Shown here in pieces: positions 1-60,977 of a stretch of 60,977 nucleotides of DNA. Each line of letters opens with the position of its first letter. Within the stretch, counting starts at the first letter, position 1. The translations under genes and the position numbers were made by a program. Origin of the DNA: a virus; IMG/VR virus record IMGVR_UViG_3300042346_000439, positions 1 through 60,977 of that record; one strand, 5' to 3'. The notes below the pieces were generated by a model. That model searched no databases. It worked only from the letters and a program-made list of their open reading frames with translations, and was not told where the DNA came from.

Positions 1-766
1 GTGTGCCATCTAGTGTACCTGTCAGACCAAATCTATACTTGCACTCTGTTAGTTTTGTTAGAATCGATATCAACGACTTTGCCTTAAACAAATGCGCTTC
101 ATCTCCAACAACTAATTCAAATTCTTCGAACCATTCTTTTGGCATCTTGTAAATTGACTGCCATGTAGATATGACAATGGGGCAATCAGTTTGTTTGCTT
201 GCACCTGACATAATCTGGTGTATGTATTTATCACTCTCAAATCCATAGTCCTCAAAGTCTTTGTATAGCTGTGCGACAAGTGAGATAGTGGGAACAATGA
301 TAAGAGTCTTGCAATTTAAATATCTCGCAATGAGATATATGATGAGTGACTTACCTGATGCTGTGGGTGATACTAATAGATTTCTTCTGCTACGTACAGC
401 ATGAATGAATGCATCTATTTGATAGTCTCTAACTTCAAATGGTATGCCTAGAGTATCAATGAAGTCTTTTGCTTCTGCTACAGAAAATTCATCATACGTT
501 TCTACTGATTCATCAAATTCAATTTCATACTCACGTTCTTTAGCAAACTTTTCTAAGTATGGAATCAAACCATAATAGATTTGTCTACTCTGTGAATTGA
601 ATAGTCGTATCTTTCCATCCCATATTTTATTTCTAAATGCGGGCATGAATTTGTAACCGGGAACGTAGAACGTGAAGTATTCATTTAACTCCATTGCATC
701 GGAATTCTCACACTTGATGTGTGCGTAGACTTCATCTACTTTTGAGATATAGAGTTTATTGTACAC
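1..766 (-). CDS. uvsW: UvsW-like DNA/RNA helicase, N-terminal 255 residues (cut by window edge)
   Basis: The frame is open from position 766 to the window edge, so the C-terminal half lies outside. Visible in order: an N-terminal T4 UvsW-type domain (GYKFMPAF..IWDGKIRLF, about residues 37-55), helicase motif I (SPTASGKS, 133-140), the DEAH box (GDEAH, 221-225) and motif III (GLTGT, 247-251). UvsW is a superfamily 2 helicase that remodels branched recombination and replication intermediates and unwinds R-loops. The first codon consistent with the UvsW N-terminus is GTG at 766, overlapping the end of uvsY, which suggests translational coupling. The uvsY-uvsW order is as in T4. Confidence 0.93.
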   Translation of the reverse strand, partial: MYNKLYISKVDEVYAHIKCENSDAMELNEYFTFYVPGYKFMPAFRNKIWDGKIRLFNSQSRQIYYGLIPYLEKFAKEREYEIEFDESVETYDEFSVAEAKDFIDTLGIPFEVRDYQIDAFIHAVRSRRNLLVSPTASGKSLIIYLIARYLNCKTLIIVPTISLVAQLYKDFEDYGFESDKYIHQIMSGASKQTDCPIVISTWQSIYKMPKEWFEEFELVVGDEAHLFKAKSLISILTKLTECKYRFGLTGTLDGT

Positions 767-1193
767 CTTGCGTAAACTTCTTCCATTCTATAGCATTCTT
801 AATCTGAAAATTGCGTTGGTTGACGTTCTTAAGGACTTCTTCCAGAAACGCTAACTTTTCTTTTTGATTGATTATGCGAACATTGTTGTGTATAATATCT
901 TTATCAGAATCAAGGTACATATCAACTTCATTCTTCATCAGACGCTTAACGAATGGCTCCCAATTGAGTTCGTCAAGTTCTTCTTGTGAAAGTTTTCCAT
1001 TGTAATACTCATACTTCTTCAAAGATAAATCTTTGCTTTGAAACTCAAGTGCTTTGAGTTTGCGTCTTTCGTCAAAATAAATTTTGAGATATTTACTGTG
1101 TAGTTCTGGTATCTTCAAAGATGCGATACCTAACTCTGTGGAGTCAACTGTAGCGTCTAGTCTCCACTCTTCCATCATTTGGTCTAAAGTCAT
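756..1193 (-). CDS. uvsY: UvsY recombination mediator
   Basis: At 145 residues it is close to T4 UvsY (137). The N-terminus (MTLDQMMEEWRLDATVDSTEL) and the pattern LHSKYLKIYFDERRKLKALE followed by a YYNGKLSQEEL segment match the UvsY family. UvsY loads the UvsX recombinase onto gp32-coated single-stranded DNA in recombination-dependent replication. A GAGGAA ribosome-binding site precedes the ATG. The gene sits between gp3 and uvsW, an order shared with cyanophage-like T4 relatives. It is rich in charged helices, as expected for this oligomeric protein. Confidence 0.9.
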   Translation of the reverse strand: MTLDQMMEEWRLDATVDSTELGIASLKIPELHSKYLKIYFDERRKLKALEFQSKDLSLKKYEYYNGKLSQEELDELNWEPFVKRLMKNEVDMYLDSDKDIIHNNVRIINQKEKLAFLEEVLKNVNQRNFQIKNAIEWKKFTQGVQ

Positions 1194-1250
1194 AATAATT
1201 CCTCAAGTCAATATTCGTATTCATCATAATAACACATTTAAAGGTAAATG

Positions 1251-1766
1251 TCAAATGTTTGTTGCTTCGTAGTAAGTATAATTAAACGTTGCCGTAGAAG
1301 TAATGAAGTCTTGATTATCTACAGATGAAAACTGCATGTCTCCTAAGTCTGTAGGATATACTCCATAGAAATCAATTTTAAAATTTGGATTATTTGCGTT
1401 TGTCTTAATGAATAATGTTGCGTCAGAAGTTACGCTATCAATTAATTCATCTTTATCTTTTAGCCCGCCTCTTTTATCAAATCCTTTTGGATTGCCTAGT
1501 TTGAATATCCAATTATATAATTCGTACCATGACTGCATATCTTCATCAACTATGAATGTTAAAGCTAATGTGCCAAAGTTGATTTGATTTCCTGGCACAC
1601 TTAATGCAGAAAATGGTGTGTTAACAGTAGTAGACTGTAAAGATATACTTGGTAGATTTACAGCTTGTACAAAATATGTGAAGTTGGGAATTCGTCTAAG
1701 AACAAAATCAAACTTGTTATTAGAAAGAAAACTTTTATTTACTGGTGTTGTCGTTAGGGTAGCCAT
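1251..1766 (-). CDS. 3: gp3 tail completion and sheath stabiliser protein
   Basis: At 171 residues it is close to T4 gp3 (176). The segment LALTFIVDEDMQSWYELYNWI corresponds to the T4 FIVDEELKSWIGMYEWM region, and the C-terminal pattern (IDFYGVYPTDLGDMQF then a TATFNYTYYE ending) also matches. gp3 caps the tail tube before head joining. Like gp19 and gp54 it has the tail-tube-type beta fold, so a tube-initiator role was considered, but the motif match favours gp3. A strong AGAGGAGA ribosome-binding site precedes the ATG, and a late promoter lies 19 bases upstream of the start. Confidence 0.85.
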   Translation of the reverse strand: MATLTTTPVNKSFLSNNKFDFVLRRIPNFTYFVQAVNLPSISLQSTTVNTPFSALSVPGNQINFGTLALTFIVDEDMQSWYELYNWIFKLGNPKGFDKRGGLKDKDELIDSVTSDATLFIKTNANNPNFKIDFYGVYPTDLGDMQFSSVDNQDFITSTATFNYTYYEATNI

Positions 1767-1785
1767 ATTATCTCCTCTTGTCTTC

Positions 1786-1793
1786 TATTTATG
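1786..1793 (-). promoter_or_regulatory. T4-type late promoter (CATAAATA) for gp3
   Basis: On the minus strand this reads CATAAATA, one base from the T4 late consensus TATAAATA. It lies just upstream of the gp3 ribosome-binding site and just downstream of the gp23 terminator. Confidence 0.7.
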
Positions 1794-1801
1794 CAGACAA
1801 A

Positions 1802-1827
1802 AAAAGAGGGCCCTAAGGCCCTCTTTT
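1802..1827 (-). terminator. Rho-independent terminator after gp23
   Basis: A perfect 11-base inverted repeat around the GC core AGAGGGCC/GGCCCTCT encloses a 4-base loop. Read on the minus strand it is followed by a run of seven T. It lies about 30 bases past the gp23 stop and ends the major capsid transcript; it is nearly symmetric but no plus-strand gene ends here. Confidence 0.9.
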
Positions 1828-1855
1828 GAATACCGATGTATCTCGGTTTAATCAA

Positions 1856-3187
1856 TTACATCAAGTTAGTAATTGCAATTCTACGATAGTAGACGTTCTT
1901 GTTAGCGAATGCTAATGTACCATCAGCCGCTGATGTTGCAAATGGGTTTGCAACCATGCCGTAGCGAGTCTTGAATCCAATTTTTGGTTGGAAAGAATCT
2001 TGACCAACTGCACGAACCATTTGCAATGGAACGTATGGGCAGTAGAACAAACCAGCGTCAAAAGCAGAAGAGCCTTTGTAACCGATTGTTGCATAGTGTG
2101 TACCAGATGTTGCGGCGAAATATGGATCGATATAAACCTTGATACGACCGTTCAATACACCAGCGAATGTGTTACCTGTGTCATCAACTTGTAAGTTGTT
2201 AGATGCAAGTGCTGGAGTGTAATCTAATACACCAGCCATTTGCAATGCAGATGCTACGTCTGAAGAACAGATAAGCACGTTACCTTTACCTCTACGAGTT
2301 GCTTTAGCAATTGCGTTAGACTCACGCTCCAATTGGAACATCAAGCCCTTGAACTTCTCAACTGACCAACGACCGTTAGCATCAACGTCAAGGTTGAATG
2401 TACCAGCAGTTGTAACGTTTTCTTGTGCGCCAACTGTAGCAGTCAAGTTGATAGTACGAACAACTTCACGGTTAATTTCAGCTAAGATTTCTGTAGAAAG
2501 AATGTTAGCCAATTCTTGTTCAGCATCCAAACCATGAACTGCTTTCAAGTCTTGTGCAAGTTCCATTGTGTATTCTGCTTTCAAAGCACGGCTACGTGCA
2601 GTAACAGCAACTTTTTCAATAGAGAATGCCATCTCTTGGAATGCTTGACCAGCGCCATCACCTAATGCTTCAGCTTGTGCTGTTGTCAAACCTGTACCAC
2701 GTGTGTACTCTGTACCACCAGACAAATCAGCAGGTGATGCACCTGTCTGTGATTGTGCTGTAGATGGGAATGCTGTGTTAGCTTCGTTGAACAAGGCTTC
2801 TGTGCCATCTTGTGTTTTGTAACGGCTACGCATCGCAAAGATCAAGCCTGTTGGACCTGTCATTGGCTGAACACCGCAAATGTCGTAAGCGATCAAGTTT
2901 GGTGCCGCACGGCGAACCAAGCTGATTAAAACTGGATCATAAATGTCGATTGAACCATCACCAGCTGTAGATGAAGATGCGCCCATATTGTTAGTAGGTG
3001 CGGCTTCAGAAAGCAACGATGTTTGGTTACGATAACCACCAGAACCTTGTGCGTCTTGACGGCAAGCAATTTCTTGGTTCTCAAGAAGTTGCGCTGTTAC
3101 GGAACGCTTATGGGAATCCTTGATTGCGGCTAAGTCGCCATGGTCAAGAACTGGTGCCCATTTTTTTAAAAGATTTTCTACGCTCAT
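1856..3187 (-). CDS. 23: gp23 major capsid protein precursor
   Basis: 443 residues against 521 in T4. Diagnostic stretches include RRAAPNLIAYDICGVQPM, AMRSRY, LAQDLKAVHGLDAEQEL, EINREVV, FAGVLNGRIKVYIDPY and a QPKIGFKTRYG ending. A prohead-protease site of the L-x-x-E type, SLLSE/AAP, is visible with cleavage expected after E61, equivalent to the T4 FLTE/AE site. The precursor assembles as hexamers on the gp22 core and is trimmed by gp21. It is shorter than T4 gp23 in the middle, consistent with a reduced insertion domain. It has its own late promoter at 3216 and terminator at 1802, as expected for a very highly expressed gene. Confidence 0.97.
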   Translation of the reverse strand: MSVENLLKKWAPVLDHGDLAAIKDSHKRSVTAQLLENQEIACRQDAQGSGGYRNQTSLLSEAAPTNNMGASSSTAGDGSIDIYDPVLISLVRRAAPNLIAYDICGVQPMTGPTGLIFAMRSRYKTQDGTEALFNEANTAFPSTAQSQTGASPADLSGGTEYTRGTGLTTAQAEALGDGAGQAFQEMAFSIEKVAVTARSRALKAEYTMELAQDLKAVHGLDAEQELANILSTEILAEINREVVRTINLTATVGAQENVTTAGTFNLDVDANGRWSVEKFKGLMFQLERESNAIAKATRRGKGNVLICSSDVASALQMAGVLDYTPALASNNLQVDDTGNTFAGVLNGRIKVYIDPYFAATSGTHYATIGYKGSSAFDAGLFYCPYVPLQMVRAVGQDSFQPKIGFKTRYGMVANPFATSAADGTLAFANKNVYYRRIAITNLM

Positions 3188-3215
3188 GTTTTTCTCCTTT
3201 GAGTATTGTTTAATT

Positions 3216-3223
3216 TATTTATA
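3216..3223 (-). promoter_or_regulatory. T4-type late promoter (TATAAATA) for gp23
   Basis: An exact TATAAATA on the minus strand lies 29 bases upstream of the gp23 ATG, with an AAAGGAG ribosome-binding site between them. Confidence 0.88.
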
Positions 3224-3228
3224 AAAAC

Positions 3229-4137
3229 TTATTTCTTGAGTGTTCTAGAAATATTTTGTACATAGTGGTTCATAACTGGAGTAAATGATTCTTCAATTGA
3301 AGTTGTATCATCGTCCAATGGAGCCGACTTTTTGACCGTTTCTTGTGTAGATCCATCAAAATATTTCTTTTTTGTTAAAAGAAGTTTTTCTTTGTAGTCT
3401 TGTTCTGAAACAAAATCAATTCCTTCTGCAAGAGATTTTAATTTTGCAAATTGAACTTCGCTAAGACCTTCTGAGACTTCGCTAACAATGTGTTCTTTTT
3501 TGAAGATATTGATTTGTGCATTCAAATTTGAAACTTCAGTAACTGCTTTGTCCAATTCAGACTCAAGTACTTCAACTTGTTCTGCGAATTGTTCAACAAC
3601 ATCTACTTTATCTTCTGGGATGTCAACATAGTGTTCTGTGAATAGGTTCTTTAAACCAATCATGAAATCTTCAACTAACTCAGCTTTGATACCTTTTTCA
3701 ATAGCAAGTTTGTTCTCTTCCATCCACTCAGTAACGACATACTCAAGGTATTCGTCAACTTTTGTAACCAAATTTTCGTTGATAGATGCAACTTCTGCAT
3801 CAAGTTTAGTTGCATAGTGTTCTTCAATTGAAATAACTGCTTCTTCTACTTTAGAATGAATAGCCGCTTCAAAAATTGATTGTGCATTCTGCTTGAATTC
3901 TTCAGAAAGAGATTCACCAGAGAAAATAGCATCAATGTCTTCTTTCATTTTTGCTTTCTTTTTCTCTTTCATCATCTTTTCTTCTTCATCATCTTCCATG
4001 TCTTCTTCATCATCTTTAGACTTTTCACCCTTTTTGCCTTTTTTATCAATATAGGCTTTAAGAGCAGGTGGCATTTCACCTTCTTCTAAGTTTTTGTTTT
4101 CAAGGTCTTCAACCTTGTCCATTACTTGTTCTGTCAT
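3229..4137 (-). CDS. 22: gp22 prohead core scaffolding protein
   Basis: 302 residues and very highly charged. There is an acidic/lysine-rich block around residues 25-70, then long predicted helices (for example FAEQVEVLESELDKAVTEV) typical of coiled-coil scaffold proteins, and a C-terminal ending resembling gp22 (EESFTPVMNHYVQNISRTL). The position between the gp21 protease and gp23 is the T4 arrangement. gp22 forms the internal core on which the capsid assembles and is digested to peptides by gp21. T4 gp22 is 269 residues; the extra length here is the charged N-terminal block. Confidence 0.9.
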   Translation of the reverse strand: MTEQVMDKVEDLENKNLEEGEMPPALKAYIDKKGKKGEKSKDDEEDMEDDEEEKMMKEKKKAKMKEDIDAIFSGESLSEEFKQNAQSIFEAAIHSKVEEAVISIEEHYATKLDAEVASINENLVTKVDEYLEYVVTEWMEENKLAIEKGIKAELVEDFMIGLKNLFTEHYVDIPEDKVDVVEQFAEQVEVLESELDKAVTEVSNLNAQINIFKKEHIVSEVSEGLSEVQFAKLKSLAEGIDFVSEQDYKEKLLLTKKKYFDGSTQETVKKSAPLDDDTTSIEESFTPVMNHYVQNISRTLKK

Positions 4138-4178
4138 AGCAGTCTCCTTTGTATGATATTTAAAATTATTAGTATATG

Positions 4179-4186
4179 TATTTATA
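4179..4186 (-). promoter_or_regulatory. T4-type late promoter (TATAAATA) for gp22
   Basis: An exact TATAAATA on the minus strand, 42 bases upstream of the gp22 start and between the gp21 stop and the gp22 ribosome-binding site (AGGAGACT). Confidence 0.85.
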
Positions 4187-4191
4187 AAAAA

Positions 4192-4842
4192 TTATAGCTT
4201 GGAGATAAAATCTTTGAACACTTTTATCATGTTTTCTTCTAAGTCCTTTTGTGAAGACTTTTGAATAACTTGTTTCTGTACTGAAACATCAGCTTCTCTA
4301 ATGATTCCGTTATCCCAAACCCACGCTTTATTTTCCATAATACCACGTACATATGCATCTGGTGCTGAAGGGTCTGCTACAATATCTGCACAAGTTGCAA
4401 GATAAAAGTCATTGCCAACAACCTTAACTCCATTCTTACCTTCAACAAGACTTCCTAGACCTCTTGTTGACACACCAACTACTGCACCTTCACTCATTAA
4501 GTTCTTTACAATGTTGCCGTATGGTGTGTCCATAATTTTTGCTTTGCCGATGAAATTGTTTCCATCTTGACGCAAACTTTTAGTAATGTGTGAAACACGT
4601 TCTAAATTGATTGTTGGACCATCTGGATGTCCCAACTCACCATAAGCACGATTCTTCATCACATACTCAGTAACATATCGGTCTGTTTCTTTTTGCAAAA
4701 CTTCTAACGGATACATTCTTTTGTTTCTGTTTTCTTGTTCTGCTTGCATGAAGATGCCTTCAATGAAGAAGTTTTTACCGCCCGCTTCGTTAGCTTCGGT
4801 GATGATATTTACTTGCTCATTGATTTCTGTAATTAGTTTCAT
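4192..4842 (-). CDS. 21: gp21 prohead maturation protease
   Basis: 216 residues, close to T4 gp21 (212). Family S77/S78-type protease motifs are visible: the catalytic histidine in GELGHP (H72) and the serine in GVSTRG (S125), with the neighbouring YPLEVLQKETDRYV and VSHITKSL segments. The N-terminus carries glutamates in an IITEANE context suitable for self-processing. It cleaves gp23, gp22 and internal head proteins after L/I-x-x-E-type sites and is then lost from the head. Its start overlaps the end of the upstream small basic gene by 4 bases (ATGA), so the pair is probably translationally coupled. Confidence 0.93.
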   Translation of the reverse strand: MKLITEINEQVNIITEANEAGGKNFFIEGIFMQAEQENRNKRMYPLEVLQKETDRYVTEYVMKNRAYGELGHPDGPTINLERVSHITKSLRQDGNNFIGKAKIMDTPYGNIVKNLMSEGAVVGVSTRGLGSLVEGKNGVKVVGNDFYLATCADIVADPSAPDAYVRGIMENKAWVWDNGIIREADVSVQKQVIQKSSQKDLEENMIKVFKDFISKL

Positions 4843-5129
4843 TTTAGTCCTGCTGATGTTCGTTTTCTAAGTGACTTTGTTCTCTTGCGTAAAATCAATG
4901 CGAGTTTTGGCGCACGTTTTCTAGCCGCTTTACGCTGTGCAATTCTACGATGCATTTTTTCTTGTGAAGACATTCTCACAAGTTTACCATTTAAAACTTT
5001 ATATCCTGGTGTCGCTGATACAGCTTTTCTGCGCTGAATAACTCCAGCACGTACTCTGTTAACTTTGACAAGCCTAGCTTCATCTAGTTGTTCTTCAGAC
5101 AAAGATATAAAATCTTTAAAGTTCAACAT
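4839..5129 (-). CDS. Small, very basic predicted internal head protein
   Basis: 96 residues, with more than a quarter Lys/Arg, especially after residue 58 (many RR, RK and KR pairs). The first residues, MLNFKDFISLSEEQLDEA, resemble the T4 capsid-targeting sequence of internal proteins (MKTYQEFIAEA): Met, a basic or aromatic residue, Phe-x-x-Phe-Ile, then a Glu suitable for gp21 cleavage. The gene sits directly upstream of gp21 in the head block. A plausible role is a DNA-condensing protein packed with the core. The exact family is not recognised; the gene is real by spacing (1-4 base junctions on both sides). Confidence 0.7.
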   Translation of the reverse strand: MLNFKDFISLSEEQLDEARLVKVNRVRAGVIQRRKAVSATPGYKVLNGKLVRMSSQEKMHRRIAQRKAARKRAPKLALILRKRTKSLRKRTSAGLK

Positions 5130-5130
5130 A

Positions 5131-5595
5131 TTAGCTACCGGTCACTCCATCATCGGTAGTTTCTCTGCTAGAATATCCAGCAGTTTTCTTACCTTCTAAT
5201 ATGAGTGTATATCCAGCACTAGCAGTAAAACCTGTAGTAGTCAACAAGATATCTCCATTAGCTCCAGCGCCAGCATTGTTTGTGAGTGGTGCTTGAAAAC
5301 TTGTTGTCAAATCTAAAGTGCCAGAGCCAGTTAAAGTTACGATAGTTGTGTTTGATGTTCCTCTCCACGCCAATGTAACTCTAGGGTCTTGCGCTGATGA
5401 AGTGCCTCTTGCCACATTCCAAAATATTTTATTGATTGACAACCGTTGAGTTGCTCCACCATCAGAAGCGACTAATGTGTTTGCAGAAACTTTTACAACG
5501 CCCGCTTCACCAGTGCCGTCAGACACATTAGTTAACTTAACTGCCCATGCAGTTGCGCTATCTTTTAGCGTTTGTGATGTTACTGTATCTGCCAT
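5131..5595 (-). CDS. Predicted beta-rich virion protein of unknown function
   Basis: 154 residues, rich in Thr, Ser, Gly and Ala with alternating beta-strand patterns (VTLAWRGTSNTTIVTLTGSG, YTLILEGKKTAGY). It has no charged coiled coil and no signal peptide. It lies between two core-type head genes with 1-base spacing, in the same late transcription unit as gp21/gp22. This composition is common in small capsid-decoration or surface proteins, but no named family is recognised, so a decoration role is only an inference from composition and position. Confidence 0.65.
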   Translation of the reverse strand: MADTVTSQTLKDSATAWAVKLTNVSDGTGEAGVVKVSANTLVASDGGATQRLSINKIFWNVARGTSSAQDPRVTLAWRGTSNTTIVTLTGSGTLDLTTSFQAPLTNNAGAGANGDILLTTTGFTASAGYTLILEGKKTAGYSSRETTDDGVTGS

Positions 5596-5596
5596 T

Positions 5597-6151
5597 TTAT
5601 TCTTCCGCTATAGTTTTTGCGAATGCTAAAAGTACTTCAGCATCTTCTTCTAACTGATTCAAAAAGATTTCTTGGTTGCTTTCATCTAACTGATCGTACA
5701 AATCAGAAAGTAAATCAACTTCTTCATTTTTTAAAGCACCACGTTTCTTTGCCGCATCAAGCATCGCTAATCTATCACGAACACCTTTAATGCCCGGTTT
5801 GATATCTTTAGCGGCTTTCTTTTCAGCGGCATTTGGATTGCTGATGTGCTTCATTGTAGTCTTAGACTGATGACTTTCAGCTTCACTCATTTTGTTCGTC
5901 ATCATTGCTTTTCTAGCGGCAAGAGCGGCTAGCTTCGCACGTTGGGCGGCCGCTTCTTTATCGTGCGGTTTTGGACTAGCCTTAACGTCTTTGTCGTATG
6001 CATCGCCTTCACCAAATGCTTGCTTGTTATCAAGCCTATTGCCTTTAGTTTTGACTTCATCATTCGCATATGCCATTTTATTGGCAATGCCGTCTTTATA
6101 CTTGACTCTTTCTACTTCATCCAACTGGATAAAACTTTTAAAGTTCTTCAT
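5597..6151 (-). CDS. Predicted prohead core / internal head protein (gp68-like position)
   Basis: 184 residues, helical, Lys/Ala/Asp/Glu-rich with almost no aromatic residues after the N-terminus. The start MKNFKSFIQLDEVERVK resembles the T4 capsid-targeting sequence (MKTYQEFIAEA) with an acidic residue for proteolytic trimming, and the C-terminus is strongly acidic. It overlaps the gp67-like gene by 14 bases and precedes gp21, the position held by gene 68 in T4. Likely a core component digested or trimmed by gp21. Direct sequence similarity to T4 gp68 could not be established by eye. Confidence 0.65.
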   Translation of the reverse strand: MKNFKSFIQLDEVERVKYKDGIANKMAYANDEVKTKGNRLDNKQAFGEGDAYDKDVKASPKPHDKEAAAQRAKLAALAARKAMMTNKMSEAESHQSKTTMKHISNPNAAEKKAAKDIKPGIKGVRDRLAMLDAAKKRGALKNEEVDLLSDLYDQLDESNQEIFLNQLEEDAEVLLAFAKTIAEE

Positions 6152-6359
6152 CTACATTTCCTTCTGAACTGGATTGAAATTCTTCTTCACCGTTAGATGC
6201 GACTTCTTCGCTATCTTTGAAAAGTGAACTAGCTAATTCCATTCTTTTAACTTCAATATGATTCTGTATCTTGTCGTTTAGTGCGTCAAGAATTGAGTTT
6301 TTAAACTCAGCTGGTCTTGCATCATATGCGTGTTGAATTGCTGTCTGTACATTTTCCAT
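6138..6359 (-). CDS. 67: gp67-like prohead core protein
   Basis: 73 residues (T4 gp67 is 80). It has an amphipathic N-terminal half (AEFKNSILDALNDKIQNHIE, then a VKRMELASSLF helix) followed by an acidic Glu/Ser-rich tail, the same architecture as T4 gp67: helix, then acidic tail. gp67 is a small prohead core component needed for correct head length and is degraded on maturation. It is the first gene after the late promoter at 6385 and starts the head-assembly operon. The order 67-(68)-21-22-23 follows T4. Confidence 0.72.
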   Translation of the reverse strand: MENVQTAIQHAYDARPAEFKNSILDALNDKIQNHIEVKRMELASSLFKDSEEVASNGEEEFQSSSEGNVDEEL

Positions 6360-6384
6360 GTTATATTTCCTTTGTTTGCTAACT

Positions 6385-6392
6385 TATTTATA
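6385..6392 (-). promoter_or_regulatory. T4-type late promoter (TATAAATA) for the prohead operon
   Basis: An exact TATAAATA on the minus strand, 26 bases upstream of the gp67-like start, between it and the stop of the fibre-type gene at 6404. Confidence 0.85.
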
Positions 6393-6403
6393 CTTTATCG
6401 ATT

Positions 6404-7207
6404 TTAAGCATTGTAATATGGCATTAAATAGTCTCTACCACCAATGTTTACAGATATGAATCCAACTGGATTGTTTGGCAATGTTGCACTTCCAGAAGTT
6501 GCTGTTTCTGATACGGCAGATGCAGGATTTACTCTAATACCACCTGCGATAACGACTGCATCATTCTCACCAACTTTAGAAATGTTGTCATCTTTAAAGA
6601 CAAGCAATCTATGAATATTATCAATGAATGTTGCAGTACCAAAATTGTTTGTTGGTGCAATGCCCAATGGTCCAATAACAAACCTAACCGATGGGTTAGA
6701 AACAACAAGTGTAGATTCGATTGATGGAAACGGAACATCTTCAATCTGCATATTGATTTGAAGATTTCCAAATGCTTCAGCAGATGCAATCGAAACTGGA
6801 CTAATTGCTGGTCTTACGTTTGGCTGTGAAACTTCAGCAACAGATTCTACTGAGTTTATAAAGATTCTACTATTAAGTTGTGCTGTTCCAAATGTTTGTT
6901 CGTTAACTGTAGAATTAACTGCAATCTTAAACTGTGGTAAGCTATCACCAAAACTTACAGTAGACTCTACTGAAGTTGCATATATTGTAGTATTGAGTTG
7001 TGTGGTTCCAAATGCAAGTGTACTTGCTACTGTATCTGGATACGCAATGAATATTGTTTTTGGTGTTCCGAAAAGGAGCACGGAATCGATGGCGTAATCG
7101 AATCTATCACCAAGTTGAAGTATGGTGTTTGACGATTCGGTTTGTACTTGTACATTTTGTACATCACTAATTATACCGTCAAGCTGTATGACTTGAGTAT
7201 TAGCCAT
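6404..7207 (-). CDS. Repeat-containing virion/fibre protein of unknown function
   Basis: 267 residues. The first 190 residues carry about five imperfect repeats of about 35 residues built on the pattern S-x-E-S-x-x-x-F-G followed by a short strand ending in I (for example ASTLAFGTTQLNTTI and NEQTFGTAQLNSRI). The C-terminus ends with a compact motif (GFISVNIGGRDYLMPYYNA) of a kind seen at the end of other T4-like virion surface proteins. No catalytic motif is visible. It is the last gene of the fibre cluster downstream of gp20, so a fibre or head-surface role is inferred. Function otherwise unknown. Confidence 0.65.
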   Translation of the reverse strand: MANTQVIQLDGIISDVQNVQVQTESSNTILQLGDRFDYAIDSVLLFGTPKTIFIAYPDTVASTLAFGTTQLNTTIYATSVESTVSFGDSLPQFKIAVNSTVNEQTFGTAQLNSRIFINSVESVAEVSQPNVRPAISPVSIASAEAFGNLQINMQIEDVPFPSIESTLVVSNPSVRFVIGPLGIAPTNNFGTATFIDNIHRLLVFKDDNISKVGENDAVVIAGGIRVNPASAVSETATSGSATLPNNPVGFISVNIGGRDYLMPYYNA

Positions 7208-7228
7208 GATTTAATTTATATCAAAAAA

Positions 7229-7630
7229 TTAAAGAGCAAAAATCTTACTTGATCCGCTAGAGAATGCAACAGAAATATCACCGCCGTTAGGTAGAATTGG
7301 AAGACCAGTTGCGCTATCAATGTACGCAATTAATCTAGATGTAGTCTGAATTCCAGTATCTTGGAATATCAATAATGCTTCACAATTTGCGCCAGTTACA
7401 GAACTGAATGTTGCATCATCTGCATCAAATACGCCATTTGTAATTGTTTTATTTGCCAATGTTGTTGACGAAATTACAGCAGAGTTTGACACTTCATTTC
7501 TAAATTGATGTGATGCACTATAAGTATAAACACCAGTATCAACAAGTGCTATAGTAATAGTGTTGGCTACCATATTGATGGAACCATTTAAAAATGCTTC
7601 TTTTGCTTTTGAGTAAAGTGCGTTTGCCAT
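7229..7630 (-). CDS. Conserved phage virion protein (tail-fibre-associated type)
   Basis: 133 residues. It follows a pattern seen in many tailed phages: MANALYSKAKEAFLNGSI at the N-terminus, then TITIALVDTG, a TNGVFDADDATFSSV stretch, and IAYIDSATGLPILPNGGDI before a short hydrophobic end. The function of this family is not known to me; members lie among tail or fibre genes, as here. A GGAGC ribosome-binding site precedes the ATG, and a late promoter is 24 bases upstream of the start. Likely a small beta-sandwich virion component. Confidence 0.7.
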   Translation of the reverse strand: MANALYSKAKEAFLNGSINMVANTITIALVDTGVYTYSASHQFRNEVSNSAVISSTTLANKTITNGVFDADDATFSSVTGANCEALLIFQDTGIQTTSRLIAYIDSATGLPILPNGGDISVAFSSGSSKIFAL

Positions 7631-7653
7631 GTAGATTGCTCCTAGTTTTTACT

Positions 7654-7661
7654 TATTTATA
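7654..7661 (-). promoter_or_regulatory. T4-type late promoter (TATAAATA)
   Basis: An exact TATAAATA on the minus strand, overlapping the stop region of the gene at 7657 and 24 bases upstream of the 133-residue virion gene. Confidence 0.85.
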
Positions 7662-8205
7662 AAACAACGGGTGTTCCGATTTTTATGAATGCTTTTGTTG
7701 ATGAGATTGCGTAACCAATTTTTAGAGAAAATGCCGCACCGTCAATTGTAGATGTTGTCACTATTGTGCCATTACTTCCAAGATACAATGACTGTTCTGG
7801 AGTCCAAGTCCATGACGGGTTTGTGATAGCACCAAAAGTAACTGTTTCACCAGCATTATCTAATACACCCAAAACTCTATCAATTTGACCTATTTCTAAT
7901 GATGTTGCAAGGACAGTTTGTGCATTAGCGTTCAAAGCAACAATCTTATATTGAGTTGCGGTAATATTGTCAAAGACTACGTTTAGAGACTCAGTAGCAC
8001 CAGCGCCACCAGTATTCGCTTGTGCATAAGCGGCATTGGCTTGTGCGAATGCAGAATTTGCAGTTGCAAAAGCGGCTATTACAAATGCACTATCAGCGAC
8101 ATCTTGTAGTTGTACGTCCCACGCATAACCATTCCACTTCCAAGTCTTACTTCCGACTGTGTGTGTTTGATTTAATGCTGGTGATGATGGAAAATTAAGT
8201 GCCAT
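7657..8205 (-). CDS. Fibre-type virion protein with ANxAxAQ repeats
   Basis: 182 residues. The N-terminus (MALNFPSSPALNQTHTVGSKTWKWNGYAWDV) is a common attachment motif of phage fibre and tip proteins of the form FPxxPxxGxTyt..g.tW.WNG.aWd. It is followed by a short Ala/Asn repeat (FATANSAFAQANAAYAQANT) like that in the adjacent 1250-residue fibre, then a C-terminal beta domain of about 110 residues. It begins 1 base after the large fibre gene, so the two are co-expressed. The shared repeat suggests the two proteins co-assemble or were derived from one another. Confidence 0.7.
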   Translation of the reverse strand: MALNFPSSPALNQTHTVGSKTWKWNGYAWDVQLQDVADSAFVIAAFATANSAFAQANAAYAQANTGGAGATESLNVVFDNITATQYKIVALNANAQTVLATSLEIGQIDRVLGVLDNAGETVTFGAITNPSWTWTPEQSLYLGSNGTIVTTSTIDGAAFSLKIGYAISSTKAFIKIGTPVVL

Positions 8206-8206
8206 G

Positions 8207-11200
8207 TTATGCGCCTCTAATCATACTGCCGCTGAAATATGAAATGGGAGAACCTGCTGTAGTATTTCTATTACCACCACTACTCTGTTGTATATAAACT
8301 TCAAAGTAATCGGTAGATCCGTTAGCGTATGCTATGTCAGATACACTCATTGAATAGAAACTAGCACCTTGTTCTGTTCCAGATTGATTGTGGCCACGGG
8401 CATATTCTGAACCATTTTTGTAAAGAATAATCATAACTTCGCCGGTGCTGGATGTACCATCAATACGAATAGTAGCATTCAACTGATAATATCCTTCTAT
8501 TGTAGGTGTGAATCTACTGCTGGCAAAATTATTGTTAGTGTCAAAATTTTCGGTGCCGAATGTTACTTTTTGCTGACTACCTGATGTAATGGCTTGTCCA
8601 GTTGCTACGTATGCTCTAAACGCAGGACCATTGACTGCTTTTTTACCGTTGACTTGATAATCTCCGCTGATACTTAAATTACCAGCATCACTTAAATTGA
8701 ATAAAGTTGCTGTGTAGGCACTATTGATAATTTCTACCGCACCTGTGCTGTTTAAACGGAATGTCTTGTTTGGATTGGTTGCACCACTGGTAGTATTAGT
8801 GGCCCTTAAAAAGTCAAAGTAGCCTGTACCACCCTGTGTGTTAGCGCCATTGATTGTTATAGCAGAACCAGTTGCTGTGTCTGGAGTATAAGTTATATCA
8901 ACTGTGCCTGGAAGTGTTGTGCTACCATCTGCACCAAATGTCCAATTTTTCGATACTCCTGCGGTATTTGTCCTAATGAGTATATTTGTATGAGCGTATA
9001 ATTCAGCAGATACCGACCCCATATACAATGCAGTAGAATCATCACTAGTGGTTGTTAGATATGCAACATTGGCTCCGTAAGTAGTAAAATCTAGTTTAGC
9101 ATTTCCTAATCCACCAATTGGTCCTGGTACTGTTAAGTTACCATTTGCACTAAGACTAACTGTACTAGCATCGTTGACTAATTGACTGGTGCCAGTATTT
9201 GCTTTAGCGAATGCTGAGTTGGCAGTAGAGAATGCACTATTAGCAATTGAACGTGCCACGTTATCAGTACCAGCGGCACCACCAGTGTTGGCTTGTGCCC
9301 ACGCAGAGTTTGCTTGTGCAAATGCAGAGTTTGCTGTAGACCATGCGCTTGCTACATTTGTCGCAATTGTATTTGTAGTAGCAGTTGTTGCATAAGTGTT
9401 AGCCGCATAACCACCAAGATAGTTTGCATTATTTGCAGTACCAGTAATGTCGTTTGGAATAACAATAGATGATACTTGCTGAACGTTAGCAATAACAGCA
9501 GGTATTGCAGGTGTCGTTGGATCAATTTGTGTAGGATATGATGCTATCTTAGTCTGACCCGTAGAAGACGAAACCTCAAACTGAATTCTATCAGCCGCAT
9601 TACATGTCAATAAAAGTGGTGTAACAGCAATAAGAAATCCTGGATCATTACCATTTTTTCTGTGAATAGAAAACTTGCTAGCCGAATTTGCTACGTTTAC
9701 TCCATTCACTCGAACCCATATGTCAATCGCATCTTCAGAATTTCCATTATTTTCAAACTGAATAGAATATTCAACGTGATAAGTTCCTGCATAAGCAATT
9801 AAAATATCATTATTACCACCAATAGTTACGCCATTCGTACCATCATATGAACTTGAAATAGGAACAGTATATGCTAATGATGTGTTTGAAAGTGCAACGT
9901 TTGCGCCGTTATAAAAGAATCCGCCAAAATAACCTGTTGTTAGATTGTTAGCAGAGATACCAATCGCCTGATTAATCCATTGACCAGTTGCAGTATTGTA
10001 TACTAAAACTTGTTCGTTTAATGGACTTACGATTGTTGCATCGCTTAAGTCATTGAGTGTCGTTACTAATGTTGGTTTGTTTTTAATGAACGCTACACTA
10101 GTATTATCAGAAACGTTCCAATCGGACTGTGTGTTTGCTGTTGTCCATGCAGAGTTAGCAGTATTGAATGCTAAGTTTGCTTGTGTATATGCGCTATTAG
10201 CGGTAGACCAAACCAGATTGACAGTAGTGTTTGTTGCATAACCAGAAAGACTTGGAACAACAATAGTGTTAGCGTAATTGTAAGCGGCTTGTGCTTTTAC
10301 ATCGGCATTAGATGCATTAGTAGTTGCTGTGTTAGCCTGATTATATGATGCATTGGCTGTAGAGAATGCCGAATTTGAATTTGACCAAACAATATCGACT
10401 ATAGCATTGACTGCATATCCGCTTAGACTTGGAACAACAATAGTGTTAGCATAATTGTATGCGGCTTGTGCTAAAGTTGTAGCGGTGTTCGCTTGAGTAT
10501 ATGCTGAGTTAGTAGTCGACCAAATCGTATTAACGGTTGTGTTAACAGCATAACCACTTAAACTAGGAACAATAATGGTGTTAGCATAATTATATGCCGC
10601 TTGTGCTAATGTGGTTCCCGTGTTTGCTTGAGTGTATGCTAAATTTGCTGTAGACCAAATTAAATTAACGGTTGTATTAACTGCATATCCAGTCAAGTCT
10701 GTATTACCACCGCTAGTAGATGTTCCTGTTGGACCAAACTCTACCCAAAGAGGACTTGATGTATTACCAAAATTGTAATATACAACTGCGCTGTCAGTAT
10801 TAGCCCAAAAATCATTTGAGTTTGCTGTAGCTGGCGCGGTGTTCTGACTGAATGTATATGACTTAGTATTTGCTGTAGCATATGCACTATTGGCAATTGA
10901 ACGTGCTAAGTTATCTGTTCCAGAACCACTTAATGTATTAGCATAATTGTATGCGGCTTGTGCTAATGAGTTTGCTGAATTTGCTTGATTGTATGCCGAG
11001 TTTGCTTGTAAGTACGCTGAGTTGGCTGTGTTCCATGCATTATTTGCTCTTGTTCTTGCTATCGTATCTACTGTACCGCCGCCAGTGCCACCTTCAACGA
11101 ATTCAAATTTTTGCGTAGACTCATTAAATGCTAAAACATATCCATCAGTAAGATTAGTTGTGTCAACATCATCAAGTCTACGTAGATTAACTTCACCACC

Positions 11201-11959
11201 ACCATGTGAACCACCACCGATACCACTTGATATGATAGTATTGACTTTTGCTTTGTATTGACTTACATCTTTTTGTAGAACTTCTTTGAACTTACTGATA
11301 GATTGTTCAATTGCTTTTACGTCTGCGTCTTTACCATCTTTACCTGGGAGACCTTGAATGCCCTGTGGTCCGATTTCGCCTCTTGGCCCAACTGATCCTT
11401 GAATTCCTTGTTGTCCGTCTTTTCCTGACTCTCCTCTGTCGCCTCTGTCACCCTTTTCACCACGCTCACCTTGAATTCCCTGTGCGCCAGCTGGTCCAGC
11501 GGGACCAATATTGCCCGCTTCTCCATCTCTTCCGTCCAAACCGTTTTTGCCGTCTTCACCCTTATCGCCCTTTTCGCCACGCTCGCCAGTAATTCCCTGT
11601 ATGCCTTGTGGACCAATATCGCCTTTGTCGCCTTTTATTCCCTGCGGACCTTCTGGCCCTATTTCACCCTGTTGACCAACATCACCTTTTTCACCACGTT
11701 CGCCAACATCGCCCTTGTCACCTTTGTCGCCTTTAGGTCCCTGAGCGCCAGTTGCACCAAGGGCTCCACGTGGGCCGACTGGACCAGGAACTTGTTCAAC
11801 GATTACTTCTGCTGTTTTCTTTTCTAGAAGAGATACGAATTCCGTCTTAAGTTTTTGTATCTCTTGTCTTGTGTATGCTACAGATGTTGCAACAGAAACT
11901 GCTTCGCTGAGTGTACTGCTAAAATTAGTTTCCTTCTTTGTCAACTTTAGCCTCTTCAA
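8207..11959 (-). CDS. Large tail fibre: collagen-like stalk, Ala/Asn repeats, C1q-like tip
   Basis: 1250 residues in clear modules. Residues 1-58 form a charged helix; 59 to about 210 are Gly-x-y collagen-like repeats (GDKGDKGDVGERGEKG type). Then come many A-x-ANSAYxQAN repeats, a beta-sandwich of C1q/TNF appearance near the middle, more repeats, and a C-terminal domain with the C1q pattern (GPAFRAYVATGQ, FDTNNNF, RFTPTIEGYYQLNATI). Such trimeric fibres bind receptors or decorate heads and tails. The gene overlaps the end of gp20 by 35 bases, so it is translated with the portal message. No assembly chaperone is encoded beside it. Exact virion location is not determinable from sequence. Confidence 0.85.
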   Translation of the reverse strand: MKRLKLTKKETNFSSTLSEAVSVATSVAYTRQEIQKLKTEFVSLLEKKTAEVIVEQVPGPVGPRGALGATGAQGPKGDKGDKGDVGERGEKGDVGQQGEIGPEGPQGIKGDKGDIGPQGIQGITGERGEKGDKGEDGKNGLDGRDGEAGNIGPAGPAGAQGIQGERGEKGDRGDRGESGKDGQQGIQGSVGPRGEIGPQGIQGLPGKDGKDADVKAIEQSISKFKEVLQKDVSQYKAKVNTIISSGIGGGSHGGGEVNLRRLDDVDTTNLTDGYVLAFNESTQKFEFVEGGTGGGTVDTIARTRANNAWNTANSAYLQANSAYNQANSANSLAQAAYNYANTLSGSGTDNLARSIANSAYATANTKSYTFSQNTAPATANSNDFWANTDSAVVYYNFGNTSSPLWVEFGPTGTSTSGGNTDLTGYAVNTTVNLIWSTANLAYTQANTGTTLAQAAYNYANTIIVPSLSGYAVNTTVNTIWSTTNSAYTQANTATTLAQAAYNYANTIVVPSLSGYAVNAIVDIVWSNSNSAFSTANASYNQANTATTNASNADVKAQAAYNYANTIVVPSLSGYATNTTVNLVWSTANSAYTQANLAFNTANSAWTTANTQSDWNVSDNTSVAFIKNKPTLVTTLNDLSDATIVSPLNEQVLVYNTATGQWINQAIGISANNLTTGYFGGFFYNGANVALSNTSLAYTVPISSSYDGTNGVTIGGNNDILIAYAGTYHVEYSIQFENNGNSEDAIDIWVRVNGVNVANSASKFSIHRKNGNDPGFLIAVTPLLLTCNAADRIQFEVSSSTGQTKIASYPTQIDPTTPAIPAVIANVQQVSSIVIPNDITGTANNANYLGGYAANTYATTATTNTIATNVASAWSTANSAFAQANSAWAQANTGGAAGTDNVARSIANSAFSTANSAFAKANTGTSQLVNDASTVSLSANGNLTVPGPIGGLGNAKLDFTTYGANVAYLTTTSDDSTALYMGSVSAELYAHTNILIRTNTAGVSKNWTFGADGSTTLPGTVDITYTPDTATGSAITINGANTQGGTGYFDFLRATNTTSGATNPNKTFRLNSTGAVEIINSAYTATLFNLSDAGNLSISGDYQVNGKKAVNGPAFRAYVATGQAITSGSQQKVTFGTENFDTNNNFASSRFTPTIEGYYQLNATIRIDGTSSTGEVMIILYKNGSEYARGHNQSGTEQGASFYSMSVSDIAYANGSTDYFEVYIQQSSGGNRNTTAGSPISYFSGSMIRGA
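10150..10690 (-). repeat. Tandem coding repeats in the collagen/C1q fibre gene
   Basis: Three to four imperfect units of about 135-177 bases, each encoding the pattern VNTTVNxIWSTxNSAYTQAN, then an AQAAYNYANTI segment and VVPSLSGYA. Near-identical stretches around GCGGCTTGTGCT recur at about 10,285, 10,467, 10,602 and 10,956. This could support repeat-number change by recombination. Confidence 0.75.
11328..11785 (-). repeat. Collagen-like Gly-x-y repeat tract
   Basis: About 50 consecutive Gly-x-y triplets in the 1250-residue fibre (residues 59-210), dominated by GDK, GEK, GPQ and GIQ triplets. It predicts a rigid triple-helical stalk and trimeric assembly. Confidence 0.9.
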
Positions 11960-13595
11960 CTAATGTACCAAAAAATGCAGTCATAGACTTAGCTAATTCT
12001 CTTTGGTCTACGTCATCGATTACTCTAGCATTGTTTTCAGTTTCTTCTTTTTTTACACTCACAACAAGTTGTTGCGGTGGAGGTGCAGGCGGTGCTGGAG
12101 GTGGCAAATCTTCTGCTACAGAATCTTCTCCCTCCATGTTTGCTTTGTCTTCTTGCATTTCTTCGTCCATTTGTTTTATATCTTCTTCGCTTTGATGTAA
12201 AACATTTTTTCTGATATAATTAATGGAGAAATATTTGCCAACATACCCGTCAATGTCTGAAAGAACACTCAATCGATCTTTCATCAATTCGGCATTTTTA
12301 AGTTCGCTGAAGTGTGAGTCTGATTGATAGTCATAACTGATTTCTTCTTTCATTTGTTCCCACTCTTTACGAGTGCAAACACCTTTAAGCAGAAGCTGTG
12401 TTTCAAGCATCTTGTCAAACAAGTGTGAGAATCTTAAACGCAAACGTGCAATGAACTTACCAAACTTCAATTCATCTCTAGTAATTTCAGAAGCACGACC
12501 TAGTGAAAATCCATTGTCAGCTTCTATGCGAGAAACTGGAACGTTCAATGATTTGAACATCTTCTTTTGAAAGTACAATACATCTTCAATCTCACCTAAG
12601 TTTTGTCCACCCTGTAGTGTGGTAATCTCAGTACCTTTACCACCTTCTCTACGTGGCAACCAGTAATCTTCTAGCATTGTTTGGAATCTTCTGTCATCAC
12701 GAATTTCACCAGTCTGTGCATCATAGACTAATTTGTTTTTATACTTCTGCATGATTTCACGCAAGTATTGTTCAGCTTTCATCTTAGGTAAATTACCCAC
12801 ATCAATGTAAAAAATTCTACGCTCTGGCGCTCTTGAAATACGATAGATAACTGTCGCATCTTCAAGCATACGTAATTGATTGAGGGGTTTGATTGCTTTG
12901 TGTAAATGTGAAACAATTACTTTGCCATCTTTGTCTGTGATACCAGAGTTGGTATAGCAAACTGAATCTACTGCAATTTTGATACCTTGTGAACCATCTT
13001 TAGCAAATCCTTTATCAGAGTAGATAAAGTATTCGTGATACTGTTGTGATGTGTCTGCTGTTCCAGGACGATTGTCAGTTCTTTTGTTTTCACGCACTTT
13101 ACGAATTTTACGTGGATCAATGTAACGAACTTCTTTCAATCCTGATCTAGGATTCTTTTCGTCAATGACCATGTGATAATACAATCGACCATCAACATAC
13201 CATCTACGAAAGATATCGTATCCCTGATTGTTGAAGTCAAGAAGTTTCATAACGTAATGATATTCATCACGAATTTTTTTCTTGATTGATTCAGGCTGTT
13301 CAAGTTTATCTAAAATGATTTGAACTGGATAATCACCATCTTCAAAGACTAATGATTCATTAACAATGTCTTCAATAGCCGCATCGCATTCTGGCTGAAG
13401 TGCCATCTCACGATACTTCTTAATTAAATCTGCGTCTGTTCTAATCTGTCCTTCAAGGTCTAAGTATGTACCATAGACACCGCCGCCAGAAATTGCAACG
13501 GATGCATCGTCATCGGTAGGTGGCACAAACGATTTTAACTGTTCTGCTTCAACATCATCTTTACCAATTTTATATCCAAAAAGTTTTATCGCCAT
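11925..13595 (-). CDS. 20: gp20 portal protein
   Basis: 556 residues (T4 524). Typical gp20 stretches are present: QPECDAAIEDIVNESLV, FRRWYVDGRLYYHMVID, VRYIDPRKIRKVRE, RISRAPERRIFYIDVGNLPK, GRASEITRDELKFGKFI. A proline-rich acidic tail (PPPAPPAPPPQQ) precedes the C-terminus. Twelve copies form the DNA entry ring at the head vertex, start head assembly with the core, and dock the terminase. The gene follows two tail-tube genes as in T4 (18-19-20). A terminator and a late promoter both lie in the leader (see 13616 and 13662). Confidence 0.95.
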   Translation of the reverse strand: MAIKLFGYKIGKDDVEAEQLKSFVPPTDDDASVAISGGGVYGTYLDLEGQIRTDADLIKKYREMALQPECDAAIEDIVNESLVFEDGDYPVQIILDKLEQPESIKKKIRDEYHYVMKLLDFNNQGYDIFRRWYVDGRLYYHMVIDEKNPRSGLKEVRYIDPRKIRKVRENKRTDNRPGTADTSQQYHEYFIYSDKGFAKDGSQGIKIAVDSVCYTNSGITDKDGKVIVSHLHKAIKPLNQLRMLEDATVIYRISRAPERRIFYIDVGNLPKMKAEQYLREIMQKYKNKLVYDAQTGEIRDDRRFQTMLEDYWLPRREGGKGTEITTLQGGQNLGEIEDVLYFQKKMFKSLNVPVSRIEADNGFSLGRASEITRDELKFGKFIARLRLRFSHLFDKMLETQLLLKGVCTRKEWEQMKEEISYDYQSDSHFSELKNAELMKDRLSVLSDIDGYVGKYFSINYIRKNVLHQSEEDIKQMDEEMQEDKANMEGEDSVAEDLPPPAPPAPPPQQLVVSVKKEETENNARVIDDVDQRELAKSMTAFFGTLVEEAKVDKEGN

Positions 13596-13615
13596 ATTTG
13601 AGTCTCTCTAAAAAA

Positions 13616-13640
13616 AATGGGGGCCGTAATAGCCCCCATT
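13616..13640 (-). terminator. Rho-independent terminator after gp19
   Basis: A 9-base stem (AATGGGGGC / GCCCCCATT) with a 7-base loop is followed on the minus strand by a run of T (ATTTTTTTT). It ends the gp18-gp19 transcript before gp20. It lies downstream of the late promoter motif at 13662, so transcripts starting there would have to read through it. Confidence 0.88.
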
Positions 13641-13661
13641 GTTTGACAACTATTACGCAAT

Positions 13662-13669
13662 TATTTATG
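13662..13669 (-). promoter_or_regulatory. Possible late promoter (CATAAATA) upstream of gp20
   Basis: CATAAATA on the minus strand, 67 bases from the gp20 start. It would place a strong terminator inside the leader of its transcript, so either the site is chance or gp20 expression is attenuated. Confidence 0.55.
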
Positions 13670-13694
13670 TTGCGTAAAATTCATTATTTACTTT

Positions 13695-14288
13695 TTATAC
13701 TGTTGCTGTTGCTGAGTCTGGCGCAGATGCGTCTTGGCCAGCCAATGAAGTATTACCAACATCTAGATAGTGATATTGGAATGTAACAGTAAACTCTTGA
13801 ATTGCATCTGTAGTGTCATAAGATAAATCAATAGCAGAAACATCAGTTGGAAACGCATCATACAATTTATATACTCTAGCGACTGTGCCATCTGGTCTTA
13901 ACTGATTCACAGTAATAGTAGAACGGTATGTATCTTCGCTATCTACTCTCAAATCTTCCTCTCCATCAGGATCGACAATGCTTTTTAGCCAATTGTCAAA
14001 AGTTTTACGAATGTTTTGGTTACCATCGTTAACAAATGTTGCTGTCCAATCTCCGTATGTTCTGTCACCAGGAATTTTAATGCGTCTTCCTCTGAATGGA
14101 ACTTCAATAACACCTAGTGTAAATGCTGGAATTGCACCAGATTTACACAAAACAGAAAAATTGGCCGCATCTAGATCAACACCGTCTATATCATCATTGA
14201 GTTCAATGTCCATACGAAATAAATTTGCTTTTGATCCGCCATTTAGTTTTTCTCTAAATGTATTGATATTGAAAAATTCGGTTGTCAT
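13695..14288 (-). CDS. 19: gp19 tail tube protein (copy A)
   Basis: 197 residues. It shows the T4 tail-tube pattern: ANLFRMDIEL at the N-terminus, FSVLCKSGAIPAFTLGVIEVP, the signature IKIPGDRTYGDWTATFVND, and the C-terminal YDAFPTDVSAIDLSYDTTD then EFTVTFQYHYL. Hexamers stack to make the inner tube through which DNA passes. It carries an extra Ala/Ser/Asp-rich tail of about 20 residues after the conserved end. It is adjacent to a second tube-like gene, and together they follow the sheath gene gp18. The gene is followed by the terminator at 13616. Confidence 0.9.
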   Translation of the reverse strand: MTTEFFNINTFREKLNGGSKANLFRMDIELNDDIDGVDLDAANFSVLCKSGAIPAFTLGVIEVPFRGRRIKIPGDRTYGDWTATFVNDGNQNIRKTFDNWLKSIVDPDGEEDLRVDSEDTYRSTITVNQLRPDGTVARVYKLYDAFPTDVSAIDLSYDTTDAIQEFTVTFQYHYLDVGNTSLAGQDASAPDSATATV

Positions 14289-14298
14289 TTTTTATTCC

Positions 14299-14835
14299 TT
14301 ATTCGAATGTAAAGTAGTCGTAAGACCAAGTTACAGTAAACTCTTCGAGAGTGTCTGTAGAGTCATAAGACAGATCAATAGTGCTGATATCTTGTGGCCA
14401 ACAGTTGTTCAGCGTATATGAATATATCGAATTGCCTGCTTGATCTAGTTGTTCAACTAAAATAGTAGAAAAGTCCGTTTGAGTTCCACCAGTTCTAGTT
14501 TTAGAAATTGTTGAATTGTAATCAGTAGTTCCATAAACTTTTTGTAGGTTTTCTAATGCTTCTCTAATTTGGTGATTAGAATCATTAATGACTGTTGTTG
14601 TCCAGTCAGCAAATGTTCTGTCTCCAGGCGCTTTATATCTTCTGCCGGCTGAAAATGGAACTTCAATAATACCTAAAGTTGAGCCAGGCAGTTGGGCTGC
14701 CTTGCACAAAAAACTAAAATCTTCATCTTCAGATGTAGTTGTACTATAAAATCCATTTAATGTAACTTTAAACAGATTTGAACGAGCGCCACTATTAAGG
14801 GCGGTTTTCAAATCGCTAATTGTTGTAATTGCCAT
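14299..14835 (-). CDS. gp19-like tail tube protein (copy B)
   Basis: 178 residues, clearly paralogous to its neighbour: SNLFKVTLNG, FLCKAAQLPGSTLGIIEVPF, YKAPGDRTFADWTTTVINDS and the ending WPQDISTIDLSYDSTDTLEEFTV are in the same order. T4 has one gp19. The second copy may be the main tube protein with the other as a minor ring, or the tube may be mixed. Copy B has a compact ending like T4 gp19, which makes it the better candidate for the major tube subunit. It has its own late promoter elements. Confidence 0.88.
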   Translation of the reverse strand: MAITTISDLKTALNSGARSNLFKVTLNGFYSTTTSEDEDFSFLCKAAQLPGSTLGIIEVPFSAGRRYKAPGDRTFADWTTTVINDSNHQIREALENLQKVYGTTDYNSTISKTRTGGTQTDFSTILVEQLDQAGNSIYSYTLNNCWPQDISTIDLSYDSTDTLEEFTVTWSYDYFTFE

Positions 14836-14860
14836 ATAATTCTCCTTATTTATTCTCTAG

Positions 14861-14868
14861 TATTTATG
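14861..14868 (-). promoter_or_regulatory. Late promoter (CATAAATA) for the tube genes, with a second AATAAATA at 14847-14854
   Basis: Two late-type octamers sit on the minus strand between the gp18 stop and the copy-B tube gene. The one at 14861 (CATAAATA) gives a normal leader of about 20 bases; the one at 14847 is weaker and very close to the start. Confidence 0.65.
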
Positions 14869-16753
14869 CGGCAATTTCAGCGAATGTAGCGGTACCTCTT
14901 ACAGAGACAAAGTTAAGTTGAATGAAGTTAACAGAACGAATTGGTTGTACGAAAATGTCGCAAACAAATTCATTAGCATTTACTACATCTTCTGGATTGT
15001 TTGATTCGTCACAAACAACTCTGAATGCTGTAATACCTCTTCTAGACTGAACGCTTCTCAAGTAAGGAACAACTAGACTTACGAAACCGTTTCTTGTTGT
15101 TGCATCGTTTTGGTCAAACAATACATTGTCTGCGGATTGGCCAATTGTCTTTTGCAATTCAATGAACAATCTACGAACGTTAACACGATTCATTGAAGTG
15201 TTTCTCAATGTAAATGTCTTGTCGCCAAACAAAACTGTACCTTGACCAACTTGTGTAATAACTGGATTAACTGCGGCTTTGTACAATGTGTCTCTGTCAG
15301 CTTGGTTTGGATTGTAGGCCAAACGAACTAAGTTTTGAATACGACCATTGCTGAAACCTGCTGGAGATAACCATGGCTCACGAACAGAGTCATTACGTGC
15401 CATACAACCTGCTGTGTCAGCATTCAATGGTACATAAACATATGCATCATTGTATTTGTCGTACTGATATTTCCAACCGCTGTCTGCAACTGCGTATGTG
15501 GAACGTGTGATTGTGTCTGCCCAAGATAAGATTGAAGTCGCTTCAGAACCAGCATTATTAACAACGTTTGCTCTCAATGGAGATACGCAAACAATAACGT
15601 CTTTTCTAACTTCAGCAACGTCAGCAATAATTCTATTTACTACTGTGGCAGTCGCTTGACCAGTTACAATAATAGATGCAGGAATTTCTTGCTTGTTTGC
15701 AAGTAAAACATAACCCGATGATCTATCGCCATCTGTAATTGCGTTACCATCAGAACCACCAGCTAAAGAATATGCCTTAGGTGTATTAATTGCCGTAAAT
15801 GTTGTGTTAGATAATGTGCTACCCCAATTAGTGCCTGCGGCATCATGGGCAGCCCAATAAATATACTTTGAGCGGTCATTAATAGCATTCTTGTAGTAGT
15901 TGCTACCACCAGAGTCAGCTTTAGCATCAGAGCCTTTAGAAAGATATGCGTATTTTTCCAAAACTGTTCCTGCTGTTCCAGTGATATCACCAGTTTTGTC
16001 AACGACAACAACGTGCAATTCATCGCCAGTTGCGCCTGCGGCTGTTCCTGCTGTAGATGTTCTTGGTGCAGAATCAAACTCACCAAAGAATTCCCAACGG
16101 CGTACACCTGTTGCGGCTGAAGCACCAGTTAAGTGTGCAGATTCGAGCGTCAATGATGTTGCATTAGTAATAGCAGTAACTTTAGATGCACGTCCACCCA
16201 ATACAAGAATGTCGCCAACTTGCATTTCTGTGTTTGCCGCAGTACCTGAACCAGTAACTGTCGTAGAACCTGCTGTTACAGTATATGTTCCAGTCAATGT
16301 GTTAGAGTACGCATTTGAACTTGGGCACAAAGAAACTTTAAGTGCATTTCCTAATGCACCAGAGTAACGAGCGGCCCATGGACCAACGTTAAAAGATGCT
16401 GTGTTAATATATACGTCATCGTTCTTAATAGATGTACCAGTACCCGCTGTGCCTGAACCAGTTGTCGCTTCTGCTGTAGCATTCAACGCTGTGTTTGCGC
16501 TACGAACAACGAACAATGAACTAGTGTAGCCTAAAAAGTTAGCGGCTGACAAAAAGTCAACTACGTTAGTTGCATTTGGTTTACCAAATTGATTTACCAA
16601 CTCAGTTTCGTTTGTAACTTGTACTGCTTTATCTATCGGACCCCAACGAAATTGTCCAGAAAATGCGCCAGATGTTGAAGATACTGCTTGTGAGGAAGAC
16701 ACCAAATCTGATTCGGTGATCTTAATTCCTGGTGAAATTAGACTTATAGCCAT
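14864..16753 (-). CDS. 18: gp18 tail sheath protein
   Basis: 629 residues (T4 659). N-terminal SPGIKITESDL, the middle region with RWGPIDKAVQVTNE and LVNQFGKP, and the C-terminal NRVNVRRLFIELQKTIG then IFVQPIRSVNFIQLNFV are sheath signatures. It polymerises around the gp19 tube and contracts on infection. Residues about 153-208 are an inserted beta module (GTYTVTAGSTTVTGSGT, then a MQVGDILVLGG segment) that also occurs in gp7 and in the 2047-residue structural protein. The late promoter at 16802 drives it. Confidence 0.95.
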   Translation of the reverse strand: MAISLISPGIKITESDLVSSSQAVSSTSGAFSGQFRWGPIDKAVQVTNETELVNQFGKPNATNVVDFLSAANFLGYTSSLFVVRSANTALNATAEATTGSGTAGTGTSIKNDDVYINTASFNVGPWAARYSGALGNALKVSLCPSSNAYSNTLTGTYTVTAGSTTVTGSGTAANTEMQVGDILVLGGRASKVTAITNATSLTLESAHLTGASAATGVRRWEFFGEFDSAPRTSTAGTAAGATGDELHVVVVDKTGDITGTAGTVLEKYAYLSKGSDAKADSGGSNYYKNAINDRSKYIYWAAHDAAGTNWGSTLSNTTFTAINTPKAYSLAGGSDGNAITDGDRSSGYVLLANKQEIPASIIVTGQATATVVNRIIADVAEVRKDVIVCVSPLRANVVNNAGSEATSILSWADTITRSTYAVADSGWKYQYDKYNDAYVYVPLNADTAGCMARNDSVREPWLSPAGFSNGRIQNLVRLAYNPNQADRDTLYKAAVNPVITQVGQGTVLFGDKTFTLRNTSMNRVNVRRLFIELQKTIGQSADNVLFDQNDATTRNGFVSLVVPYLRSVQSRRGITAFRVVCDESNNPEDVVNANEFVCDIFVQPIRSVNFIQLNFVSVRGTATFAEIAA

Positions 16754-16801
16754 TGAATTCTCCTTGTTATAATGATATTCTGTTGTTAGGTTTGTTTAAT
16801 T

Positions 16802-16809
16802 TATTTATA
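16802..16809 (-). promoter_or_regulatory. T4-type late promoter (TATAAATA) for gp18
   Basis: An exact TATAAATA on the minus strand, overlapping the gp17 stop and 49 bases upstream of the gp18 ATG. Confidence 0.87.
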
Positions 16810-18433
16810 AAAAATCAGATTTGTGATAGTTCTCTACGTTCCAGACTTGCCCTCCTGCATCGACTAATTGATTTTCTTCGTCACCATTATTTATAAATCC
16901 GAAAGGAGTCATTTCCTCTTCGATCATTTTAATTCTTGTTTCGTACAATTCTTTTCGTATATTGATGTTTGTCAACTCTTTGAAATATGAGTTTGTTGTC
17001 AGCCATGAAAACAGCACTAAAGGCATGACCAAATCATCGTGATATCCTTCGTCAGCAGAATAACTGTTTCTTTTTTCAATGAATGTTGAAATCTCAGCTA
17101 TAGTATCAGCATCATTGATAATGAGTTTTTTCTCTTCGACCAATGACTTGAAGTTAGAACATCCAATGCGTTTAACTTTTTTGTCTGTGATGACACCAAG
17201 TTGCGTTTTATTTCCACCAAATCCACCATTAACAACTTGGCCTTGTGGTGTTCTGCTAACAGAAATAATATTCTCATATTCATACTCACCATAAAGAATC
17301 TCTGCAACTTGCTCTGAAGAATTGATCTCAATTAGAATATATGCCTCATTGTATTCTTTACCCACTCTGTAAAGTACTGATGGATACAAAAGAGGGCTGA
17401 TTTCATTGTTTCTATATTTACCCACAATTCTATATGGCATCTGAGTTATGTCAATAATCTGAAATGCCGAATAGTCACCACCGACACCCTTTGCTGTGTC
17501 TGCTACAATACAATATGCATGATCTTTTTCAACATTTTCGTATATGTCTAGCCCATCTTTTTGATAGGTAATAGGGCTAGCCGACATTTGTGCAATAGAA
17601 TCGGAAGCAATGAGTGTAAGACTAGAACCTAAGAAGTTACATAAAACCTCTTGATTAAACTTCAACTCACCCAACATTGCTCTTTGTTCAGATGCCCACT
17701 TCTCATCACGTCCAGGAATCTCCCAGTATGGAATGAATAGATTGACAAATCCATTTCTATTGTTGTCTGCATCATTCCAGAATTTCCAGAAGTGATTGTA
17801 TCCAAGTGGAGTAGAACTTAGCAGAATCTTTGTTGTTTCACCAGCAGAAATCGTAGGATAAACTGAGGTAAAGAATTGTTCTGCTACATTGTTCGGTATG
17901 ATAGCGGCTTCGTCAACGTACAATAAGTTAACTGACTTACCACGAATACCTGATGTGCTTGTTGCGGCTGTGAATACAATTGAACCATTTTCTAAAGCAA
18001 TGTCACCCTTGTTCCATGTAGTGACACCTTGCTGTAGCCATGTAGGAAGATTCTCATACATGATTTGATAACGATACAAAACTTCTCTAGCGGCTGTTGC
18101 TTTGTTGGCTAGAATGGCTACAGTCTTGCTTCCTTGAAACAATGTGTACCACAAGATGTAAGCGGCAGAAGTTGTTGTCTTACCTTGTTGTCGCCCTTCC
18201 ATAAGAATGACTTTACGATTCTCATGGATAATTTTTACTTTGTTCTTTTGGCAGTCATACAGTTTAAATGCCTGAAGTCCATGATCTAACGTGACAATCT
18301 TACAATAACTTTCAATGAAGTATATTGGATCGTCAGCACATTTCAAGTATTCTTCAATCTCTTCTTTGGTGAAATTGAGTGGTACACCAGATGCTTTTAA
18401 AAGAGAATTTCCTAGATAGGATTTTGCAGTCAT
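16805..18433 (-). CDS. 17: gp17 terminase large subunit (packaging ATPase/nuclease)
   Basis: 542 residues (T4 610). The ATPase domain has Walker A in EGRQQGKT (79-86), Walker B LLYVDEA (170-176) and the coupling motif LLSSTP (204-209). The RNase H-like nuclease domain has an acidic residue in VADTAKG (D312) and a conserved GYHDDLVMPLVL stretch. gp17 cuts concatemeric DNA and pumps it into the prohead through gp20. Its start overlaps the gp16 stop by 4 bases (ATGA), the usual T4 coupling. Confidence 0.96.
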   Translation of the reverse strand: MTAKSYLGNSLLKASGVPLNFTKEEIEEYLKCADDPIYFIESYCKIVTLDHGLQAFKLYDCQKNKVKIIHENRKVILMEGRQQGKTTTSAAYILWYTLFQGSKTVAILANKATAAREVLYRYQIMYENLPTWLQQGVTTWNKGDIALENGSIVFTAATSTSGIRGKSVNLLYVDEAAIIPNNVAEQFFTSVYPTISAGETTKILLSSTPLGYNHFWKFWNDADNNRNGFVNLFIPYWEIPGRDEKWASEQRAMLGELKFNQEVLCNFLGSSLTLIASDSIAQMSASPITYQKDGLDIYENVEKDHAYCIVADTAKGVGGDYSAFQIIDITQMPYRIVGKYRNNEISPLLYPSVLYRVGKEYNEAYILIEINSSEQVAEILYGEYEYENIISVSRTPQGQVVNGGFGGNKTQLGVITDKKVKRIGCSNFKSLVEEKKLIINDADTIAEISTFIEKRNSYSADEGYHDDLVMPLVLFSWLTTNSYFKELTNINIRKELYETRIKMIEEEMTPFGFINNGDEENQLVDAGGQVWNVENYHKSDFL

Positions 18434-18855
18434 CTTTTACCAATTAGTTTCTGTAATTCTGCCGTGCTACCAACAAACAATGCATTAGTCACATGTTGTG
18501 GTTGTTGTGTATCATCTTTTTTTGTCTTCAAGTCTTTTACTTTTTTACCCAAGTCTAACAAATCTTTATTTGTGTCTGACAATGTTTTAATCAATTGCCC
18601 TACAACTTCGTATGCTCTTGGAGACTCACCTTCTTTTGCTAAAAAGATAATGTTTTCCATAGCAACTTTGCCTTGCTCAATGAATAGCTTTAAATTCTCT
18701 CTCGCATATTCATAGTCAGCATCAATTGATTCATCATTTGGTGCACCAGAAATAACTTCTTTCTTTGGGTGTTCAACAGGTACCAATGCTTGTTCAACAA
18801 TCTTACCTTGCACATCAAATATGTCATTTAACTTATCATCAACTGTTTTCTTCAT
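18430..18855 (-). CDS. 16: gp16 terminase small subunit
   Basis: 141 residues (T4 164). Helical, with the central pattern DYEYARENLKLFIEQGKVAME and then SPRAYEVVGQLIKTLSD, matching the coiled-coil core of T4 gp16. It forms rings that recognise DNA and stimulate gp17. It overlaps gp15 by one base (TAATG) and gp17 by four bases, so the 15-16-17 order and coupling of T4 are kept. Confidence 0.9.
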   Translation of the reverse strand: MKKTVDDKLNDIFDVQGKIVEQALVPVEHPKKEVISGAPNDESIDADYEYARENLKLFIEQGKVAMENIIFLAKEGESPRAYEVVGQLIKTLSDTNKDLLDLGKKVKDLKTKKDDTQQPQHVTNALFVGSTAELQKLIGKR

Positions 18856-19610
18856 TATGTCGTATATCCATTGTTGTTAGTTTGCGTTTCGGTTACTTCA
18901 AACTCAGAGTTTCCAGTAAATGTTTGAGTAGATATGATTGCTTTGTTGATTGCAGAGCCATCATCAATAAAATTAATATCTTCTTTAGCAATGTACTTGA
19001 ACTTCTTAGTTGGTCCAAACAAATATCCTTTGACTGTAAAATCTAATTGGTACGTTTGAATTCTGCGAGAATCCATATCTCCTTCGTATGTGTCTGATGA
19101 AGTTACCGAGTTTAACTCAATTGGAATATCCATGTTAAGTGCCATCTCTGGAATCATCTTCATTGTCACAGTAAAGTCTGGTGTAAAGAATGGCACAATC
19201 TGTTCTACAATTTGTGTGCCGTCTTCGGTGTTTCTAAAAAGTGCATGTAAAGAAAAGCTGAAGTCATATGGCACAGGTGTGTGCATATAATTGAAGTCTA
19301 GCCCTCCAGTATTTACGCCTCTAGTTATTTTATGTGCGCTGTTTAATTTACGCTGAGGCGCATATGACATGCTAGTAAACTCAAATCCAAGTCTTGGCAA
19401 TGTAGTAGAAACATGGCGATTCAAATCAGGATCGCTAGTCACCCTTTGAATAAACTTTTGTTTTGGTCCATACTCAATTGGAACGTTGACAGTTTGAATT
19501 TTAGTTCCAGCAGAATCGTATCTGTCAACTTGAATTTCGTTAAACAAATTACCAAACATGATTACGTAACGTCTTAGCGTTCCGTGATAGAAGTCGTGTC
19601 CGAACATCAT
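18855..19610 (-). CDS. 15: gp15 tail terminator / sheath stabiliser
   Basis: 251 residues (T4 272). T4-like stretches: FYHGTLRRYVIMFGNLFNEI, YGPKQKFIQR, a TTLPRLGFEFTSMSY segment, TPVPYDFSFSLHALFRNTED and QIVEQIVPFFTPDFTVTM. gp15 caps the completed tail and binds the neck. Two adjacent ATG codons begin the gene; it lies 1 base after gp14. The C-terminal 30 residues are Thr/Asn-rich and appear unstructured. Confidence 0.92.
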   Translation of the reverse strand: MMFGHDFYHGTLRRYVIMFGNLFNEIQVDRYDSAGTKIQTVNVPIEYGPKQKFIQRVTSDPDLNRHVSTTLPRLGFEFTSMSYAPQRKLNSAHKITRGVNTGGLDFNYMHTPVPYDFSFSLHALFRNTEDGTQIVEQIVPFFTPDFTVTMKMIPEMALNMDIPIELNSVTSSDTYEGDMDSRRIQTYQLDFTVKGYLFGPTKKFKYIAKEDINFIDDGSAINKAIISTQTFTGNSEFEVTETQTNNNGYTT

Positions 19611-19611
19611 A

Positions 19612-20436
19612 TTAGAAAGTCCTTGTCAATGAGAATGGGTTTTGTTCTGAGAAATCTAGAATATCATCGTCAATAATTTTCTGACCAATCTCTTCATTGT
19701 CTGCTGAAATCTCTGCTAGAACAACAACATCAGCTTCGTTGATAATGAATGTGCCGTCTTCAAGCAAGAACAAGAAATTATCTTCGTCAAGTAATTTTTC
19801 ATTATTAGCAGTTGACAAACTGTATTGATCTTCGTTTGCATCAATTTCGGTAATGTCAGTATTAATACGTTCGCTAGAGTATTCGAGTCTGTCACAACGT
19901 AGTTCGTATGTGTAGAGTTTGCCTAATTGAAAGAAGTTCTCAATATTTTGAGTGAATTTAATTTCATACATGCTTTCAAACATAGGAATCCAAATTAAAT
20001 CACCCTCTCTTGGTCTCACAATGGCTTCGTAATCATACTCTGACACATCATTCCTGTTGCTTAATAATTCTTCTCCATCTTCAGTCAACATGTTGTATGA
20101 GTATTCTGTGATTATAGATGTTTTGAGTGATTGTGTGAATCGTTTTTGCGAAATAACAAATGTGACTGATTCGTCAACTTGAAGACCAAACTTTGCCATA
20201 AAGTCTTCTTGTCCCATAAAGCCATCAAAACTTTTTACATACAGTTCCATTTCAAGTGCATCATCAAAAAGCATAGACGCATCTTCGCCATAAATCTTAT
20301 CTAAATTTACGTGCGTTCTTGGTAAGTAATAACCATCTATACCATAAATCTTGATAGATTCTATAATTAAATCTTCAACAAGATTTTGTTCCTGCTTAAC
20401 AGGAGTGTATTGATTAAAAAAACGATTGCGTGCCAT
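19612..20436 (-). CDS. 14: gp14 neck protein
   Basis: 274 residues (T4 256). N-terminal ARNRFFNQYTPVKQEQNLVEDLI and the segment YYLPRTHVNLDKIYGED are characteristic, followed by RPREGDLIWIPMFESMYEIKF and FFQLGKLYTYELRCDRLEYSSE. gp14 with gp13 forms the neck that connects the filled head to the tail and closes the portal. It is in the 13-14-15-16-17 cassette with 5-base spacing to gp13. Confidence 0.94.
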   Translation of the reverse strand: MARNRFFNQYTPVKQEQNLVEDLIIESIKIYGIDGYYLPRTHVNLDKIYGEDASMLFDDALEMELYVKSFDGFMGQEDFMAKFGLQVDESVTFVISQKRFTQSLKTSIITEYSYNMLTEDGEELLSNRNDVSEYDYEAIVRPREGDLIWIPMFESMYEIKFTQNIENFFQLGKLYTYELRCDRLEYSSERINTDITEIDANEDQYSLSTANNEKLLDEDNFLFLLEDGTFIINEADVVVLAEISADNEEIGQKIIDDDILDFSEQNPFSLTRTF

Positions 20437-20441
20437 TGTGA

Positions 20442-21191
20442 TTAGCCTAGCATGTCAGTAACAGGTAGAGAATACGTGCTAATGACTTCTGCTTCTAATG
20501 CTTGAATTTCATCTGTAGCTTCATCCCAGATTTTCTGTCCGTTAAACGTAATACCACCTGGCATAGAAAGTCCCTCAAACTTTTTAAGGTTTTCACCCCA
20601 TTGTTTTTTGATTTGTGCGGTACAATACTTCTGCAAGAATCTATCATTGTATACATCTGTGAATGTGTCAGGATCAATCTTCTGATATCCTTCGATGATA
20701 ATGAATTCACCAATAGTTACTTTTGTGTCCCAAGACATGTCAATGTAAACTCTGTTGATGTGGCGATTGAATCTGAGGGATTGTTTACCCACAAACAGTT
20801 CTTCTGCCATTGCAACGTTTTGAAATGCCATGTAGTATGGCGCAAACGGACCAGTATTGAATGAATACAAATCATTCAAAGAAATCTGATATCTCAAATT
20901 GAAAAGATTGTTTGTAGAATAACTGTCGCCAATGTCAAAGATATTCATAACACCAATGACAGAATCTGGTAATGTGATGTATTTGTTTGTTATGTCATCT
21001 TGCGTGACTGCGTGTGCTAGATAGACTTTTTCCGTTGCGTCATAGTGGTAATCGTAGTAATATTGAAATGCAATCTCAATGCAGTCTTCAACTTGTTCGT
21101 CAGCTACGTTTATCTCTAAGAGAGGCGCACCTAGTCTTCTAAGGCAGAATTGCTTAAATTCTTCTCTTGTTGCTGGTTTGCTTGTACTCAT
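20442..21191 (-). CDS. 13: gp13 neck protein
   Basis: 249 residues (T4 309). Typical stretches: FCLRRLGAPLLEINVADEQV, then IEIAFQYYYDYHYD, ITLPDSVIGVMNIF, RHINRVYIDMSWD and the region GEFIIIEGYQKIDPD. gp13 is a neck component acting with gp14. It is the first gene of the minus-strand neck/terminase operon, just downstream of a late-type promoter and next to the plus-strand accessory island. Confidence 0.93.
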   Translation of the reverse strand: MSTSKPATREEFKQFCLRRLGAPLLEINVADEQVEDCIEIAFQYYYDYHYDATEKVYLAHAVTQDDITNKYITLPDSVIGVMNIFDIGDSYSTNNLFNLRYQISLNDLYSFNTGPFAPYYMAFQNVAMAEELFVGKQSLRFNRHINRVYIDMSWDTKVTIGEFIIIEGYQKIDPDTFTDVYNDRFLQKYCTAQIKKQWGENLKKFEGLSMPGGITFNGQKIWDEATDEIQALEAEVISTYSLPVTDMLG

Positions 21192-21221
21192 TTACTTTTG
21201 CCCCTTATGAATTTCATCTTC

Positions 21222-21229
21222 TATTTATC
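21222..21229 (-). promoter_or_regulatory. Late-type promoter (GATAAATA) for the neck/terminase operon
   Basis: GATAAATA on the minus strand, 31 bases upstream of the gp13 ATG. One base differs from TATAAATA at the first position. Confidence 0.65.
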
Positions 21230-21256
21230 ATTCTTATTAATTGCACTCCAACGCAC

Positions 21257-21285
21257 TTGATTTAATGTGCTAAATAAAGTATAAT
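21257..21285 (+). promoter_or_regulatory. Host sigma70-type promoter for the plus-strand sugar genes
   Basis: TTGATT (21257-21262), a 17-base spacer and a perfect TATAAT (21280-21285) precede the cupin gene by about 20 bases. This is an early-type promoter inside a late structural region. A GCAC-N10-GTGC inverted repeat (21253-21270) overlaps the -35 box and could be an operator. Confidence 0.8.
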
Positions 21286-21306
21286 GTTATAAGCGAGGTG
21301 AATAAT

Positions 21307-21678
21307 ATGGAAAGACTAGAAGGTTTTGTGAAAAAGGGTTGGGGTCACGAATTGATTTGGGCTACCAACGATAAGTATTGCGGCAAATTGATGAAGTTCA
21401 ATAAAGGCGCAAAATTCAGTATGCACTTCCATGCTGAAAAAGATGAATCTTGGTATGTGTTAGATGGTTTATTTATGATTAAATTCATTGAGACTAAAGA
21501 CGCAAGTATGCATGACGTAACGCTGAAAGCTGGAGAAGTTTGGCGTAATCGTCCTCTACAACCACATCAAGTTATTTGCCTAGAAGAAGGCACAATCATA
21601 GAAGTCTCCACACCAGATAGTGTTCAAGATAATTATCGTGTTCTGCCTGGAGATAGTCAGCAGAGCAAGGAACAATAA
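21307..21678 (+). CDS. Small cupin protein, sugar-isomerase type
   Basis: About 123 residues. A single cupin barrel with the metal-binding pattern MHFHAEKDESWYV, then a PHQV histidine, preceded by KGWGHELIW as in mannose-6-phosphate isomerase-type II/WbuC-like cupins. The likely role is sugar phosphate isomerisation or binding in nucleotide-sugar metabolism; the substrate cannot be read from sequence. ATG at 21307 is chosen because GAGGTG lies at the right distance before it; a GTG at 21298 falls inside that ribosome-binding site. It overlaps the epimerase gene by TAATG, so the two are translated together. Confidence 0.8.
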   Translation: MERLEGFVKKGWGHELIWATNDKYCGKLMKFNKGAKFSMHFHAEKDESWYVLDGLFMIKFIETKDASMHDVTLKAGEVWRNRPLQPHQVICLEEGTIIEVSTPDSVQDNYRVLPGDSQQSKEQ

Positions 21679-22592
21679 TGATACTGGTTACTGGCGGATT
21701 TGGATTCATTGGATCAAATTTAATTAGAGCATTAAATGCAAGAGGCATATCAGAAATCATAGTTGTTGATGATTTGACTGATGGCAATAAGATGATGAAT
21801 CTAAACGGCACAACGTTTGGTGATTATTATGATGTTGATTCATTTTTTGATACATTCTCTGATTGGGATAGTGTCAAGTTTATTTTCCATGAAGGTGCAA
21901 TTTCTTCTACTAGAGAAACAAATGGTACTTTGTTAATGAAAAGAAATTATGAATTCTCAGAAAAACTTTTGAGAAAATCGTTTGAACATAAGATACCTTT
22001 TCAATATGCATCTAGTGCAAGTGTTTACGGTGACATGCCCGCAAACTTCAGAGTGCCAGAATCTGCTTCAATGTATCCACAAACACCATATGCATTTTCT
22101 AAATATATGTTTGACAAAAAAATTATTAAATTGATGGAGTCAGAATACTCTAGTAAGTTTGAATTCAACATTCAAGGGCTAAGATACTTCAATGTTTATG
22201 GCGAAAATGAATTGCATAAGAAAGATCAAGCAAGCCCAATCACCAAGTTTACTATTCAAGCAAGAGAAACAGGAAAAATAAAATTATTCTCTGGCTCAGA
22301 AAGTATATTCAGAGATTTCGTTTGTGTTGAAGATATTGTACAAGCCAAAATAGAATTAGCATTCAACAAAATGAATAGTGGAATTTTTAATTTGGGCACA
22401 GGTGCACCAGAATCTTTTGCTAGAGTTGCTGAAATTATTGCACAGAGAGAAAATGCTAAAGTTGAAACTGTTCCTTTTCCAAAAGAGTATCAAACAAAAT
22501 ATCAATATTGGACGTGTGCTGACATGACTAAATTAAGAGATGCAGGAATTAAAACGCATTTCAGAAGTATAAATGAATTTTTTAAGATTTGA
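21678..22592 (+). CDS. hldD: HldD-like ADP-L-glycero-D-manno-heptose 6-epimerase
   Basis: 304 residues (E. coli HldD 310). Extended SDR epimerase: NAD-binding TGGFGFIGSN (5-14), the heptose-epimerase signature FHEGAISST (70-78), SSASVYGD, the catalytic YxxxK (Y138, K142) and the RYFNVYGENELHKK stretch with the lysine that aligns with K178 of HldD. The C-terminal IFNLGTGAPESF also matches. It would convert ADP-D-glycero- to ADP-L-glycero-D-manno-heptose, the donor for LPS inner core. It sits between the cupin and a GmhB-like protein, so the three form a heptose cassette. Other epimerase substrates cannot be fully excluded. Confidence 0.85.
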   Translation: MILVTGGFGFIGSNLIRALNARGISEIIVVDDLTDGNKMMNLNGTTFGDYYDVDSFFDTFSDWDSVKFIFHEGAISSTRETNGTLLMKRNYEFSEKLLRKSFEHKIPFQYASSASVYGDMPANFRVPESASMYPQTPYAFSKYMFDKKIIKLMESEYSSKFEFNIQGLRYFNVYGENELHKKDQASPITKFTIQARETGKIKLFSGSESIFRDFVCVEDIVQAKIELAFNKMNSGIFNLGTGAPESFARVAEIIAQRENAKVETVPFPKEYQTKYQYWTCADMTKLRDAGIKTHFRSINEFFKI

Positions 22593-22604
22593 GAGGATTT
22601 AACA

Positions 22605-23303
22605 ATGGGAAGATTTTCAATAGATAGAAGCATGAACGTTGGTGGTCAACCACCATCACCTACTATGCCACAGATGCAACCGTACGGACAACAAAACTAT
22701 AGTTCACCATATGGCCAACAAATGCCTCAGCAACAGCAAAACTGGCCAACTTATTTTCCTAAAGAAACAATTGGTATTGATAGAGGTGTAATTTTAAATG
22801 ACACTAAACCTATTATTAATCCATCTGATATAGAAATACTTCCTGGTGCATTAGATGCAATTCGTACTATTCGTCTAAAAGGATATAAACTTGTCATATT
22901 CTTTAATGAACCCCTAATCAGTCAAGGTAAATTAACTACTCAAGCAGTAGATTCTAATGTTCAACAGTTGATGAATTATTTTGGTCAAGCTGGAATCTTT
23001 ACAATTGACGGACTTCTATATGCAACATCCAACATGAAAGAAGATTTGTTTGCAATGCCAAACAATGGTATGATGAAACGTGCTGAGAATGATATGAAAG
23101 TTGCATTCAAGGGTGGATACTTTGCAGGCAACAAATTATATAATCTGAAAGCTGGCGACTCTGTACATGCAAAACCTATTCTAATTAAATCTCCTGGTTA
23201 TGAAGATGTAGAGTCTAAACTAGATACATTTGCAAATAAGGAGTTAAAGAATAAAACAAAGACGTTTAACTCTCTACTAGATTTTGCAAATTCTCTTGCA
23301 TAA
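22605..23303 (+). CDS. Degenerate HAD phosphatase-like protein (GmhB-type) with Gln/Pro-rich head
   Basis: 232 residues. Residues 1-52 are low-complexity Gln/Pro/Tyr/Met. The rest follows the heptose-bisphosphate phosphatase layout: ILPGALDAIRTIRLKGYKLVIFFNEP corresponds to the FIDG..AM..LK..GF.LVVVTNQSG region, then QGKLTTQAVD and a FTIDGLLYATSN stretch. The catalytic DxDG motif is reduced to GIDRG (D59), so the second Asp is missing, and the GD-K/D motif is AGNK. It is probably catalytically dead or has a different role. It ends at a bidirectional terminator. The family call is by pattern; the loss of motifs is directly visible. Confidence 0.7.
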   Translation: MGRFSIDRSMNVGGQPPSPTMPQMQPYGQQNYSSPYGQQMPQQQQNWPTYFPKETIGIDRGVILNDTKPIINPSDIEILPGALDAIRTIRLKGYKLVIFFNEPLISQGKLTTQAVDSNVQQLMNYFGQAGIFTIDGLLYATSNMKEDLFAMPNNGMMKRAENDMKVAFKGGYFAGNKLYNLKAGDSVHAKPILIKSPGYEDVESKLDTFANKELKNKTKTFNSLLDFANSLA

Positions 23304-23304
23304 C

Positions 23305-23330
23305 AAAAAAGCCCCAAAAGGGGCTTTTTT
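23305..23330. terminator. Bidirectional terminator between converging gene sets
   Basis: A perfect 11-base stem (AAAAAAGCCCC / GGGGCTTTTTT) with an AAAA loop carries T-runs in both directions. It lies between the plus-strand HAD gene and the minus-strand carbamoyltransferase and serves both. Its last base is also the first base of the complemented carbamoyltransferase stop. Confidence 0.93.
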
Positions 23331-25102
23331 TATTCTTCAGTTGCTGTTTCTGTTTCAACTTCTTCAGCTTCAACTTTCTCTGTTGGATCATCAATTGTCT
23401 TTTCGACAAGAACACCTAACTCAGGCAAGTAGATATATTTTAGTTTAGAACTAAAGATTGTCATCAATGCATCTTGTAGTGTCTCAACTAAAGGATGACC
23501 AGCAAGATTGAATGAAGTATTGAAGATAACTGGAACACCAGTAATGTCTTTGTATGCCTTAATCAATTCATAGTAATGCTTGTTGTTCTCTTCAGAAACA
23601 GTTTGCACACGACAAGTTTCATCAACGTGTGTAACACACGGAATCTCACTCACTTTGTCTGCGGCAACATTAACTGCATACATCATAAATGGAGACTCTT
23701 CAAGTCCAGCCATGTCAAACCAATCGTTTGCGTCTTCTAGCAAGACAGAGCCTGCAAATGGTCTAAACCATTCACGACCTTTGACAAGATTAACTTTGTC
23801 TTTACCTTCTGGATCTCTTGAATCATAAAGAATAGAACGATTACCCAATGCACGAGGACCAGCTTCAGAACGACCTTGAAAGATCGAAACAATATTTTTA
23901 TCAGCAATCAATTGTGCAACTTCTTCTTTTGTAGTAGGAGTTACTTTGATTGCTTCTTTGTTTGCGTCTAAGATATACTCAAGCAATTCTTTTGAATACT
24001 CAGGTCCGTAATAGATGCTTTTCTGTGGGCGAACTGTACTATCATTTTGTGAAGTGTGCCAAGAAAGTTTTGCAACACCAATTGCAGTACCAGCATCATT
24101 TGCGACTGGTTCAACATAAATGTTTAAATGTGGAAAACGTTTCTTTAAGTAATAGTTTGCAACGCAATTCAAACCATAACCACCAGCGATAACAATATTT
24201 TCTACTTTTGTAGCTTGAACTGCAAGTTCAATGTAGTCACCAATTATCTGTTGCGTATCATTTTGAATATGCCAAGCAAGATTCTTTTCAACAGTTGTTA
24301 ATTTTTCAGAGTCTTTATGCCAATCTCTTGGATCTGCATATTGTCTTAGATATGGAAATCTTCCTTGGTCGATGTAAGCACCCGCTGGATATGCAGGAAT
24401 GAAAACATCTTTTGAACCCCTATTACCATTAAACAATCTAGGAATATTGTCATCATACTTACCATATGGTGCAAGTCCCATTGTCTTACCTGCTTCGATA
24501 AAACCAAAGCCTAAGTACTGAGATACTGCTTCGTATGCTTTAGTAACAGTTGTTGCGCCACCATCAAAATCAAATACTCCAGTATCGACTTTTGGTCCGG
24601 CATTGTTACCATAAACTTTTCGCACTAAAGCAAATTTGCCTGGATATTCACAATGCCAAATCGATTCTGTTTCATATCCTTCGGCTGTGATAGTTTCATT
24701 CTTCTCATCCACTTTTTCTTTTTTGAGTGAACCAGCACCATCTACAATAAGTGCAATTGCTGTTTCAAATCCAGAATTGTAAAATGCAGATGCGGCATGA
24801 CCCAAGTGATGTTCATTTCCAAGTCTTTGTACTTTTACATTAGGATAGAATTTGCGAACAAGCGCAGTATACGCATCTTCACCTGTCCACGGAAGTTTAT
24901 GTTCTTCTTGTCCAGTACCAGCAATGACAAGTTCATCAACGTGCCATTTCTGCATAATGTCTAACATGCCTCTGAATGGATTACCATCATACTTAGCACG
25001 ACTTAATCTTTCTTCTTCAACATAGTATACAACTTCACCATCAACTAGTAATGCCGCAGAACCATTATGACCAGGATTGATACCTAAAATATTATAACTC
25101 AT
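23330..25102 (-). CDS. NodU/CmcH-family carbamoyltransferase
   Basis: 590 residues. N-terminal ASKHA-type domain with GINPGHNGSAALLVDGEVV and EEERLSRAKYDG, metal-binding histidines in NEHHLGHA (96-103), a DGAGS loop (121-125), then GGYGLNCVANY. The C-terminal carbamoyltransferase domain has SEAGPRALGNRSIL and FNTSFNLAGHPLVETLQDA. The family transfers a carbamoyl group from carbamoyl phosphate to a hydroxyl, usually on a sugar. The last 25 residues are an acidic tail. It is transcribed with the glycosyltransferase-like gene from a host-type promoter; the acceptor is probably the sugar made or attached by its neighbours, which is an inference. Confidence 0.92.
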   Translation of the reverse strand: MSYNILGINPGHNGSAALLVDGEVVYYVEEERLSRAKYDGNPFRGMLDIMQKWHVDELVIAGTGQEEHKLPWTGEDAYTALVRKFYPNVKVQRLGNEHHLGHAASAFYNSGFETAIALIVDGAGSLKKEKVDEKNETITAEGYETESIWHCEYPGKFALVRKVYGNNAGPKVDTGVFDFDGGATTVTKAYEAVSQYLGFGFIEAGKTMGLAPYGKYDDNIPRLFNGNRGSKDVFIPAYPAGAYIDQGRFPYLRQYADPRDWHKDSEKLTTVEKNLAWHIQNDTQQIIGDYIELAVQATKVENIVIAGGYGLNCVANYYLKKRFPHLNIYVEPVANDAGTAIGVAKLSWHTSQNDSTVRPQKSIYYGPEYSKELLEYILDANKEAIKVTPTTKEEVAQLIADKNIVSIFQGRSEAGPRALGNRSILYDSRDPEGKDKVNLVKGREWFRPFAGSVLLEDANDWFDMAGLEESPFMMYAVNVAADKVSEIPCVTHVDETCRVQTVSEENNKHYYELIKAYKDITGVPVIFNTSFNLAGHPLVETLQDALMTIFSSKLKYIYLPELGVLVEKTIDDPTEKVEAEEVETETATEE

Positions 25103-25103
25103 A

Positions 25104-26042
25104 TTATTTTCCTACCTTCTTCTCTATATCTTTAACAATTGAAATAAACAACTCGTCTACATCTTTATCAGATAAATCCATGCACTTGTCATTGTATCTA
25201 TCTGCTAAGTGTGAATCTAAACCAGAAATACGAATTGGAGAGTATTTCTTTTCGACTCCAGGTCGTTCGTAAATATTGAACCAATCTGGATATGAAACGT
25301 TCTTTGCGAATGTGGATCCGATGAAAACAGTTCCTGGCTTATTAAACGCTCTTGCCATATGCTGTCCGACAGAATCACAACCAACAAAATAATCAGCCGC
25401 TTCAATAACAGCAGACCATGACCTTAAATCTATTTCAGGTTTAAAGGTGAAGTTATCATCTGGCTGGTGAAATGGTTTCTCTGCAAACAAAATAAGATTG
25501 TACTTTGTTGAAAGTTTTCTAACTAAACGTAAGTATGCGTGTGAATCAAGACCTCTAGATGAATCATCGATAATGTCAGCACGATCAACTCTTGCACTTC
25601 TACCATAAGGTTGAATCACAAGTGTCTTGTCTTTTTTCTGTTGCATCTTTATGTCTGCAATCATATTAGCGGCATTCTTTTCTTCTGCTTTGCTAGTGTA
25701 CAACTTGAGTGGAGGTAAATCAGAATGGTCATGTGTGCCATTGATTTCAATGTCGAACGCTTCCGCTAGAGATACTTTTTGATTATAGTACTCTGGAACT
25801 TTATATGGTTCTGGGCTGATGTGTTTGTCTGCGCCTTTAATGACTAGATCAAAGATACCTTTTGTATCTGCACTAAATGTGATATCTTGAAGCAGTTGAT
25901 TGCCCCAATATAAATTGTCCCATCCCATGACAATAATTTTTATGTCATCTTCTGGTTTTTTGTTTCTAACTAATTTTTCAAGTGCTGGTAGTGCCGCAAT
26001 TGCTCTTCCTGCACCACCGTCAATATAAATTACTTTTTTCAT
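25104..26042 (-). CDS. GT9 (heptosyltransferase-family) glycosyltransferase-like protein
   Basis: 312 residues. GT-B fold layout: N-terminal YIDGGAGRAIAALPALEKL, middle LVIQPYGRSARVDR (start of the C-terminal domain), and the donor-site signature AADYFVGCDSVGQHMARAFNKPGTVFIGST, equivalent to the D..iG.DSg..HlA.al..P motif of ADP-heptose:LPS heptosyltransferases. Its product is consistent with the HldD-like enzyme encoded opposite it. It precedes the carbamoyltransferase by 1 base. The likely target is host LPS core or a phage glycan; which one cannot be told from sequence. Confidence 0.78.
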   Translation of the reverse strand: MKKVIYIDGGAGRAIAALPALEKLVRNKKPEDDIKIIVMGWDNLYWGNQLLQDITFSADTKGIFDLVIKGADKHISPEPYKVPEYYNQKVSLAEAFDIEINGTHDHSDLPPLKLYTSKAEEKNAANMIADIKMQQKKDKTLVIQPYGRSARVDRADIIDDSSRGLDSHAYLRLVRKLSTKYNLILFAEKPFHQPDDNFTFKPEIDLRSWSAVIEAADYFVGCDSVGQHMARAFNKPGTVFIGSTFAKNVSYPDWFNIYERPGVEKKYSPIRISGLDSHLADRYNDKCMDLSDKDVDELFISIVKDIEKKVGK

Positions 26043-26090
26043 ATTATCTCATAATCCTTTCAAGATGAATAGTGTTACTTCACATCAAAC

Positions 26091-26119
26091 ACTATACTAT
26101 ATATAACTCAATTTGTCAA
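26091..26119 (-). promoter_or_regulatory. Consensus host sigma70 promoter for the glycosyltransferase-carbamoyltransferase pair
   Basis: On the minus strand: a perfect TTGACA -35 (26114-26119), a 17-base spacer, and TATAGT as -10 (26091-26096), followed 49 bases later by the ATG with an AAAGGA ribosome-binding site. This is the strongest host-type promoter in the window and points to early expression. Confidence 0.88.
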
Positions 26120-26136
26120 GTCTTTTTGATATTTTT

Positions 26137-26553
26137 TTATGTTGGCCAAGCAAGTGATGGTAATTCAGATTCAATTTCAGAAAAATTTACAATCTTTTCT
26201 CTTCTACCATCAGTTGCATCATCGATGATTTGGTACAATGCAGACCAAGTGCTATCTCTAGCAGTAGCGGCATATGTACCCTCATTCTTATATTTTGTTA
26301 CTGACGAACTTATATATGTCGTTGCAGAATTGATATTTTCATATCCTCTTGTTTGTGCGAATGTGTCCAATCTTCTTTGTGTTTCTATTTCAAGATATGG
26401 AAGCATTGGTAAGTCTAGAACACCATTAATATATGTATATTCGAATGCTCTAGACTCAACAAAGTCTGATGGAGAAGAAACCCATTGCTGAGGTCCTTCA
26501 TATCCATCAAATGTTGTTGCTATAACACGATTATTTTCTACGATAAGTTTCAT
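26137..26553 (-). CDS. Tail fibre assembly chaperone-like protein
   Basis: 138 residues. The C-terminal half has the pattern RRLDTFAQTRGYENINSATTY, then TKYKNEGTYAATARDSTW, common to phage fibre-assembly proteins and DUF4376-type proteins. It lies 13 bases downstream of the 1392-residue cysteine-rich fibre, the usual place for its dedicated chaperone. It has no cysteines, in contrast to its neighbour. The next minus-strand element is the host promoter at 26091, so this gene ends the fibre operon. Confidence 0.75.
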   Translation of the reverse strand: MKLIVENNRVIATTFDGYEGPQQWVSSPSDFVESRAFEYTYINGVLDLPMLPYLEIETQRRLDTFAQTRGYENINSATTYISSSVTKYKNEGTYAATARDSTWSALYQIIDDATDGRREKIVNFSEIESELPSLAWPT

Positions 26554-26566
26554 ATGTTAATTCACG

Positions 26567-29500
26567 TTATAGATTATAGAACATATCTATTTTGGTAAAC
26601 ATCAAACAGCAAGAACATCCGGACACAGTACCGCTTGGATTACCATTTGCAAAGAATCCACCACCACCAGAGGCAGAACATCTATATGGAGTCAAATCAA
26701 AATATGCAATGTGTACGCTATTTTGAGTATTTAATGGTGCTCCAGAACCTCTTGTTTGAGTTGCAGGCATCACCTCATAACAAAGGGAATCTACGGCAAA
26801 GTATGTTGAATTACATGCACTATAAAGTTGAAATCCTGATCTCTTACGATGATCTTGGGCGGCAAAACAGAGGCAGTTGCAACAGAAACATGTATCAGCA
26901 CAAGAAACTCTTATATCCATCATATATTGTGCATTCCAATATGATTTACATGGTCTATAATTGCAAGAGTTACATGCGCCCCATGAAGGAACACCACTTG
27001 ATATAAAATCAAACCACAAACAATTAGGGCCAGCTTGATTGCACGTTCTCATAAGTCTATCATAAGGAATCATTCTACAACATGTGCGACTGTCAGAAAA
27101 ACAACATCCAGTGTAGGCACCGCCCGCAATGCATGAGCCACATGCCTGATGTACGCAAACAAGCATTGCACATTGAAACGTTGAATTATTGTTCGCCACA
27201 ACTTTAAAATGATTGCCTATTCCACAACATCCCACAAAGGCCGCACAGCAACGGCGTGGTGGTGTCTGACAGCATGGATAGTGAGTATCAATCTGATTAA
27301 CACACACATGTTGTGCGGTGAAACCGTTGGCTCTAGTAAAATTACATACTGGATGGTCAGCCGAGTAAGTGCCGCCACAAACGCCGGTTTGACAACAAAG
27401 CACAATATTACAGGCAGGGCAACAAGGAGAACATGGTACACTCAAACAGCAATTAGGACCAAAACACTCACATGCTCTATTAAAGCAGTATGGCCCTTCC
27501 AAACAAAAATCTTTGTGTGGTGCTATGAGATAACAGAAGTTGAACGTTTCATCAAACGTTGTCATGTCTTGACTACAGTTTTTGGGAGTATAAACTGCCG
27601 CAAAGCAACCTGGGTGCGGCCCGGTTGCGCCGAAGAGGTGGTGTGCTACAACGATTCCGATAGAATTTGCGTTTCCAGGATTACATTGATGAAAAAAGCG
27701 GTTATCACATTCGGCTGTGGACGCATGGCAACAGCAACCGGCATTGCCAAAATGACATAGCTGAAATGCATCACCTATATCTATAACACAAAATATACTC
27801 TTGTCTGATCTAACAATATTACTGCCAGTAGGTGCCGGAGAAACATAGCAAGTAGTGTTCTGATAATCGGCATGAGCACAATTAGGCCTACATGCAATCA
27901 TTGGAGGCATGTTAGGAAATGCTGGGACTGAATATACTGAATTTGATGAACCATAAAAATTAACTGTCTTCAAGCCAGCTTCATCGGAAAGAATTGCGGC
28001 CGCAAAGTGATGGCGCTGTCCAGCATGTCCCATGCACTGGCAAACTCCTGAATTACAACAAAAACATCTGCCAGAACAATAAGAGCAATGAAAAACTTGA
28101 TTACATATTGTACTATCGTAGCCTCTACTATTTGGAGTTTGATGATACATAGACTCAAAACAGCACACAATTGTTCCAACAACACCATCTGTATTAAATA
28201 CTGTTGTGTGTCCGGTTTGTCCTAATGCGTTTTGGCATCCAAAATTCCCTCCAATGTGAGCGCCTTCTGATGTGCCTACGGCGGTGCTACCAGAGGTACC
28301 GTCACAACTGGCACAACATGCACACATAGTCATTACTGGAGGATATGCTCCAGATAACACAAGTCTACATCCAATTATTTTAGCATTTGCAAAAGTAAAG
28401 TTTGTCCAAGAACATGCACTACCACCAATCGCTAAAGCGTTAGTACAATCAAGTTCTGTTCCTTGCATTGTATTATTTGCTTGAGAGCCATAGCACCAGA
28501 CGTTCACACCAGGTGTATTTCTAAAATATCCACAGCCGCCTACTGTGCCTTCGGCTTGGCCACGGCATGTACAACAATTGTAATAATGGAATTGGTCTCG
28601 GGCACCTAGCATCGTGCAAGTGGCGATGGAGCCACCAGCGGTACCGCCATATAACATTGCAAATGATCTCCAGCCAACAAGGAATGCTTTAGAATCCGCT
28701 TGATTGTTTGGGTTTTTATAAATTAATGTGTGAGATGCCGCAGTTGGGTTAATCATGTGTCTCAGGATCGAACATGTGTCTGTGCAGGTAACGTGAGGAG
28801 CCTGGCACAGACAGTATGGAAGCGTTCCTGATCCATGCCCTTGAAAATAATCTTCATAACATCTGCCGTAAATACAATGTGTGGCCGCTGGCAATGACAG
28901 ACATGCATTACAGCATGTACATGGAGTAAAACATGCTAAACCAGCAGGTGTATTTCGAACAAAATGGTCGCAACTAATTCTAACGCAACCTCCAACTTTA
29001 CCAAAAGAGAACATCATAGCATATTGCCCAGCTTCTTGGCAACATAATTGATTTTCAATTCCTAATGTGGTTTGATATCCATCAGTTCTCATTGGGCTTA
29101 CGCCAGCAAAGTACTCATCACAGAATGCAACTGTATAGAATGGCAACGGAACATCTGGAAAGTGAGTCCAAGATGCAGTATTTGGTTGACTGTTGGCAAA
29201 CAGACACATTCTTGAGTGCCCAGTTTTGAAATATGCTGGACCACAGACACCAGAGGCACCATTATTAGTAGCGCAATCAGTAATAATCCAACCAGTGTAT
29301 ACGTAGTTGCAACATGCAAAAGTACTTAACGCATATCTAACTGTAAATTGACAGCAAACATTTCCACAAAGTTGTTGGAAAATACATGCTGGAAGAGGCA
29401 CACAAAGGCGATTGAATGTAGCCGCATTGTCTGTTGTATAATACAATCCACAATTCAATGTCAAACCAGATGTGTTTGCAGTTGTTCTGTCCAAAGAACA

Positions 29501-30745
29501 TGTATAGCAAGTTCTAAAACATGCAATAGCACTACTTTGATTCCAGAATCCTGGAGAAATCATCGTAAATCTACAGTCTGCGTGTGTAATAACGTTATAG
29601 TTACACTTGATGAATCGACCTAGATATTCTACTTCAGTATTTGAAAGTTGAGATCCATTTGCAATTGTCATTGGACATTGTCTAAACCCACCGCATGGAA
29701 AATATAAATGTGGAGCATTAGGATCGTTTTCGACATAGCATCCACGACCGATAACGTCGGACTTGATTATACGGTGCCCATATTGCTCGAGGCCAGATCC
29801 GAGGCTGCCGCAAGGACATATGGGGTTTGAACCAGTCAATGTGGTACAAAAGCAAAAAAGACATGCTCTTTGTCTATTGCTACCAAAAGAAGCGAAGCAA
29901 TCCATGAAATACGTATTTCCTGACTCAAGAAATTTAGCCATACAACAAATACCAAAGGAAGTATTAGACCATCTAGCAAAATTACAGCTTGTTTCGTTTT
30001 CGCCACATGCGCCTTTAGTGATAATTTCGTTTGTTGCACACACTAATCTAGTGTATGTATTTGCTGGCTCGGACAGAGCGAAAATACAACATTGAAAAGC
30101 CGCAGTACACATCACACATGCAACATCTCTATTGAGAGTGTCTGTAAATCCGCTGGTGCAAAGTGCAGTACTTAAACCAGATGCAGTCAAACAACCAAGT
30201 GCAGTTGCATCACTTAACCAAAATGCCGCACGACCTGCAGTTCCAACGGCTTCTTTTATTGAACATGCAGTACCTCTAAAACATGCAGATACACACGAAT
30301 TGCACGTTAACATCTTAGTAATATCTGAGTTTGATGATACTGCGGTAGCTAAAAATGCTGTGTTACTAGCAAATGCACAGTTAATCATACATGGTGTATT
30401 ACCAAAGTGATTGAACGCATTAGTTGCCTCTGGTGTTGAAAAACTCATCATGTAGTTGTAGTAACAAGAAGACCCCAACATATCATCTCTACTATTAGTA
30501 GTTTGATAGAATATGCATGATCCAATTGGATTTGCAAACAATGCAGTCATCGCATTATTAGAACGAACTAGAGTGTGTGCCGCAGTATTTGATTGCGCCA
30601 ACGCACATGAATATTGTGGAGAACTTAGCACCTGTGTTACATCGGCTAATCGTCCACCATCGGATAGCAAAGTATCAAGACAGCCGGGTGTTGTATTCCC
30701 TGTCGATATTGCATTTAAAACTCGTATACCTCTTACCACTGGCAT
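26567..30745 (-). CDS. Giant cysteine-rich tail fibre / adhesin
   Basis: 1392 residues with about 145 cysteines by hand count (about 10 percent) and more than twenty CC pairs, spread over the whole length. It is also rich in Asn, Ser, Thr, Gly, Ala and Phe and very poor in Lys and Glu. The N-terminus (PVVRGIRVLNAISTGNT, then GCLDTLLSDGGRL) and the S-x-x-A-x-x-x-x repeats of the first 120 residues resemble phage fibre N-termini. No enzyme motif or signal peptide is seen. A GGGGAG ribosome-binding site and two exact late promoters precede it, and a fibre chaperone follows. The open frame of 4.2 kb and context support a real gene. Disulfides or metal binding are possible; the role as receptor-binding protein is inferred. 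Confidence 0.85.
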   Translation of the reverse strand: MPVVRGIRVLNAISTGNTTPGCLDTLLSDGGRLADVTQVLSSPQYSCALAQSNTAAHTLVRSNNAMTALFANPIGSCIFYQTTNSRDDMLGSSCYYNYMMSFSTPEATNAFNHFGNTPCMINCAFASNTAFLATAVSSNSDITKMLTCNSCVSACFRGTACSIKEAVGTAGRAAFWLSDATALGCLTASGLSTALCTSGFTDTLNRDVACVMCTAAFQCCIFALSEPANTYTRLVCATNEIITKGACGENETSCNFARWSNTSFGICCMAKFLESGNTYFMDCFASFGSNRQRACLFCFCTTLTGSNPICPCGSLGSGLEQYGHRIIKSDVIGRGCYVENDPNAPHLYFPCGGFRQCPMTIANGSQLSNTEVEYLGRFIKCNYNVITHADCRFTMISPGFWNQSSAIACFRTCYTCSLDRTTANTSGLTLNCGLYYTTDNAATFNRLCVPLPACIFQQLCGNVCCQFTVRYALSTFACCNYVYTGWIITDCATNNGASGVCGPAYFKTGHSRMCLFANSQPNTASWTHFPDVPLPFYTVAFCDEYFAGVSPMRTDGYQTTLGIENQLCCQEAGQYAMMFSFGKVGGCVRISCDHFVRNTPAGLACFTPCTCCNACLSLPAATHCIYGRCYEDYFQGHGSGTLPYCLCQAPHVTCTDTCSILRHMINPTAASHTLIYKNPNNQADSKAFLVGWRSFAMLYGGTAGGSIATCTMLGARDQFHYYNCCTCRGQAEGTVGGCGYFRNTPGVNVWCYGSQANNTMQGTELDCTNALAIGGSACSWTNFTFANAKIIGCRLVLSGAYPPVMTMCACCASCDGTSGSTAVGTSEGAHIGGNFGCQNALGQTGHTTVFNTDGVVGTIVCCFESMYHQTPNSRGYDSTICNQVFHCSYCSGRCFCCNSGVCQCMGHAGQRHHFAAAILSDEAGLKTVNFYGSSNSVYSVPAFPNMPPMIACRPNCAHADYQNTTCYVSPAPTGSNIVRSDKSIFCVIDIGDAFQLCHFGNAGCCCHASTAECDNRFFHQCNPGNANSIGIVVAHHLFGATGPHPGCFAAVYTPKNCSQDMTTFDETFNFCYLIAPHKDFCLEGPYCFNRACECFGPNCCLSVPCSPCCPACNIVLCCQTGVCGGTYSADHPVCNFTRANGFTAQHVCVNQIDTHYPCCQTPPRRCCAAFVGCCGIGNHFKVVANNNSTFQCAMLVCVHQACGSCIAGGAYTGCCFSDSRTCCRMIPYDRLMRTCNQAGPNCLWFDFISSGVPSWGACNSCNYRPCKSYWNAQYMMDIRVSCADTCFCCNCLCFAAQDHRKRSGFQLYSACNSTYFAVDSLCYEVMPATQTRGSGAPLNTQNSVHIAYFDLTPYRCSASGGGGFFANGNPSGTVSGCSCCLMFTKIDMFYNL

Positions 30746-30776
30746 GGTGTTCTCCCCTTGATTATTTCTAGTATTC

Positions 30777-30784
30777 TATTTATA
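30777..30784 (-). promoter_or_regulatory. Late promoter (TATAAATA) for the cysteine-rich fibre, proximal
   Basis: An exact TATAAATA on the minus strand, 32 bases upstream of the 1392-residue fibre gene. Confidence 0.88.
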
Positions 30785-30790
30785 GTCATC

Positions 30791-30798
30791 TATTTATA
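30791..30798 (-). promoter_or_regulatory. Late promoter (TATAAATA) for the cysteine-rich fibre, distal
   Basis: A second exact TATAAATA 14 bases further upstream, overlapping the stop codon of the gene at 30794. Tandem late promoters suggest strong expression. Confidence 0.85.
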
Positions 30799-31471
30799 CC
30801 TTCTGAACATGAATTTTCCACTTGCATACGTTTGCATAGCAAGTTCCGCATATGCTTGCAGATGGGCTACATGGACCGCTTGCACAAACAGATGGGCCGC
30901 CCCACGCAACAATACACCACGCCGGATCACAATATCGCATAAAGACTTGACCACCAAAAGATCCGCCACATACTGCATATATTTCTACAACATCGCTTTG
31001 AACTGCACCTGGCAGAGAAACACATTGACATGCAAATGTACAAGGTGAAACACCAGCAAATTGATTCACAACTTCAAGGCTGTAGTTTCCGCCATTTGGT
31101 TCAAAGGCATTGAATGCTTCAATTGTATCCCAAATAGGTGCAGAGAGAAGCCAAGCACCATTTGATGTTCTGAATGATGTTTCATCGTCATCTGGTTCAT
31201 CGGAAGCCAAACTGAATGAAAAGTATCCTAAATTTTCTACGAATGCTTGTGATCCGTTTGTTGGTGTTGTGGCTCTAAGGTCATTTCTGCTATCATACGC
31301 ATAATTGGTAATAGCATCAACTGCACCCCAAGTTGAGGGTTGCCCTGTGCCTTGGGATTTTAAAACTTGCCCTGTTGTTCCTTGCCCACCAGACACCAAT
31401 GAAATAGAGCATACGTTTGCTAGATTTCTTGTGTCATCAATGACTGTACAACTGCCGACTTTAATTGCCAT
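30794..31471 (-). CDS. Second cysteine-rich fibre protein
   Basis: 225 residues. The N-terminal 50 residues (MAIKVGSCTVIDDTRNLANV, then GTTGQVLKSQGTGQPSTWG) are a typical phage fibre attachment/shaft start. Residues about 50-135 form a cysteine-free beta domain. The last 85 residues hold 11 cysteines (for example SPCTFACQCV, SVCASGPCSP, SICGTCYANVCKW). It is directly upstream of the giant cysteine-rich fibre and has its own late promoter. A shared cysteine-rich chemistry suggests the two proteins form one adhesin; this is inference from neighbourhood and composition. Confidence 0.8.
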   Translation of the reverse strand: MAIKVGSCTVIDDTRNLANVCSISLVSGGQGTTGQVLKSQGTGQPSTWGAVDAITNYAYDSRNDLRATTPTNGSQAFVENLGYFSFSLASDEPDDDETSFRTSNGAWLLSAPIWDTIEAFNAFEPNGGNYSLEVVNQFAGVSPCTFACQCVSLPGAVQSDVVEIYAVCGGSFGGQVFMRYCDPAWCIVAWGGPSVCASGPCSPSASICGTCYANVCKWKIHVQKV

Positions 31472-31496
31472 TTTTTATCCTTTGTGTCAACTTATC

Positions 31497-32834
31497 TTAT
31501 TTATAAGACTTGAGTTGGCGAACTTCTTCTTTTAAATCTTTAATTCCTTCTACTAAAAAGGCAATCAAATTCAAATAATTAATACCTTTTGTGCCATCAG
31601 GACGAACCCTAACGATTTCAGGAAGTACTGTCTCGACTTGTTGCGCTGACAGCCCATAAGATTTTTCTTTTGTGTCTTTCCAACTAAATCCAAATCCGTC
31701 AAGTTGAGATATAATGTCTAATGGATTTACAATCTCTGTAAAGTTTTCTTTTAATGTCACATCAGAAGATGAATTGTAATCAGTTGACGTTAACAATCCA
31801 GAACTTGGATTGAAAGTTAATTTTGTAGATGATGTATTCGCACCAACAATTGATCCAGATGTTACACTAGTAAATACTGGAAAGAATGTTGAATTTGTTG
31901 CTGTGTTATCTGTAATTGAAACAGCCGCTGATGCCCAAGTGCTGTCACCACGCAAGAATGTAGTAGCGTCTGCTGTGCCTGAAGCAAGTCTTGCTGGCGC
32001 TACTGTTCCTGTTGCAATGTTGTTTGCGTTTAATGAAGTTAAGTTTGCACCGCTAACTGCACCGAAAGAACCAGACCATGTGCCTGAAGTAATTGTGCCA
32101 GTTGATGTGAGTGACGATGTGACAACTGAAGACCCTAATGCCGTTGCGCTTAAAACGTCAACAGTATTAATCTTGTATGTTTGTCCTGGTCCAATATTGA
32201 TACTGTTGGCAGCCGTAAGTCCGCCAATAGCTAAGTTTGCCCATGCAAACCCGTTAGCAGTAATATCAATTGCTGGCGCTGGTTCAATGTTGTAATTTCT
32301 GAATAGCTTCCAAGTATCATCTGAAGCATCTCTGAAAAAACCAGAGTGTAAGTTGGCACCACCTTGATTATATTGTCCATGAAAACCAATATCAACTGCG
32401 TCTGATACATTGTTATTGGCTAAATGAAGCATTGGATCATTGACTTCAATATTAACAGTAGAGATTGAAGTATTTGAACCTAAGAAAAATACGTTACCTT
32501 CAAATGTTGTTATTCCAGTTACTCTTAAGTCTGTTCCAACATATAACTTTTTAGCGATACCAACACCACCAGCGACAACAAGAGTTCCATTATTAGCCGC
32601 AGTTGCATCTGTTGTTCCACCAAGCGTTAGTACGTTTGTGCTTGTATCATACGTGAGTTCAGAATCGTCTGTGAATGAGCCTGATGCGCCACCAAGAACA
32701 ACTCTTCCAGATGTTAGTCCCGTACCAGTGCCTGCTGATACGCCGAATCCAGCATTAACGGTCGTAATGACTTCATTAACGGTCGATCTAAACTCATTAA
32801 ACGTATTTGCTAAAATTACACTATTAATTGTCAT
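31497..32834 (-). CDS. Tail fibre with C-terminal S74 intramolecular chaperone
   Basis: 445 residues. Beta-repeat shaft with TNVLTLGGTTDATAANNGTL and VAGGVGIAKKLYVGTDLRV-type strands, then a C-terminal peptidase S74 domain from about residue 351: Ser356/357 in SSDVTLKENF with Lys362, followed by FGFSWKDTKEKSYGLSAQQVE, and a coiled-coil end (VEGIKDLKEEVRQLK). S74 domains trimerise fibres and cut themselves off. The retained Ser and Lys indicate an active autoprotease. The gene leads the receptor-binding cluster and lies 4 bases after a small coiled-coil gene. Confidence 0.88.
   Translation of the reverse strand: MTINSVILANTFNEFRSTVNEVITTVNAGFGVSAGTGTGLTSGRVVLGGASGSFTDDSELTYDTSTNVLTLGGTTDATAANNGTLVVAGGVGIAKKLYVGTDLRVTGITTFEGNVFFLGSNTSISTVNIEVNDPMLHLANNNVSDAVDIGFHGQYNQGGANLHSGFFRDASDDTWKLFRNYNIEPAPAIDITANGFAWANLAIGGLTAANSINIGPGQTYKINTVDVLSATALGSSVVTSSLTSTGTITSGTWSGSFGAVSGANLTSLNANNIATGTVAPARLASGTADATTFLRGDSTWASAAVSITDNTATNSTFFPVFTSVTSGSIVGANTSSTKLTFNPSSGLLTSTDYNSSSDVTLKENFTEIVNPLDIISQLDGFGFSWKDTKEKSYGLSAQQVETVLPEIVRVRPDGTKGINYLNLIAFLVEGIKDLKEEVRQLKSYK
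31498..31505 (-). promoter_or_regulatory. T4-type late promoter (TATAAATA) for the 225-residue cysteine-rich protein
   Basis: An exact TATAAATA on the minus strand, 27 bases upstream of the start and overlapping the stop of the S74 fibre. Confidence 0.86.
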
Positions 32835-32838
32835 TTTT

Positions 32839-33090
32839 TTATCTTCTGTTATTATTAGTTATTTGCAATAACATGCTTTTAATTTCACTCAAATCCGACT
32901 TGATTTGAACTACTTCAGACCTTAGAACATTTATGTCGTTGGCATTCTTATTTAGTTCTGATGCTTTGCGTTTTTGAATTTTATATTTCAAAAGCGAGTC
33001 TACATCCGTATTCAAGATGGCTTTAGAGTTTTTATCCCTTTCGGTGAATCCACGAACGGGTTCAGCAATTAAAATCTTTTCTACTATCAT
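32839..33090 (-). CDS. Small coiled-coil structural protein
   Basis: 83 residues. A beta-type N-terminus (MIVEKILIAEPVRGFTERDKNS) is followed by a basic stretch and a C-terminal coiled coil (NVLRSEVVQIKSDLSEIKSML). It overlaps the preceding giant gene by ATGA and lies 4 bases before the S74 fibre, so it is probably a connector or accessory subunit between baseplate and fibre. No T4 homologue is recognised. Confidence 0.7.
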   Translation of the reverse strand: MIVEKILIAEPVRGFTERDKNSKAILNTDVDSLLKYKIQKRKASELNKNANDINVLRSEVVQIKSDLSEIKSMLLQITNNNRR

Positions 33091-36000
33091 GCTAATGCTA
33101 TGCCTCGTAAATCTTTGATCTTTGGTGCAAAACTTGGATTGCTAGACAAGAAAACAATCTTAATTGCGAATTGTTTGTAGCCTTGGAATGTTCTTCCATC
33201 AGGTGTCGTATATGCAACTGTGTTATTTAGAACACGGAAAACGTCTTGCGTAGAAGCAACTGTAGTGAATGCAGATTCAACTGTCAATGATGTATTGTTT
33301 GCAATCGTAGAAACCACACGTTCTGTTCTAGCTGTACCGACAGCAATTGTGTCACCAATCTTCAAGTCTTCAATGAAGCGAGTAGATGTGCCAGTAACTG
33401 TTGTTGATACGTCAGAAACTGCAACTGTACCAGTAAGCAATTCAGAACCACCAGTTTTAGCTACAGACGGAACAACATACTTTTCTTCTTTGTACTCATT
33501 TTGATTGAGTGTGAACGTTTCTGTTCCAACTAATTCCATAGGAGTATAGAATTTATCATCAAATGCGTCTGAGTCATTCTCATTCAATAACTTAGCATAA
33601 ACTTTAATTGAAGTTCCTGGTGGACGATTGATTCTTAAATAAGTGACTAGATCAGCCGCTTCAAATCCGTCATTCAACGTCACAACTTTAGTAATGTATC
33701 TAGACTGTGAAGAATATGGTCCAGTTGGATTTTCTTCATTGCGAGTTGTCATTGCTTGACTGACTGCATTTGACGTGGTAAAGTTGTTTATAACAGTCAA
33801 AACTGTGTTACTTGTTACCGAAGAAACTCTGCGGTATTCGTCACCAAAGTATGCGTATTCACCAGGGAATACTTGTGTCGTAAAAGTTGTACCAGTACCA
33901 ATAACAATATTATTGCCAGAACTATATTCGACTGTTCCTGTTACGGCCGTGCTATCTGAATTGTTAATGATATTTTTATCAAAGTGAAATCTAATATTTT
34001 CATTGTCGATGTATGGAGTAATAAACTTATTAGCTGTAGACAATGTTGCTTTTACTTGCAAAGATTTAAATGCGCTTGATGTTTCTGAAGCGGTATTAGA
34101 AATTTGTTTTCTAGAACGTAACACCAATCTTTCATAGTTTTTAACTGTAGTATAATCAGAATCAACTGTAAATGAACTGTCAGCAGTCTTGATATCATAA
34201 GTAATGCTTGTTTCAGGAAGAATTTGATCGCTAATAGCTGGAGTCAATGCATCATAAGTAAATGCAGTTGTTTGTGGAATATTAGCCCAGAATGCAACTT
34301 TCTCTGAAGTATTAAATTCAGCAACTCTCATTGTAAATTTCATATCAATGTTTTGTTTTGTTGTCCATGTCTTATCATTTGAAGATGTGAACAAAATTCC
34401 ACTATTGTATGCACTTTCAATTCTAGTCTGTCTGTCTGGATTAGTAATGTCAATTGCACCTAATTCAGCAACCCAAATTGCGTAATCTGGATCATTGTTT
34501 TCAGGTTTAACGGTGAAACAGTAATCATTACCAGGACTCAAATAGATAGGATTCTTAAATGTAAATTTAGTTGCCTTAGATGCATCTTCACTAATTAAAA
34601 TGTTTCTATTGTTGACAACTGCGCTATCAGTTTCGCTAATAAATTGTGCAGATGGAAATCCATTTTCCATTTCACGAACTTCAACTCTAACATTTCTAGT
34701 GTCTTCTTGCGATTTTGTTCTGAAGAAAAGATCAATAGAAGTTAAATAGAATCCTTTTGTGAATGTATCTGGATCAACAAAGAAACTTTGAGACAATGGA
34801 TCCCAATTTCTTGGTGGCGGTGGTGGTGGAATTTCAGACCTGGCTATTTCAACTCTCTGTTCAGAAATAACTTTTCGACCTAACGATTTAATATTGTTTG
34901 TGCTATTAAATGTTACGTTAAATGGGCGAGAGTTGATTGTAAATGAACCAGTTTTTTGTAAAATTCCCTGTGAAAAAATTGTATTTCTTGCACTAGTTAA
35001 TGTTGTTCCCTCAGAATTTGTAGGACTGTCTGTAACTTTGAATTCACGTTGTCCTGTAAAAAATTTACCAGCTGGAACTTCAAACAATAATATAATTTGA
35101 TTGTTTTTAACAATGAGTGGTTGTGTAGCACCATTAGCAGTAGCTTCCCAAGTGCTTGCACTATTGCCAGTCAGTTGACCTGCGCTGTTCATCAAGTCGT
35201 TTAATGATTGTACTGTAGTATTACCGAACAATGAAATTTGAAAGCAATTTGCGGTAACGTTTACACCATCAAAGAATGCATAAACTCTAGAATTATTTTT
35301 TAATCCTGTAGCTTGAATAACAAAGTCACGAGGACGCATTCTGAGTGCGGCTTCAACTTGAACAACTCTATCAAACTTAACATCTTGTGTAGAAGATGTT
35401 GTTTGATTGCCTGCCGCTAATTGATTAAATGCTTCTTGTGTCGTTTGCTGTAGTGCAGTAGTAACGTTGAAATTACCAACTTGTGCTGTTTGATTTGTTC
35501 CAGCAACGATTGCAGTTTGCGTTGTGCCACCAATCCATTTTTGATTTAATGGTGCAACTTCTGTGTTCCATGCACTCACTAATGCTTTCCAGTTGTCTGC
35601 ACCTTGGTCATCATTGTAAACAACTGCTTTTGTAGGATCGTTTGTAGTGTCAAAGAAATTGTCTGTAAATGGTACAGCGATTAAATCACCAGTCCAAACA
35701 AAGTTTAATTCTTCAGCAAGTCTTAATTGTCTAGATGCTTTATCTTGTTTTAATCCCTTTGCTTCAACTTCAGCAAACGGCAACATAATTTTGTTGCCAG
35801 AATTTATAGTTGTTGTTGAAAGAGCGGGTGCTGTAGTAGAATAACGAAGACCAACTGTGTTTGCGTTGTCTTGTAAACATGTCAACAATTTGTTCTTCTT
35901 ATCAATTGCACAATCTTTACCATCACTAGATGTAGATGCTACAGCCCAACCTGTAAATGGGTCAACAAGAATACCATTTTTGAATCTGTCTAATCCATCA

Positions 36001-39000
36001 TTGTCTAATTCTGTTGTATCAGTCGCTTGTTTTTCTAAGAAACTCAATGCAGTAAAATACTCTAGTCTTTCAAGTCTCTCATTTATTCTTGCAACGTCAC
36101 GCATAGTGAATCGTTTGTTTTTCAACAATTTGATTTTTACTTCTGACGGTAAAGAAGGATATGGTGGAATAGTTAATTCTGCGATTTCTAATGTATCAGG
36201 TTTAGTTGGTGGAGATTCTGCTCTCTGATTACCAGCTTGTGCTGGAACACCATCATTGATACCGAACACACCAGAGTTATTAATGTATACTTTAGAAATT
36301 CTACCTTTGTAGTAGATTAAATCCGCATCAAAATCTGAACCAGATTCTGGAACACGAAGACCGAATGTTGGAACTTCATATGTGCCAACATCAATTGGAT
36401 TCAATGATGTGTTTGCAGTTTTGATTGGTCTGAAATCAATAGAGTCACGAAGTTTAAAAACTTTCTTAGTCGTAGGACTAGTGAATACAGGAATGTCAGC
36501 AGTTGTGATTGTAGTATTTGATGTTGCATTATCATCAACTGGATAAGAATTAACTGATGTATATCCAACACCCTGAGATGTGTCGTGTACAAAGTTGTCA
36601 AAGACTGCTAACAATCTACCTGTTGGAACATAACCAGTAATTGGTGTAATTGTTCCATGTTCGTATGCATAGTCACGTTGTCCATTATCTAATATATAAT
36701 TTGCAGTAACGTCTGTGTTTGCTGTAGTAGCGGCAATGGCGAATGATGATGATTGATAAACAGCGTGTAATTGATAGATATCACCAACACCTAAACCAAA
36801 TGGTCCAGACAGCCCACTAATGTGCGTATTTGGATTGATGTTTGCTTGCGTTTGAAAATTTAATGTTTTAACTTTTTCTTTTGAATTTGCTCTGTCCATA
36901 GAGACAATAACATCAGCAGTAAATGTTGCATTCTCTTTAACATCAATTGCTACTGTTCCTGGAGAAGTAACATTAACTGTTCGTGTGGCTCCTGAACCAC
37001 CATTGCCAGAAAGCGATAGAATTGTTCCTGTTGCAAGGGTTTTAGTGAATGTGTTTGCGGTAGAACCAGTCGTGTGTGCAGTCGATAGAGTTAATACGGT
37101 GGCCGATGCAATATTTGCGACCGATCTTGTTAAAGAATTGATAGTGATTAAATCACCAACATTTAACTGTGTATTAAAAGAAGTTCCACTTCCAATAACG
37201 ACAGTATTGGCGGCACCTACAGTAACAGTACCAGTCAACGCAGAAGTTGCTACGTTTGCACCAGCATTATTAACAACAACCATGTAGAAATCATTTTTCT
37301 GGGTTGCATTCAATAAGCCTGTACCGACAAACGTTTCGCTAACAACGTCAGTTGCAACTGTTGCAACACCAGACGTAAATGAAACAGTAAATTTCTTTTT
37401 AAATCTAAAAGAAGTTTCAACGTTTTCTGAATTGTCACGTACGGTTTTAATTGCTTCATATGGCAATGGAAAAATCATTGTGCCAAATGACGTTTCTTGT
37501 AAGACAGCACCAGCGGCTGTTGTTACAACATCGGCAAAACGTTTTGGTGTCGCAGAATCAAAAATAGAACGAACGTCTTTAAAATTCTTTCCTGCACTCA
37601 TCACGATATCGTACAAGTACAAATAGTATCTTGCATCAGCAGTACCTTTAGCACCACTCACATATTCAATAGAACGAACTCTTGCAGTACCGATTGCACT
37701 TCCGGCTGCGGTTGCAGTTGAATGTGCTAAGTTTGTAATAACTTGTTGTGCTGTATCATATAGATCAACAGTAGTTGATTCCATAATGTCCCATGCACCA
37801 ACAACTTCTTTGACTTCAATATATTGCCCATAATTGATTTGTGTCTTAGTTTGTTCTACGTATTGAGTGCTAAGACCTTTTTCAATTTCAATTGGAGTTT
37901 TTGTGATAAGTTGATTTCTATAACCAGACACATAAGATGTGAATGGATCAACTTCAACTAAAAGTAAATCTGTATTGCCACCTTCAGCAGAAGTGTATCT
38001 GCCATCATTGTCGCCATTTATTAAATGCTCACGAACAACGACAATTGGATCAGACAAAGTATAATTGCCAGATTCTTCTTGTGTGCGTTTTGCAAGAACT
38101 TCTTCTAATTTATTTTCTACAGTAATTGATTTTCTTTTTCTAGCAATACCATTTTCAATTTCTGTGATTGTGATGAATTCATTTTCATCTGTAGTTTCGT
38201 TCAATGCAACTTTTGTTAAAGTCGTATCAATCTTCAATCTGTCTGCACCCGGTGCTTGAAAGTTCGGTGTGCCTTGTGCATTGTCAACAAGAGTTTGATC
38301 TTCAATGTAATCAACAAAAGATTTATTTGGAACTAATCCAATTTTATAAGAAGGTTCGTTTGTATACTTGTCGAGTAAAATTGTTTGTGTAGAATGCTTA
38401 ACAAAATGATCTGCAACATAAACAACACCTTCAGAAACAGTAATCTTAGAACCGTAGTTATAGATTTGTTGAGTTGCAAGACCTTCGTTAACAACATTTC
38501 TTACTGCATTTGTTGCCGCAGCCAATGCATACACTCTAGATGTTGTATTTGCTGTAAAGATAGTTTCTGAGTTTGCAAATGCAGTATTTGCACTTTGATC
38601 TGAAACGGCTGTTACGTTAATTACTTGAGTTGCACCAGTGCTTAATACTGTGTTTGCAGTTGTCGCAGTTAATGTTCCATTTGTGTTTGAAACAAATATT
38701 TTAATTACACCAGAAATTGGGTCTGTATAAAATGTCTCAATCGTAGCAGTATTACCTGTTGAGAAGGTAATTGTATTTCCTGATGTGAGTGTAGTTGGCG
38801 CAACGTTTACTGTAAGAACTTGAGTTCCATTTGTTGCATAACTGATGAACAATGTTTTAGGATCATCACCATCAATGTCAGTAACTAATCCACAGTATGC
38901 TTTGATGCCGCTGTTTGCGCCATAGACAATTGTATTCAATAAATTTGCAACCGCAACTTCACTACCATTGTAGTTTGTCTGAAGTTTTACGAAATTTAAA

Positions 39001-39230
39001 TTTAAGTCTAGATTTTGTTCACATCCATCAACTAATGCACCTTGCTTGAAAAAATATTCAGCAAAACGTTTAGTCTGTACTTGTTGAAGAGATTGTGATT
39101 GTGTAAGTTCTCTAGCTTGAACAGCACGTCCAGGACGATAAAGAATTCTTACGAACTTTTTGTCTTCATCGTAATCGTCAAAGTATGGACTGGTGTCTAA
39201 ATCTATGCCACCAGGATATGTATTTGCCAT
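33087..39230 (-). CDS. 2047-residue virion structural protein (DUF4815-like), baseplate/fibre network
   Basis: The largest protein in the window. The N-terminus (YPGGIDLDTSPYFDDYD, FVRILYRPGRAVQARELTQ, LQQVQTKRFAEYFFKQGALV) is the conserved start of large T4-like structural proteins carrying DUF4815. A second conserved region around residue 1460 has a PPPPPPRNWDPLSQSFFVDP segment followed by GFYLTSIDLFFRTKS. Three copies of a 60-residue beta module (GTVTV..GTGTxFxxxLxVGDxI) occur near residue 665 and twice near the C-terminus. Position after gp8 suggests it does the work of T4 gp9-gp11, connecting the wedge periphery to fibres; this role is inferred. Confidence 0.8.
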   Translation of the reverse strand: MANTYPGGIDLDTSPYFDDYDEDKKFVRILYRPGRAVQARELTQSQSLQQVQTKRFAEYFFKQGALVDGCEQNLDLNLNFVKLQTNYNGSEVAVANLLNTIVYGANSGIKAYCGLVTDIDGDDPKTLFISYATNGTQVLTVNVAPTTLTSGNTITFSTGNTATIETFYTDPISGVIKIFVSNTNGTLTATTANTVLSTGATQVINVTAVSDQSANTAFANSETIFTANTTSRVYALAAATNAVRNVVNEGLATQQIYNYGSKITVSEGVVYVADHFVKHSTQTILLDKYTNEPSYKIGLVPNKSFVDYIEDQTLVDNAQGTPNFQAPGADRLKIDTTLTKVALNETTDENEFITITEIENGIARKRKSITVENKLEEVLAKRTQEESGNYTLSDPIVVVREHLINGDNDGRYTSAEGGNTDLLLVEVDPFTSYVSGYRNQLITKTPIEIEKGLSTQYVEQTKTQINYGQYIEVKEVVGAWDIMESTTVDLYDTAQQVITNLAHSTATAAGSAIGTARVRSIEYVSGAKGTADARYYLYLYDIVMSAGKNFKDVRSIFDSATPKRFADVVTTAAGAVLQETSFGTMIFPLPYEAIKTVRDNSENVETSFRFKKKFTVSFTSGVATVATDVVSETFVGTGLLNATQKNDFYMVVVNNAGANVATSALTGTVTVGAANTVVIGSGTSFNTQLNVGDLITINSLTRSVANIASATVLTLSTAHTTGSTANTFTKTLATGTILSLSGNGGSGATRTVNVTSPGTVAIDVKENATFTADVIVSMDRANSKEKVKTLNFQTQANINPNTHISGLSGPFGLGVGDIYQLHAVYQSSSFAIAATTANTDVTANYILDNGQRDYAYEHGTITPITGYVPTGRLLAVFDNFVHDTSQGVGYTSVNSYPVDDNATSNTTITTADIPVFTSPTTKKVFKLRDSIDFRPIKTANTSLNPIDVGTYEVPTFGLRVPESGSDFDADLIYYKGRISKVYINNSGVFGINDGVPAQAGNQRAESPPTKPDTLEIAELTIPPYPSLPSEVKIKLLKNKRFTMRDVARINERLERLEYFTALSFLEKQATDTTELDNDGLDRFKNGILVDPFTGWAVASTSSDGKDCAIDKKNKLLTCLQDNANTVGLRYSTTAPALSTTTINSGNKIMLPFAEVEAKGLKQDKASRQLRLAEELNFVWTGDLIAVPFTDNFFDTTNDPTKAVVYNDDQGADNWKALVSAWNTEVAPLNQKWIGGTTQTAIVAGTNQTAQVGNFNVTTALQQTTQEAFNQLAAGNQTTSSTQDVKFDRVVQVEAALRMRPRDFVIQATGLKNNSRVYAFFDGVNVTANCFQISLFGNTTVQSLNDLMNSAGQLTGNSASTWEATANGATQPLIVKNNQIILLFEVPAGKFFTGQREFKVTDSPTNSEGTTLTSARNTIFSQGILQKTGSFTINSRPFNVTFNSTNNIKSLGRKVISEQRVEIARSEIPPPPPPRNWDPLSQSFFVDPDTFTKGFYLTSIDLFFRTKSQEDTRNVRVEVREMENGFPSAQFISETDSAVVNNRNILISEDASKATKFTFKNPIYLSPGNDYCFTVKPENNDPDYAIWVAELGAIDITNPDRQTRIESAYNSGILFTSSNDKTWTTKQNIDMKFTMRVAEFNTSEKVAFWANIPQTTAFTYDALTPAISDQILPETSITYDIKTADSSFTVDSDYTTVKNYERLVLRSRKQISNTASETSSAFKSLQVKATLSTANKFITPYIDNENIRFHFDKNIINNSDSTAVTGTVEYSSGNNIVIGTGTTFTTQVFPGEYAYFGDEYRRVSSVTSNTVLTVINNFTTSNAVSQAMTTRNEENPTGPYSSQSRYITKVVTLNDGFEAADLVTYLRINRPPGTSIKVYAKLLNENDSDAFDDKFYTPMELVGTETFTLNQNEYKEEKYVVPSVAKTGGSELLTGTVAVSDVSTTVTGTSTRFIEDLKIGDTIAVGTARTERVVSTIANNTSLTVESAFTTVASTQDVFRVLNNTVAYTTPDGRTFQGYKQFAIKIVFLSSNPSFAPKIKDLRGIALA

Positions 39231-39252
39231 TTAATTTTAAACCTATTTTATC

Positions 39253-40533
39253 TTAGAATTGAATAATTAGTTTCACATCTTCAATTTGGTCAGACGCTCT
39301 TGCAATTGGAACTCTATTTTCAACATACAATAGATCACCAGAGTATGGGTCTAAACTTGCAGTACTGATTGCGGTAATTGTACGAGATGTTCCTGAAGTA
39401 GCGCCAGTGATTGATGCACCATTTGCAAAGTTTTGGTTGAGAGGCTTAGTTGTATACAAATAATTATTTGTTGCATCCCATTCAACAACAAATGCAGTAT
39501 TGCTTCCGCTTGTAACAACTTCATCTACTGTATAGTTACCAGTGTTTGCTACAGTATAACGGAAAGTTTGTCTAAATGAAGATGCCGTTGCTCTTGTTGT
39601 AGTTCCAAATAAAAGTGGATCTCTAACTAAACCGACTTGTCTGAATTCGTTTGCTGTGGAAATTGTATTAGATTCACTACCATCTAAACGAGAGTTAATC
39701 ATAACATACTTACCACCCAACTCTTCAACTGGATCTGCACCATGCCCACCTTTTGGTGAAATGACTGCTGTAGCAGTTGCCGCACCTGATGCAAATGAAA
39801 CTGTTGCTCTTGTATATCCTGAACCAATGTTAGTAACTGTAACTGCTGTAACTACGTTAGCAGTAATTGTAGAATTTGCAGTGGCACCAGTTCCGTCACC
39901 AGTAATTGTAACCGCAGGCGCAGTAGCGTATCCAGAGCCACCAGCAGTCACTTTAATAACGTGAATGCCGCCATTTACTGCGGCTTGCTGAACATCCCAT
40001 TGATCGGATCCGTCATCCGATGTTAAAGTCTGAACTGGAATATAATCATTCGTCAAAAACTTCAAAGCATTTGAAGTAGTAACTGTATACATGTATTTCC
40101 AAATATAACCATCAGCAGTTGTAAATTGTAATGTGCTTACACCTGTTGGTTTTGTTGTTGATGCTGTTCCTCCAGCATTAAACAAACACTTGTATACATT
40201 ATAGTCTTCAGTAAGAACATAGAAATCGTCATCTAATAAATTCGTGTCTTGGTCGTCATATGCGTCATAAACTGTACCTGAAGTCCAGTTATAGCGTTCA
40301 ATTGCGTGTGTTACGTCAGTCGATTGAATACGCTTTGCACCAAACATATCACGCCATGGAGTAAATTCAATATTTGCTGTGGAATTTACTGGAGTTGGAG
40401 GATTGTTATCGTCTGGAAATGCTGTATTTTTACCGACAAACAAATACATTGTTGTGTTTGCCGCTTCTGAGAAAGACTCCACGAACTGCTGTGCATTGTG
40501 GACTCTGAATTTGCTAGTTACTATGGAAGCCAT
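39253..40533 (-). CDS. 8: gp8 baseplate wedge protein
   Basis: 426 residues (T4 334). The start [20 protein letters not shown] and the end [23 protein letters not shown] match T4 gp8 (AIVTSKFR... and MIYMENRPPIIMAMDQTEEI). The central [14 protein letters not shown] is the gp8 DGYVWEYLFEI region. The excess length comes from inserted beta repeats with GSGY motifs (about residues 195-265) and a SGATSGT-type module near 350, both also found in gp7. It has its own late promoter and lies between gp7 and the 2047-residue protein, as in the T4 7-8-9-10 order. Confidence 0.93.
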
Positions 40534-40581
40534 GTTTTTCCCTTTACTGAAATTTGTTCGTTGATACTATTTTAACTGTAG

Positions 40582-40589
40582 TATTTATA
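40582..40589 (-). promoter_or_regulatory. T4-type late promoter (TATAAATA) for gp8
   Basis: An exact TATAAATA on the minus strand, 49 bases upstream of the gp8 ATG in the gp7-gp8 gap. Confidence 0.86.
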
Positions 40590-40596
40590 ATTCTTT

Positions 40597-43191
40597 TTAA
40601 GCCACTTCTTGCTTATATGCTAAAACATTTGTGTAAGACCCCACAGGATTTACGTTTACCTGCAGATATGTTGAATTTGCCACGCTTTTAACAATGAATT
40701 TTTCATCATTTACAATGAAAGAATCATCAACCGAGAAGTTATTGGCAAAATTTGTTCCAGTACCAATGACAGTATTGCCTGAGAATGTGACTGTTCCTGT
40801 AATTTTAATAGTTTTAGCGTATGTACTAGTTACATTAGGATCGGATGTGAAGAATGAATCGAATGAAAATGCAGAGAATGTTGAAATTGGCGTATTTGCA
40901 TAATCACCAATAATCAAGTCTCCATAAAATGTTCCATATGCGGCAAACTCAACTGAAGGAATCGATAGTGTATATTGTTTACTTATGCTCTGTGAAAGAT
41001 CGAATTCATTTTCTGTACGAATTTGTAAGGTTCTATCGAATGTTGATGTGTTATCTAATATGCTTGGTGCAATACGAACCTGAACTTCTCTATTTGACAA
41101 CAAAGGAGAACTTACGTCTGCTGTACTATTAATAATTCTAGAATATCTAGCTTGTGCAAAACTAGGAGCAACATCGAATGCAGAAAGAATATACAAAATG
41201 TATTCATTCACGTTAACCAAAGTGCTAATTGTGCTACTGATAATTGGTGTAACATCAAGTACACTCTTGATTAAAATCTCACCAAACGTTTGTAAGCCCG
41301 CAGGATGAATAATGCTTTTGAGTGTATCTCTGTACACAGAAAAAACTAATCCGCTTCGGATAACATATGAAAAATCTTGATAATAGAAAGAGTCTTGAAT
41401 AATCTTGTAATCAATTTTACCATCGTCATTCAATAAAACGCCTTCTTTGATTCCTAATCCTGAAATAGTTACCGCAAGATTTGCATTGCCATCACCAATA
41501 GCAGATGCAGATGCATTGGCTGTACTGTAGTTGATACCAAAATTGGTAATTTCAACAGAACGAATAGATCCGATACCAGTAATATTGTTTGATGTGTCTA
41601 CACTAACATTTGCACTTGTGCCTTGAATGCCTGTTGCAATTAAGTTTGCGCCAGCACCAGTTGTAGATGAAACCGAGATAAGTGGAAGCAAACCCGGTGT
41701 GTAGCCATCGCCAAAATCTGTTAATTCAATACGTTTGATTGGACCTTTTACTAACCAGTCTTCATTTTTAATAATGTCGTAGTAACTACCATCAGCCTTC
41801 ATTTGAAATCCATCTTCAAACAAAAGATCGAATGTTGTGGTTTCTACAACCGATGCAATGATACCTGCACCACTATTGCCTGCATGAAGGCTGGTAATTA
41901 TAAGTGTATTGCCAACACCATAATTGGTACCAGCATTTGAAATTGTAATTAACTTATCAGACAACAATCCCAAAGATGCGATGGTTGTGTCTTGTAGTGT
42001 AATAGAAGGCTTCTTAAAATATCCTTCACCCCTATTGATAATAGATAATTTAGAAATTTCACCGACAGTATATGTGTTTGCACCAGAAGTTACTGTGTAT
42101 GTGTTTGCAAGTTCAGAAACTTCAAAAAGAAAACCAGTACCACCAGTGCCTGAGTTGCTGACTATCGCTTCAGTATTTAATTGATAACCATGCCCGATTG
42201 CGTTTACTGTTAATGCACTAATTGGTGATTCTTTAATTGATGAAACTTTAGCTTGTGCCTCTAGTCCATTGCCAGATATCGTAATGCTATCGTCTACTTG
42301 ATATCCAGAACCACCATCAATAACTGTGATACCAGATACAATGCCAAGAACAGTTGAAGTTAAATTGTTGTTATCAATGTCAACAATAGTTTCGCCTGCC
42401 GAAAATGTTCCACTTACAAGTTTAAGTGTCATTTCAGCAACTTCTACTGTGCCAATAAAGAATTTTTTAATGTCAACTACGTTTGCAAGAAATCCAGAAG
42501 TCTGACCACGAATAGTTTTATTTAAGAATAAAAATATGTCTGAAAGAGATCCAGTTCCTACAGGTGAAGTTCTGATAATTTGTGTTTTTTCAAATTTACC
42601 ATCCGATATTCGGAGAATGTCAGTTCCCGGATAATAAAAATCAATGTCTTCATCGTATAAAAGTTTGAACAAGAATCTGTAAGATTGCTCATTACTTTTA
42701 GATTCATAGAAATCTTTAAAGTATTGTGCAACTAATTTCTTATCACCATAGTATGATGCAGGTATGCTAGGATATAATTCTTCCCTAAGATATTCAACGT
42801 ATTGGTCAACAGAAGTTTCAATATTTTTATAATTTAAAATATTTCCTGATGCACGACCAACATTATCTTTAATTATGCTGATTGTTGCAGTAGCACCAGA
42901 AGTTTGGCCAGTGACAGTCTCAGTATATACAAATACCGTTCTTGAAGTTGGTGCAACTACAATAGAATTTGCTTTGACTTCTTTGATTGTAGCTAATGCA
43001 CCAGAAGACGCACCAACAACAGTTTCACCAACTACAAATGTTCCAGTCTTATTTGTTAGTGTTATAGTTGTAGATTGCATCCATTCGTAGTATGCTTTTA
43101 CGAACAGCAAGAATCTTTCCGTATTAACGGAAGAATTTTCGCCAATAAAAGATTCTACATTTAATGACGGCTTGAAAAATACATCATTCAT
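40597..43191 (-). CDS. 7: gp7-position baseplate wedge protein
   Basis: 864 residues (T4 gp7 1032). Assigned mainly by order: gp25-gp6-this-gp8. The N-terminal region (MNDVFFKPSLNVESFIGE, ERFLLFVKAYYEWMQ) and a middle segment YLREELYPSIPASYYGDKKL with YRFLFKLLYDEDIDFYYPG are conserved features of such wedge proteins in T4 relatives. The centre is filled with at least six beta repeats carrying G-x-G-Y. The C-terminus is a copy of the module shared with gp18 and the 2047-residue protein. A clear alignment to T4 gp7 could not be made by eye. Confidence 0.75.
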   Translation of the reverse strand: MNDVFFKPSLNVESFIGENSSVNTERFLLFVKAYYEWMQSTTITLTNKTGTFVVGETVVGASSGALATIKEVKANSIVVAPTSRTVFVYTETVTGQTSGATATISIIKDNVGRASGNILNYKNIETSVDQYVEYLREELYPSIPASYYGDKKLVAQYFKDFYESKSNEQSYRFLFKLLYDEDIDFYYPGTDILRISDGKFEKTQIIRTSPVGTGSLSDIFLFLNKTIRGQTSGFLANVVDIKKFFIGTVEVAEMTLKLVSGTFSAGETIVDIDNNNLTSTVLGIVSGITVIDGGSGYQVDDSITISGNGLEAQAKVSSIKESPISALTVNAIGHGYQLNTEAIVSNSGTGGTGFLFEVSELANTYTVTSGANTYTVGEISKLSIINRGEGYFKKPSITLQDTTIASLGLLSDKLITISNAGTNYGVGNTLIITSLHAGNSGAGIIASVVETTTFDLLFEDGFQMKADGSYYDIIKNEDWLVKGPIKRIELTDFGDGYTPGLLPLISVSSTTGAGANLIATGIQGTSANVSVDTSNNITGIGSIRSVEITNFGINYSTANASASAIGDGNANLAVTISGLGIKEGVLLNDDGKIDYKIIQDSFYYQDFSYVIRSGLVFSVYRDTLKSIIHPAGLQTFGEILIKSVLDVTPIISSTISTLVNVNEYILYILSAFDVAPSFAQARYSRIINSTADVSSPLLSNREVQVRIAPSILDNTSTFDRTLQIRTENEFDLSQSISKQYTLSIPSVEFAAYGTFYGDLIIGDYANTPISTFSAFSFDSFFTSDPNVTSTYAKTIKITGTVTFSGNTVIGTGTNFANNFSVDDSFIVNDEKFIVKSVANSTYLQVNVNPVGSYTNVLAYKQEVA

Positions 43192-43192
43192 T

Positions 43193-45010
43193 TTATCTGC
43201 TTACTAAACTAATTGATTTGTCATCAACCATTGTGACTGTAATATCCGCATCTCTAATTGCAATAATTTGACCTCTCAATGGAAGAATGTCTTTGTCTTT
43301 CGGTGTTGCAGTTATTTTTAATGCTGTGCCGCCATCATTAAATGCGGTTGGCGCAAAACTTGTTAATATAATTTTACCCGTAGTATAGTCAATTGTTCCA
43401 GCATTGATAGAAACTGCAATGTTTTCAATGCCCAAGACTCTGTATATACGAATTATACCATTGTTGTCTTCTAAGAAACAATTTGCAAATCCACCAAAAG
43501 TAAATGCATTAGATGTGATTTTATTACCAACGCCAAATGGATGAGTTGTTGGTCTACCAATTGTTGCTCCATCAATTGCGTTCGAGAAATTAATCTCATA
43601 TCGTGTGCCAACACCCAATTGAACGTCAAGTTCTTTTCTCATTTGTGCTGTAGTGACACTACTTAAGATTGATCTTTCAGAAACGTCAATCAGTCTAGAT
43701 AATTTAGAATATCTAAAATATTTTGAGAATTGATTGATCTCATCTGTATTGTATGCTTTAATTGTGTCAATTACAAGTTGTTCGATTTCACCCGAAGTTG
43801 ATATTGTTGCATCGGACTGATACTTCACAGTCGTATCAACAATAATATAAATGTATTCGGGATCAACAATTTCTGTAGATATAGTTAAAACTTTTTTAGG
43901 TTTAATTACCGAATTAATTAAATTGAGTTTTTCTGTTGCAGTCAGAACATCGCCAGTTGCTGGCTTGATTGCAATGAATACTTTTCCAAATGTTGGCGGA
44001 TCATTGTCTTCACCACCCCACACAACGCAAGAATCTACTGTCGCTTGTTGTAACATTAGAGTTTTATAGTCCTCGGCTGTTACCACACGATTCTGTGCTT
44101 CATATGCTTTTGGTGCGTTAAATTTAATTTTACTGACTGTTTCTCTGTCTGCACCACCAGCGGCTGGATCTGATGCAACAAAGTCAATTGTTGTCACGCC
44201 TGCAATTGCATCTGCATATGTCAACGACTCAATGTCATTTGCTGAAGCACCATTAGACACAAGATATTCAAGCACAACAATGTTGCCCGCATCTAACGCT
44301 ACACCAAAAACACCATCGCCAAATTTAATTTCAAATTCGCCATCTTCAACTTCTTCAATGTAATATACTCTAGTTGTAGATGTGACTTCAACTAAATTAG
44401 TGACTTTTGAAAATGTTCGTGTCGTGCTATCAACTGAAGAATTTAAAACGCTAACAGTCAATGTTGATGTATCAACGTTTACGTTTGGAATTAAAAATCT
44501 TTGATCTGGATCATTTAAATTTACAGTATATCTTCTGTTGATATATTGTCCCTCTCTGAGAGACATAGCAGAACTATAAACACCACTTGTTGGTGATACG
44601 ATAACTGAACTGGTATTTAAGAAGTTGTATGTAACACCATCAACAGTTCCCGTAAAAGAAGTGTATGCAGGAATAGTTATACTTACTGGAGAACTAGTAA
44701 GTGTCAATGTTGCAGTTCCGCTAATAGATGCAGAGGTAACTGAACGTGGTGTATAGTTTAAAGACTTTGCTAAGTTAACAACAGAATTTCTTTTTTGTGC
44801 AGTTGGCAAGAATGCTTCAGCGGCTACCATGTTGAGGTAGAATGAATTGTAGTATGTGTTATAAGCTAATAGGTCAAGTAAAACGTTAAGACCAGAACCT
44901 TCAAAGTTATAATCTCTGAATTGATCCTGTGATTGCAAATAAGATTTAAAGTTGGTTTTGATTCCTTGAAAATCTAATGCATCTATTTTCAAATTATTGT
45001 CCGATGCCAT
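43193..45010 (-). CDS. 6: gp6 baseplate wedge protein
   Basis: 605 residues (T4 660). The conserved N-terminal region DFQGIKTNFKSYLQSQDQFRDYNF, then GSGLNVLLDLLAYNTYYNSFYLNM and a NEAFLPTAQKR-like EAFLPTAQKRNSVVNLAKSL segment are gp6/Mu gp47-type signatures. The later RVVTAEDYKTLMLQ motif is also typical. Gp6 dimers form the inner wedge ring. The gene overlaps gp25 by one base (TAATG), so the two are coupled. Confidence 0.95.
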   Translation of the reverse strand: MASDNNLKIDALDFQGIKTNFKSYLQSQDQFRDYNFEGSGLNVLLDLLAYNTYYNSFYLNMVAAEAFLPTAQKRNSVVNLAKSLNYTPRSVTSASISGTATLTLTSSPVSITIPAYTSFTGTVDGVTYNFLNTSSVIVSPTSGVYSSAMSLREGQYINRRYTVNLNDPDQRFLIPNVNVDTSTLTVSVLNSSVDSTTRTFSKVTNLVEVTSTTRVYYIEEVEDGEFEIKFGDGVFGVALDAGNIVVLEYLVSNGASANDIESLTYADAIAGVTTIDFVASDPAAGGADRETVSKIKFNAPKAYEAQNRVVTAEDYKTLMLQQATVDSCVVWGGEDNDPPTFGKVFIAIKPATGDVLTATEKLNLINSVIKPKKVLTISTEIVDPEYIYIIVDTTVKYQSDATISTSGEIEQLVIDTIKAYNTDEINQFSKYFRYSKLSRLIDVSERSILSSVTTAQMRKELDVQLGVGTRYEINFSNAIDGATIGRPTTHPFGVGNKITSNAFTFGGFANCFLEDNNGIIRIYRVLGIENIAVSINAGTIDYTTGKIILTSFAPTAFNDGGTALKITATPKDKDILPLRGQIIAIRDADITVTMVDDKSISLVSR

Positions 45011-45393
45011 TATGCTGTCCTTTTGACTGTTGTTTGTAAACTTGAAATGCCAGAAGCATTTCTAATCACATATTCTAATTTGATATCAAACCCATCATCT
45101 GAATAATCTACTAGTATATTTGTTAGTGTTATGCGTCTTTCATGTTTTTCAATGTCTCGCTTAAGACTGTCTTTAAGTTCGTAAAGTGTAAATTCACTAT
45201 TTACAGAAAACAAATACTTTTTAACACTACTACCATACTCAGGAAAAAATGGACGTGATCCTTTTGTCGTATTAATTAAATTTGTCAAAGACCTTCTAAT
45301 TGCGACTTCATTTGTGATGGGACGAACGTCACCAGTCACAGGATGAGGTGTGAAATCTAATGGTAAATCTTTGTAAAAAATAATATCGGCCAT
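45010..45393 (-). CDS. 25: gp25 baseplate wedge protein
   Basis: 127 residues (T4 132). The segment VRPITNEVAIRRSLTNLINTTKGSRPFFPEYGS is the diagnostic gp25 core, with the EPR-type loop represented by PEYGS. gp25 binds gp6 and contacts the first sheath ring, triggering contraction. A late promoter octamer lies only about 11 bases from the ATG and there is little room for a ribosome-binding site, so part of its translation may come from longer transcripts. Confidence 0.94.
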   Translation of the reverse strand: MADIIFYKDLPLDFTPHPVTGDVRPITNEVAIRRSLTNLINTTKGSRPFFPEYGSSVKKYLFSVNSEFTLYELKDSLKRDIEKHERRITLTNILVDYSDDGFDIKLEYVIRNASGISSLQTTVKRTA

Positions 45394-45403
45394 TTTTTTC
45401 TTT

Positions 45404-45411
45404 TATTTATG
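45404..45411 (-). promoter_or_regulatory. Possible late promoter (CATAAATA) for gp25
   Basis: CATAAATA on the minus strand, with only 10 bases between it and the gp25 ATG, which would leave a nearly leaderless message. It may therefore be weak or coincidental. Confidence 0.5.
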
Positions 45412-45415
45412 TATG

Positions 45416-45592
45416 TTATTCTACCGTTTTAGCGTCTTGGATCTCTTTTCTTCGCTCTTTTGCGGCTTTGGTGAACTCTGCTAATGCTTTTCTTGCTCTC
45501 GTTCCTGCGGCTTTATTTCCTTTTTCGTCAAACTTTGCGCTTTCTGCAAGATATGATTCAAATAAATTTACTAAGTTTTCGTGATTCGTCAT
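45416..45592 (-). CDS. Small histone-like basic protein
   Basis: 58 residues, helical and Ala/Lys/Arg/Glu-rich. The pattern FESYLAESAKFDEKGNKAAG followed by TRARKALAEFTKAAKERRKEI resembles small histone H1-like phage proteins. It may bind DNA or nucleoid in the infected cell, or be virion-associated; the function is not established. ATG at 45592 is chosen because AAGGAAAT lies directly upstream; the longer frame from 45619 has no ribosome-binding site. Confidence 0.7.
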   Translation of the reverse strand: MTNHENLVNLFESYLAESAKFDEKGNKAAGTRARKALAEFTKAAKERRKEIQDAKTVE

Positions 45593-45612
45593 TATTATTT
45601 CCTTATAAAGTA

Positions 45613-45641
45613 TTGACATTTGCTTGACAGTATGTTATATT
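45613..45641 (+). promoter_or_regulatory. Host sigma70-like promoter on the opposite strand, with an operator-like dyad
   Basis: On the plus strand: TTGACA (45613-45618), a 17-base spacer, TATATT (45636-45641). A second TTGACA begins 11 bases after the first. A perfect 6-base inverted repeat ACAGTA-N8-TACTGT (45627-45646) overlaps the -10. The promoter points into the antisense strand of the gp5 gene, where no convincing plus-strand gene is present. Confidence 0.5.
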
Positions 45642-45659
45642 ACTGTGTAGACTGTGATT

Positions 45660-46286
45660 TTAGATATTTGTTATAACTGTGATTGATGTATTAGGTACTA
45701 ATGTTTTTGTTGGTGCATTCAATCTGTTCTCAATTGCTTTTACTCTTAAAAGTAGTGCATCAAGCGTAGTGGTATTTTTACTGTCAGAGAAAGTTAAGCT
45801 ACTATTTCCAGTCAACGTTAAATTTTTAGTTGAAGTTATAACAGTATTGTTAGAAGACTGAATTGTTATATTACTGTTATTTGCAATTCGAATCGATGCA
45901 TTGTTTACATCCCATAAAACATCTCTTGTATTAGCAACGTTAGCAAAGTTTCTAGTTAAACTAGGTTTTGTGCCAAAATACTCTGCCGCGGCTTGTGGAA
46001 TTGCAGGAAGATATCCTAAAATTGCTGGCTCTTGTGCAGACATAGAATCCAAGAAGAAACCAAAAACCCATTCACCAATTCTAGGTGTTCCGTATAAGTT
46101 TGGAGTATTTAACGGATGAATAGTTAAAGCAAAAGGCAAATCTTCAGTTGGAACTTGATTAGTTGATTTTGCAGGATGATAACCAAAGCATCTTACTTTG
46201 CATCTACCAAGTTTCAGAGGATCGTTGACATCTTCAACGACTCCAATCCACCAAACGAATCCATCTTGACCAATAAAATTTTTCAT
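45660..46286 (-). CDS. 5: gp5-like baseplate hub OB-fold protein without lysozyme domain
   Basis: About 208 residues against 575 in T4 gp5. The OB-fold start FVWWIGVVEDVNDPLKLGRCKVRCFGYHP and the region TIHPLNTPNLYGTPRIGEWVFGFFLD then QEPAILGYLPAIP match gp5 N-terminal domains. There is no T4-lysozyme domain and only a short Asn/Thr/Ser-rich beta tail (residues about 125-175) as a minimal spike. ATG at 46286 is chosen over an in-frame TTG one codon earlier. Cell-wall cutting at entry is probably supplied by the M23 domain of the tape measure. Confidence 0.88.
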   Translation of the reverse strand: MKNFIGQDGFVWWIGVVEDVNDPLKLGRCKVRCFGYHPAKSTNQVPTEDLPFALTIHPLNTPNLYGTPRIGEWVFGFFLDSMSAQEPAILGYLPAIPQAAAEYFGTKPSLTRNFANVANTRDVLWDVNNASIRIANNSNITIQSSNNTVITSTKNLTLTGNSSLTFSDSKNTTTLDALLLRVKAIENRLNAPTKTLVPNTSITVITNI

Positions 46287-46289
46287 CAA

Positions 46290-46523
46290 TTATCTCATGT
46301 TCTTAAAGTACTGAATTTCTTTTTCTTGTTGAGCAATCCATTCTTCTGATGGTTTACCTTCACCTTTGTAATAGCGCAAAGGTCTATTAGTTTTCTTAGA
46401 GACTAACGCCCATCTGCCATCTACTTGTTTGAGTGTCTCAATTAATTCTGGACCGTAAACGTCTTCTTCCCACTCTTCTTGTGAAACAGTAGTGCCTTGT
46501 ATAAAATGTTTAAATTTTTTCAT
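46290..46523 (-). CDS. Small protein with capsid-targeting-like N-terminus
   Basis: 77 residues. It starts MKKFKHFIQGTTVSQEEW, resembling the T4 internal-protein targeting sequence, and ends with the motif RWALVSKKTNRPLRYYKGEG then KPSEEWIAQQEKEIQYFK, a small domain I recall in many tailed phages but whose function I do not know. It overlaps the kinase gene by ATGA and lies 3 bases before gp5, so it is co-expressed with both. It may be the partner of the kinase, packaged with it. This is inferred. Confidence 0.65.
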   Translation of the reverse strand: MKKFKHFIQGTTVSQEEWEEDVYGPELIETLKQVDGRWALVSKKTNRPLRYYKGEGKPSEEWIAQQEKEIQYFKNMR

Positions 46524-47470
46524 AGTCTGTCTAATTCTGATGTGTCTACTGAACCTGGAGGAACATTGTCTTTAATCCAAGTGAGTAATTGTTTTTTTAC
46601 ATCAAGTTCTGTCTTTATGGGCTTTCCTGGTTCTTTAAGCGTCAAGTATTTAAAGTCTTTAATAACAGGATTATCTCTCTTGTCTCGGTATGGTTCATTT
46701 GTTTTTGGATCAAGTACATAAATTGTATTCTCTTTATTATTTAGAATGACGTAAATGCCCCCTTGTACTGAGGGTGGCATAGATTTTGTTACCAAATCAT
46801 ATACGGTTCGGGCGGCACCCACATGAGTCGAAAGCAAAATATCTTCTGGCACAACTCTAGGGCGAGTTTTGTTATTTTCTATTGCAATTTGATAATTTTG
46901 CAGAACCCAAGATACGTGAATGTTCTTTGGTTCATATCCAGCGGCAAATAATTTTGGCAAAACATCTGTCATGTCAGAAACTTCTTTGAACGTACTGTCG
47001 AATATGATGTTTGGTAATTGACCTTTTTCAGCACCAGCAAGCATCAATTCTAGTGTTTTGTCTTTTGAACCAGTAGCACGAACAAGTACGTGTAGAATGT
47101 ATACATGCGTTGGAGTCTTAAGATTCAAGTCACCCATCTTCAGATTCTTGTCAGTCAATTCTTTTTGGATAAGTTCTTTGTCTTTTTCTGAAATTTTATC
47201 GCCATACTTGTCTAGCAAATCTTGAGTCGTAAATTTACCAAGTTCATCTAATTTTTGAAATGCAATTTTCAATTTATCAACGTCACGCACTTTAAATTCT
47301 GATCCTTGCATAAAATGTTGAACAGCAAAACTTTTACCAGACGCCGCACCACCAGCAAGGAACACAATCTGCCCGTACTTTGCGCCGTTGTTGTAAAGAA
47401 TTTGTTTCTCTACAAGTTGATATGCTTTGTAGTCTTTTAAATCTACATACTCTGAAAATTTGAGTTTCAT
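46520..47470 (-). CDS. P-loop kinase / zeta-toxin-like ATPase
   Basis: 316 residues from ATG at 47470. A P-loop (FLAGGAASGKSFAVQHF, Walker A about residues 40-47) is followed by RDVDKLK and, later, an acidic strand in NIIFDSTFKE, an arrangement seen in zeta-toxin/AAA_33-type small-molecule or nucleotide kinases. The start overlaps the hub gene stop (ATGA) and GGAGAAAAGG provides a ribosome-binding site; an upstream in-frame TTG at 47491 is not needed. The first residues MKLKFSEYVDLKDY resemble a capsid-targeting sequence. The substrate is unknown. Confidence 0.75.
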   Translation of the reverse strand: MKLKFSEYVDLKDYKAYQLVEKQILYNNGAKYGQIVFLAGGAASGKSFAVQHFMQGSEFKVRDVDKLKIAFQKLDELGKFTTQDLLDKYGDKISEKDKELIQKELTDKNLKMGDLNLKTPTHVYILHVLVRATGSKDKTLELMLAGAEKGQLPNIIFDSTFKEVSDMTDVLPKLFAAGYEPKNIHVSWVLQNYQIAIENNKTRPRVVPEDILLSTHVGAARTVYDLVTKSMPPSVQGGIYVILNNKENTIYVLDPKTNEPYRDKRDNPVIKDFKYLTLKEPGKPIKTELDVKKQLLTWIKDNVPPGSVDTSELDRL

Positions 47471-48966
47471 GGTATCAAACCTTTTCTCCAATATTTGTTT
47501 ACTAGTGTCGTTGAATTTGTATTATCTTGATATCGTTTATTTGATGCTGGTGCTTCTGAAGTTGAAAGTGTCACTCCAGTATTAAGATCATATGGTAATG
47601 TTGATCTAGCAAGTTCCAACTCTTTGGTATATGATGTTAGCCCTATTTTGTGCTGAACAGAAGTAACGAAATAACTGCCCGAGTAAATTTTATCGTTAGG
47701 TATATTTGCATTTGTTGGATCTGCTAATTTCTCAAATGCACTTGGCACAGTAAAATTTACAATGTGACCAACGCCAATAGTATTTTTACCACCCTCAATC
47801 TCTAAAGCAATTCTGAATAAATTTTTGCTTAAATGCCCATATATGTTATTCAATAGCCAATCATCTCTGTTAACAGAATCATTTAGTGACGATGCAATAA
47901 TTTTTCTACCTGGAATCTCTCCAGCAACATCGTCATATCTTGAAAAAATATTTGAGTTGTCAAGTGTCTTAAATGAATAAAAATCTTTAAATTCAGATTC
48001 ATTTTTTGCATTTGCGTATGACAATTTTCTCATTGAGTGTGTTCTTGATATTGGATCTATCGATGTTACTGTGGTATTGTATAGCCCTAACAACATTGCA
48101 TTTATATGATTGAATGTTGTTCTTCTTTGAAATTTGATTGTTCTTATAGAACTAGTTTCTTGATTTGCAACAGTTTTTTGTGAAAAAGTAATATTGTGAA
48201 CACCATAAGTTTTTGCGTATTTAATTAAGTTCTCTAAACTACCGAAGTAATATGATGAAGTAAACGGCTTATTAGTTTTTGTATTAGTTCCAAATACTGG
48301 ATTTAATCTTTCAAAGAATACATAAAAGCCACCCTTTGCACAAGCACGATGCGCCATAGCTTCAATTGCTTTGTGTGGCATTAAGCCTGTAGATATAAAT
48401 GGTTTCTCTAAAGTAATTTTTGGATCTTCTACAATCAAATCGTTTGTTCCGCCCATCTCAGAAAACATAGACGATACTGCTGTTCCAATTGACATGTTCT
48501 TATAACTCTTAAACAAACATTTTTTAGTTGAATTGACAAAAGTTCTTGATGTAAATTGTAGTTGATACGTTGTGTTCATTGTAGTTTGATCTACTGAACT
48601 TTCACCAATCTTATGTACAACTAAGTCTTGGCGCCAAATGATAATATCACCATTGTTTGGCTTTGCAATTTTAATTCCAATCGTTTCGCCACCACGTATT
48701 GCAAATTTCTCAAGCCCACCGCCCGCATCGTCAATGGTGATTACACCCTTGATGCAAGACGAAAACATATCTTCAATGATTTCAATGCTTCTATACACAC
48801 CTATTAAACTTACAATCTCGCCGTATAGAGTTTTAATAAAAACACTTTTAACATCAACTGTGTTTCCAATTCCAGGAGCAACTGTTGAGTTTTGTGTGAT
48901 TTGTATATCAGACTTTTCTCCTATGTCAGGAGAAATTATAGTGAATGGAGAAAAATTAGTGGCCAT
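47467..48966 (-). CDS. 27: gp27-like baseplate hub protein
   Basis: 499 residues (T4 gp27 391). The N-terminal part has hub-type strands (SIEIIEDMFSSCIKGVITIDD, then GETIGIKI), a QLQFTSRTFVNSTKKCLFKSY segment, and a later VGHIVNFTVPSAFEKL and SGSYFVTSVQHKI ending typical of gp27/VgrG hub domains. gp27 trimers form the hub ring that carries gp5. It overlaps the kinase and gp53 genes by 1-4 bases. Direct T4 alignment by eye is weak; position next to gp5 and gp53 supports it. Confidence 0.75.
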   Translation of the reverse strand: MATNFSPFTIISPDIGEKSDIQITQNSTVAPGIGNTVDVKSVFIKTLYGEIVSLIGVYRSIEIIEDMFSSCIKGVITIDDAGGGLEKFAIRGGETIGIKIAKPNNGDIIIWRQDLVVHKIGESSVDQTTMNTTYQLQFTSRTFVNSTKKCLFKSYKNMSIGTAVSSMFSEMGGTNDLIVEDPKITLEKPFISTGLMPHKAIEAMAHRACAKGGFYVFFERLNPVFGTNTKTNKPFTSSYYFGSLENLIKYAKTYGVHNITFSQKTVANQETSSIRTIKFQRRTTFNHINAMLLGLYNTTVTSIDPISRTHSMRKLSYANAKNESEFKDFYSFKTLDNSNIFSRYDDVAGEIPGRKIIASSLNDSVNRDDWLLNNIYGHLSKNLFRIALEIEGGKNTIGVGHIVNFTVPSAFEKLADPTNANIPNDKIYSGSYFVTSVQHKIGLTSYTKELELARSTLPYDLNTGVTLSTSEAPASNKRYQDNTNSTTLVNKYWRKGLIP

Positions 48967-49496
48967 TATACGACAGGCTTCATGGTAATACTGTTTAAAT
49001 CTGATGTGATCGATGTAATAAGCGATCTACTAATAACTTTTATTTTTGATTTATTAGAATTTTTTCTCAACTCATATTCATACTCTGTTTCTGATGTTCT
49101 TGCATTAGCAGAAAGATTGTTGTAAGTTGTCAAATCAATGATGTTGCCTTTTGAATCGTAGTAATATTTTACATTACTCATAGCCGATGTGAGACTGCCA
49201 TATTTTTCAATAATGTATGCTTGTAAATCCACAGAATTTCTTGGCCAATCGTCATACAGACTGTGGATATCATTCACAAGCATAATGATCCAGTCATAGT
49301 CTGGATTGCCATAAAGCGCATACGAAACATAATCTGGTCGTTCACCATCTTTTACTATGTATGGCGTAAATCCAATACCTCTGTAACTTTTGAGATAGTC
49401 TTTTATCTTTAAAGATGACGTAATATCGATTGCTCTAAGAGAATCGTGGTCATCAATTTTATATGATACTTTTGGATAGAATGTGTATATTGACAT
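48966..49496 (-). CDS. 53: gp53 baseplate wedge protein
   Basis: 176 residues (T4 196). The stretch IVKDGERPDYVSYALYGNPDYDWIIMLVND followed by DDWPRNSVDLQAYIIEKYG matches T4 gp53 (SPRPEELANAIYGNPQLYWVLLMCND...). gp53 is a LysM-like wedge component added last to complete the wedge. It begins 2 bases after gp48 and is joined to the hub gene by a TAATG overlap. Confidence 0.92.
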   Translation of the reverse strand: MSIYTFYPKVSYKIDDHDSLRAIDITSSLKIKDYLKSYRGIGFTPYIVKDGERPDYVSYALYGNPDYDWIIMLVNDIHSLYDDWPRNSVDLQAYIIEKYGSLTSAMSNVKYYYDSKGNIIDLTTYNNLSANARTSETEYEYELRKNSNKSKIKVISRSLITSITSDLNSITMKPVV

Positions 49497-49498
49497 AA

Positions 49499-50542
49499 TT
49501 AGAAAATTGTTATTCCTGAACCAACTGGTCCTTGCCCGCTTGCGTACTCTGCGGTGACCAATACGCTTTCTCTTAGTGCAATTGTCATGTTAACTTCGGA
49601 GGGAAAATAATCTGCTTTACCACCACCCGTTGGTGTTGGCGGTGCAAGAAATACCATTTTGTTTGATGCACCATAGTCTAAACCAACATTTTCAATCATA
49701 CAAAAATCTGATTGAAATAATACTGTAATTTCTTTTTTGTCATTGTGATAAAGAATCAATTCTAATTTACACATATCAGGATAACCAAATGTTAGGGGTG
49801 CAGGAGACAGCCCATTATCGCCCAATAACTCTGCGGCATCAGCAAGATCAAAAGCATTAATTTGTTCTTCGGGCGATTTGTCTTTGTTGGCTTTCGCAAG
49901 TGCCTCAATGTCTTCTGCACTTTTATCATGTACTGCGTTTAAAGGCGTATTAGATCCCTGGCCTCTTGGTGAAGAAGCAATACGAAATGTTTGAATAATA
50001 TCACGCATTGTTTTTGCTTCTTCATAACTTGTAGGCTTCATGTTAAAAGGCAATTGAAAAGCCCTAAATTTAGGACCTTGATAAATCAACTGCTGAAAAC
50101 TATTAAACACTTTTCTTGTTAAAAATTCAATTTGAGATTTTCCAGATTGACCAGCACTTGCAATAAATCCTCCACCAGCACCCAATGATTTTATGATAGA
50201 TGATTGTAAAGCTGTGCCTCCACTATCAAACATTGAACCAATTAATCTTGTTATGTTTCCAATGCTGGCCGCATCACGGTTGGATCCTGGTGTAACAGAT
50301 CCAAATATTCCTGTTGCTTCTTGATATGAATTTGATAATTGTGTGCTGAATGCTCCACCAAGACGTATATAAATAGGACGTGCTGTTGTAGATTCGGTGC
50401 CAGTTGGGTCAAAAAATTTAAATCTAGCCATAGGAATAACGTACTCTGAGTGAGCAAAATCGCTACCAAATACTAATTCCGTTTTTTCAATTGCTGGATA
50501 CGAAACAGTTCCAGTTGATATTGTAAATATTGGTGTTGCCAT
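49499..50542 (-). CDS. 48: gp48 baseplate tube cap protein
   Basis: 347 residues (T4 364). The C-terminal region DFCMIENVGLDYGASNKMVFLAPP, then YFPSEVNMTIALRESVLVT, corresponds to T4 gp48 CQIQSIRFDKTPNG...LPSTFTLEITMREIITL. The middle FNSFQQLIYQGPKFRAFQLPF and the TSYEEAKTMRDIIQTFR segment are also typical. gp48 with gp54 forms the platform from which the tube grows. ATG at 50542 follows AAGGAAAG; an in-frame TTG just upstream is disregarded. Late promoter at 50571. Confidence 0.88.
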   Translation of the reverse strand: MATPIFTISTGTVSYPAIEKTELVFGSDFAHSEYVIPMARFKFFDPTGTESTTARPIYIRLGGAFSTQLSNSYQEATGIFGSVTPGSNRDAASIGNITRLIGSMFDSGGTALQSSIIKSLGAGGGFIASAGQSGKSQIEFLTRKVFNSFQQLIYQGPKFRAFQLPFNMKPTSYEEAKTMRDIIQTFRIASSPRGQGSNTPLNAVHDKSAEDIEALAKANKDKSPEEQINAFDLADAAELLGDNGLSPAPLTFGYPDMCKLELILYHNDKKEITVLFQSDFCMIENVGLDYGASNKMVFLAPPTPTGGGKADYFPSEVNMTIALRESVLVTAEYASGQGPVGSGITIF

Positions 50543-50570
50543 CAATCTTTCCTTTTATTAATCATCATTC

Positions 50571-50578
50571 TATTTATG
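50571..50578 (-). promoter_or_regulatory. Late promoter (CATAAATA) for gp48, overlapping the gp4 start on the other strand
   Basis: CATAAATA on the minus strand, 29 bases before the gp48 ATG. The plus-strand gp4 ATG (50576) lies inside it, so the two genes are back to back with only 33 bases between start codons. Confidence 0.7.
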
Positions 50579-51019
50579 TCATACAAAGGTAAATTTAAAC
50601 CTAAAAACTATCAAAAGTACAAAGGTAACCCAACTAATATTACATATCGTAGTTTGTTGGAACGTAGATTCATGGTCTACTGTGATGAAACTCCATCCAT
50701 ACTTGAGTGGTCTTCTGAAGAAGTTGTTGTGCCGTATGTGTCACCGATTGATAATAGATATCACAGATACTTTGTTGATTTTTGGATGAAGTACAAAGAC
50801 AAGAACGGAGAGATAAAATCTGTATTGATTGAAGTCAAGCCAGACATACAAACACGCCCTCCAGTTAGAAAAAACACACCAAATGGTAAACCAACTAGAC
50901 GATTTATCAATGAAGTAATGACATGGGGCGTAAATCAAGCAAAGTGGGAAGCCGCAACAAAGTACTCAATTGAAAGAAATTGGGAATTTAAAATCATAAC
51001 CGATAAAGATTTGAGATAA
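50576..51019 (+). CDS. 4: gp4 head completion protein
   Basis: 147 residues (T4 150). N-terminal SYKGKFKPKNYQKYKGNPTNITYRS and ERRFMVYCDETPSILEWSSEEVVVPY match T4 gp4 (AYSGKWVPKNISKYRGDPKKITYRS). The RYFVDFWMKYKDKNG and IEVKPDIQTRPP segments contain the acidic/lysine residues of a TnsA-type nuclease fold. gp4 joins filled heads and is needed for head completion. No ribosome-binding site is visible before the ATG, which matches the T4 start. It opens the plus-strand tail cassette, unlike its minus-strand neighbours. Confidence 0.93.
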   Translation: MSYKGKFKPKNYQKYKGNPTNITYRSLLERRFMVYCDETPSILEWSSEEVVVPYVSPIDNRYHRYFVDFWMKYKDKNGEIKSVLIEVKPDIQTRPPVRKNTPNGKPTRRFINEVMTWGVNQAKWEAATKYSIERNWEFKIITDKDLR

Positions 51020-51026
51020 ATAGAAG

Positions 51027-51623
51027 ATGATATTTGATAACATACTCATTCAAGGCGCTAGACAAGGCATCATTCCTGCAAGAACAGTTGCGGCAAGGGA
51101 TTGGTACAGGTCAGCCGCAGGCAAATTAATGTCAAACATAAGTCCAGGTGCCTTTGAGAAAAGAACCGATGAAGCGAGAAAAGTTTCGTCAATGGAATTT
51201 GGATATATGTACGCATTCAAGTATGATCCAAAAACAAAAAATGATTTGCCATACTACGACACATTTCCGTTAATTTTTCCTGTGAGAATGGACGCTGATG
51301 GATTCTTAGGGATCAACTTTCACTATTTACCGCCAGTCTTACGTGCTAAATTAATGAATGCATTGTATTCTACATTAACAAACAAGAAATATGATGACAC
51401 AACAAAAGTTAAAATTTCATACTCCATTCTACAGTCTGCATCTAAGTACAGATTCTTTAAACCAATGCTAAAGAAATATTTAAGAAGTCATGTACGTTCT
51501 CAATTCTTAGAAGTACAAGTAAATGAGTGGGACATTGCTATTTTTCTACCAACAGAGTCTTTCAGAAAAGCAGACACAGGTCGTGTTTGGGAAGATTCAC
51601 GAAAACAGATAGGAAGAACATAA
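51027..51623 (+). CDS. Conserved T4-type structural protein, unassigned
   Basis: 198 residues. The central pattern FGYMYAFKYDPKTKNDLPYYDTFPLIFPV followed by GFLGINFHYLPPVLRAKLM resembles a family that I recall widely in T4-like phages; the rest is basic (KPMLKKYLRSHVRSQ). By position next to gp4 it could correspond to gp2 (DNA-end protector), but this could not be confirmed by eye. A GATAAATA at 51015 is too close to be its normal promoter. Confidence 0.7.
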   Translation: MIFDNILIQGARQGIIPARTVAARDWYRSAAGKLMSNISPGAFEKRTDEARKVSSMEFGYMYAFKYDPKTKNDLPYYDTFPLIFPVRMDADGFLGINFHYLPPVLRAKLMNALYSTLTNKKYDDTTKVKISYSILQSASKYRFFKPMLKKYLRSHVRSQFLEVQVNEWDIAIFLPTESFRKADTGRVWEDSRKQIGRT

Positions 51624-51624
51624 A

Positions 51625-52263
51625 ATGGTTACTGAATTTGACGAACAATTTATTACTGACAAAAAAAACTCAGCATTTAAAATCTCAGATTTCAAGAATG
51701 CTATTGGCAAACCAGTTCGCCCTAATTTATTTAAAGCAATATTAGATGGTTGGGAAAGTAATGAGGTATTAAATGCCCTTCTGAGAGAAAGAGGTGTTTC
51801 AGACATTAACGACTTCTCATTCAGATGTGAAAAAGCTGAGTTTCCGGGTCGTTCTATTGCTACATCAGATGACACAGGCGGGGGTGGTCCAGCTTTAAAA
51901 CTTCCATATGATGTTACATACAATGACATTACAATTTCTGTCATATGTTCGCCTGATATGAAAGAACGTGTGTTTTTTGAATCGTGGATTGACTCTATTG
52001 TTGGTCCTGCCTCAGGAGAAAGAAACGGTACTCCTACTGGAGGATTAATTTCATATTTTAACGATTATGCTAGAGGAGTCACACTAGTAGTTAATCAATT
52101 AGATGAGGCTGGAAATACACTTATAAGATATAGAATGAATGATGTGTATCCTATAACCATTTCGCCAATGAACGCAACATGGGAAGAAGTAAATTCGTAT
52201 CAACGTTTTGGAGTTACTTTTTTCTATCGTCATTATAGTTTTTCTAAACCAAAAACAACTTAA
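51625..52263 (+). CDS. 54: gp54-like baseplate tail-tube initiator
   Basis: 212 residues (T4 gp54 320). It has tail-tube-family strands: PNLFKAILDGW, then FSFRCEKAEFPGRSIAT, YDVTYNDITISVICSPDMKE, SWIDSIV, and an ending with VYPITISPMNATWEEV and FGVTFFYRHY. The CxxAxxPG position and the final W/Y strands are as in gp19 paralogues. Because gp48 is present and both gp19 copies are elsewhere, this is most likely the initiator ring. A structural comparison would be needed to distinguish it from other minor tube proteins. Confidence 0.65.
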   Translation: MVTEFDEQFITDKKNSAFKISDFKNAIGKPVRPNLFKAILDGWESNEVLNALLRERGVSDINDFSFRCEKAEFPGRSIATSDDTGGGGPALKLPYDVTYNDITISVICSPDMKERVFFESWIDSIVGPASGERNGTPTGGLISYFNDYARGVTLVVNQLDEAGNTLIRYRMNDVYPITISPMNATWEEVNSYQRFGVTFFYRHYSFSKPKTT

Positions 52264-52297
52264 ATTTTTTAATCATTAACACCTCTGGAGGTACATT

Positions 52298-53035
52298 ATG
52301 GCTTTGCCGAAAATTAACACACCAATCTTTGAATTGACTTTATCATCAACTGGTCAATCAGTTCAATATCGCCCATTTCTAATGAAAGAGCAGAAGATTC
52401 TTTTGCTTGCGTTAGAGAGTGGAGAACCTAAAGCAATTATGACAGCAGTAAAGCAAATTATTAATAATTGCGCTATTGGTGACATTGAAACAGATAAATT
52501 GCCAACATTTGATTTAGAGTATTTCTTTATGAGACTCCGTGGTAAGTCTATTGGTGAAACAGTAGATTTGCAGTTACGTCATCCTACAGGGCTAAACACT
52601 AAAGGTGAAGCGTGTGACCATGTAACTAAGTTTGCATTCAACATTATGGAAGTTGAAGTTCAAAAGACTATTAGTCATACAGATAAAATTATAATTGATG
52701 AGGCTACAGGTTTGGGTATTAAACTAAAATATCCAACAGCAAATTTTACTGACATTGATACTGACAACTTAAGTCAATTAGATGTTGCAGTTGAAATGCT
52801 AATTGAATGTATAGATTACATTTATGATAAAAATGAAGTATACAAGAAAGAAGATTCTACGAAAAAAGAGATAAGCGAATTTATTGACAGTCTTTCTCAA
52901 GACCAGTTTAAAAATGTAATGAATTTCTTTGAAACAATGCCAAAACTAAAGCACACTATCAAATGGAAGTGTACTGGTTGTGGATGTGAAGATGAAGTTA
53001 CATTGGAGGGAATGGGAAATTTTTTCGCATTGTGA
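52298..53035 (+). CDS. 26: gp26-like baseplate hub assembly protein / chaperone
   Basis: 245 residues. N-terminal PKINTPIFELTLSSTGQSVQYRPF with LMKEQKILLLALESGEPKAI is the T4 baseplate hub family pattern, followed by LEYFFMRLRGKSIGE and a C-terminal WKCTGCGCEDEVTLEGM with a CxxCxC cluster that may bind zinc. A strong GGAGG ribosome-binding site precedes the ATG. The 3-prime end carries the heptamer TTTTTTC 7 bases before the stop, with the gp51-like frame in the -1 register (see 53020). Confidence 0.8.
   Translation: MALPKINTPIFELTLSSTGQSVQYRPFLMKEQKILLLALESGEPKAIMTAVKQIINNCAIGDIETDKLPTFDLEYFFMRLRGKSIGETVDLQLRHPTGLNTKGEACDHVTKFAFNIMEVEVQKTISHTDKIIIDEATGLGIKLKYPTANFTDIDTDNLSQLDVAVEMLIECIDYIYDKNEVYKKEDSTKKEISEFIDSLSQDQFKNVMNFFETMPKLKHTIKWKCTGCGCEDEVTLEGMGNFFAL
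53020..53026 (+). other. Possible -1 programmed frameshift site (T TTT TTC)
   Basis: The in-frame codons AAT TTT TTC of the gp26-like gene form a classical X XXY YYZ heptamer. After a -1 slip the frame runs CGC ATT GTG ATG with no stop into the 64-residue downstream gene, so a fused 245+66 residue protein could be made. A weak AT-rich hairpin (53046-53062) lies about 20 bases downstream. Confidence 0.45.
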
Positions 53036-53226
53036 TGGGGCACGATAGTTTAATAAACTATTATAAAACTAATTTTGCTCTAATGCAACATCATAAATAC
53101 AGTTTGGATGATTTGGAAAATATGATTCCTTTTGAGCGTGATATTTACATAATGTTATTAAGTCAGCATATAGAAGAAGAAAATGACAGAATACAACAGC
53201 AAAATCAAGCGCAAAGAAGGGGTTAA
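53035..53226 (+). CDS. 51: gp51-like small hub assembly protein
   Basis: 63 residues. The core ALMQHHKYSLDDLENMIPFE then RDIYIMLLSQHIEEENDR is characteristic of small hub-assembly proteins following gp26 in T4 relatives. It is much shorter than T4 gp51 (249), so the name reflects position and core motif. Its ATG overlaps the gp26-like stop (TGATG), and a GTG one codon earlier is also possible. It may be read independently by coupling, or as an extension of the gp26-like protein by frameshift. Confidence 0.65.
   Translation: MGHDSLINYYKTNFALMQHHKYSLDDLENMIPFERDIYIMLLSQHIEEENDRIQQQNQAQRRG
53092..53099 (+). promoter_or_regulatory. Possible plus-strand late promoter (CATAAATA)
   Basis: CATAAATA on the plus strand, inside the gp51-like gene and about 130 bases upstream of the membrane protein and tape measure genes. 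One of the few late-type octamers on this strand. Confidence 0.45.
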
Positions 53227-53231
53227 TATTA

Positions 53232-53753
53232 ATGTCTACAAAAAAAGAATATGAAAAACTGAGTGATAGTGAAAAGAAAAAAGAAGATTGGATGAACGCC
53301 AAATGGCGTCCAATGATGGGTTGGATTTATATGCTAACCTGTGTGACTGACTTCATTATTTTTCCTGTGTTATGGTCTATACTACAAGCCTCTCTGAAAC
53401 AACCTGTGACCGCATGGCAACCAATCACTTTGCAGGGCGCAGGTTTATTCCACCTCTCTATGGGTGCTATTATTGGTGTTGCGGCTTTCGGACGTACACA
53501 AGAAAAACTAGCAGGAGCAAACAATGGCGGAATGCAACCCTTGGGACAAAGCGTCACAACAACATATGGCTCTCCGTCAGCAGGCGGATTCGGAGCATCC
53601 AATAGTTTTGGTTCATCAACCTCAAATAGCTTTGGTAGCAATTCAGGATTTGGAGCGTCAACGTCTAGCTTTGGCGCAACATCAAAACCAGCAACTGGAA
53701 AATCAGCGAGATTCGCAGAAGCAGACCCAGACTCTGTGTTTGACAGAGGATAA
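53232..53753 (+). CDS. Holin-like membrane protein with FG-rich disordered tail
   Basis: 173 residues. Residues 1-25 are charged. Two hydrophobic segments, about 29-52 (GWIYMLTCVTDFIIFPVLWS) and 69-87 (GAGLFHLSMGAIIGVAAFG), with KWRPMMGW before the first, resemble small holins of the GTA_holin/3TM type. Residues about 97-160 form a Gly/Ser/Asn/Phe tail with repeated SFG/GFG motifs. It lies 5 bases before the tape measure gene and not near the lysin. It could be a holin or a tail component for membrane penetration; sequence does not decide. Confidence 0.65.
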   Translation: MSTKKEYEKLSDSEKKKEDWMNAKWRPMMGWIYMLTCVTDFIIFPVLWSILQASLKQPVTAWQPITLQGAGLFHLSMGAIIGVAAFGRTQEKLAGANNGGMQPLGQSVTTTYGSPSAGGFGASNSFGSSTSNSFGSNSGFGASTSSFGATSKPATGKSARFAEADPDSVFDRG

Positions 53754-53758
53754 TTAAA

Positions 53759-56700
53759 ATGGTAGCCCCACTAGGAATACTTGCAGGTCTTGGACGAACT
53801 GCCGCAAGTGCCGCGGCTGGCACTACAGCCCGAGTAGGATATAGAGCCGCATTAGGACAAACACTTAAAGATTCTGCTAAAGGTATAGTTAGCGGTTTTG
53901 GATCTGGTCTCAAAGGTGCAATGCTTTCTGAGGTGCCGTTATTGACTGCTGGCTATGGCGCACTTTCATCGTTACGTAAAGATGCAAACCAGCCAGTCAC
54001 AGATATGCCCGGCGGATCTTCAACAAAATCTTCAATCACAGGAAATCCATTTGCACAAATGATTCAACAGTTGGCACAGATTAATGCCAATACTACTTTT
54101 TCAGCACGGGCTGATAGAGTATCTGTCCAAGCTGAAAAATATAGACAGACGTTTGCAGAAGAAGAAACTAGAGAACGAGCGCAACAAAACAAAGCACTCA
54201 TTGATGCAATTAAAAATTCGGGGCTTGGTGGTGGAGGTAGAGGTGGAAGTGGTGAAGCAGTTGCCCAAGAAGAAGGTGATGGTTTCTTTGTTAGTTTGTT
54301 AAAAGGTTTGTTAAAAGGAGTTCTTTTAGGCGGGCCCGCCCTCTTTAAATTTCTTTCGGGAAATCCTCGTACTGCTGGTTCTCTTGCTCTTGGCACTGGC
54401 GCAGGTGCGGCTGCCGCGGCCGCAAATCGTGGACCAAGTAGTGCTCCTCAAACTCAAGGCACAGCAGGATCAACACAGGCAGGCACTATGGGTGCTTACA
54501 AGAGTCGTGCGCCAACAGAAAGCACATCACCTGTTGGTCAACCAACTACTTCTGGTGGAAACGAAACTTCAAGTTTGAAGTGGAGAGTTCCGTTAAGAGA
54601 TTCATATACCGTAACTAGTGAACATGACGAACAAAGAGGACCACCAAAATATAAACAGAATTATACACACAAAGGTGTTGATCTAGCGTTATATTATGGT
54701 GCGCCAGTTGTGGCTGCCGCAGATGGTCTGATTACTGTAAATAGTCATAATGATAGGACAGGCAATTTCGTGATGATGGATCACGGAAACGGATACACAA
54801 CATTATACGCACATTTGCACATGTCGCATTCTATGCCCGGAACGAAAGTGACAGCAGGAACTGTAATTGGATATGTTGGAACATCTGGTCATTCTTCTGG
54901 TCCACATTTACACTTCGAGATTCGTTTAAATGGTGTATCAAAAAACCCTAGAGACTTTATTCAACTAGGAAAAAAAGCAAAATTAACTAAAGTAGATCGT
55001 GAAGCTGAAACACCAAAACCTGGTAACGCAGATTCTGGAGAAGTTGGTGCCAAAGGTTCTGCTTTACAAGCAAAAAAAGTTTCTATAACTCCAAGTTCAT
55101 CATCGACTCCGTTGATTGAAATGGGTGATGGTCGTGTAGCCGAAGCCTATGCTAGTGCAGGAGTAAACAATCCAACACTTCTCACTTCAGCCCAAGTGGA
55201 CGCTGAAATAAGAAGAGCAAGTGGCCAAGGATATTTCACACAAAGAGAAAAAGAAGCAAATAATCAAAGAGTTCTAAAAGAACTAAGCGGTATCAAAGAA
55301 AATACTCGCATTACTGCTAAAGAAGTTAAGATTAATAGAATTACAATGTCTGGCGGCAAATTTAAATCGCCTGAACTATTACTCAGAGAAGCAAATAAAC
55401 AATTTAGAGATTCTTTACAAAAACAACTAACAAGAACAATCTCTGGTTCGTTGATGAAAGCATTGTATCCAGGCGGATATAAAAATGTAAGTCAACAAAC
55501 AGCATCCGGGCAAATGTACAGAGGTGAACAACTCAACAAGATGTTGGGTCTGACACCACAACTTACTAAACTCGGAACATCAATATTCGGTAAGCAATAC
55601 GGTCCTGCATTCGGACAAATCTTCAGCAAAGCCGCAACTGGTTACATGGAAGTTGGTGCTAGGTCTGTAGCAAAAGGTATCTTTGGTTCACTCGGTATGA
55701 ATACCGACCAAGCAAATATTCTTGGTGGGCAGATTTTAGGCAATCTCGCTAAAGGAACTAAAGCAGGCAAAGTAACTGCACTTGAACAAATAATATACGG
55801 CATGAGTGGAGGAAAAGTTGCGCTTGGTGCAGAAACTATATTTGCAAAATATGGATTTGCATCACCTGCAGACGGCATTGGATACATGGCGAATGTGTTG
55901 GGTGCTGGTATCATGGGCCCAATTGATAGTGCGTTAGGAACTACACCATCTAGTATGGGTAACATGGACCCACGAATGAGACAGATGGGTGCGTTCGGTG
56001 GTTATGGTGGTCAGTACGGAGGCATGCCTGGTGGCGGTAGCATAGGAAACTTAAATCTTGGTGATGCACAAAGGGCACTTGCCGCTAATCCAGCATTTGC
56101 ATATGGTGACACAGGTAGACTTTCAACCACAACCACTAGTCCTGAAGCTAAATTATTAGTTGAGCAAATAAATCTTGCAAAAGATAGGGAAATGCAAGCG
56201 AAAAAAGATTTCTTGGAGGCAAGCAAATCAGATGATGAGAGAGCGGCACTACAACGAGTAATTAGTGACTCGCAATACGAACAACAAGTAAGAACTAATG
56301 AATTGCTTTCGCAACGTGGGTCAGGAAGTGGATCGTCTGCTGGTGGATTCTTTAATCAACTACTTGGTGTTAAGCCTGGCGATAAAGGAATGATGGGTGC
56401 TTTTGCCGAAGTTGGTAATATGGCGCTTGATTTTGGTAAAGCGGCTCTCACACAAAAAGTTGTTCAAAAATTAGGTATTAAAAATCCTTACATGCAACTG
56501 CTTGCGAGTGCGGCAGTTAATAAAGGATTATCAATCGGTGGTGAATATGCATTCAATGCAATTAAAGGAACCGAAGCGGGTAGTAGCATTATCAATTACG
56601 GCAGTACACTTTTAGCTGGTGCTAAAACAGCGTTTCCAAGTATATTTGGTGCATCAGCCGCACCAACAGCGGCCAGCATTGCATCTGGAAATGCATTAGC

Positions 56701-57997
56701 ACTTGGAGTTGCACCGGGCACTTTGGCCGCATCGTCAGCGGCCGCACCTGCGGCTATAGCGGCAGAAACAGCACTAGCAGGCACGGCTGCCGCAGGGACG
56801 ACAGCCGCGGTTGTTGGCCAGAGTGCGGCCGTTACCGAAGCAGTTCTTCTAGCAGACACATTGGGTGGATCGGCAGCGGCGGCATCAGCGGCGGGTGGTA
56901 CTTTAGGTAGTACTCTACTAGCGGCGGCACCATATCTTCTTGCGGCCGCGGTAATATATAAACTGTTTAAGAGAAAGAAACGAACTCCTAAACCAGTAAT
57001 GTCAAGAATAATGCGTGTTTTAGACAATAATGATATCAACGCTAAGACATTTTCAAACTTAGACGTTGGCTACGATACTCCGCCAAAAGAATGGCAACCG
57101 ATTGCTGATGCTTTACTCAACGTTGGGTTTAATGCAACAAAGAGTGCTGAAGTAGAAACAAAAGAAAAATCTTCATATGAATTTATTATGGTCACTATTG
57201 AAAATGATGGCATAAAATTCCACGCAGACTCTGGTGATCCGAAAAACTCACAAAGTTTTATTGGGTTGGGTAAACTGGATAACACATTTAATAGTTCTAC
57301 AGCCGCAACATCTATTATAAAGTTTGTTGCAGATATATTTAAACGTGACTATGCAAACAAATCAGCACAAGTTGATAAAGCCGTAACTGATTTACACAAA
57401 CTCACATATGCACAAGTTGGCAATGAGTTAACGTCATCATTAAAATCTAAAATTGACACTTCGGTTTCTTCTGGTGTATTTGGTACTGTAGAACAAGACA
57501 AGATGTTGGCTGATTATAAATTTAATACAAAGATGGCCGAACAGTACATTCAAGGTGAAAGTTCATCGGACTACATCGCCCCTCAAGTGTATAGTCAAAA
57601 AGAAGGTAAATATGTTGAAGCACCATTTACTATGGTAGATCAGCTAGGTGATGATGGATTTGGAAATGTTAACACTTACAAAGTAAAAAAATACGATACT
57701 GACGTATTGATGTTAGACAAAGATGGTAATCCAATATATGACGTAGACAAGAGTGGTGGGCTTACTATGGCAGACTTTGTGACACCCGCAAAATCAACAG
57801 TATCTGCAACTGTTATTGCTAGTTCTGCTGAAGTCGCAGGTGCTTCAGCAAGCAAAGGTGTGACTGTTAATACTGTATCAGACAATAGTTCAACAACTAC
57901 AGATCAATCTCAAAATATAACTTATACAAGTATGTTGTCTTCATCTAGAAATGCTATTACTGACTCAAGTGTGAATGCTGAAATAGCTATAGCTTAA
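53759..57997 (+). CDS. 29: Giant tail tape measure protein with M23 peptidase domain (gp29 position)
   Basis: 1412 residues (T4 gp29 590). An Ala/Gly-rich N-terminus and a hydrophobic patch (FFVSLLKGLLKGVLLGGPALF, 176-196) come first. An M23/LytM metallopeptidase follows at about 275-405, with HKGVD (H304, D308), YAHLH (H352) and HLHFE (H383, H385). A long helical region, an Ala-rich hydrophobic stretch (about 960-1080) and a charged C-terminal domain complete it. It sets tail length and would cut peptidoglycan during DNA entry, replacing the missing gp5 lysozyme. It is the last plus-strand gene. Its assignment as gp29 rests on size, hydrophobic segments and position. Confidence 0.85.
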   Translation: MVAPLGILAGLGRTAASAAAGTTARVGYRAALGQTLKDSAKGIVSGFGSGLKGAMLSEVPLLTAGYGALSSLRKDANQPVTDMPGGSSTKSSITGNPFAQMIQQLAQINANTTFSARADRVSVQAEKYRQTFAEEETRERAQQNKALIDAIKNSGLGGGGRGGSGEAVAQEEGDGFFVSLLKGLLKGVLLGGPALFKFLSGNPRTAGSLALGTGAGAAAAAANRGPSSAPQTQGTAGSTQAGTMGAYKSRAPTESTSPVGQPTTSGGNETSSLKWRVPLRDSYTVTSEHDEQRGPPKYKQNYTHKGVDLALYYGAPVVAAADGLITVNSHNDRTGNFVMMDHGNGYTTLYAHLHMSHSMPGTKVTAGTVIGYVGTSGHSSGPHLHFEIRLNGVSKNPRDFIQLGKKAKLTKVDREAETPKPGNADSGEVGAKGSALQAKKVSITPSSSSTPLIEMGDGRVAEAYASAGVNNPTLLTSAQVDAEIRRASGQGYFTQREKEANNQRVLKELSGIKENTRITAKEVKINRITMSGGKFKSPELLLREANKQFRDSLQKQLTRTISGSLMKALYPGGYKNVSQQTASGQMYRGEQLNKMLGLTPQLTKLGTSIFGKQYGPAFGQIFSKAATGYMEVGARSVAKGIFGSLGMNTDQANILGGQILGNLAKGTKAGKVTALEQIIYGMSGGKVALGAETIFAKYGFASPADGIGYMANVLGAGIMGPIDSALGTTPSSMGNMDPRMRQMGAFGGYGGQYGGMPGGGSIGNLNLGDAQRALAANPAFAYGDTGRLSTTTTSPEAKLLVEQINLAKDREMQAKKDFLEASKSDDERAALQRVISDSQYEQQVRTNELLSQRGSGSGSSAGGFFNQLLGVKPGDKGMMGAFAEVGNMALDFGKAALTQKVVQKLGIKNPYMQLLASAAVNKGLSIGGEYAFNAIKGTEAGSSIINYGSTLLAGAKTAFPSIFGASAAPTAASIASGNALALGVAPGTLAASSAAAPAAIAAETALAGTAAAGTTAAVVGQSAAVTEAVLLADTLGGSAAAASAAGGTLGSTLLAAAPYLLAAAVIYKLFKRKKRTPKPVMSRIMRVLDNNDINAKTFSNLDVGYDTPPKEWQPIADALLNVGFNATKSAEVETKEKSSYEFIMVTIENDGIKFHADSGDPKNSQSFIGLGKLDNTFNSSTAATSIIKFVADIFKRDYANKSAQVDKAVTDLHKLTYAQVGNELTSSLKSKIDTSVSSGVFGTVEQDKMLADYKFNTKMAEQYIQGESSSDYIAPQVYSQKEGKYVEAPFTMVDQLGDDGFGNVNTYKVKKYDTDVLMLDKDGNPIYDVDKSGGLTMADFVTPAKSTVSATVIASSAEVAGASASKGVTVNTVSDNSSTTTDQSQNITYTSMLSSSRNAITDSSVNAEIAIA

Positions 57998-58005
57998 TGA
58001 AAAAA

Positions 58006-58029
58006 GGGGAAGCATTTTACTGCTTCCCC
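58006..58029 (-). terminator. Rho-independent terminator after gp32
   Basis: A 9-base stem (GGGGAAGCA / TGCTTCCCC) with a 6-base loop is followed on the minus strand by TTTTTT. It lies about 30 bases after the gp32 stop. The plus-strand tape-measure gene ends 9 bases away on the other side, but no T-run follows in that direction. Confidence 0.88.
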
Positions 58030-58057
58030 GTCAAGTCACAAAGGAGATTACGAAATA

Positions 58058-58972
58058 TTAATCTTCAGCCAACTTCTCAAAATAACTTAAGTCTTCATCG
58101 TCATCAACAACTGAGTCTGCAACTGTAGTTTTCTTAGCAGGTGCTGGCGCTGGTTTAGCTGAAGCAGTAACTGGTACGTTAGGTTTAATAGACTGATAGT
58201 TATCACCAGAAGAACCATCTTCAAGCCCAAGCACTTTGTTCAAACGTGCTTTCAACTCATCATAAGACTTAAAGTTCTTTTCATCTAAGAATTCAGACAA
58301 GTTGTACTCTTGTTTCCAAATACGCTCTAAATCATCTTCATCACCAGACAATGGTCCTGGAGTGTCAAACTCAGACTTATCATAATTCTGATAGCCTTCA
58401 ACTTTACGAATCTTCAACTTGAAGTTCGCACCTTCCCAGAGATCAAATGGATTGACAGCAGTCTCATCTTCAAACTCGGGATTCATCTTTTCATTTAACT
58501 TGTCAAAAATCTTCTTGCCAAATTTAAACAACTTAACTGTTCCGTCATTGTCAGAGTTTGCAGGGTCTTTGACAATATAAACGTTTGCGATATACTGCAA
58601 CTTACGCTTTTGCTTACGTGCAATATCTTTGTTAGCATCAGAACCAGAGTTCCATAGAATGCTATTGTGTTCAGACACAGGGTCTTTCTTGTTGAGTGTA
58701 GTCAACGAGTTTTCAATGTACCATCCACCAGGACCTTGAAACGAGTGCTGAAATACTTGAACCCAAGGCACGTCTTCACCTGCGGGTGCGGGAAGAAAAC
58801 GAATCGTTGCGAATCCGTTGCCTGCTTTGTCTACTGTGGGTTTCCAGAATCGGGTGTCTTCATAAGACTTCTTACCTTCTTCTTTGTTTGTGAGTTTGGA
58901 AACTGCGTCTGTGAGTTTTTCCAAATCTTTGGTGCGTGACTTTTTCAAATCTGCAAATGATGTTGATGCCAT
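58058..58972 (-). CDS. 32: gp32 single-stranded DNA-binding protein
   Basis: 304 residues (T4 301). Order: basic N-terminus; FWKPTVDKAGNGFATIRFLP; FQGPGGWYIENSLTT; KRKLQYIANVYIVKDPANSDNDG; LFKFGKKIFDKL; WEGANFKLKIRKVEGYQNYDKSEF; and an acidic C-terminal tail (DDDEDLSYFEKLAED) for partner binding. T4 zinc ligands are missing: the region of Cys77/87/90 reads NSLTTLNKKDPVSEHN with no Cys, so the zinc ribbon is lost. It coats ssDNA in replication and recombination with gp59 and UvsY. An AAGGAA ribosome-binding site is present. Confidence 0.95.
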   Translation of the reverse strand: MASTSFADLKKSRTKDLEKLTDAVSKLTNKEEGKKSYEDTRFWKPTVDKAGNGFATIRFLPAPAGEDVPWVQVFQHSFQGPGGWYIENSLTTLNKKDPVSEHNSILWNSGSDANKDIARKQKRKLQYIANVYIVKDPANSDNDGTVKLFKFGKKIFDKLNEKMNPEFEDETAVNPFDLWEGANFKLKIRKVEGYQNYDKSEFDTPGPLSGDEDDLERIWKQEYNLSEFLDEKNFKSYDELKARLNKVLGLEDGSSGDNYQSIKPNVPVTASAKPAPAPAKKTTVADSVVDDDEDLSYFEKLAED

Positions 58973-58992
58973 ATTAGTATATTCCTTGTATG

Positions 58993-59109
58993 TTAAGTAT
59001 TGAATGTATGTTTTGCTTGTCCACTTTTATCATAATCTACTATAGTATATAGTCTATCACAATTCTCTTTTTGTGACAATAGACGGCAAACCTTCTTGGG
59101 TTTACTCAT
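58993..59109 (-). CDS. Possible small basic protein between gp59 and gp32
   Basis: 38 residues from ATG at 59109 (MSKPKKVCRLLSQKENC, then DRLYTIVDYDKSGQAKHTF). It fills the gap between gp59 and gp32 with 8-20 base spacing. No clear ribosome-binding site is seen and no family is recognised. The same stretch contains short palindromes (CTATAGTATATAG around 59039-59051) that could belong to a gp32 leader or promoter instead. Confidence 0.35.
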   Translation of the reverse strand: MSKPKKVCRLLSQKENCDRLYTIVDYDKSGQAKHTFNT

Positions 59110-59117
59110 TACTGCCA

Positions 59118-59714
59118 CTACGCCACTACTAACTCTCTGAGTGACTTTTTCATCCGTGCCGTATCGTAATTTAAAAAGGGCTGGTACTTTTTGCATAACT
59201 TGCTTACCTCTTTGTAGATTGGATCATGTATCATTGTATCATATCTTTTGACAAAATGCAATAGTGAATTCAATATTGCTAGAGTCTCCAGACTGATTTC
59301 TCCTCTTAAATATTTCTTGATAATTGGTGGATGATCTCCACCTTTAAGATTAAAAAATTCATTTAGTTCATCTGGCTTCCAACCAGAGATAAAATCCATC
59401 TCATTTTTAAATACATACGTCAACGATTCTTGTTTGCGTTTCCATTCTTTATAGCGTTCTTCACACTCTTCAGACAGAAGTTCACCGACCCACATTTTTG
59501 TGTCGTGTAGAAAATTAGAAACTAAAAATTCTTCTAAGTAAGCATCTTTACGATTGCCAAGTTTAGCAAAAAAGATTTTGTCTTTACGTTTCAAAAAAGA
59601 ATCGTATGTGACATTGACTTTCTTGTTATACTTGAACCAATCGTAGCTATCTTGTGTGAAGTGATTTTTAATCCCTAAGTAAACCTTGTATGCGTCTATA
59701 GCATCCATCTTCAT
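59118..59714 (-). CDS. 59: gp59 helicase loader
   Basis: 198 residues (T4 217). N-terminal DAYKVYLGIKNHFTQDSYDWFKYN and the DSFLKRKDKIFFAKL segment match T4 gp59 (KSVYKLYLMIKQHMN..DVIKYNW and YQKRRDKYFFQKL). The pattern EFLVSNFLHDTKMWVGELL and LRGEISLETLAILNSLLHFVKRYD are also conserved. It loads the gp41 helicase onto gp32-covered forks. Overlaps the gp33 stop by 3 bases, as a coupled gene pair. Confidence 0.93.
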   Translation of the reverse strand: MKMDAIDAYKVYLGIKNHFTQDSYDWFKYNKKVNVTYDSFLKRKDKIFFAKLGNRKDAYLEEFLVSNFLHDTKMWVGELLSEECEERYKEWKRKQESLTYVFKNEMDFISGWKPDELNEFFNLKGGDHPPIIKKYLRGEISLETLAILNSLLHFVKRYDTMIHDPIYKEVSKLCKKYQPFLNYDTARMKKSLRELVVA

Positions 59715-59953
59715 CAGTCTTCGACCTCAATAGGTAATCTAGCTTTGGGCGTAATCATCTTCAACTTCATTGCTTCGCCTTCAATTGAAGATTTCATGCG
59801 AGGTGTAATTAAAGAAGCCGCAGTTTCGACTTCAATGTTTTTGATAGTGCAGTATTCAATAATAGCATCAATCATTGTGATTGGGTGCCTATCGAATTGA
59901 ATCTTTTTGATTTCAGATTCAAATTCTTTCTGAGTTAAAATCTTAAGATTCAT
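59714..59953 (-). CDS. 33: gp33 late-transcription co-activator
   Basis: 79 residues from ATG at 59953 (T4 112). The core HPITMIDAIIEYCTIKNIEVETAA and then ITPRMKSSIEGEAMKLKMI resembles the RNA polymerase flap-binding gp33 family, which links the sliding clamp to late promoters read by gp55. A longer version from TTG at 59995 (93 residues) is possible but would overlap the upstream small gene more. The 33-59-32 order is as in T4. The late promoters in this window are its likely targets together with gp55, which lies outside. Confidence 0.78.
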   Translation of the reverse strand: MNLKILTQKEFESEIKKIQFDRHPITMIDAIIEYCTIKNIEVETAASLITPRMKSSIEGEAMKLKMITPKARLPIEVED

Positions 59954-60134
59954 AGAATCGTACTGATGTAATTCTACCGTTTTTGTAGTAGCCAAATTGT
60001 GTTTGCACCTTTGCTGGTTTTGCTGTACGAAAATTCGAATTATTTATTTCGCTTTCTGATGCATAGTAGTAAGCTGGATAACCATTCTTACGCTGATACG
60101 ATCTCATCTTAATCTCAGTTTTCATAATACTCAT
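59943..60134 (-). CDS. Small basic, tyrosine-rich protein of unknown function
   Basis: 63 residues rich in Tyr, Ser, Asn and Arg (RSYQRKNGYPAYYYASES, FGYYKNGRITSVRFYES). It starts 12 bases after the lysin stop with an AAGGGCG ribosome-binding site and overlaps the gp33 ATG by 11 bases, a common coupling arrangement. No family is recognised. Confidence 0.5.
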   Translation of the reverse strand: MSIMKTEIKMRSYQRKNGYPAYYYASESEINNSNFRTAKPAKVQTQFGYYKNGRITSVRFYES

Positions 60135-60146
60135 TTTAAATCGCCC

Positions 60147-60656
60147 TTACATTCTATAAAAAACATGCCCTTCAATAGTCGCAACTTTTGTTTTTCTTGC
60201 CGCCCAATCTGGTTTAATATTAGTGGCATGAAAGTGCGTTGCGCCCTCTAAGAGTTTAATTATATCACTACCTACTGTCTTTGTCAACAGCATCTTCGCA
60301 ACCTCATAACACTCTTTCCATTTTTTGTTGTCTGCTGGTGGCGTGTTTGCAATTTTACTATTGTACCATGAAAACTGTTGTGGTTCTGTCACAACATCAC
60401 GAATGTTTTTAGGGAATCTACTGTCTCTTAATCTGTTAAGGGTAACTGCGCCAACTGCAATTTTACCGATTAGAGGTTCTCCGCCTGCTTCATAATAGAT
60501 GTTCATTGCCATCCAATACAGGTCTGATTTGCTAGAATTTTTCGGTGCTGTTGCCGCATCCGAAATCTCTTTAAATGTTGGCAACTCTGTCGCAATGGCA
60601 TTGTGTGTAAAGAATAATGCCGACAGAAATACTACAGCCGCTAATAGTGCTTTCAT
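60147..60656 (-). CDS. SleB/CwlJ-type cell wall hydrolase (putative exported endolysin)
   Basis: 169 residues. A signal peptide (MKALLAAVVFLSALFFTHNAIA, 1-22) precedes a Hydrolase_2 domain: MAMNIYYEAGGEPLIGKIAVGAV (probable catalytic Glu56), the LNRLRDSRFPKNIRDVV segment, QFSWYN, and a final HFHATNIKPDWA then GHVFYRM. SleB-type enzymes act as lytic transglycosylases/muramidases on peptidoglycan. The export signal means it could reach the periplasm by Sec rather than a holin. It lies in the replication gene block, not the tail block. An AAGGAAAA ribosome-binding site precedes the ATG. Confidence 0.85.
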   Translation of the reverse strand: MKALLAAVVFLSALFFTHNAIATELPTFKEISDAATAPKNSSKSDLYWMAMNIYYEAGGEPLIGKIAVGAVTLNRLRDSRFPKNIRDVVTEPQQFSWYNSKIANTPPADNKKWKECYEVAKMLLTKTVGSDIIKLLEGATHFHATNIKPDWAARKTKVATIEGHVFYRM

Positions 60657-60675
60657 ATTTTTCCTTTCGTTTTTG

Positions 60676-60694
60676 ACCCACTTTTTGAGTGGGT
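60676..60694. other. Short hairpin in the lysin leader
   Basis: A 7-base inverted repeat (ACCCACT / AGTGGGT) with a 5-base loop, between the methyltransferase stop and the lysin ATG. No T-run follows in either direction, so it is an RNA hairpin in the leader rather than a standard terminator. Confidence 0.45.
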
Positions 60695-60701
60695 TATCTA
60701 T

Positions 60702-60977
60702 TTAGCACTTAACTAATGTGCTTAATAAATGTGGTCCATCCCATGTCTGACTTTCGATTTTGAATTGACCTTTGAAGCCATAAACTTCTTTAGCCCACAT
60801 CTTTTCATTGTCGAAATAAAATGGAAATGTTTGTTCTGTGATTATATTTACGTGCGTTGGATCCCAAAAAGCTGCCGCATGAGGGAATGCAGGAGTCTTA
60901 GAATAGAATTTTCCTCCAACTTTTAATACTCGCCAAATCTCACTCATCAATTCTACGAACGGATATCTACGATTTGG
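60702..60977 (-). CDS. SAM-dependent methyltransferase, C-terminal 91 residues (cut by window edge)
   Basis: The frame is open to the window edge, so the N-terminal SAM-binding part is missing. Visible: a motif typical of class I methyltransferases after the fourth strand (SEIWRVLKVGGKFYSKTPAFPH, with an adjoining AAAFWDPTHVNIIT), then FPFYFDNE and a final antiparallel strand. The ATG/TTG at 60945-60950 is internal, not the true start. Similar proteins methylate sugars or small molecules; the substrate is unknown. The stop region contains a GCAC-N9-GTGC palindrome (60705-60721). Confidence 0.75.
   Translation of the reverse strand, partial: PNRRYPFVELMSEIWRVLKVGGKFYSKTPAFPHAAAFWDPTHVNIITEQTFPFYFDNEKMWAKEVYGFKGQFKIESQTWDGPHLLSTLVKC

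Follow-up and report, generated by a model that had tools for sequence, protein, structure and literature searches.

A phage sugar-gene cassette that may decorate a neighbouring cysteine-rich fibre with carbamoylated heptose

On balance, we judge it somewhat likely that five sugar genes beside the fibre genes of a T4-like phage form a cassette for decorating the neighbouring receptor-binding fibre with carbamoylated heptose, most likely on its cysteine residues. Decoration of the phage's own fibre is favoured because the cassette adjoins cysteine-rich fibres across many otherwise unrelated phages. The sugar is predicted to be a carbamoylated heptose because the cassette combines an HldD equivalog, a glycosyltransferase with the GT9 heptosyltransferase fold (hereafter GT9) and a TobZ-type carbamoyltransferase (CT), and because HldE is present in its fuller relatives.

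Organization of the locus

The window, by which we mean the whole 60 977-nucleotide stretch of viral DNA analysed (IMG/VR record IMGVR_UViG_3300042346_000439, positions 1–60 977), covers part of the genome of a T4-like freshwater phage; portal, capsid, terminase, sheath, baseplate and gp32 genes were recognised in it. Its terminase is closest, among cultured phages, to that of Methylophilales phage Melnitz (51%). Two neighbouring tail-tube genes (phrog_45; 13695–14288 and 14299–14835) are an apparent duplication. A sequence-only reading of the window had described five sugar genes in two converging units with a common bidirectional terminator, inserted between gp13 and the fibre cluster. This layout is present as described: five intact ORFs occupy 21298–26042, and the gene calls place them between gp13 (20442–21191; phrog_211) and a fibre block that begins past 26137. 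The plus-strand unit encodes a cupin (21298–21678; PF07883 above cut-off; phrog_7851), for which ATG at 21307 is a likelier start codon than GTG at 21298, an HldD-like protein of the ADP-heptose 6-epimerase type (21678–22592) and a GmhB-derived HAD protein with a Pro/Gln-rich N-terminal tail (22605–23303). The minus-strand unit encodes GT9 (25104–26042), of the phage family phrog_8954, and a NodU/TobZ-type CT (23330–25102). A bidirectional intrinsic terminator hairpin (23305–23330) lies between the two units and is common to both.

The adjoining fibre (26567–30745, minus strand) has 145 cysteines among its 1392 residues (10.4%), a richness that the sequence-only reading missed, and is the proposed acceptor. 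A second Cys-enriched protein of the fibre cluster (30794–31471, minus strand; 225 residues) has 5.8% Cys; no other window ORF of the examined set exceeds 2.4%. Between the fibre and GT9 lies a gene for a small protein (26137–26553, minus strand) that gave no Pfam match of its own. Its positional counterpart in locus L009 matches PF16778 (Phage_tail_APC), and by position the product is probably a fibre-assembly chaperone.

Distribution of the cassette

A map of homologous loci, run as a refutation test of the proposed gene set, shows that the genes travel together. All five are found in the same place in seven IMG/VR loci (L002–L006, L010 and L009, the last with a diverged and short HldD); L007 is without HldD, and L008, L011 and L012 hold subsets of the five. 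A scan with a GT9 profile gave 80 loci, and a CT scan gave 62 new ones, each with GT9 nearby. The wider family comprises more than 70 distinct loci, and in 65 of the 72 dereplicated loci the CT gene comes immediately after GT9. Hld genes cluster behind the GT9–CT pair, and larger versions gain the HldE kinase and adenylyltransferase, HldD and the cupin. All five window genes, including the catalytically dead GmhB-like one, are under purifying selection (dN/dS of about 0.04–0.21). Between the window and L002 the dS of the cassette (0.14–0.83) is far below that of the flanking gp13 (1.65) and fibre (1.23), which argues for exchange of the module between phages.

The cultured cyanophages P-SSM2 and S-CAM1 carry a similar block, with homologues of GT9, CT, cupin and HldD, close to their fibres and in S-CAM1 also near gp13. 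Unlike the window, they encode parts of HldE, and the place of GmhB is taken by a short HAD-like protein. Their genes are annotated as hypothetical, 'cysteine dioxygenase' and so on, and we found no record or paper that links them to Cys-rich fibres; cyanophages have been described as carrying LPS clusters of unknown role (PMC3037559). Two of the public names in P-SSM2 and S-CAM1 (L014:17915–18596 and L015:12765–13425), 'phosphoheptose isomerase' for the short HAD-like protein and 'cysteine dioxygenase' for the cupin, are probably misleading. The P-SSM2 'phosphoheptose isomerase' was considered as a GmhA and rejected; the L013 relative instead has a HAD-like DxDGT motif.

Association with cysteine-rich fibres

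The association was quantified, after dereplication, on GT9+CT loci that have 3 kb or more of upstream sequence, scoring ORFs of at least 140 residues and at least 6% Cys. Such an ORF lies upstream in 47 of 67 GT9+CT loci, compared with none of 53 control loci, which were gp13 loci of related phages without GT9 or CT. The whole records of seven related phages without GT9, with 649 ORFs in about 840 kb, gave no ORF of at least 6% Cys. Two apparent exceptions, L216 and L219, have Cys-rich fibres 11–13 kb away, and the control L109 has a GT9 elsewhere in its record, 6 kb from an RCC1-like protein with 4.2% Cys. Cys-rich ORFs in the jumbo record G004 looked spurious on reading and were excluded from the counts.

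About a quarter of the GT9+CT loci show just 0–6% Cys, even in fragments of up to 68 kb; these are chiefly one GT9 subclade with sulfotransferase genes. The association is phylogenetically structured, with about five changes in Cys richness on the GT9 tree, so a locus-level Fisher p value overstates independence, and the independent weight of the association comes from fibre families and phage types that are unrelated. When cysteines are masked, about 40 homology groups can be distinguished among the Cys-rich proteins; the common feature is therefore the cassette rather than a single fibre family, and Cys richness arose repeatedly. More distant GT9 homologues (27–30% identity) in Vibrio N4-like phages and Aeromonas phage HJ05 adjoin fibres with 2.3–4.4% Cys.

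The window fibre matched nothing among cultured phages, in Pfam or in PHROGs, and its cysteines have no clear periodicity. A related, prevalent family of Cys-rich tips gave a weak model (pLDDT 57), with best matches to phage tail tips and a fibre of cyanophage Pam3. Few low-Cys homologues of the T4-like Cys-rich fibres were found, mostly as short N-terminal matches, and homology between the Gly-rich tips of S-CAM1 and P-RSM4 was not detectable. Our search of the open-access literature found nothing on Cys-rich fibres.

Supply of the heptose donor

The HldD-like protein is a TIGR02197 equivalog (301.1 bits against a cut-off of 274.6), and alignment to PDB entry 1eq2 shows that it retains the catalytic Ser, the Tyr-x3-Lys motif and the distal Lys. 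The cupin accompanies HldE in 24 of 24 loci and HldD in 26 of 27, and is probably a sugar-phosphate isomerase. In the loci read we recognised no GmhA gene, so the cupin may be the missing heptose-phosphate isomerase, replacing GmhA.

The GmhB-like protein had been called degenerate, and its catalytic residues have indeed been lost. It departs from HAD motifs I–IV, with a D-MN pattern where DDKD is expected: the acid/base Asp is gone, TNQ has become FNE, Lys has become Met and GDKLED has become GNKLYN. An MGRF start and a Pro/Gln-rich linker ahead of the HAD domain (22605–22745) are conserved in many GmhB relatives. The HAD catalytic residues are intact in every cluster bearing both HldE activities. 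Most clusters in which no HldE is seen have a catalytically broken copy, as the window does, and with a single exception such copies are confined to these clusters; the exception (L041) has the kinase part only (Fisher p = 5 × 10⁻⁵ on related and hence non-independent loci). This pattern is coherent with upstream steps of the pathway having passed to the host and the dead protein having gained another conserved role. L007 has a truncated intact-type GmhB copy beside the degenerate one; there, the degenerate GmhB, a match to the gp13 N-terminus and the truncated copy follow in succession (L007:11792–13527), marking a rearrangement that took place between gp13 and the cassette.

The HldE kinase/adenylyltransferase is absent from the locus in the window, which is part of a genome. 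Since neither HldE nor GmhA nor an active GmhB was seen, the window genes alone could not make ADP-heptose. The earlier proposal that the five genes make and attach a carbamoylated heptose stands as to the predicted product, with the set itself being incomplete. ADP-heptose would come from the host in the window phage, and from phage HldE, GmhB, HldD and cupin in the fuller relatives.

Regulatory elements

Each unit had been credited with a consensus early-type host promoter. Both sigma-70-type motifs are present: TTGATT-17-TATAAT ahead of the cupin unit (21257–21285, plus strand; 10/12) and TTGACA-17-TATAGT ahead of the GT9–CT unit (26119–26091, minus strand; 11/12). The number of promoter-like matches in the region is at chance level (40, compared with 42.5 in shuffled sequence, s.d. 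6.3), so motif counts were dropped as evidence and conservation was used instead. In an alignment of eight sequences (the window, L002–L007 and L010) both −35/−10 pairs are retained despite variable surrounding bases. The hairpin is retained in L002–L008 and L010, with compensatory changes in the stem. The cupin promoter overlaps a late-type CTAAATA, which resembles the NATAAATA late motif that precedes many late genes in the window; since the late-type TGCTAAATAAA sits immediately 5′ of its −10 box, this promoter may be usable late as well. Upstream of GT9 we looked for a T4-type late motif and found none, only the host-type site, and early expression of the GT9–CT unit is plausible from these motifs.

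The transferases and the acceptor

A sequence profile of GT9 gave no meaningful match in the PDB even at E ≤ 10, and a fold search was therefore adopted. Against PF01075 the protein scores 16.1 bits, below the gathering score of 22, and only over the donor-site stretch. The GT9 model (pLDDT 93) has a GT-B fold of the WaaC/WaaF type; its matches (Z of 24–20, WaaC included) are led by the GT9 protein 3tov (Z = 24.2), followed by WaaF (22.2) and TibC (about 21). As modelled, the fold is about as close to that of the LPS heptosyltransferases as to that of TibC, a protein heptosyltransferase, and cannot separate acceptor types. An invariant GGAGR in the family puts Arg13 where, by motif, the catalytic base (Asp13 of WaaC, Asp110 of TibC) would be expected.

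For the CT both Pfam domains pass their cut-offs (PF16861, 199 bits; PF02543, 102 bits). Residues H98, H102, D121 and D336, invariant in the family, align to the TobZ metal site, which we take to be H114, H118, D137 and D338. The CT is accordingly of the TobZ type and is predicted from its sequence to transfer carbamoyl to a sugar hydroxyl. We propose that GT9 would move heptose onto many sites of the adjacent Cys-rich fibre, most likely cysteine side chains, and that the CT would then O-carbamoylate the fibre-borne sugar.

The main rival, which we consider unlikely, is that GT9 adds heptose to the host LPS core and the CT caps it, so that superinfection is blocked or progeny are kept from re-adsorbing to debris. 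WaaC and WaaF build LPS, and it is their fold that GT9 has; the GT9 unit has a sigma-70-type promoter, and in other phages receptor-modifying genes adjoin receptor-binding genes, as P22 gtr adjoins the tailspike. Pseudomonas LPS bears a 7-O-carbamoyl-heptose made by the carbamoyltransferase WapO (PMC8005017), which resembles the proposed CT in working on heptose but belongs to a chromosomal LPS cluster and has LPS as acceptor, whereas the window cassette adjoins virion genes. Modification of LPS would, however, leave the Cys-rich fibres unexplained. It also fits poorly with a GT9 family that is essentially viral: in 84,980 bacterial and archaeal genomes it occurs at only nine loci, every one of them on a MAG contig, and those of full length lie in phage-like DNA, each adjoining a Cys-rich ORF. 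An LPS target is moreover less natural for the full cassettes of cyanophages, because cyanobacterial LPS generally lacks heptose (PMC4515613). Of the two uses suggested by the sequence-only reading, decoration of the virion is thus favoured and alteration of host LPS disfavoured. Loci L240–L247 have the cassette and fibres on MAG contigs labelled archaea, Gammaproteobacteria, Rhodobacteraceae and others, probably misbinned phage DNA, and one phage record (L208, G018) has two GT9-family genes ∼54 kb apart.

It is improbable, in our view, that the Cys-rich fibres are simply stabilised by disulfides or metal, the cassette being merely linked to them in a mobile module and acting elsewhere. Some cysteines, such as those in CCC motifs, are strongly conserved inside one tip family, and the dS differences indicate that phages exchange the cassette as a unit. 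Linkage alone would nevertheless hardly bring the cassette together with about 40 groups of fibres in three types of phage. Homologous domains have 10–11 cysteines in Vibrio phage SBP1 compared with 0–1 in Vibrio phages D63 and 1.004.O, both absent from the GT9 matches listed, and the SBP1 cysteines align mostly with polar or charged residues of the low-Cys homologues, thus standing in for surface-like residues.

HypF, a relative of TobZ, S-carbamoylates HypE, and Cys-rich fibres adjoin the CT; the CT might in the same way carbamoylate fibre thiols directly, with the sugar genes serving another step. This is very improbable given that CT-positive regions of cyanophages P-RSM4 and S-RIM44 without GT9 have fibres with 0–1% Cys, whereas in Vibrio and Aeromonas phages GT9 adjoins Cys-enriched fibres even without CT: the constant partner of Cys-rich fibres is GT9, not CT. 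Phage glycosyltransferases often modify DNA, but we give almost no credence to a DNA target here, as no base-modifying enzyme was seen linked to the cassette (in a window that is part of a genome) and the GT9 fold and the position by the fibres point elsewhere.

Decoration of the fibre has points against it too: the low-Cys quarter of the loci, a fold that is blind to the acceptor, the Arg at the predicted base, and cysteines that could serve disulfides or metal.

Comparison with known systems

TibC is a protein Ser-heptosyltransferase that acts on adhesins (PMC4358343). TibC and AAH (the BAHTs) have a GT9-like fold in common with the phage enzyme (Z = 21) and themselves use ADP-heptose as donor and adhesins as acceptors; they modify Ser and have a four-Cys iron finger, whereas the window GT9 has only two cysteines. 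Mycobacteriophages also encode glycosyltransferases that act on virion proteins, there on capsid and tail-tube C-termini. To our knowledge, neither heptose nor carbamoyl has been reported for mycobacteriophage virions, and we know of no carbamoyltransferase in BAHT systems. The SunS-type S-glycosyltransferases of glycocins, which would have the proposed Cys linkage in common with the phage GT9, belong to a different GT family and act on small peptides with other sugars.

More broadly, and tentatively, the phrog_8954 family could consist of phage S-glycosyltransferases that add heptose to dozens of fibre cysteines, with a dedicated CT capping the sugars, as a general armouring of aquatic-phage virions for which Cys richness evolved many times. 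If fibre decoration is right, it would give a function to a gene set that has been annotated for more than a decade in cyanophages and would explain why some phage fibres contain 10% Cys. It would also represent a phage protein modification, a carbamoylated heptose with a probable S-linkage, located on the host-recognising part of the virion.

Follow-up and report, generated by a model that had tools for sequence, protein, structure and literature searches.

The closest described counterparts of the locus analyzed here are the bacterial autotransporter heptosyltransferases (BAHT) and their adhesins, TibC-TibA and AAH-AIDA-I, which share with it a heptosyltransferase fold, an enzyme gene located beside that of a large adhesin, many proposed acceptor sites and the ADP-heptose pathway; TibC modifies Ser of its autotransporter adhesin, and cannot carry out O-heptosylation without its catalytic base, Asp110 (PMC4358343). 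The LPS heptosyltransferases of family GT9 (WaaC, WaaF and WaaQ) share with the phage enzyme the GT-B fold and the D..H donor motif. Attachment of a sugar to the sulfur of Cys, as we propose below for a phage fibre, occurs in S-glycosylated bacteriocins of the sublancin type, but these are short peptides modified, as far as is known, by a glycosyltransferase of another fold, and no phage fibre is involved. To our knowledge, family GT9 includes no heptosyltransferase that forms S-linkages. Among phages, the structural proteins of Milano and 7-7-1 are likewise enriched in Cys, but at 1.4–2.6%, compared with ~10% here, and in the capsid, tube, sheath and baseplate, and the accessible text of the respective reports mentions no heptosyltransferase link (PMC10811340, PMC12796354). 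Cyanophages carry clusters of sugar genes that have been called LPS genes of unknown function, and whether these are functional or 'stuffer DNA' is undecided in the literature (PMC3037559).

The window, that is, the entire 60,977-nucleotide stretch of viral DNA that was analyzed, encodes a Cys-saturated fibre, P0001, flanked by other fibre genes and by a cluster of heptose-related genes (Table 1). HldD scores 301.1 bits against the TIGR02197 cut-off of 274.6, and HldE is encoded in relatives.

Table 1. Features of the window around the Cys-saturated fibre gene
Feature	Position	Strand	Basis or characteristics
Cupin of the sugar cluster (phrog_7851)	21298..21678	plus	Cupin_2
HldD, ADP-glyceromanno-heptose 6-epimerase	21678..22592	plus	TIGR02197 equivalog cut-off exceeded
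HAD phosphatase resembling GmhB (heptose 1,7-bisphosphate phosphatase)	22605..23303	plus	under curated cut-off
NodU-type carbamoyltransferase (phrog_1601, Nol-like)	23330..25102	minus	Carbam_trans_N and Carbam_trans_C
312-aa heptosyltransferase-fold protein (phrog_8954)	25104..26042	minus	weak GT9
138-aa protein directly downstream of P0001	26137..26553	minus	kept in relatives
P0001, Cys-saturated fibre protein, 1392 aa	26567..30745	minus	adaptor-like N-terminal ~42 aa, ~10-aa repeats to ~residue 290, Cys-rich body beyond
Proximal late-promoter-type TATAAATA	30777..30784	minus	sequence motif
Distal late-promoter-type TATAAATA	30791..30798	minus	sequence motif
225-aa accessory fibre protein	30794..31471	minus	residues 1-120 common to Cys-poor relatives; C-terminal ~100 aa Cys-rich
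445-aa tail fibre	31497..32834	minus	C-terminal Peptidase_S74 intramolecular chaperone; zero Cys

Translation of the P0001 frame yields 145 Cys (10.4%), 22 CC pairs, 19 Lys and 25 Glu, in agreement with a previous sequence-only reading, which had estimated about 145 Cys, over twenty CC pairs and very little Lys or Glu across the 1392 residues. The other large ORFs of the window contain 0–1.2% Cys, with the exception of the 225-aa neighbour (5.8%), in which 11 of the 13 Cys lie beyond residue 140. The third codon positions and fourfold-degenerate sites of P0001 resemble those of the other window genes, so the bias lies at the amino-acid level and is not a codon artefact. The reading frame is open in all relatives found in IMG/VR, five full-length and one shorter, and across seven independent records, and dN/dS is 0.25–0.39, indicative of purifying selection. 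Cys ranks with the best-conserved residues: it fills 71 invariant columns in an alignment of six sequences and, when seven are aligned, 43 of the 170 columns that are invariant. The six sequences carry 136–148 Cys per chain, and 73 columns contain Cys in one sequence alone, indicating rapid Cys replacement in variable loops. The complete lack of Cys conservation that would have refuted the sequence-only reading is not what the alignments show: part of the Cys positions are conserved, and those in loops turn over fast.

The gene lies in the fibre slot, with baseplate genes on one side and neck genes on the other, an order matching that of Mosig, OC and the cyanophages, and residues 1-42 align with the N-terminal attachment region of other proteins of this slot (hhalign, E=3.5e-8, 95%). 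Searches of the full protein against Pfam, PHROG (at E<=1), PDB sequences and, by tblastn, the phage collection returned zero matches. Judged by its sequence and those of its relatives, P0001 is a real fibre-type protein with Cys content under selection, as the sequence-only reading had held. The two exact tandem late promoters that it described are present, as is a ribosome-binding site (GGGGAG upstream of the ATG), and these elements suggest expression. The downstream fibre chaperone that it named was not supported: the 138-aa protein matches no family, including those of chaperones, and an assembly role for it is possible.

AlphaFold2 modelling of residues 316-1392 from eight sequences gave a pLDDT of only 22.9, and we accordingly propose no fold for the P0001 body; an Asp-box beta-propeller, an early and speculative idea, was suggested by SxDGxTW-like motifs in relatives. 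Nor does a trimeric-adhesin repeat explain the Cys, because the matches of an approximate probe for it were, in most isolates, fibres poor in Cys and, in AG-345-L05, a fibre with 3% Cys. An unsystematic look for a diversity-generating retroelement, prompted by record L014, found no pointer to one in the window.

P0001 had been thought to have no comparable phage fibre, but Cys-saturated fibres recur at the same locus in ~20 uncultured phages and in the cultured cyanophages P-SSM2, S-SSM7, S-CAM1 and S-CAM3, where they are unannotated. In 34 of the 36 records examined, the gene for the 312-aa family has within ~3 kb an ORF for a Cys-rich fibre, whose Cys content peaks at 8.7% or more (mostly 13–20%) over 150 aa. 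Most of these positive records were retrieved via the enzyme gene rather than via Cys content; the counts are not independent, because most of the positive phages form one T4-like group, and they represent perhaps three or four lineages. The two records with no Cys-rich fibre, L027 and L047, are partial contigs with enzymes of 42–50% identity. None of the 12 control regions without the gene, covering 8–42 kb each rather than whole genomes, contained a Cys-rich fibre, the maximum being 7.3% Cys. Conversely, a Cys-rich protein of P-SSM2 matched seven phages, all seven of which encode the enzyme family. A search of GTDB genomes with this family gave no matches.

The fibres coupled to the enzyme belong to different types. 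Those of the cyanophages (phrog_4205 and phrog_35878; T4-GC 299/301 of P-SSM2, and S-SSM7 and S-CAM1/3) resemble P0001 in their ~10% Cys, their gene slot and their neighbours, which comprise the same enzyme family, a carbamoyltransferase and heptose genes, but they are small (260–360 aa) glycine-rich domains with zero sequence similarity to P0001. In Aeromonas phage HJ05 and the N4-like Vibrio phages SBP1, K479 and D505, the enzyme gene and the Cys-rich fibre stand as a pair, with no sugar-synthesis genes annotated in their vicinity. SBP1 shares 11 of 14 Cys with enzyme-bearing relatives over its 260 N-terminal residues, whereas homologous fibre domains of Vibrio phages lacking the enzyme have Cys at none of the aligned Cys positions of SBP1. 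Cys-rich fibres of unrelated phages are tied to the gene for the 312-aa protein, and this pairing is the new point of the present analysis.

The AlphaFold2 model of the 312-aa protein (pLDDT 91.7) was matched by Foldseek most closely to WaaF (1psw, E=1.2e-9), the protein heptosyltransferase TibC (3e-9) and then WaaC, with 3tov (GT9) and 2h1h also among the top PDB matches, which span E values from 1e-9 to 1e-8; this confident model predicts a GT-B heptosyltransferase fold. At the sequence level, TIGR02201 and PF01075 match weakly, under their curated cut-offs (16.1 bits for PF01075 against a gathering score of 22), and the SBP1 relative exceeds the latter, with 25.4 bits. The ADP-heptose donor motif is kept, with D223 in 31 of 31 sequences and H228 in 30 of 31, aligned to WaaC D261 and H266 (E=5.6e-4). 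The catalytic Asp is absent, the ungapped position of WaaC Asp13 being occupied by Arg (Arg13) in all 31. This substitution, the sub-cut-off scores and linkage to a fibre rather than to LPS core genes set the phage enzyme apart from WaaC, WaaF and WaaQ. The BAHT enzymes, to which its identity is ~11%, differ from it in the catalytic Asp and in a four-Cys iron-finger module that is missing from the phage protein, with its two Cys. An altered acceptor chemistry is plausible, because TibC needs Asp110 while the phage enzyme has Arg at the position of WaaC Asp13.

We propose, at roughly even chances, that the fibre Cys may be acceptors for a phage-directed (carbamoyl)heptose. P0001 would be a tail-fibre adhesin with surface Cys acting as sugar attachment points; the 312-aa enzyme would move heptose from ADP-heptose onto the thiols in S-linkage, with numerous acceptors on each chain; the heptose, once attached, would be decorated by the carbamoyltransferase. 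The fibre tip would acquire a dense sugar coat, which might serve in protection, receptor mimicry or binding. We infer all four elements, namely, the action of the enzyme on the fibre, Cys rather than Ser/Thr as acceptor, heptose as the sugar, and carbamoylation. Compared with the BAHT systems, the acceptor would be Cys instead of Ser and the partner a phage fibre instead of an autotransporter. We also suggest, with a little less than even confidence, that a two-gene module, made up of a Cys-rich fibre and the heptosyltransferase-fold enzyme with Arg in place of the catalytic base, could S-glycosylate dozens to more than 100 Cys per fibre chain in three or more lineages (T4-like, N4-like Vibrio and Aeromonas HJ05). 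Within the literature collection searched, no paper dealing with S-glycosylation, heptosylation or Cys-rich phage fibres offered a precedent, and we found no acceptor motif around the fibre Cys.

The main rival to sugar attachment is a disulfide-stapled adhesin, in which Cys reduced in the cell would oxidize after lysis into intra- and inter-chain disulfides that stiffen the fibre, while the heptosyltransferase acts elsewhere. Virion disulfide networks are real in the Agrobacterium phages Milano and 7-7-1 (PMC10811340, PMC12796354), and the conservation of Cys in P0001 and a mild enrichment of CC and CxC (z=2.9 and 2.6) fit this reading. However, Cys gained in a lone lineage shows no excess co-occurrence (p 0.24–0.65) and columns of the same pattern do not cluster (p 0.07–0.44); the gains are not paired. 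Moreover, Cys swaps with Asn, Arg, Glu and Gln and avoids Ile, Leu, Met, Phe and Val, opposite to BLOSUM62; this signal, weak or absent in 3 of 5 alignments, is the pattern expected of an exposed polar residue and indicates exposure, not modification. Given also that Milano proteins average 1.4% Cys against 10% here, and that stapling leaves unexplained why fibres of different phage types are coupled to a glycosyltransferase, we consider it unlikely.

Comparably improbable, in our assessment, is that the enzyme cluster modifies another target, either the fibre on Ser/Thr or host LPS, the latter to block superinfection, and co-travels with Cys-rich fibres because both suit particular hosts. LPS is the usual target of GT9 enzymes, and both the naming of the cyanophage clusters as LPS genes or 'stuffer DNA' (PMC3037559) and the Ser acceptor of TibC (PMC4358343) are in line with this possibility, but what the Vibrio and Aeromonas phages have in common is, at minimum, an enzyme gene adjoining a Cys-rich fibre, the hosts are diverse (cyanobacteria, Vibrio and Aeromonas), and the catalytic Asp for hydroxyl acceptors is missing throughout the family alignment. 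Chelation of Zn, Fe or Cu along the fibre body appears very improbable: Cys density is very high, with some CC and CxC, but CxxC is at chance (207 observed against 191.5 expected, z=1.3), no fixed Cys spacing was found in the Cys-rich fibres, the sites turn over fast, swapping with Arg, Gln and Asn, and P0001 matches no metal-site family. Disulfides and metal binding were the two mechanisms put forward in the sequence-only reading, and both are disfavoured by these results; neither explains why Cys-rich fibres unrelated in sequence lie next to the same heptosyltransferase-fold gene. An artefact of codon or mutational bias, neutral drift or an untranslated frame, for which the fast replacement of loop Cys might speak, is ruled out by the normal site composition, the dN/dS values, the stable Cys totals and the open frames.

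If the two-gene module operates as proposed, protein glycosylation would gain a new class and phage adhesins their first S-glycosylated members: phages would glycosylate their own host-recognition tips by a dedicated enzyme, with Cys as the handle and a new glycosylation chemistry. The heptose and carbamoyltransferase clusters of cyanophages would gain a function, the odd amino-acid composition of these fibres would be explained, and glycobiology might acquire an S-glycosyltransferase. Irrespective of the sugar, cultured phages possess an unannotated class of fibres with 8–16% Cys that is linked to a single enzyme family, which presents a clear and testable puzzle.

A 1392-residue protein saturated with cysteine, as the sequence-only reading had described it, is borne out on translation: it contains 145 Cys (10.4%) and 22 CC pairs, with 19 Lys and 25 Glu. 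Two TATAAATA boxes and the ribosome-binding site GGGGAG lie upstream, in agreement with the two promoters and the ribosome-binding site proposed there. Because the third and fourfold-degenerate positions of this gene (P0001) resemble those of adjacent genes in codon-position composition, the Cys bias lies at the amino-acid level. The window, an IMG/VR record of 60,977 bases, comes from a T4-like phage, its sheath being closest to those of Ochrobactrum phage OC and the pelagimyophages (42-45% identity).

Features in the window and in other phage records
Feature	Record	Coordinates	Strand	Length	Remark
P0001 fibre ORF	window	30745..26567	minus	1392 codons	
HldD	window				scores over curated cut-off
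GmhB-like phosphatase	window				
NodU-type carbamoyltransferase	window				
Cupin of sugar cluster	window	21298-21678			phrog_7851
Partial fibre	L045	3-785		261 aa	43 Cys (16.5%)
Glycine-rich fibre protein	L023	5075-5998		308 aa	18 Cys
Fibre, trimeric-adhesin-like repeats	L037 (Marine virus AG-345-L05)	5846-13318		2491 aa	75 Cys (3%; <=6.7% per window)
Fibre	L014	10398-13688			C-terminal domain AWYVDFSDGSV..RARAVRR

IMG/VR holds five full-length relatives of P0001 (55-66% identity over aligned residues) and an additional shorter one at 26% (L011); dN/dS in the family is 0.25-0.39. Across six aligned sequences, 71 columns are invariant for Cys, yet another 73 show it in just one sequence; the total per sequence stays within 136-148. 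Residues 1-42 resemble Cys-poor fibre-slot proteins (hhalign E=3.5e-8), and the neighbouring 225-aa accessory fibre protein is built similarly, its first half being common to Cys-poor relatives and its Cys-rich second half absent from them. Cys-poor fibre counterparts of 478-491 aa (L012, L013, L015) carry ~10-residue repeats (xAMxxIAxSx) and a C-terminal YxDMT; P0001 has similar repeats at residues 45-290 and AYFDL at its C-terminus. Separately, in L014, a high-GC phage with distant relatives of both the 225-aa adaptor and the 138-aa gene downstream of P0001, the fibre C-terminal domain and a near-copy 3' in a broken frame look like the template/variable region pair of a diversity-generating retroelement.

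Among the six P0001 relatives, Cys exchanges most commonly with Asn, Arg, Glu and Gln, and most rarely with Met, Ile, Phe, Leu and Val, giving a correlation of -0.53 with the BLOSUM62 Cys row (-0.48 in well-aligned columns, each counted once); all other residues tested correlate positively with their own rows. The S-CAM family gives -0.57, and three smaller families weak or no signal (-0.36, -0.11, 0.12). Lone Cys gains among the P0001 relatives showed no pairing, CxxC occurs at chance frequency, and no motif flanks the Cys. The exchange pattern, unpaired gains, chance CxxC and lack of a flanking motif are characteristic of exposed sites rather than of buried disulfides or metal sites.

Nor is the fibre without comparison among phages, as had been supposed. 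Searching with the 312-aa gene next to P0001 recovered more distant phages, nearly all with a fibre of 8-16% Cys at the equivalent spot; in many cases this fibre has no sequence similarity to P0001. The cultured cyanophages P-SSM2, S-SSM7, S-CAM1, S-CAM3 and Sf-FS3 each encode 2-3 proteins of ~8-12% Cys, mostly glycine-rich and annotated 'hypothetical'. The partial fibre of L045 has the top Cys content among fibres examined, the L023 protein is a second Cys-enriched adhesin of its phage, and L050 has multiple Cys-rich fibre genes in tandem.

A nearby ORF with at least 8.7% Cys in some 150-aa window accompanies the 312-aa family in 34 of 36 records, which are not independent; the maximum in 12 control regions was 7.3%. 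Fibres are Cys-poor in phages Mosig, HTVC008M, Melnitz and OC, where the stretch examined does not contain the gene. The pair spans T4-like phages, N4-like Vibrio phages (SBP1, K479, D505) and Aeromonas phage HJ05. In the reverse direction, a Cys-rich P-SSM2 protein matches seven phages, all seven with the 312-aa family (in AG-345-E02, on one of two matching contigs). The SBP1 fibre offers what reads as a natural experiment against homologues outside the 55 records carrying the family: in Vibrio phages 1.004.O, 2.044.O and 1205, which share homologous domains, 100% of aligned SBP1 Cys are replaced (by Lys, Asp, Ala, Ser and others), whereas K479 and D505, which carry the family, share 11 of the 14 Cys in the N-terminal 260 residues. 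The two exceptions, L027 and L047, carry the family with no Cys-rich fibre nearby, the Arg13 motif being kept in both; where that fibre is expected, L047 has 2OG-Fe(II) oxygenase and glycosyltransferase-like genes. L037 has no enzyme of the family within the 20-kb stretch examined.

The 312-aa protein has its PHROG match in phrog_8954, a family of unknown function, and also hits GT9 models weakly. The structures closest to its AF2 model (pLDDT 91.7) are E. coli heptosyltransferase II, WaaC and TibC, which heptosylates the adhesin TibA and whose base Asp110 is essential (PMC4358343). The donor sugar nucleotide is probably ADP-heptose, because the family retains the donor motif, with D223 and H228, HldD and a GmhB-like phosphatase are encoded in the window, and HldE is encoded in relatives. 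At the position of Asp13, the catalytic base of WaaC (a role that agrees with the superposition in the TibC paper), 31 of 31 sequences have Arg. Because a thiol depends less on a base than a hydroxyl does, the missing Asp would fit a Cys acceptor. In the sugar cluster, the name 'cysteine dioxygenase' given to the cupin family in cyanophage annotation is doubtful, since its domain matches are sugar-type cupins.

A functional link between the 312-aa enzyme and Cys-rich fibres is very probable, and the chances that Cys is the acceptor residue for heptose are about even. The enzyme would transfer heptose onto the cysteines of the neighbouring fibre, where disulfides may be present too, and the heptose would perhaps be carbamoylated afterwards.
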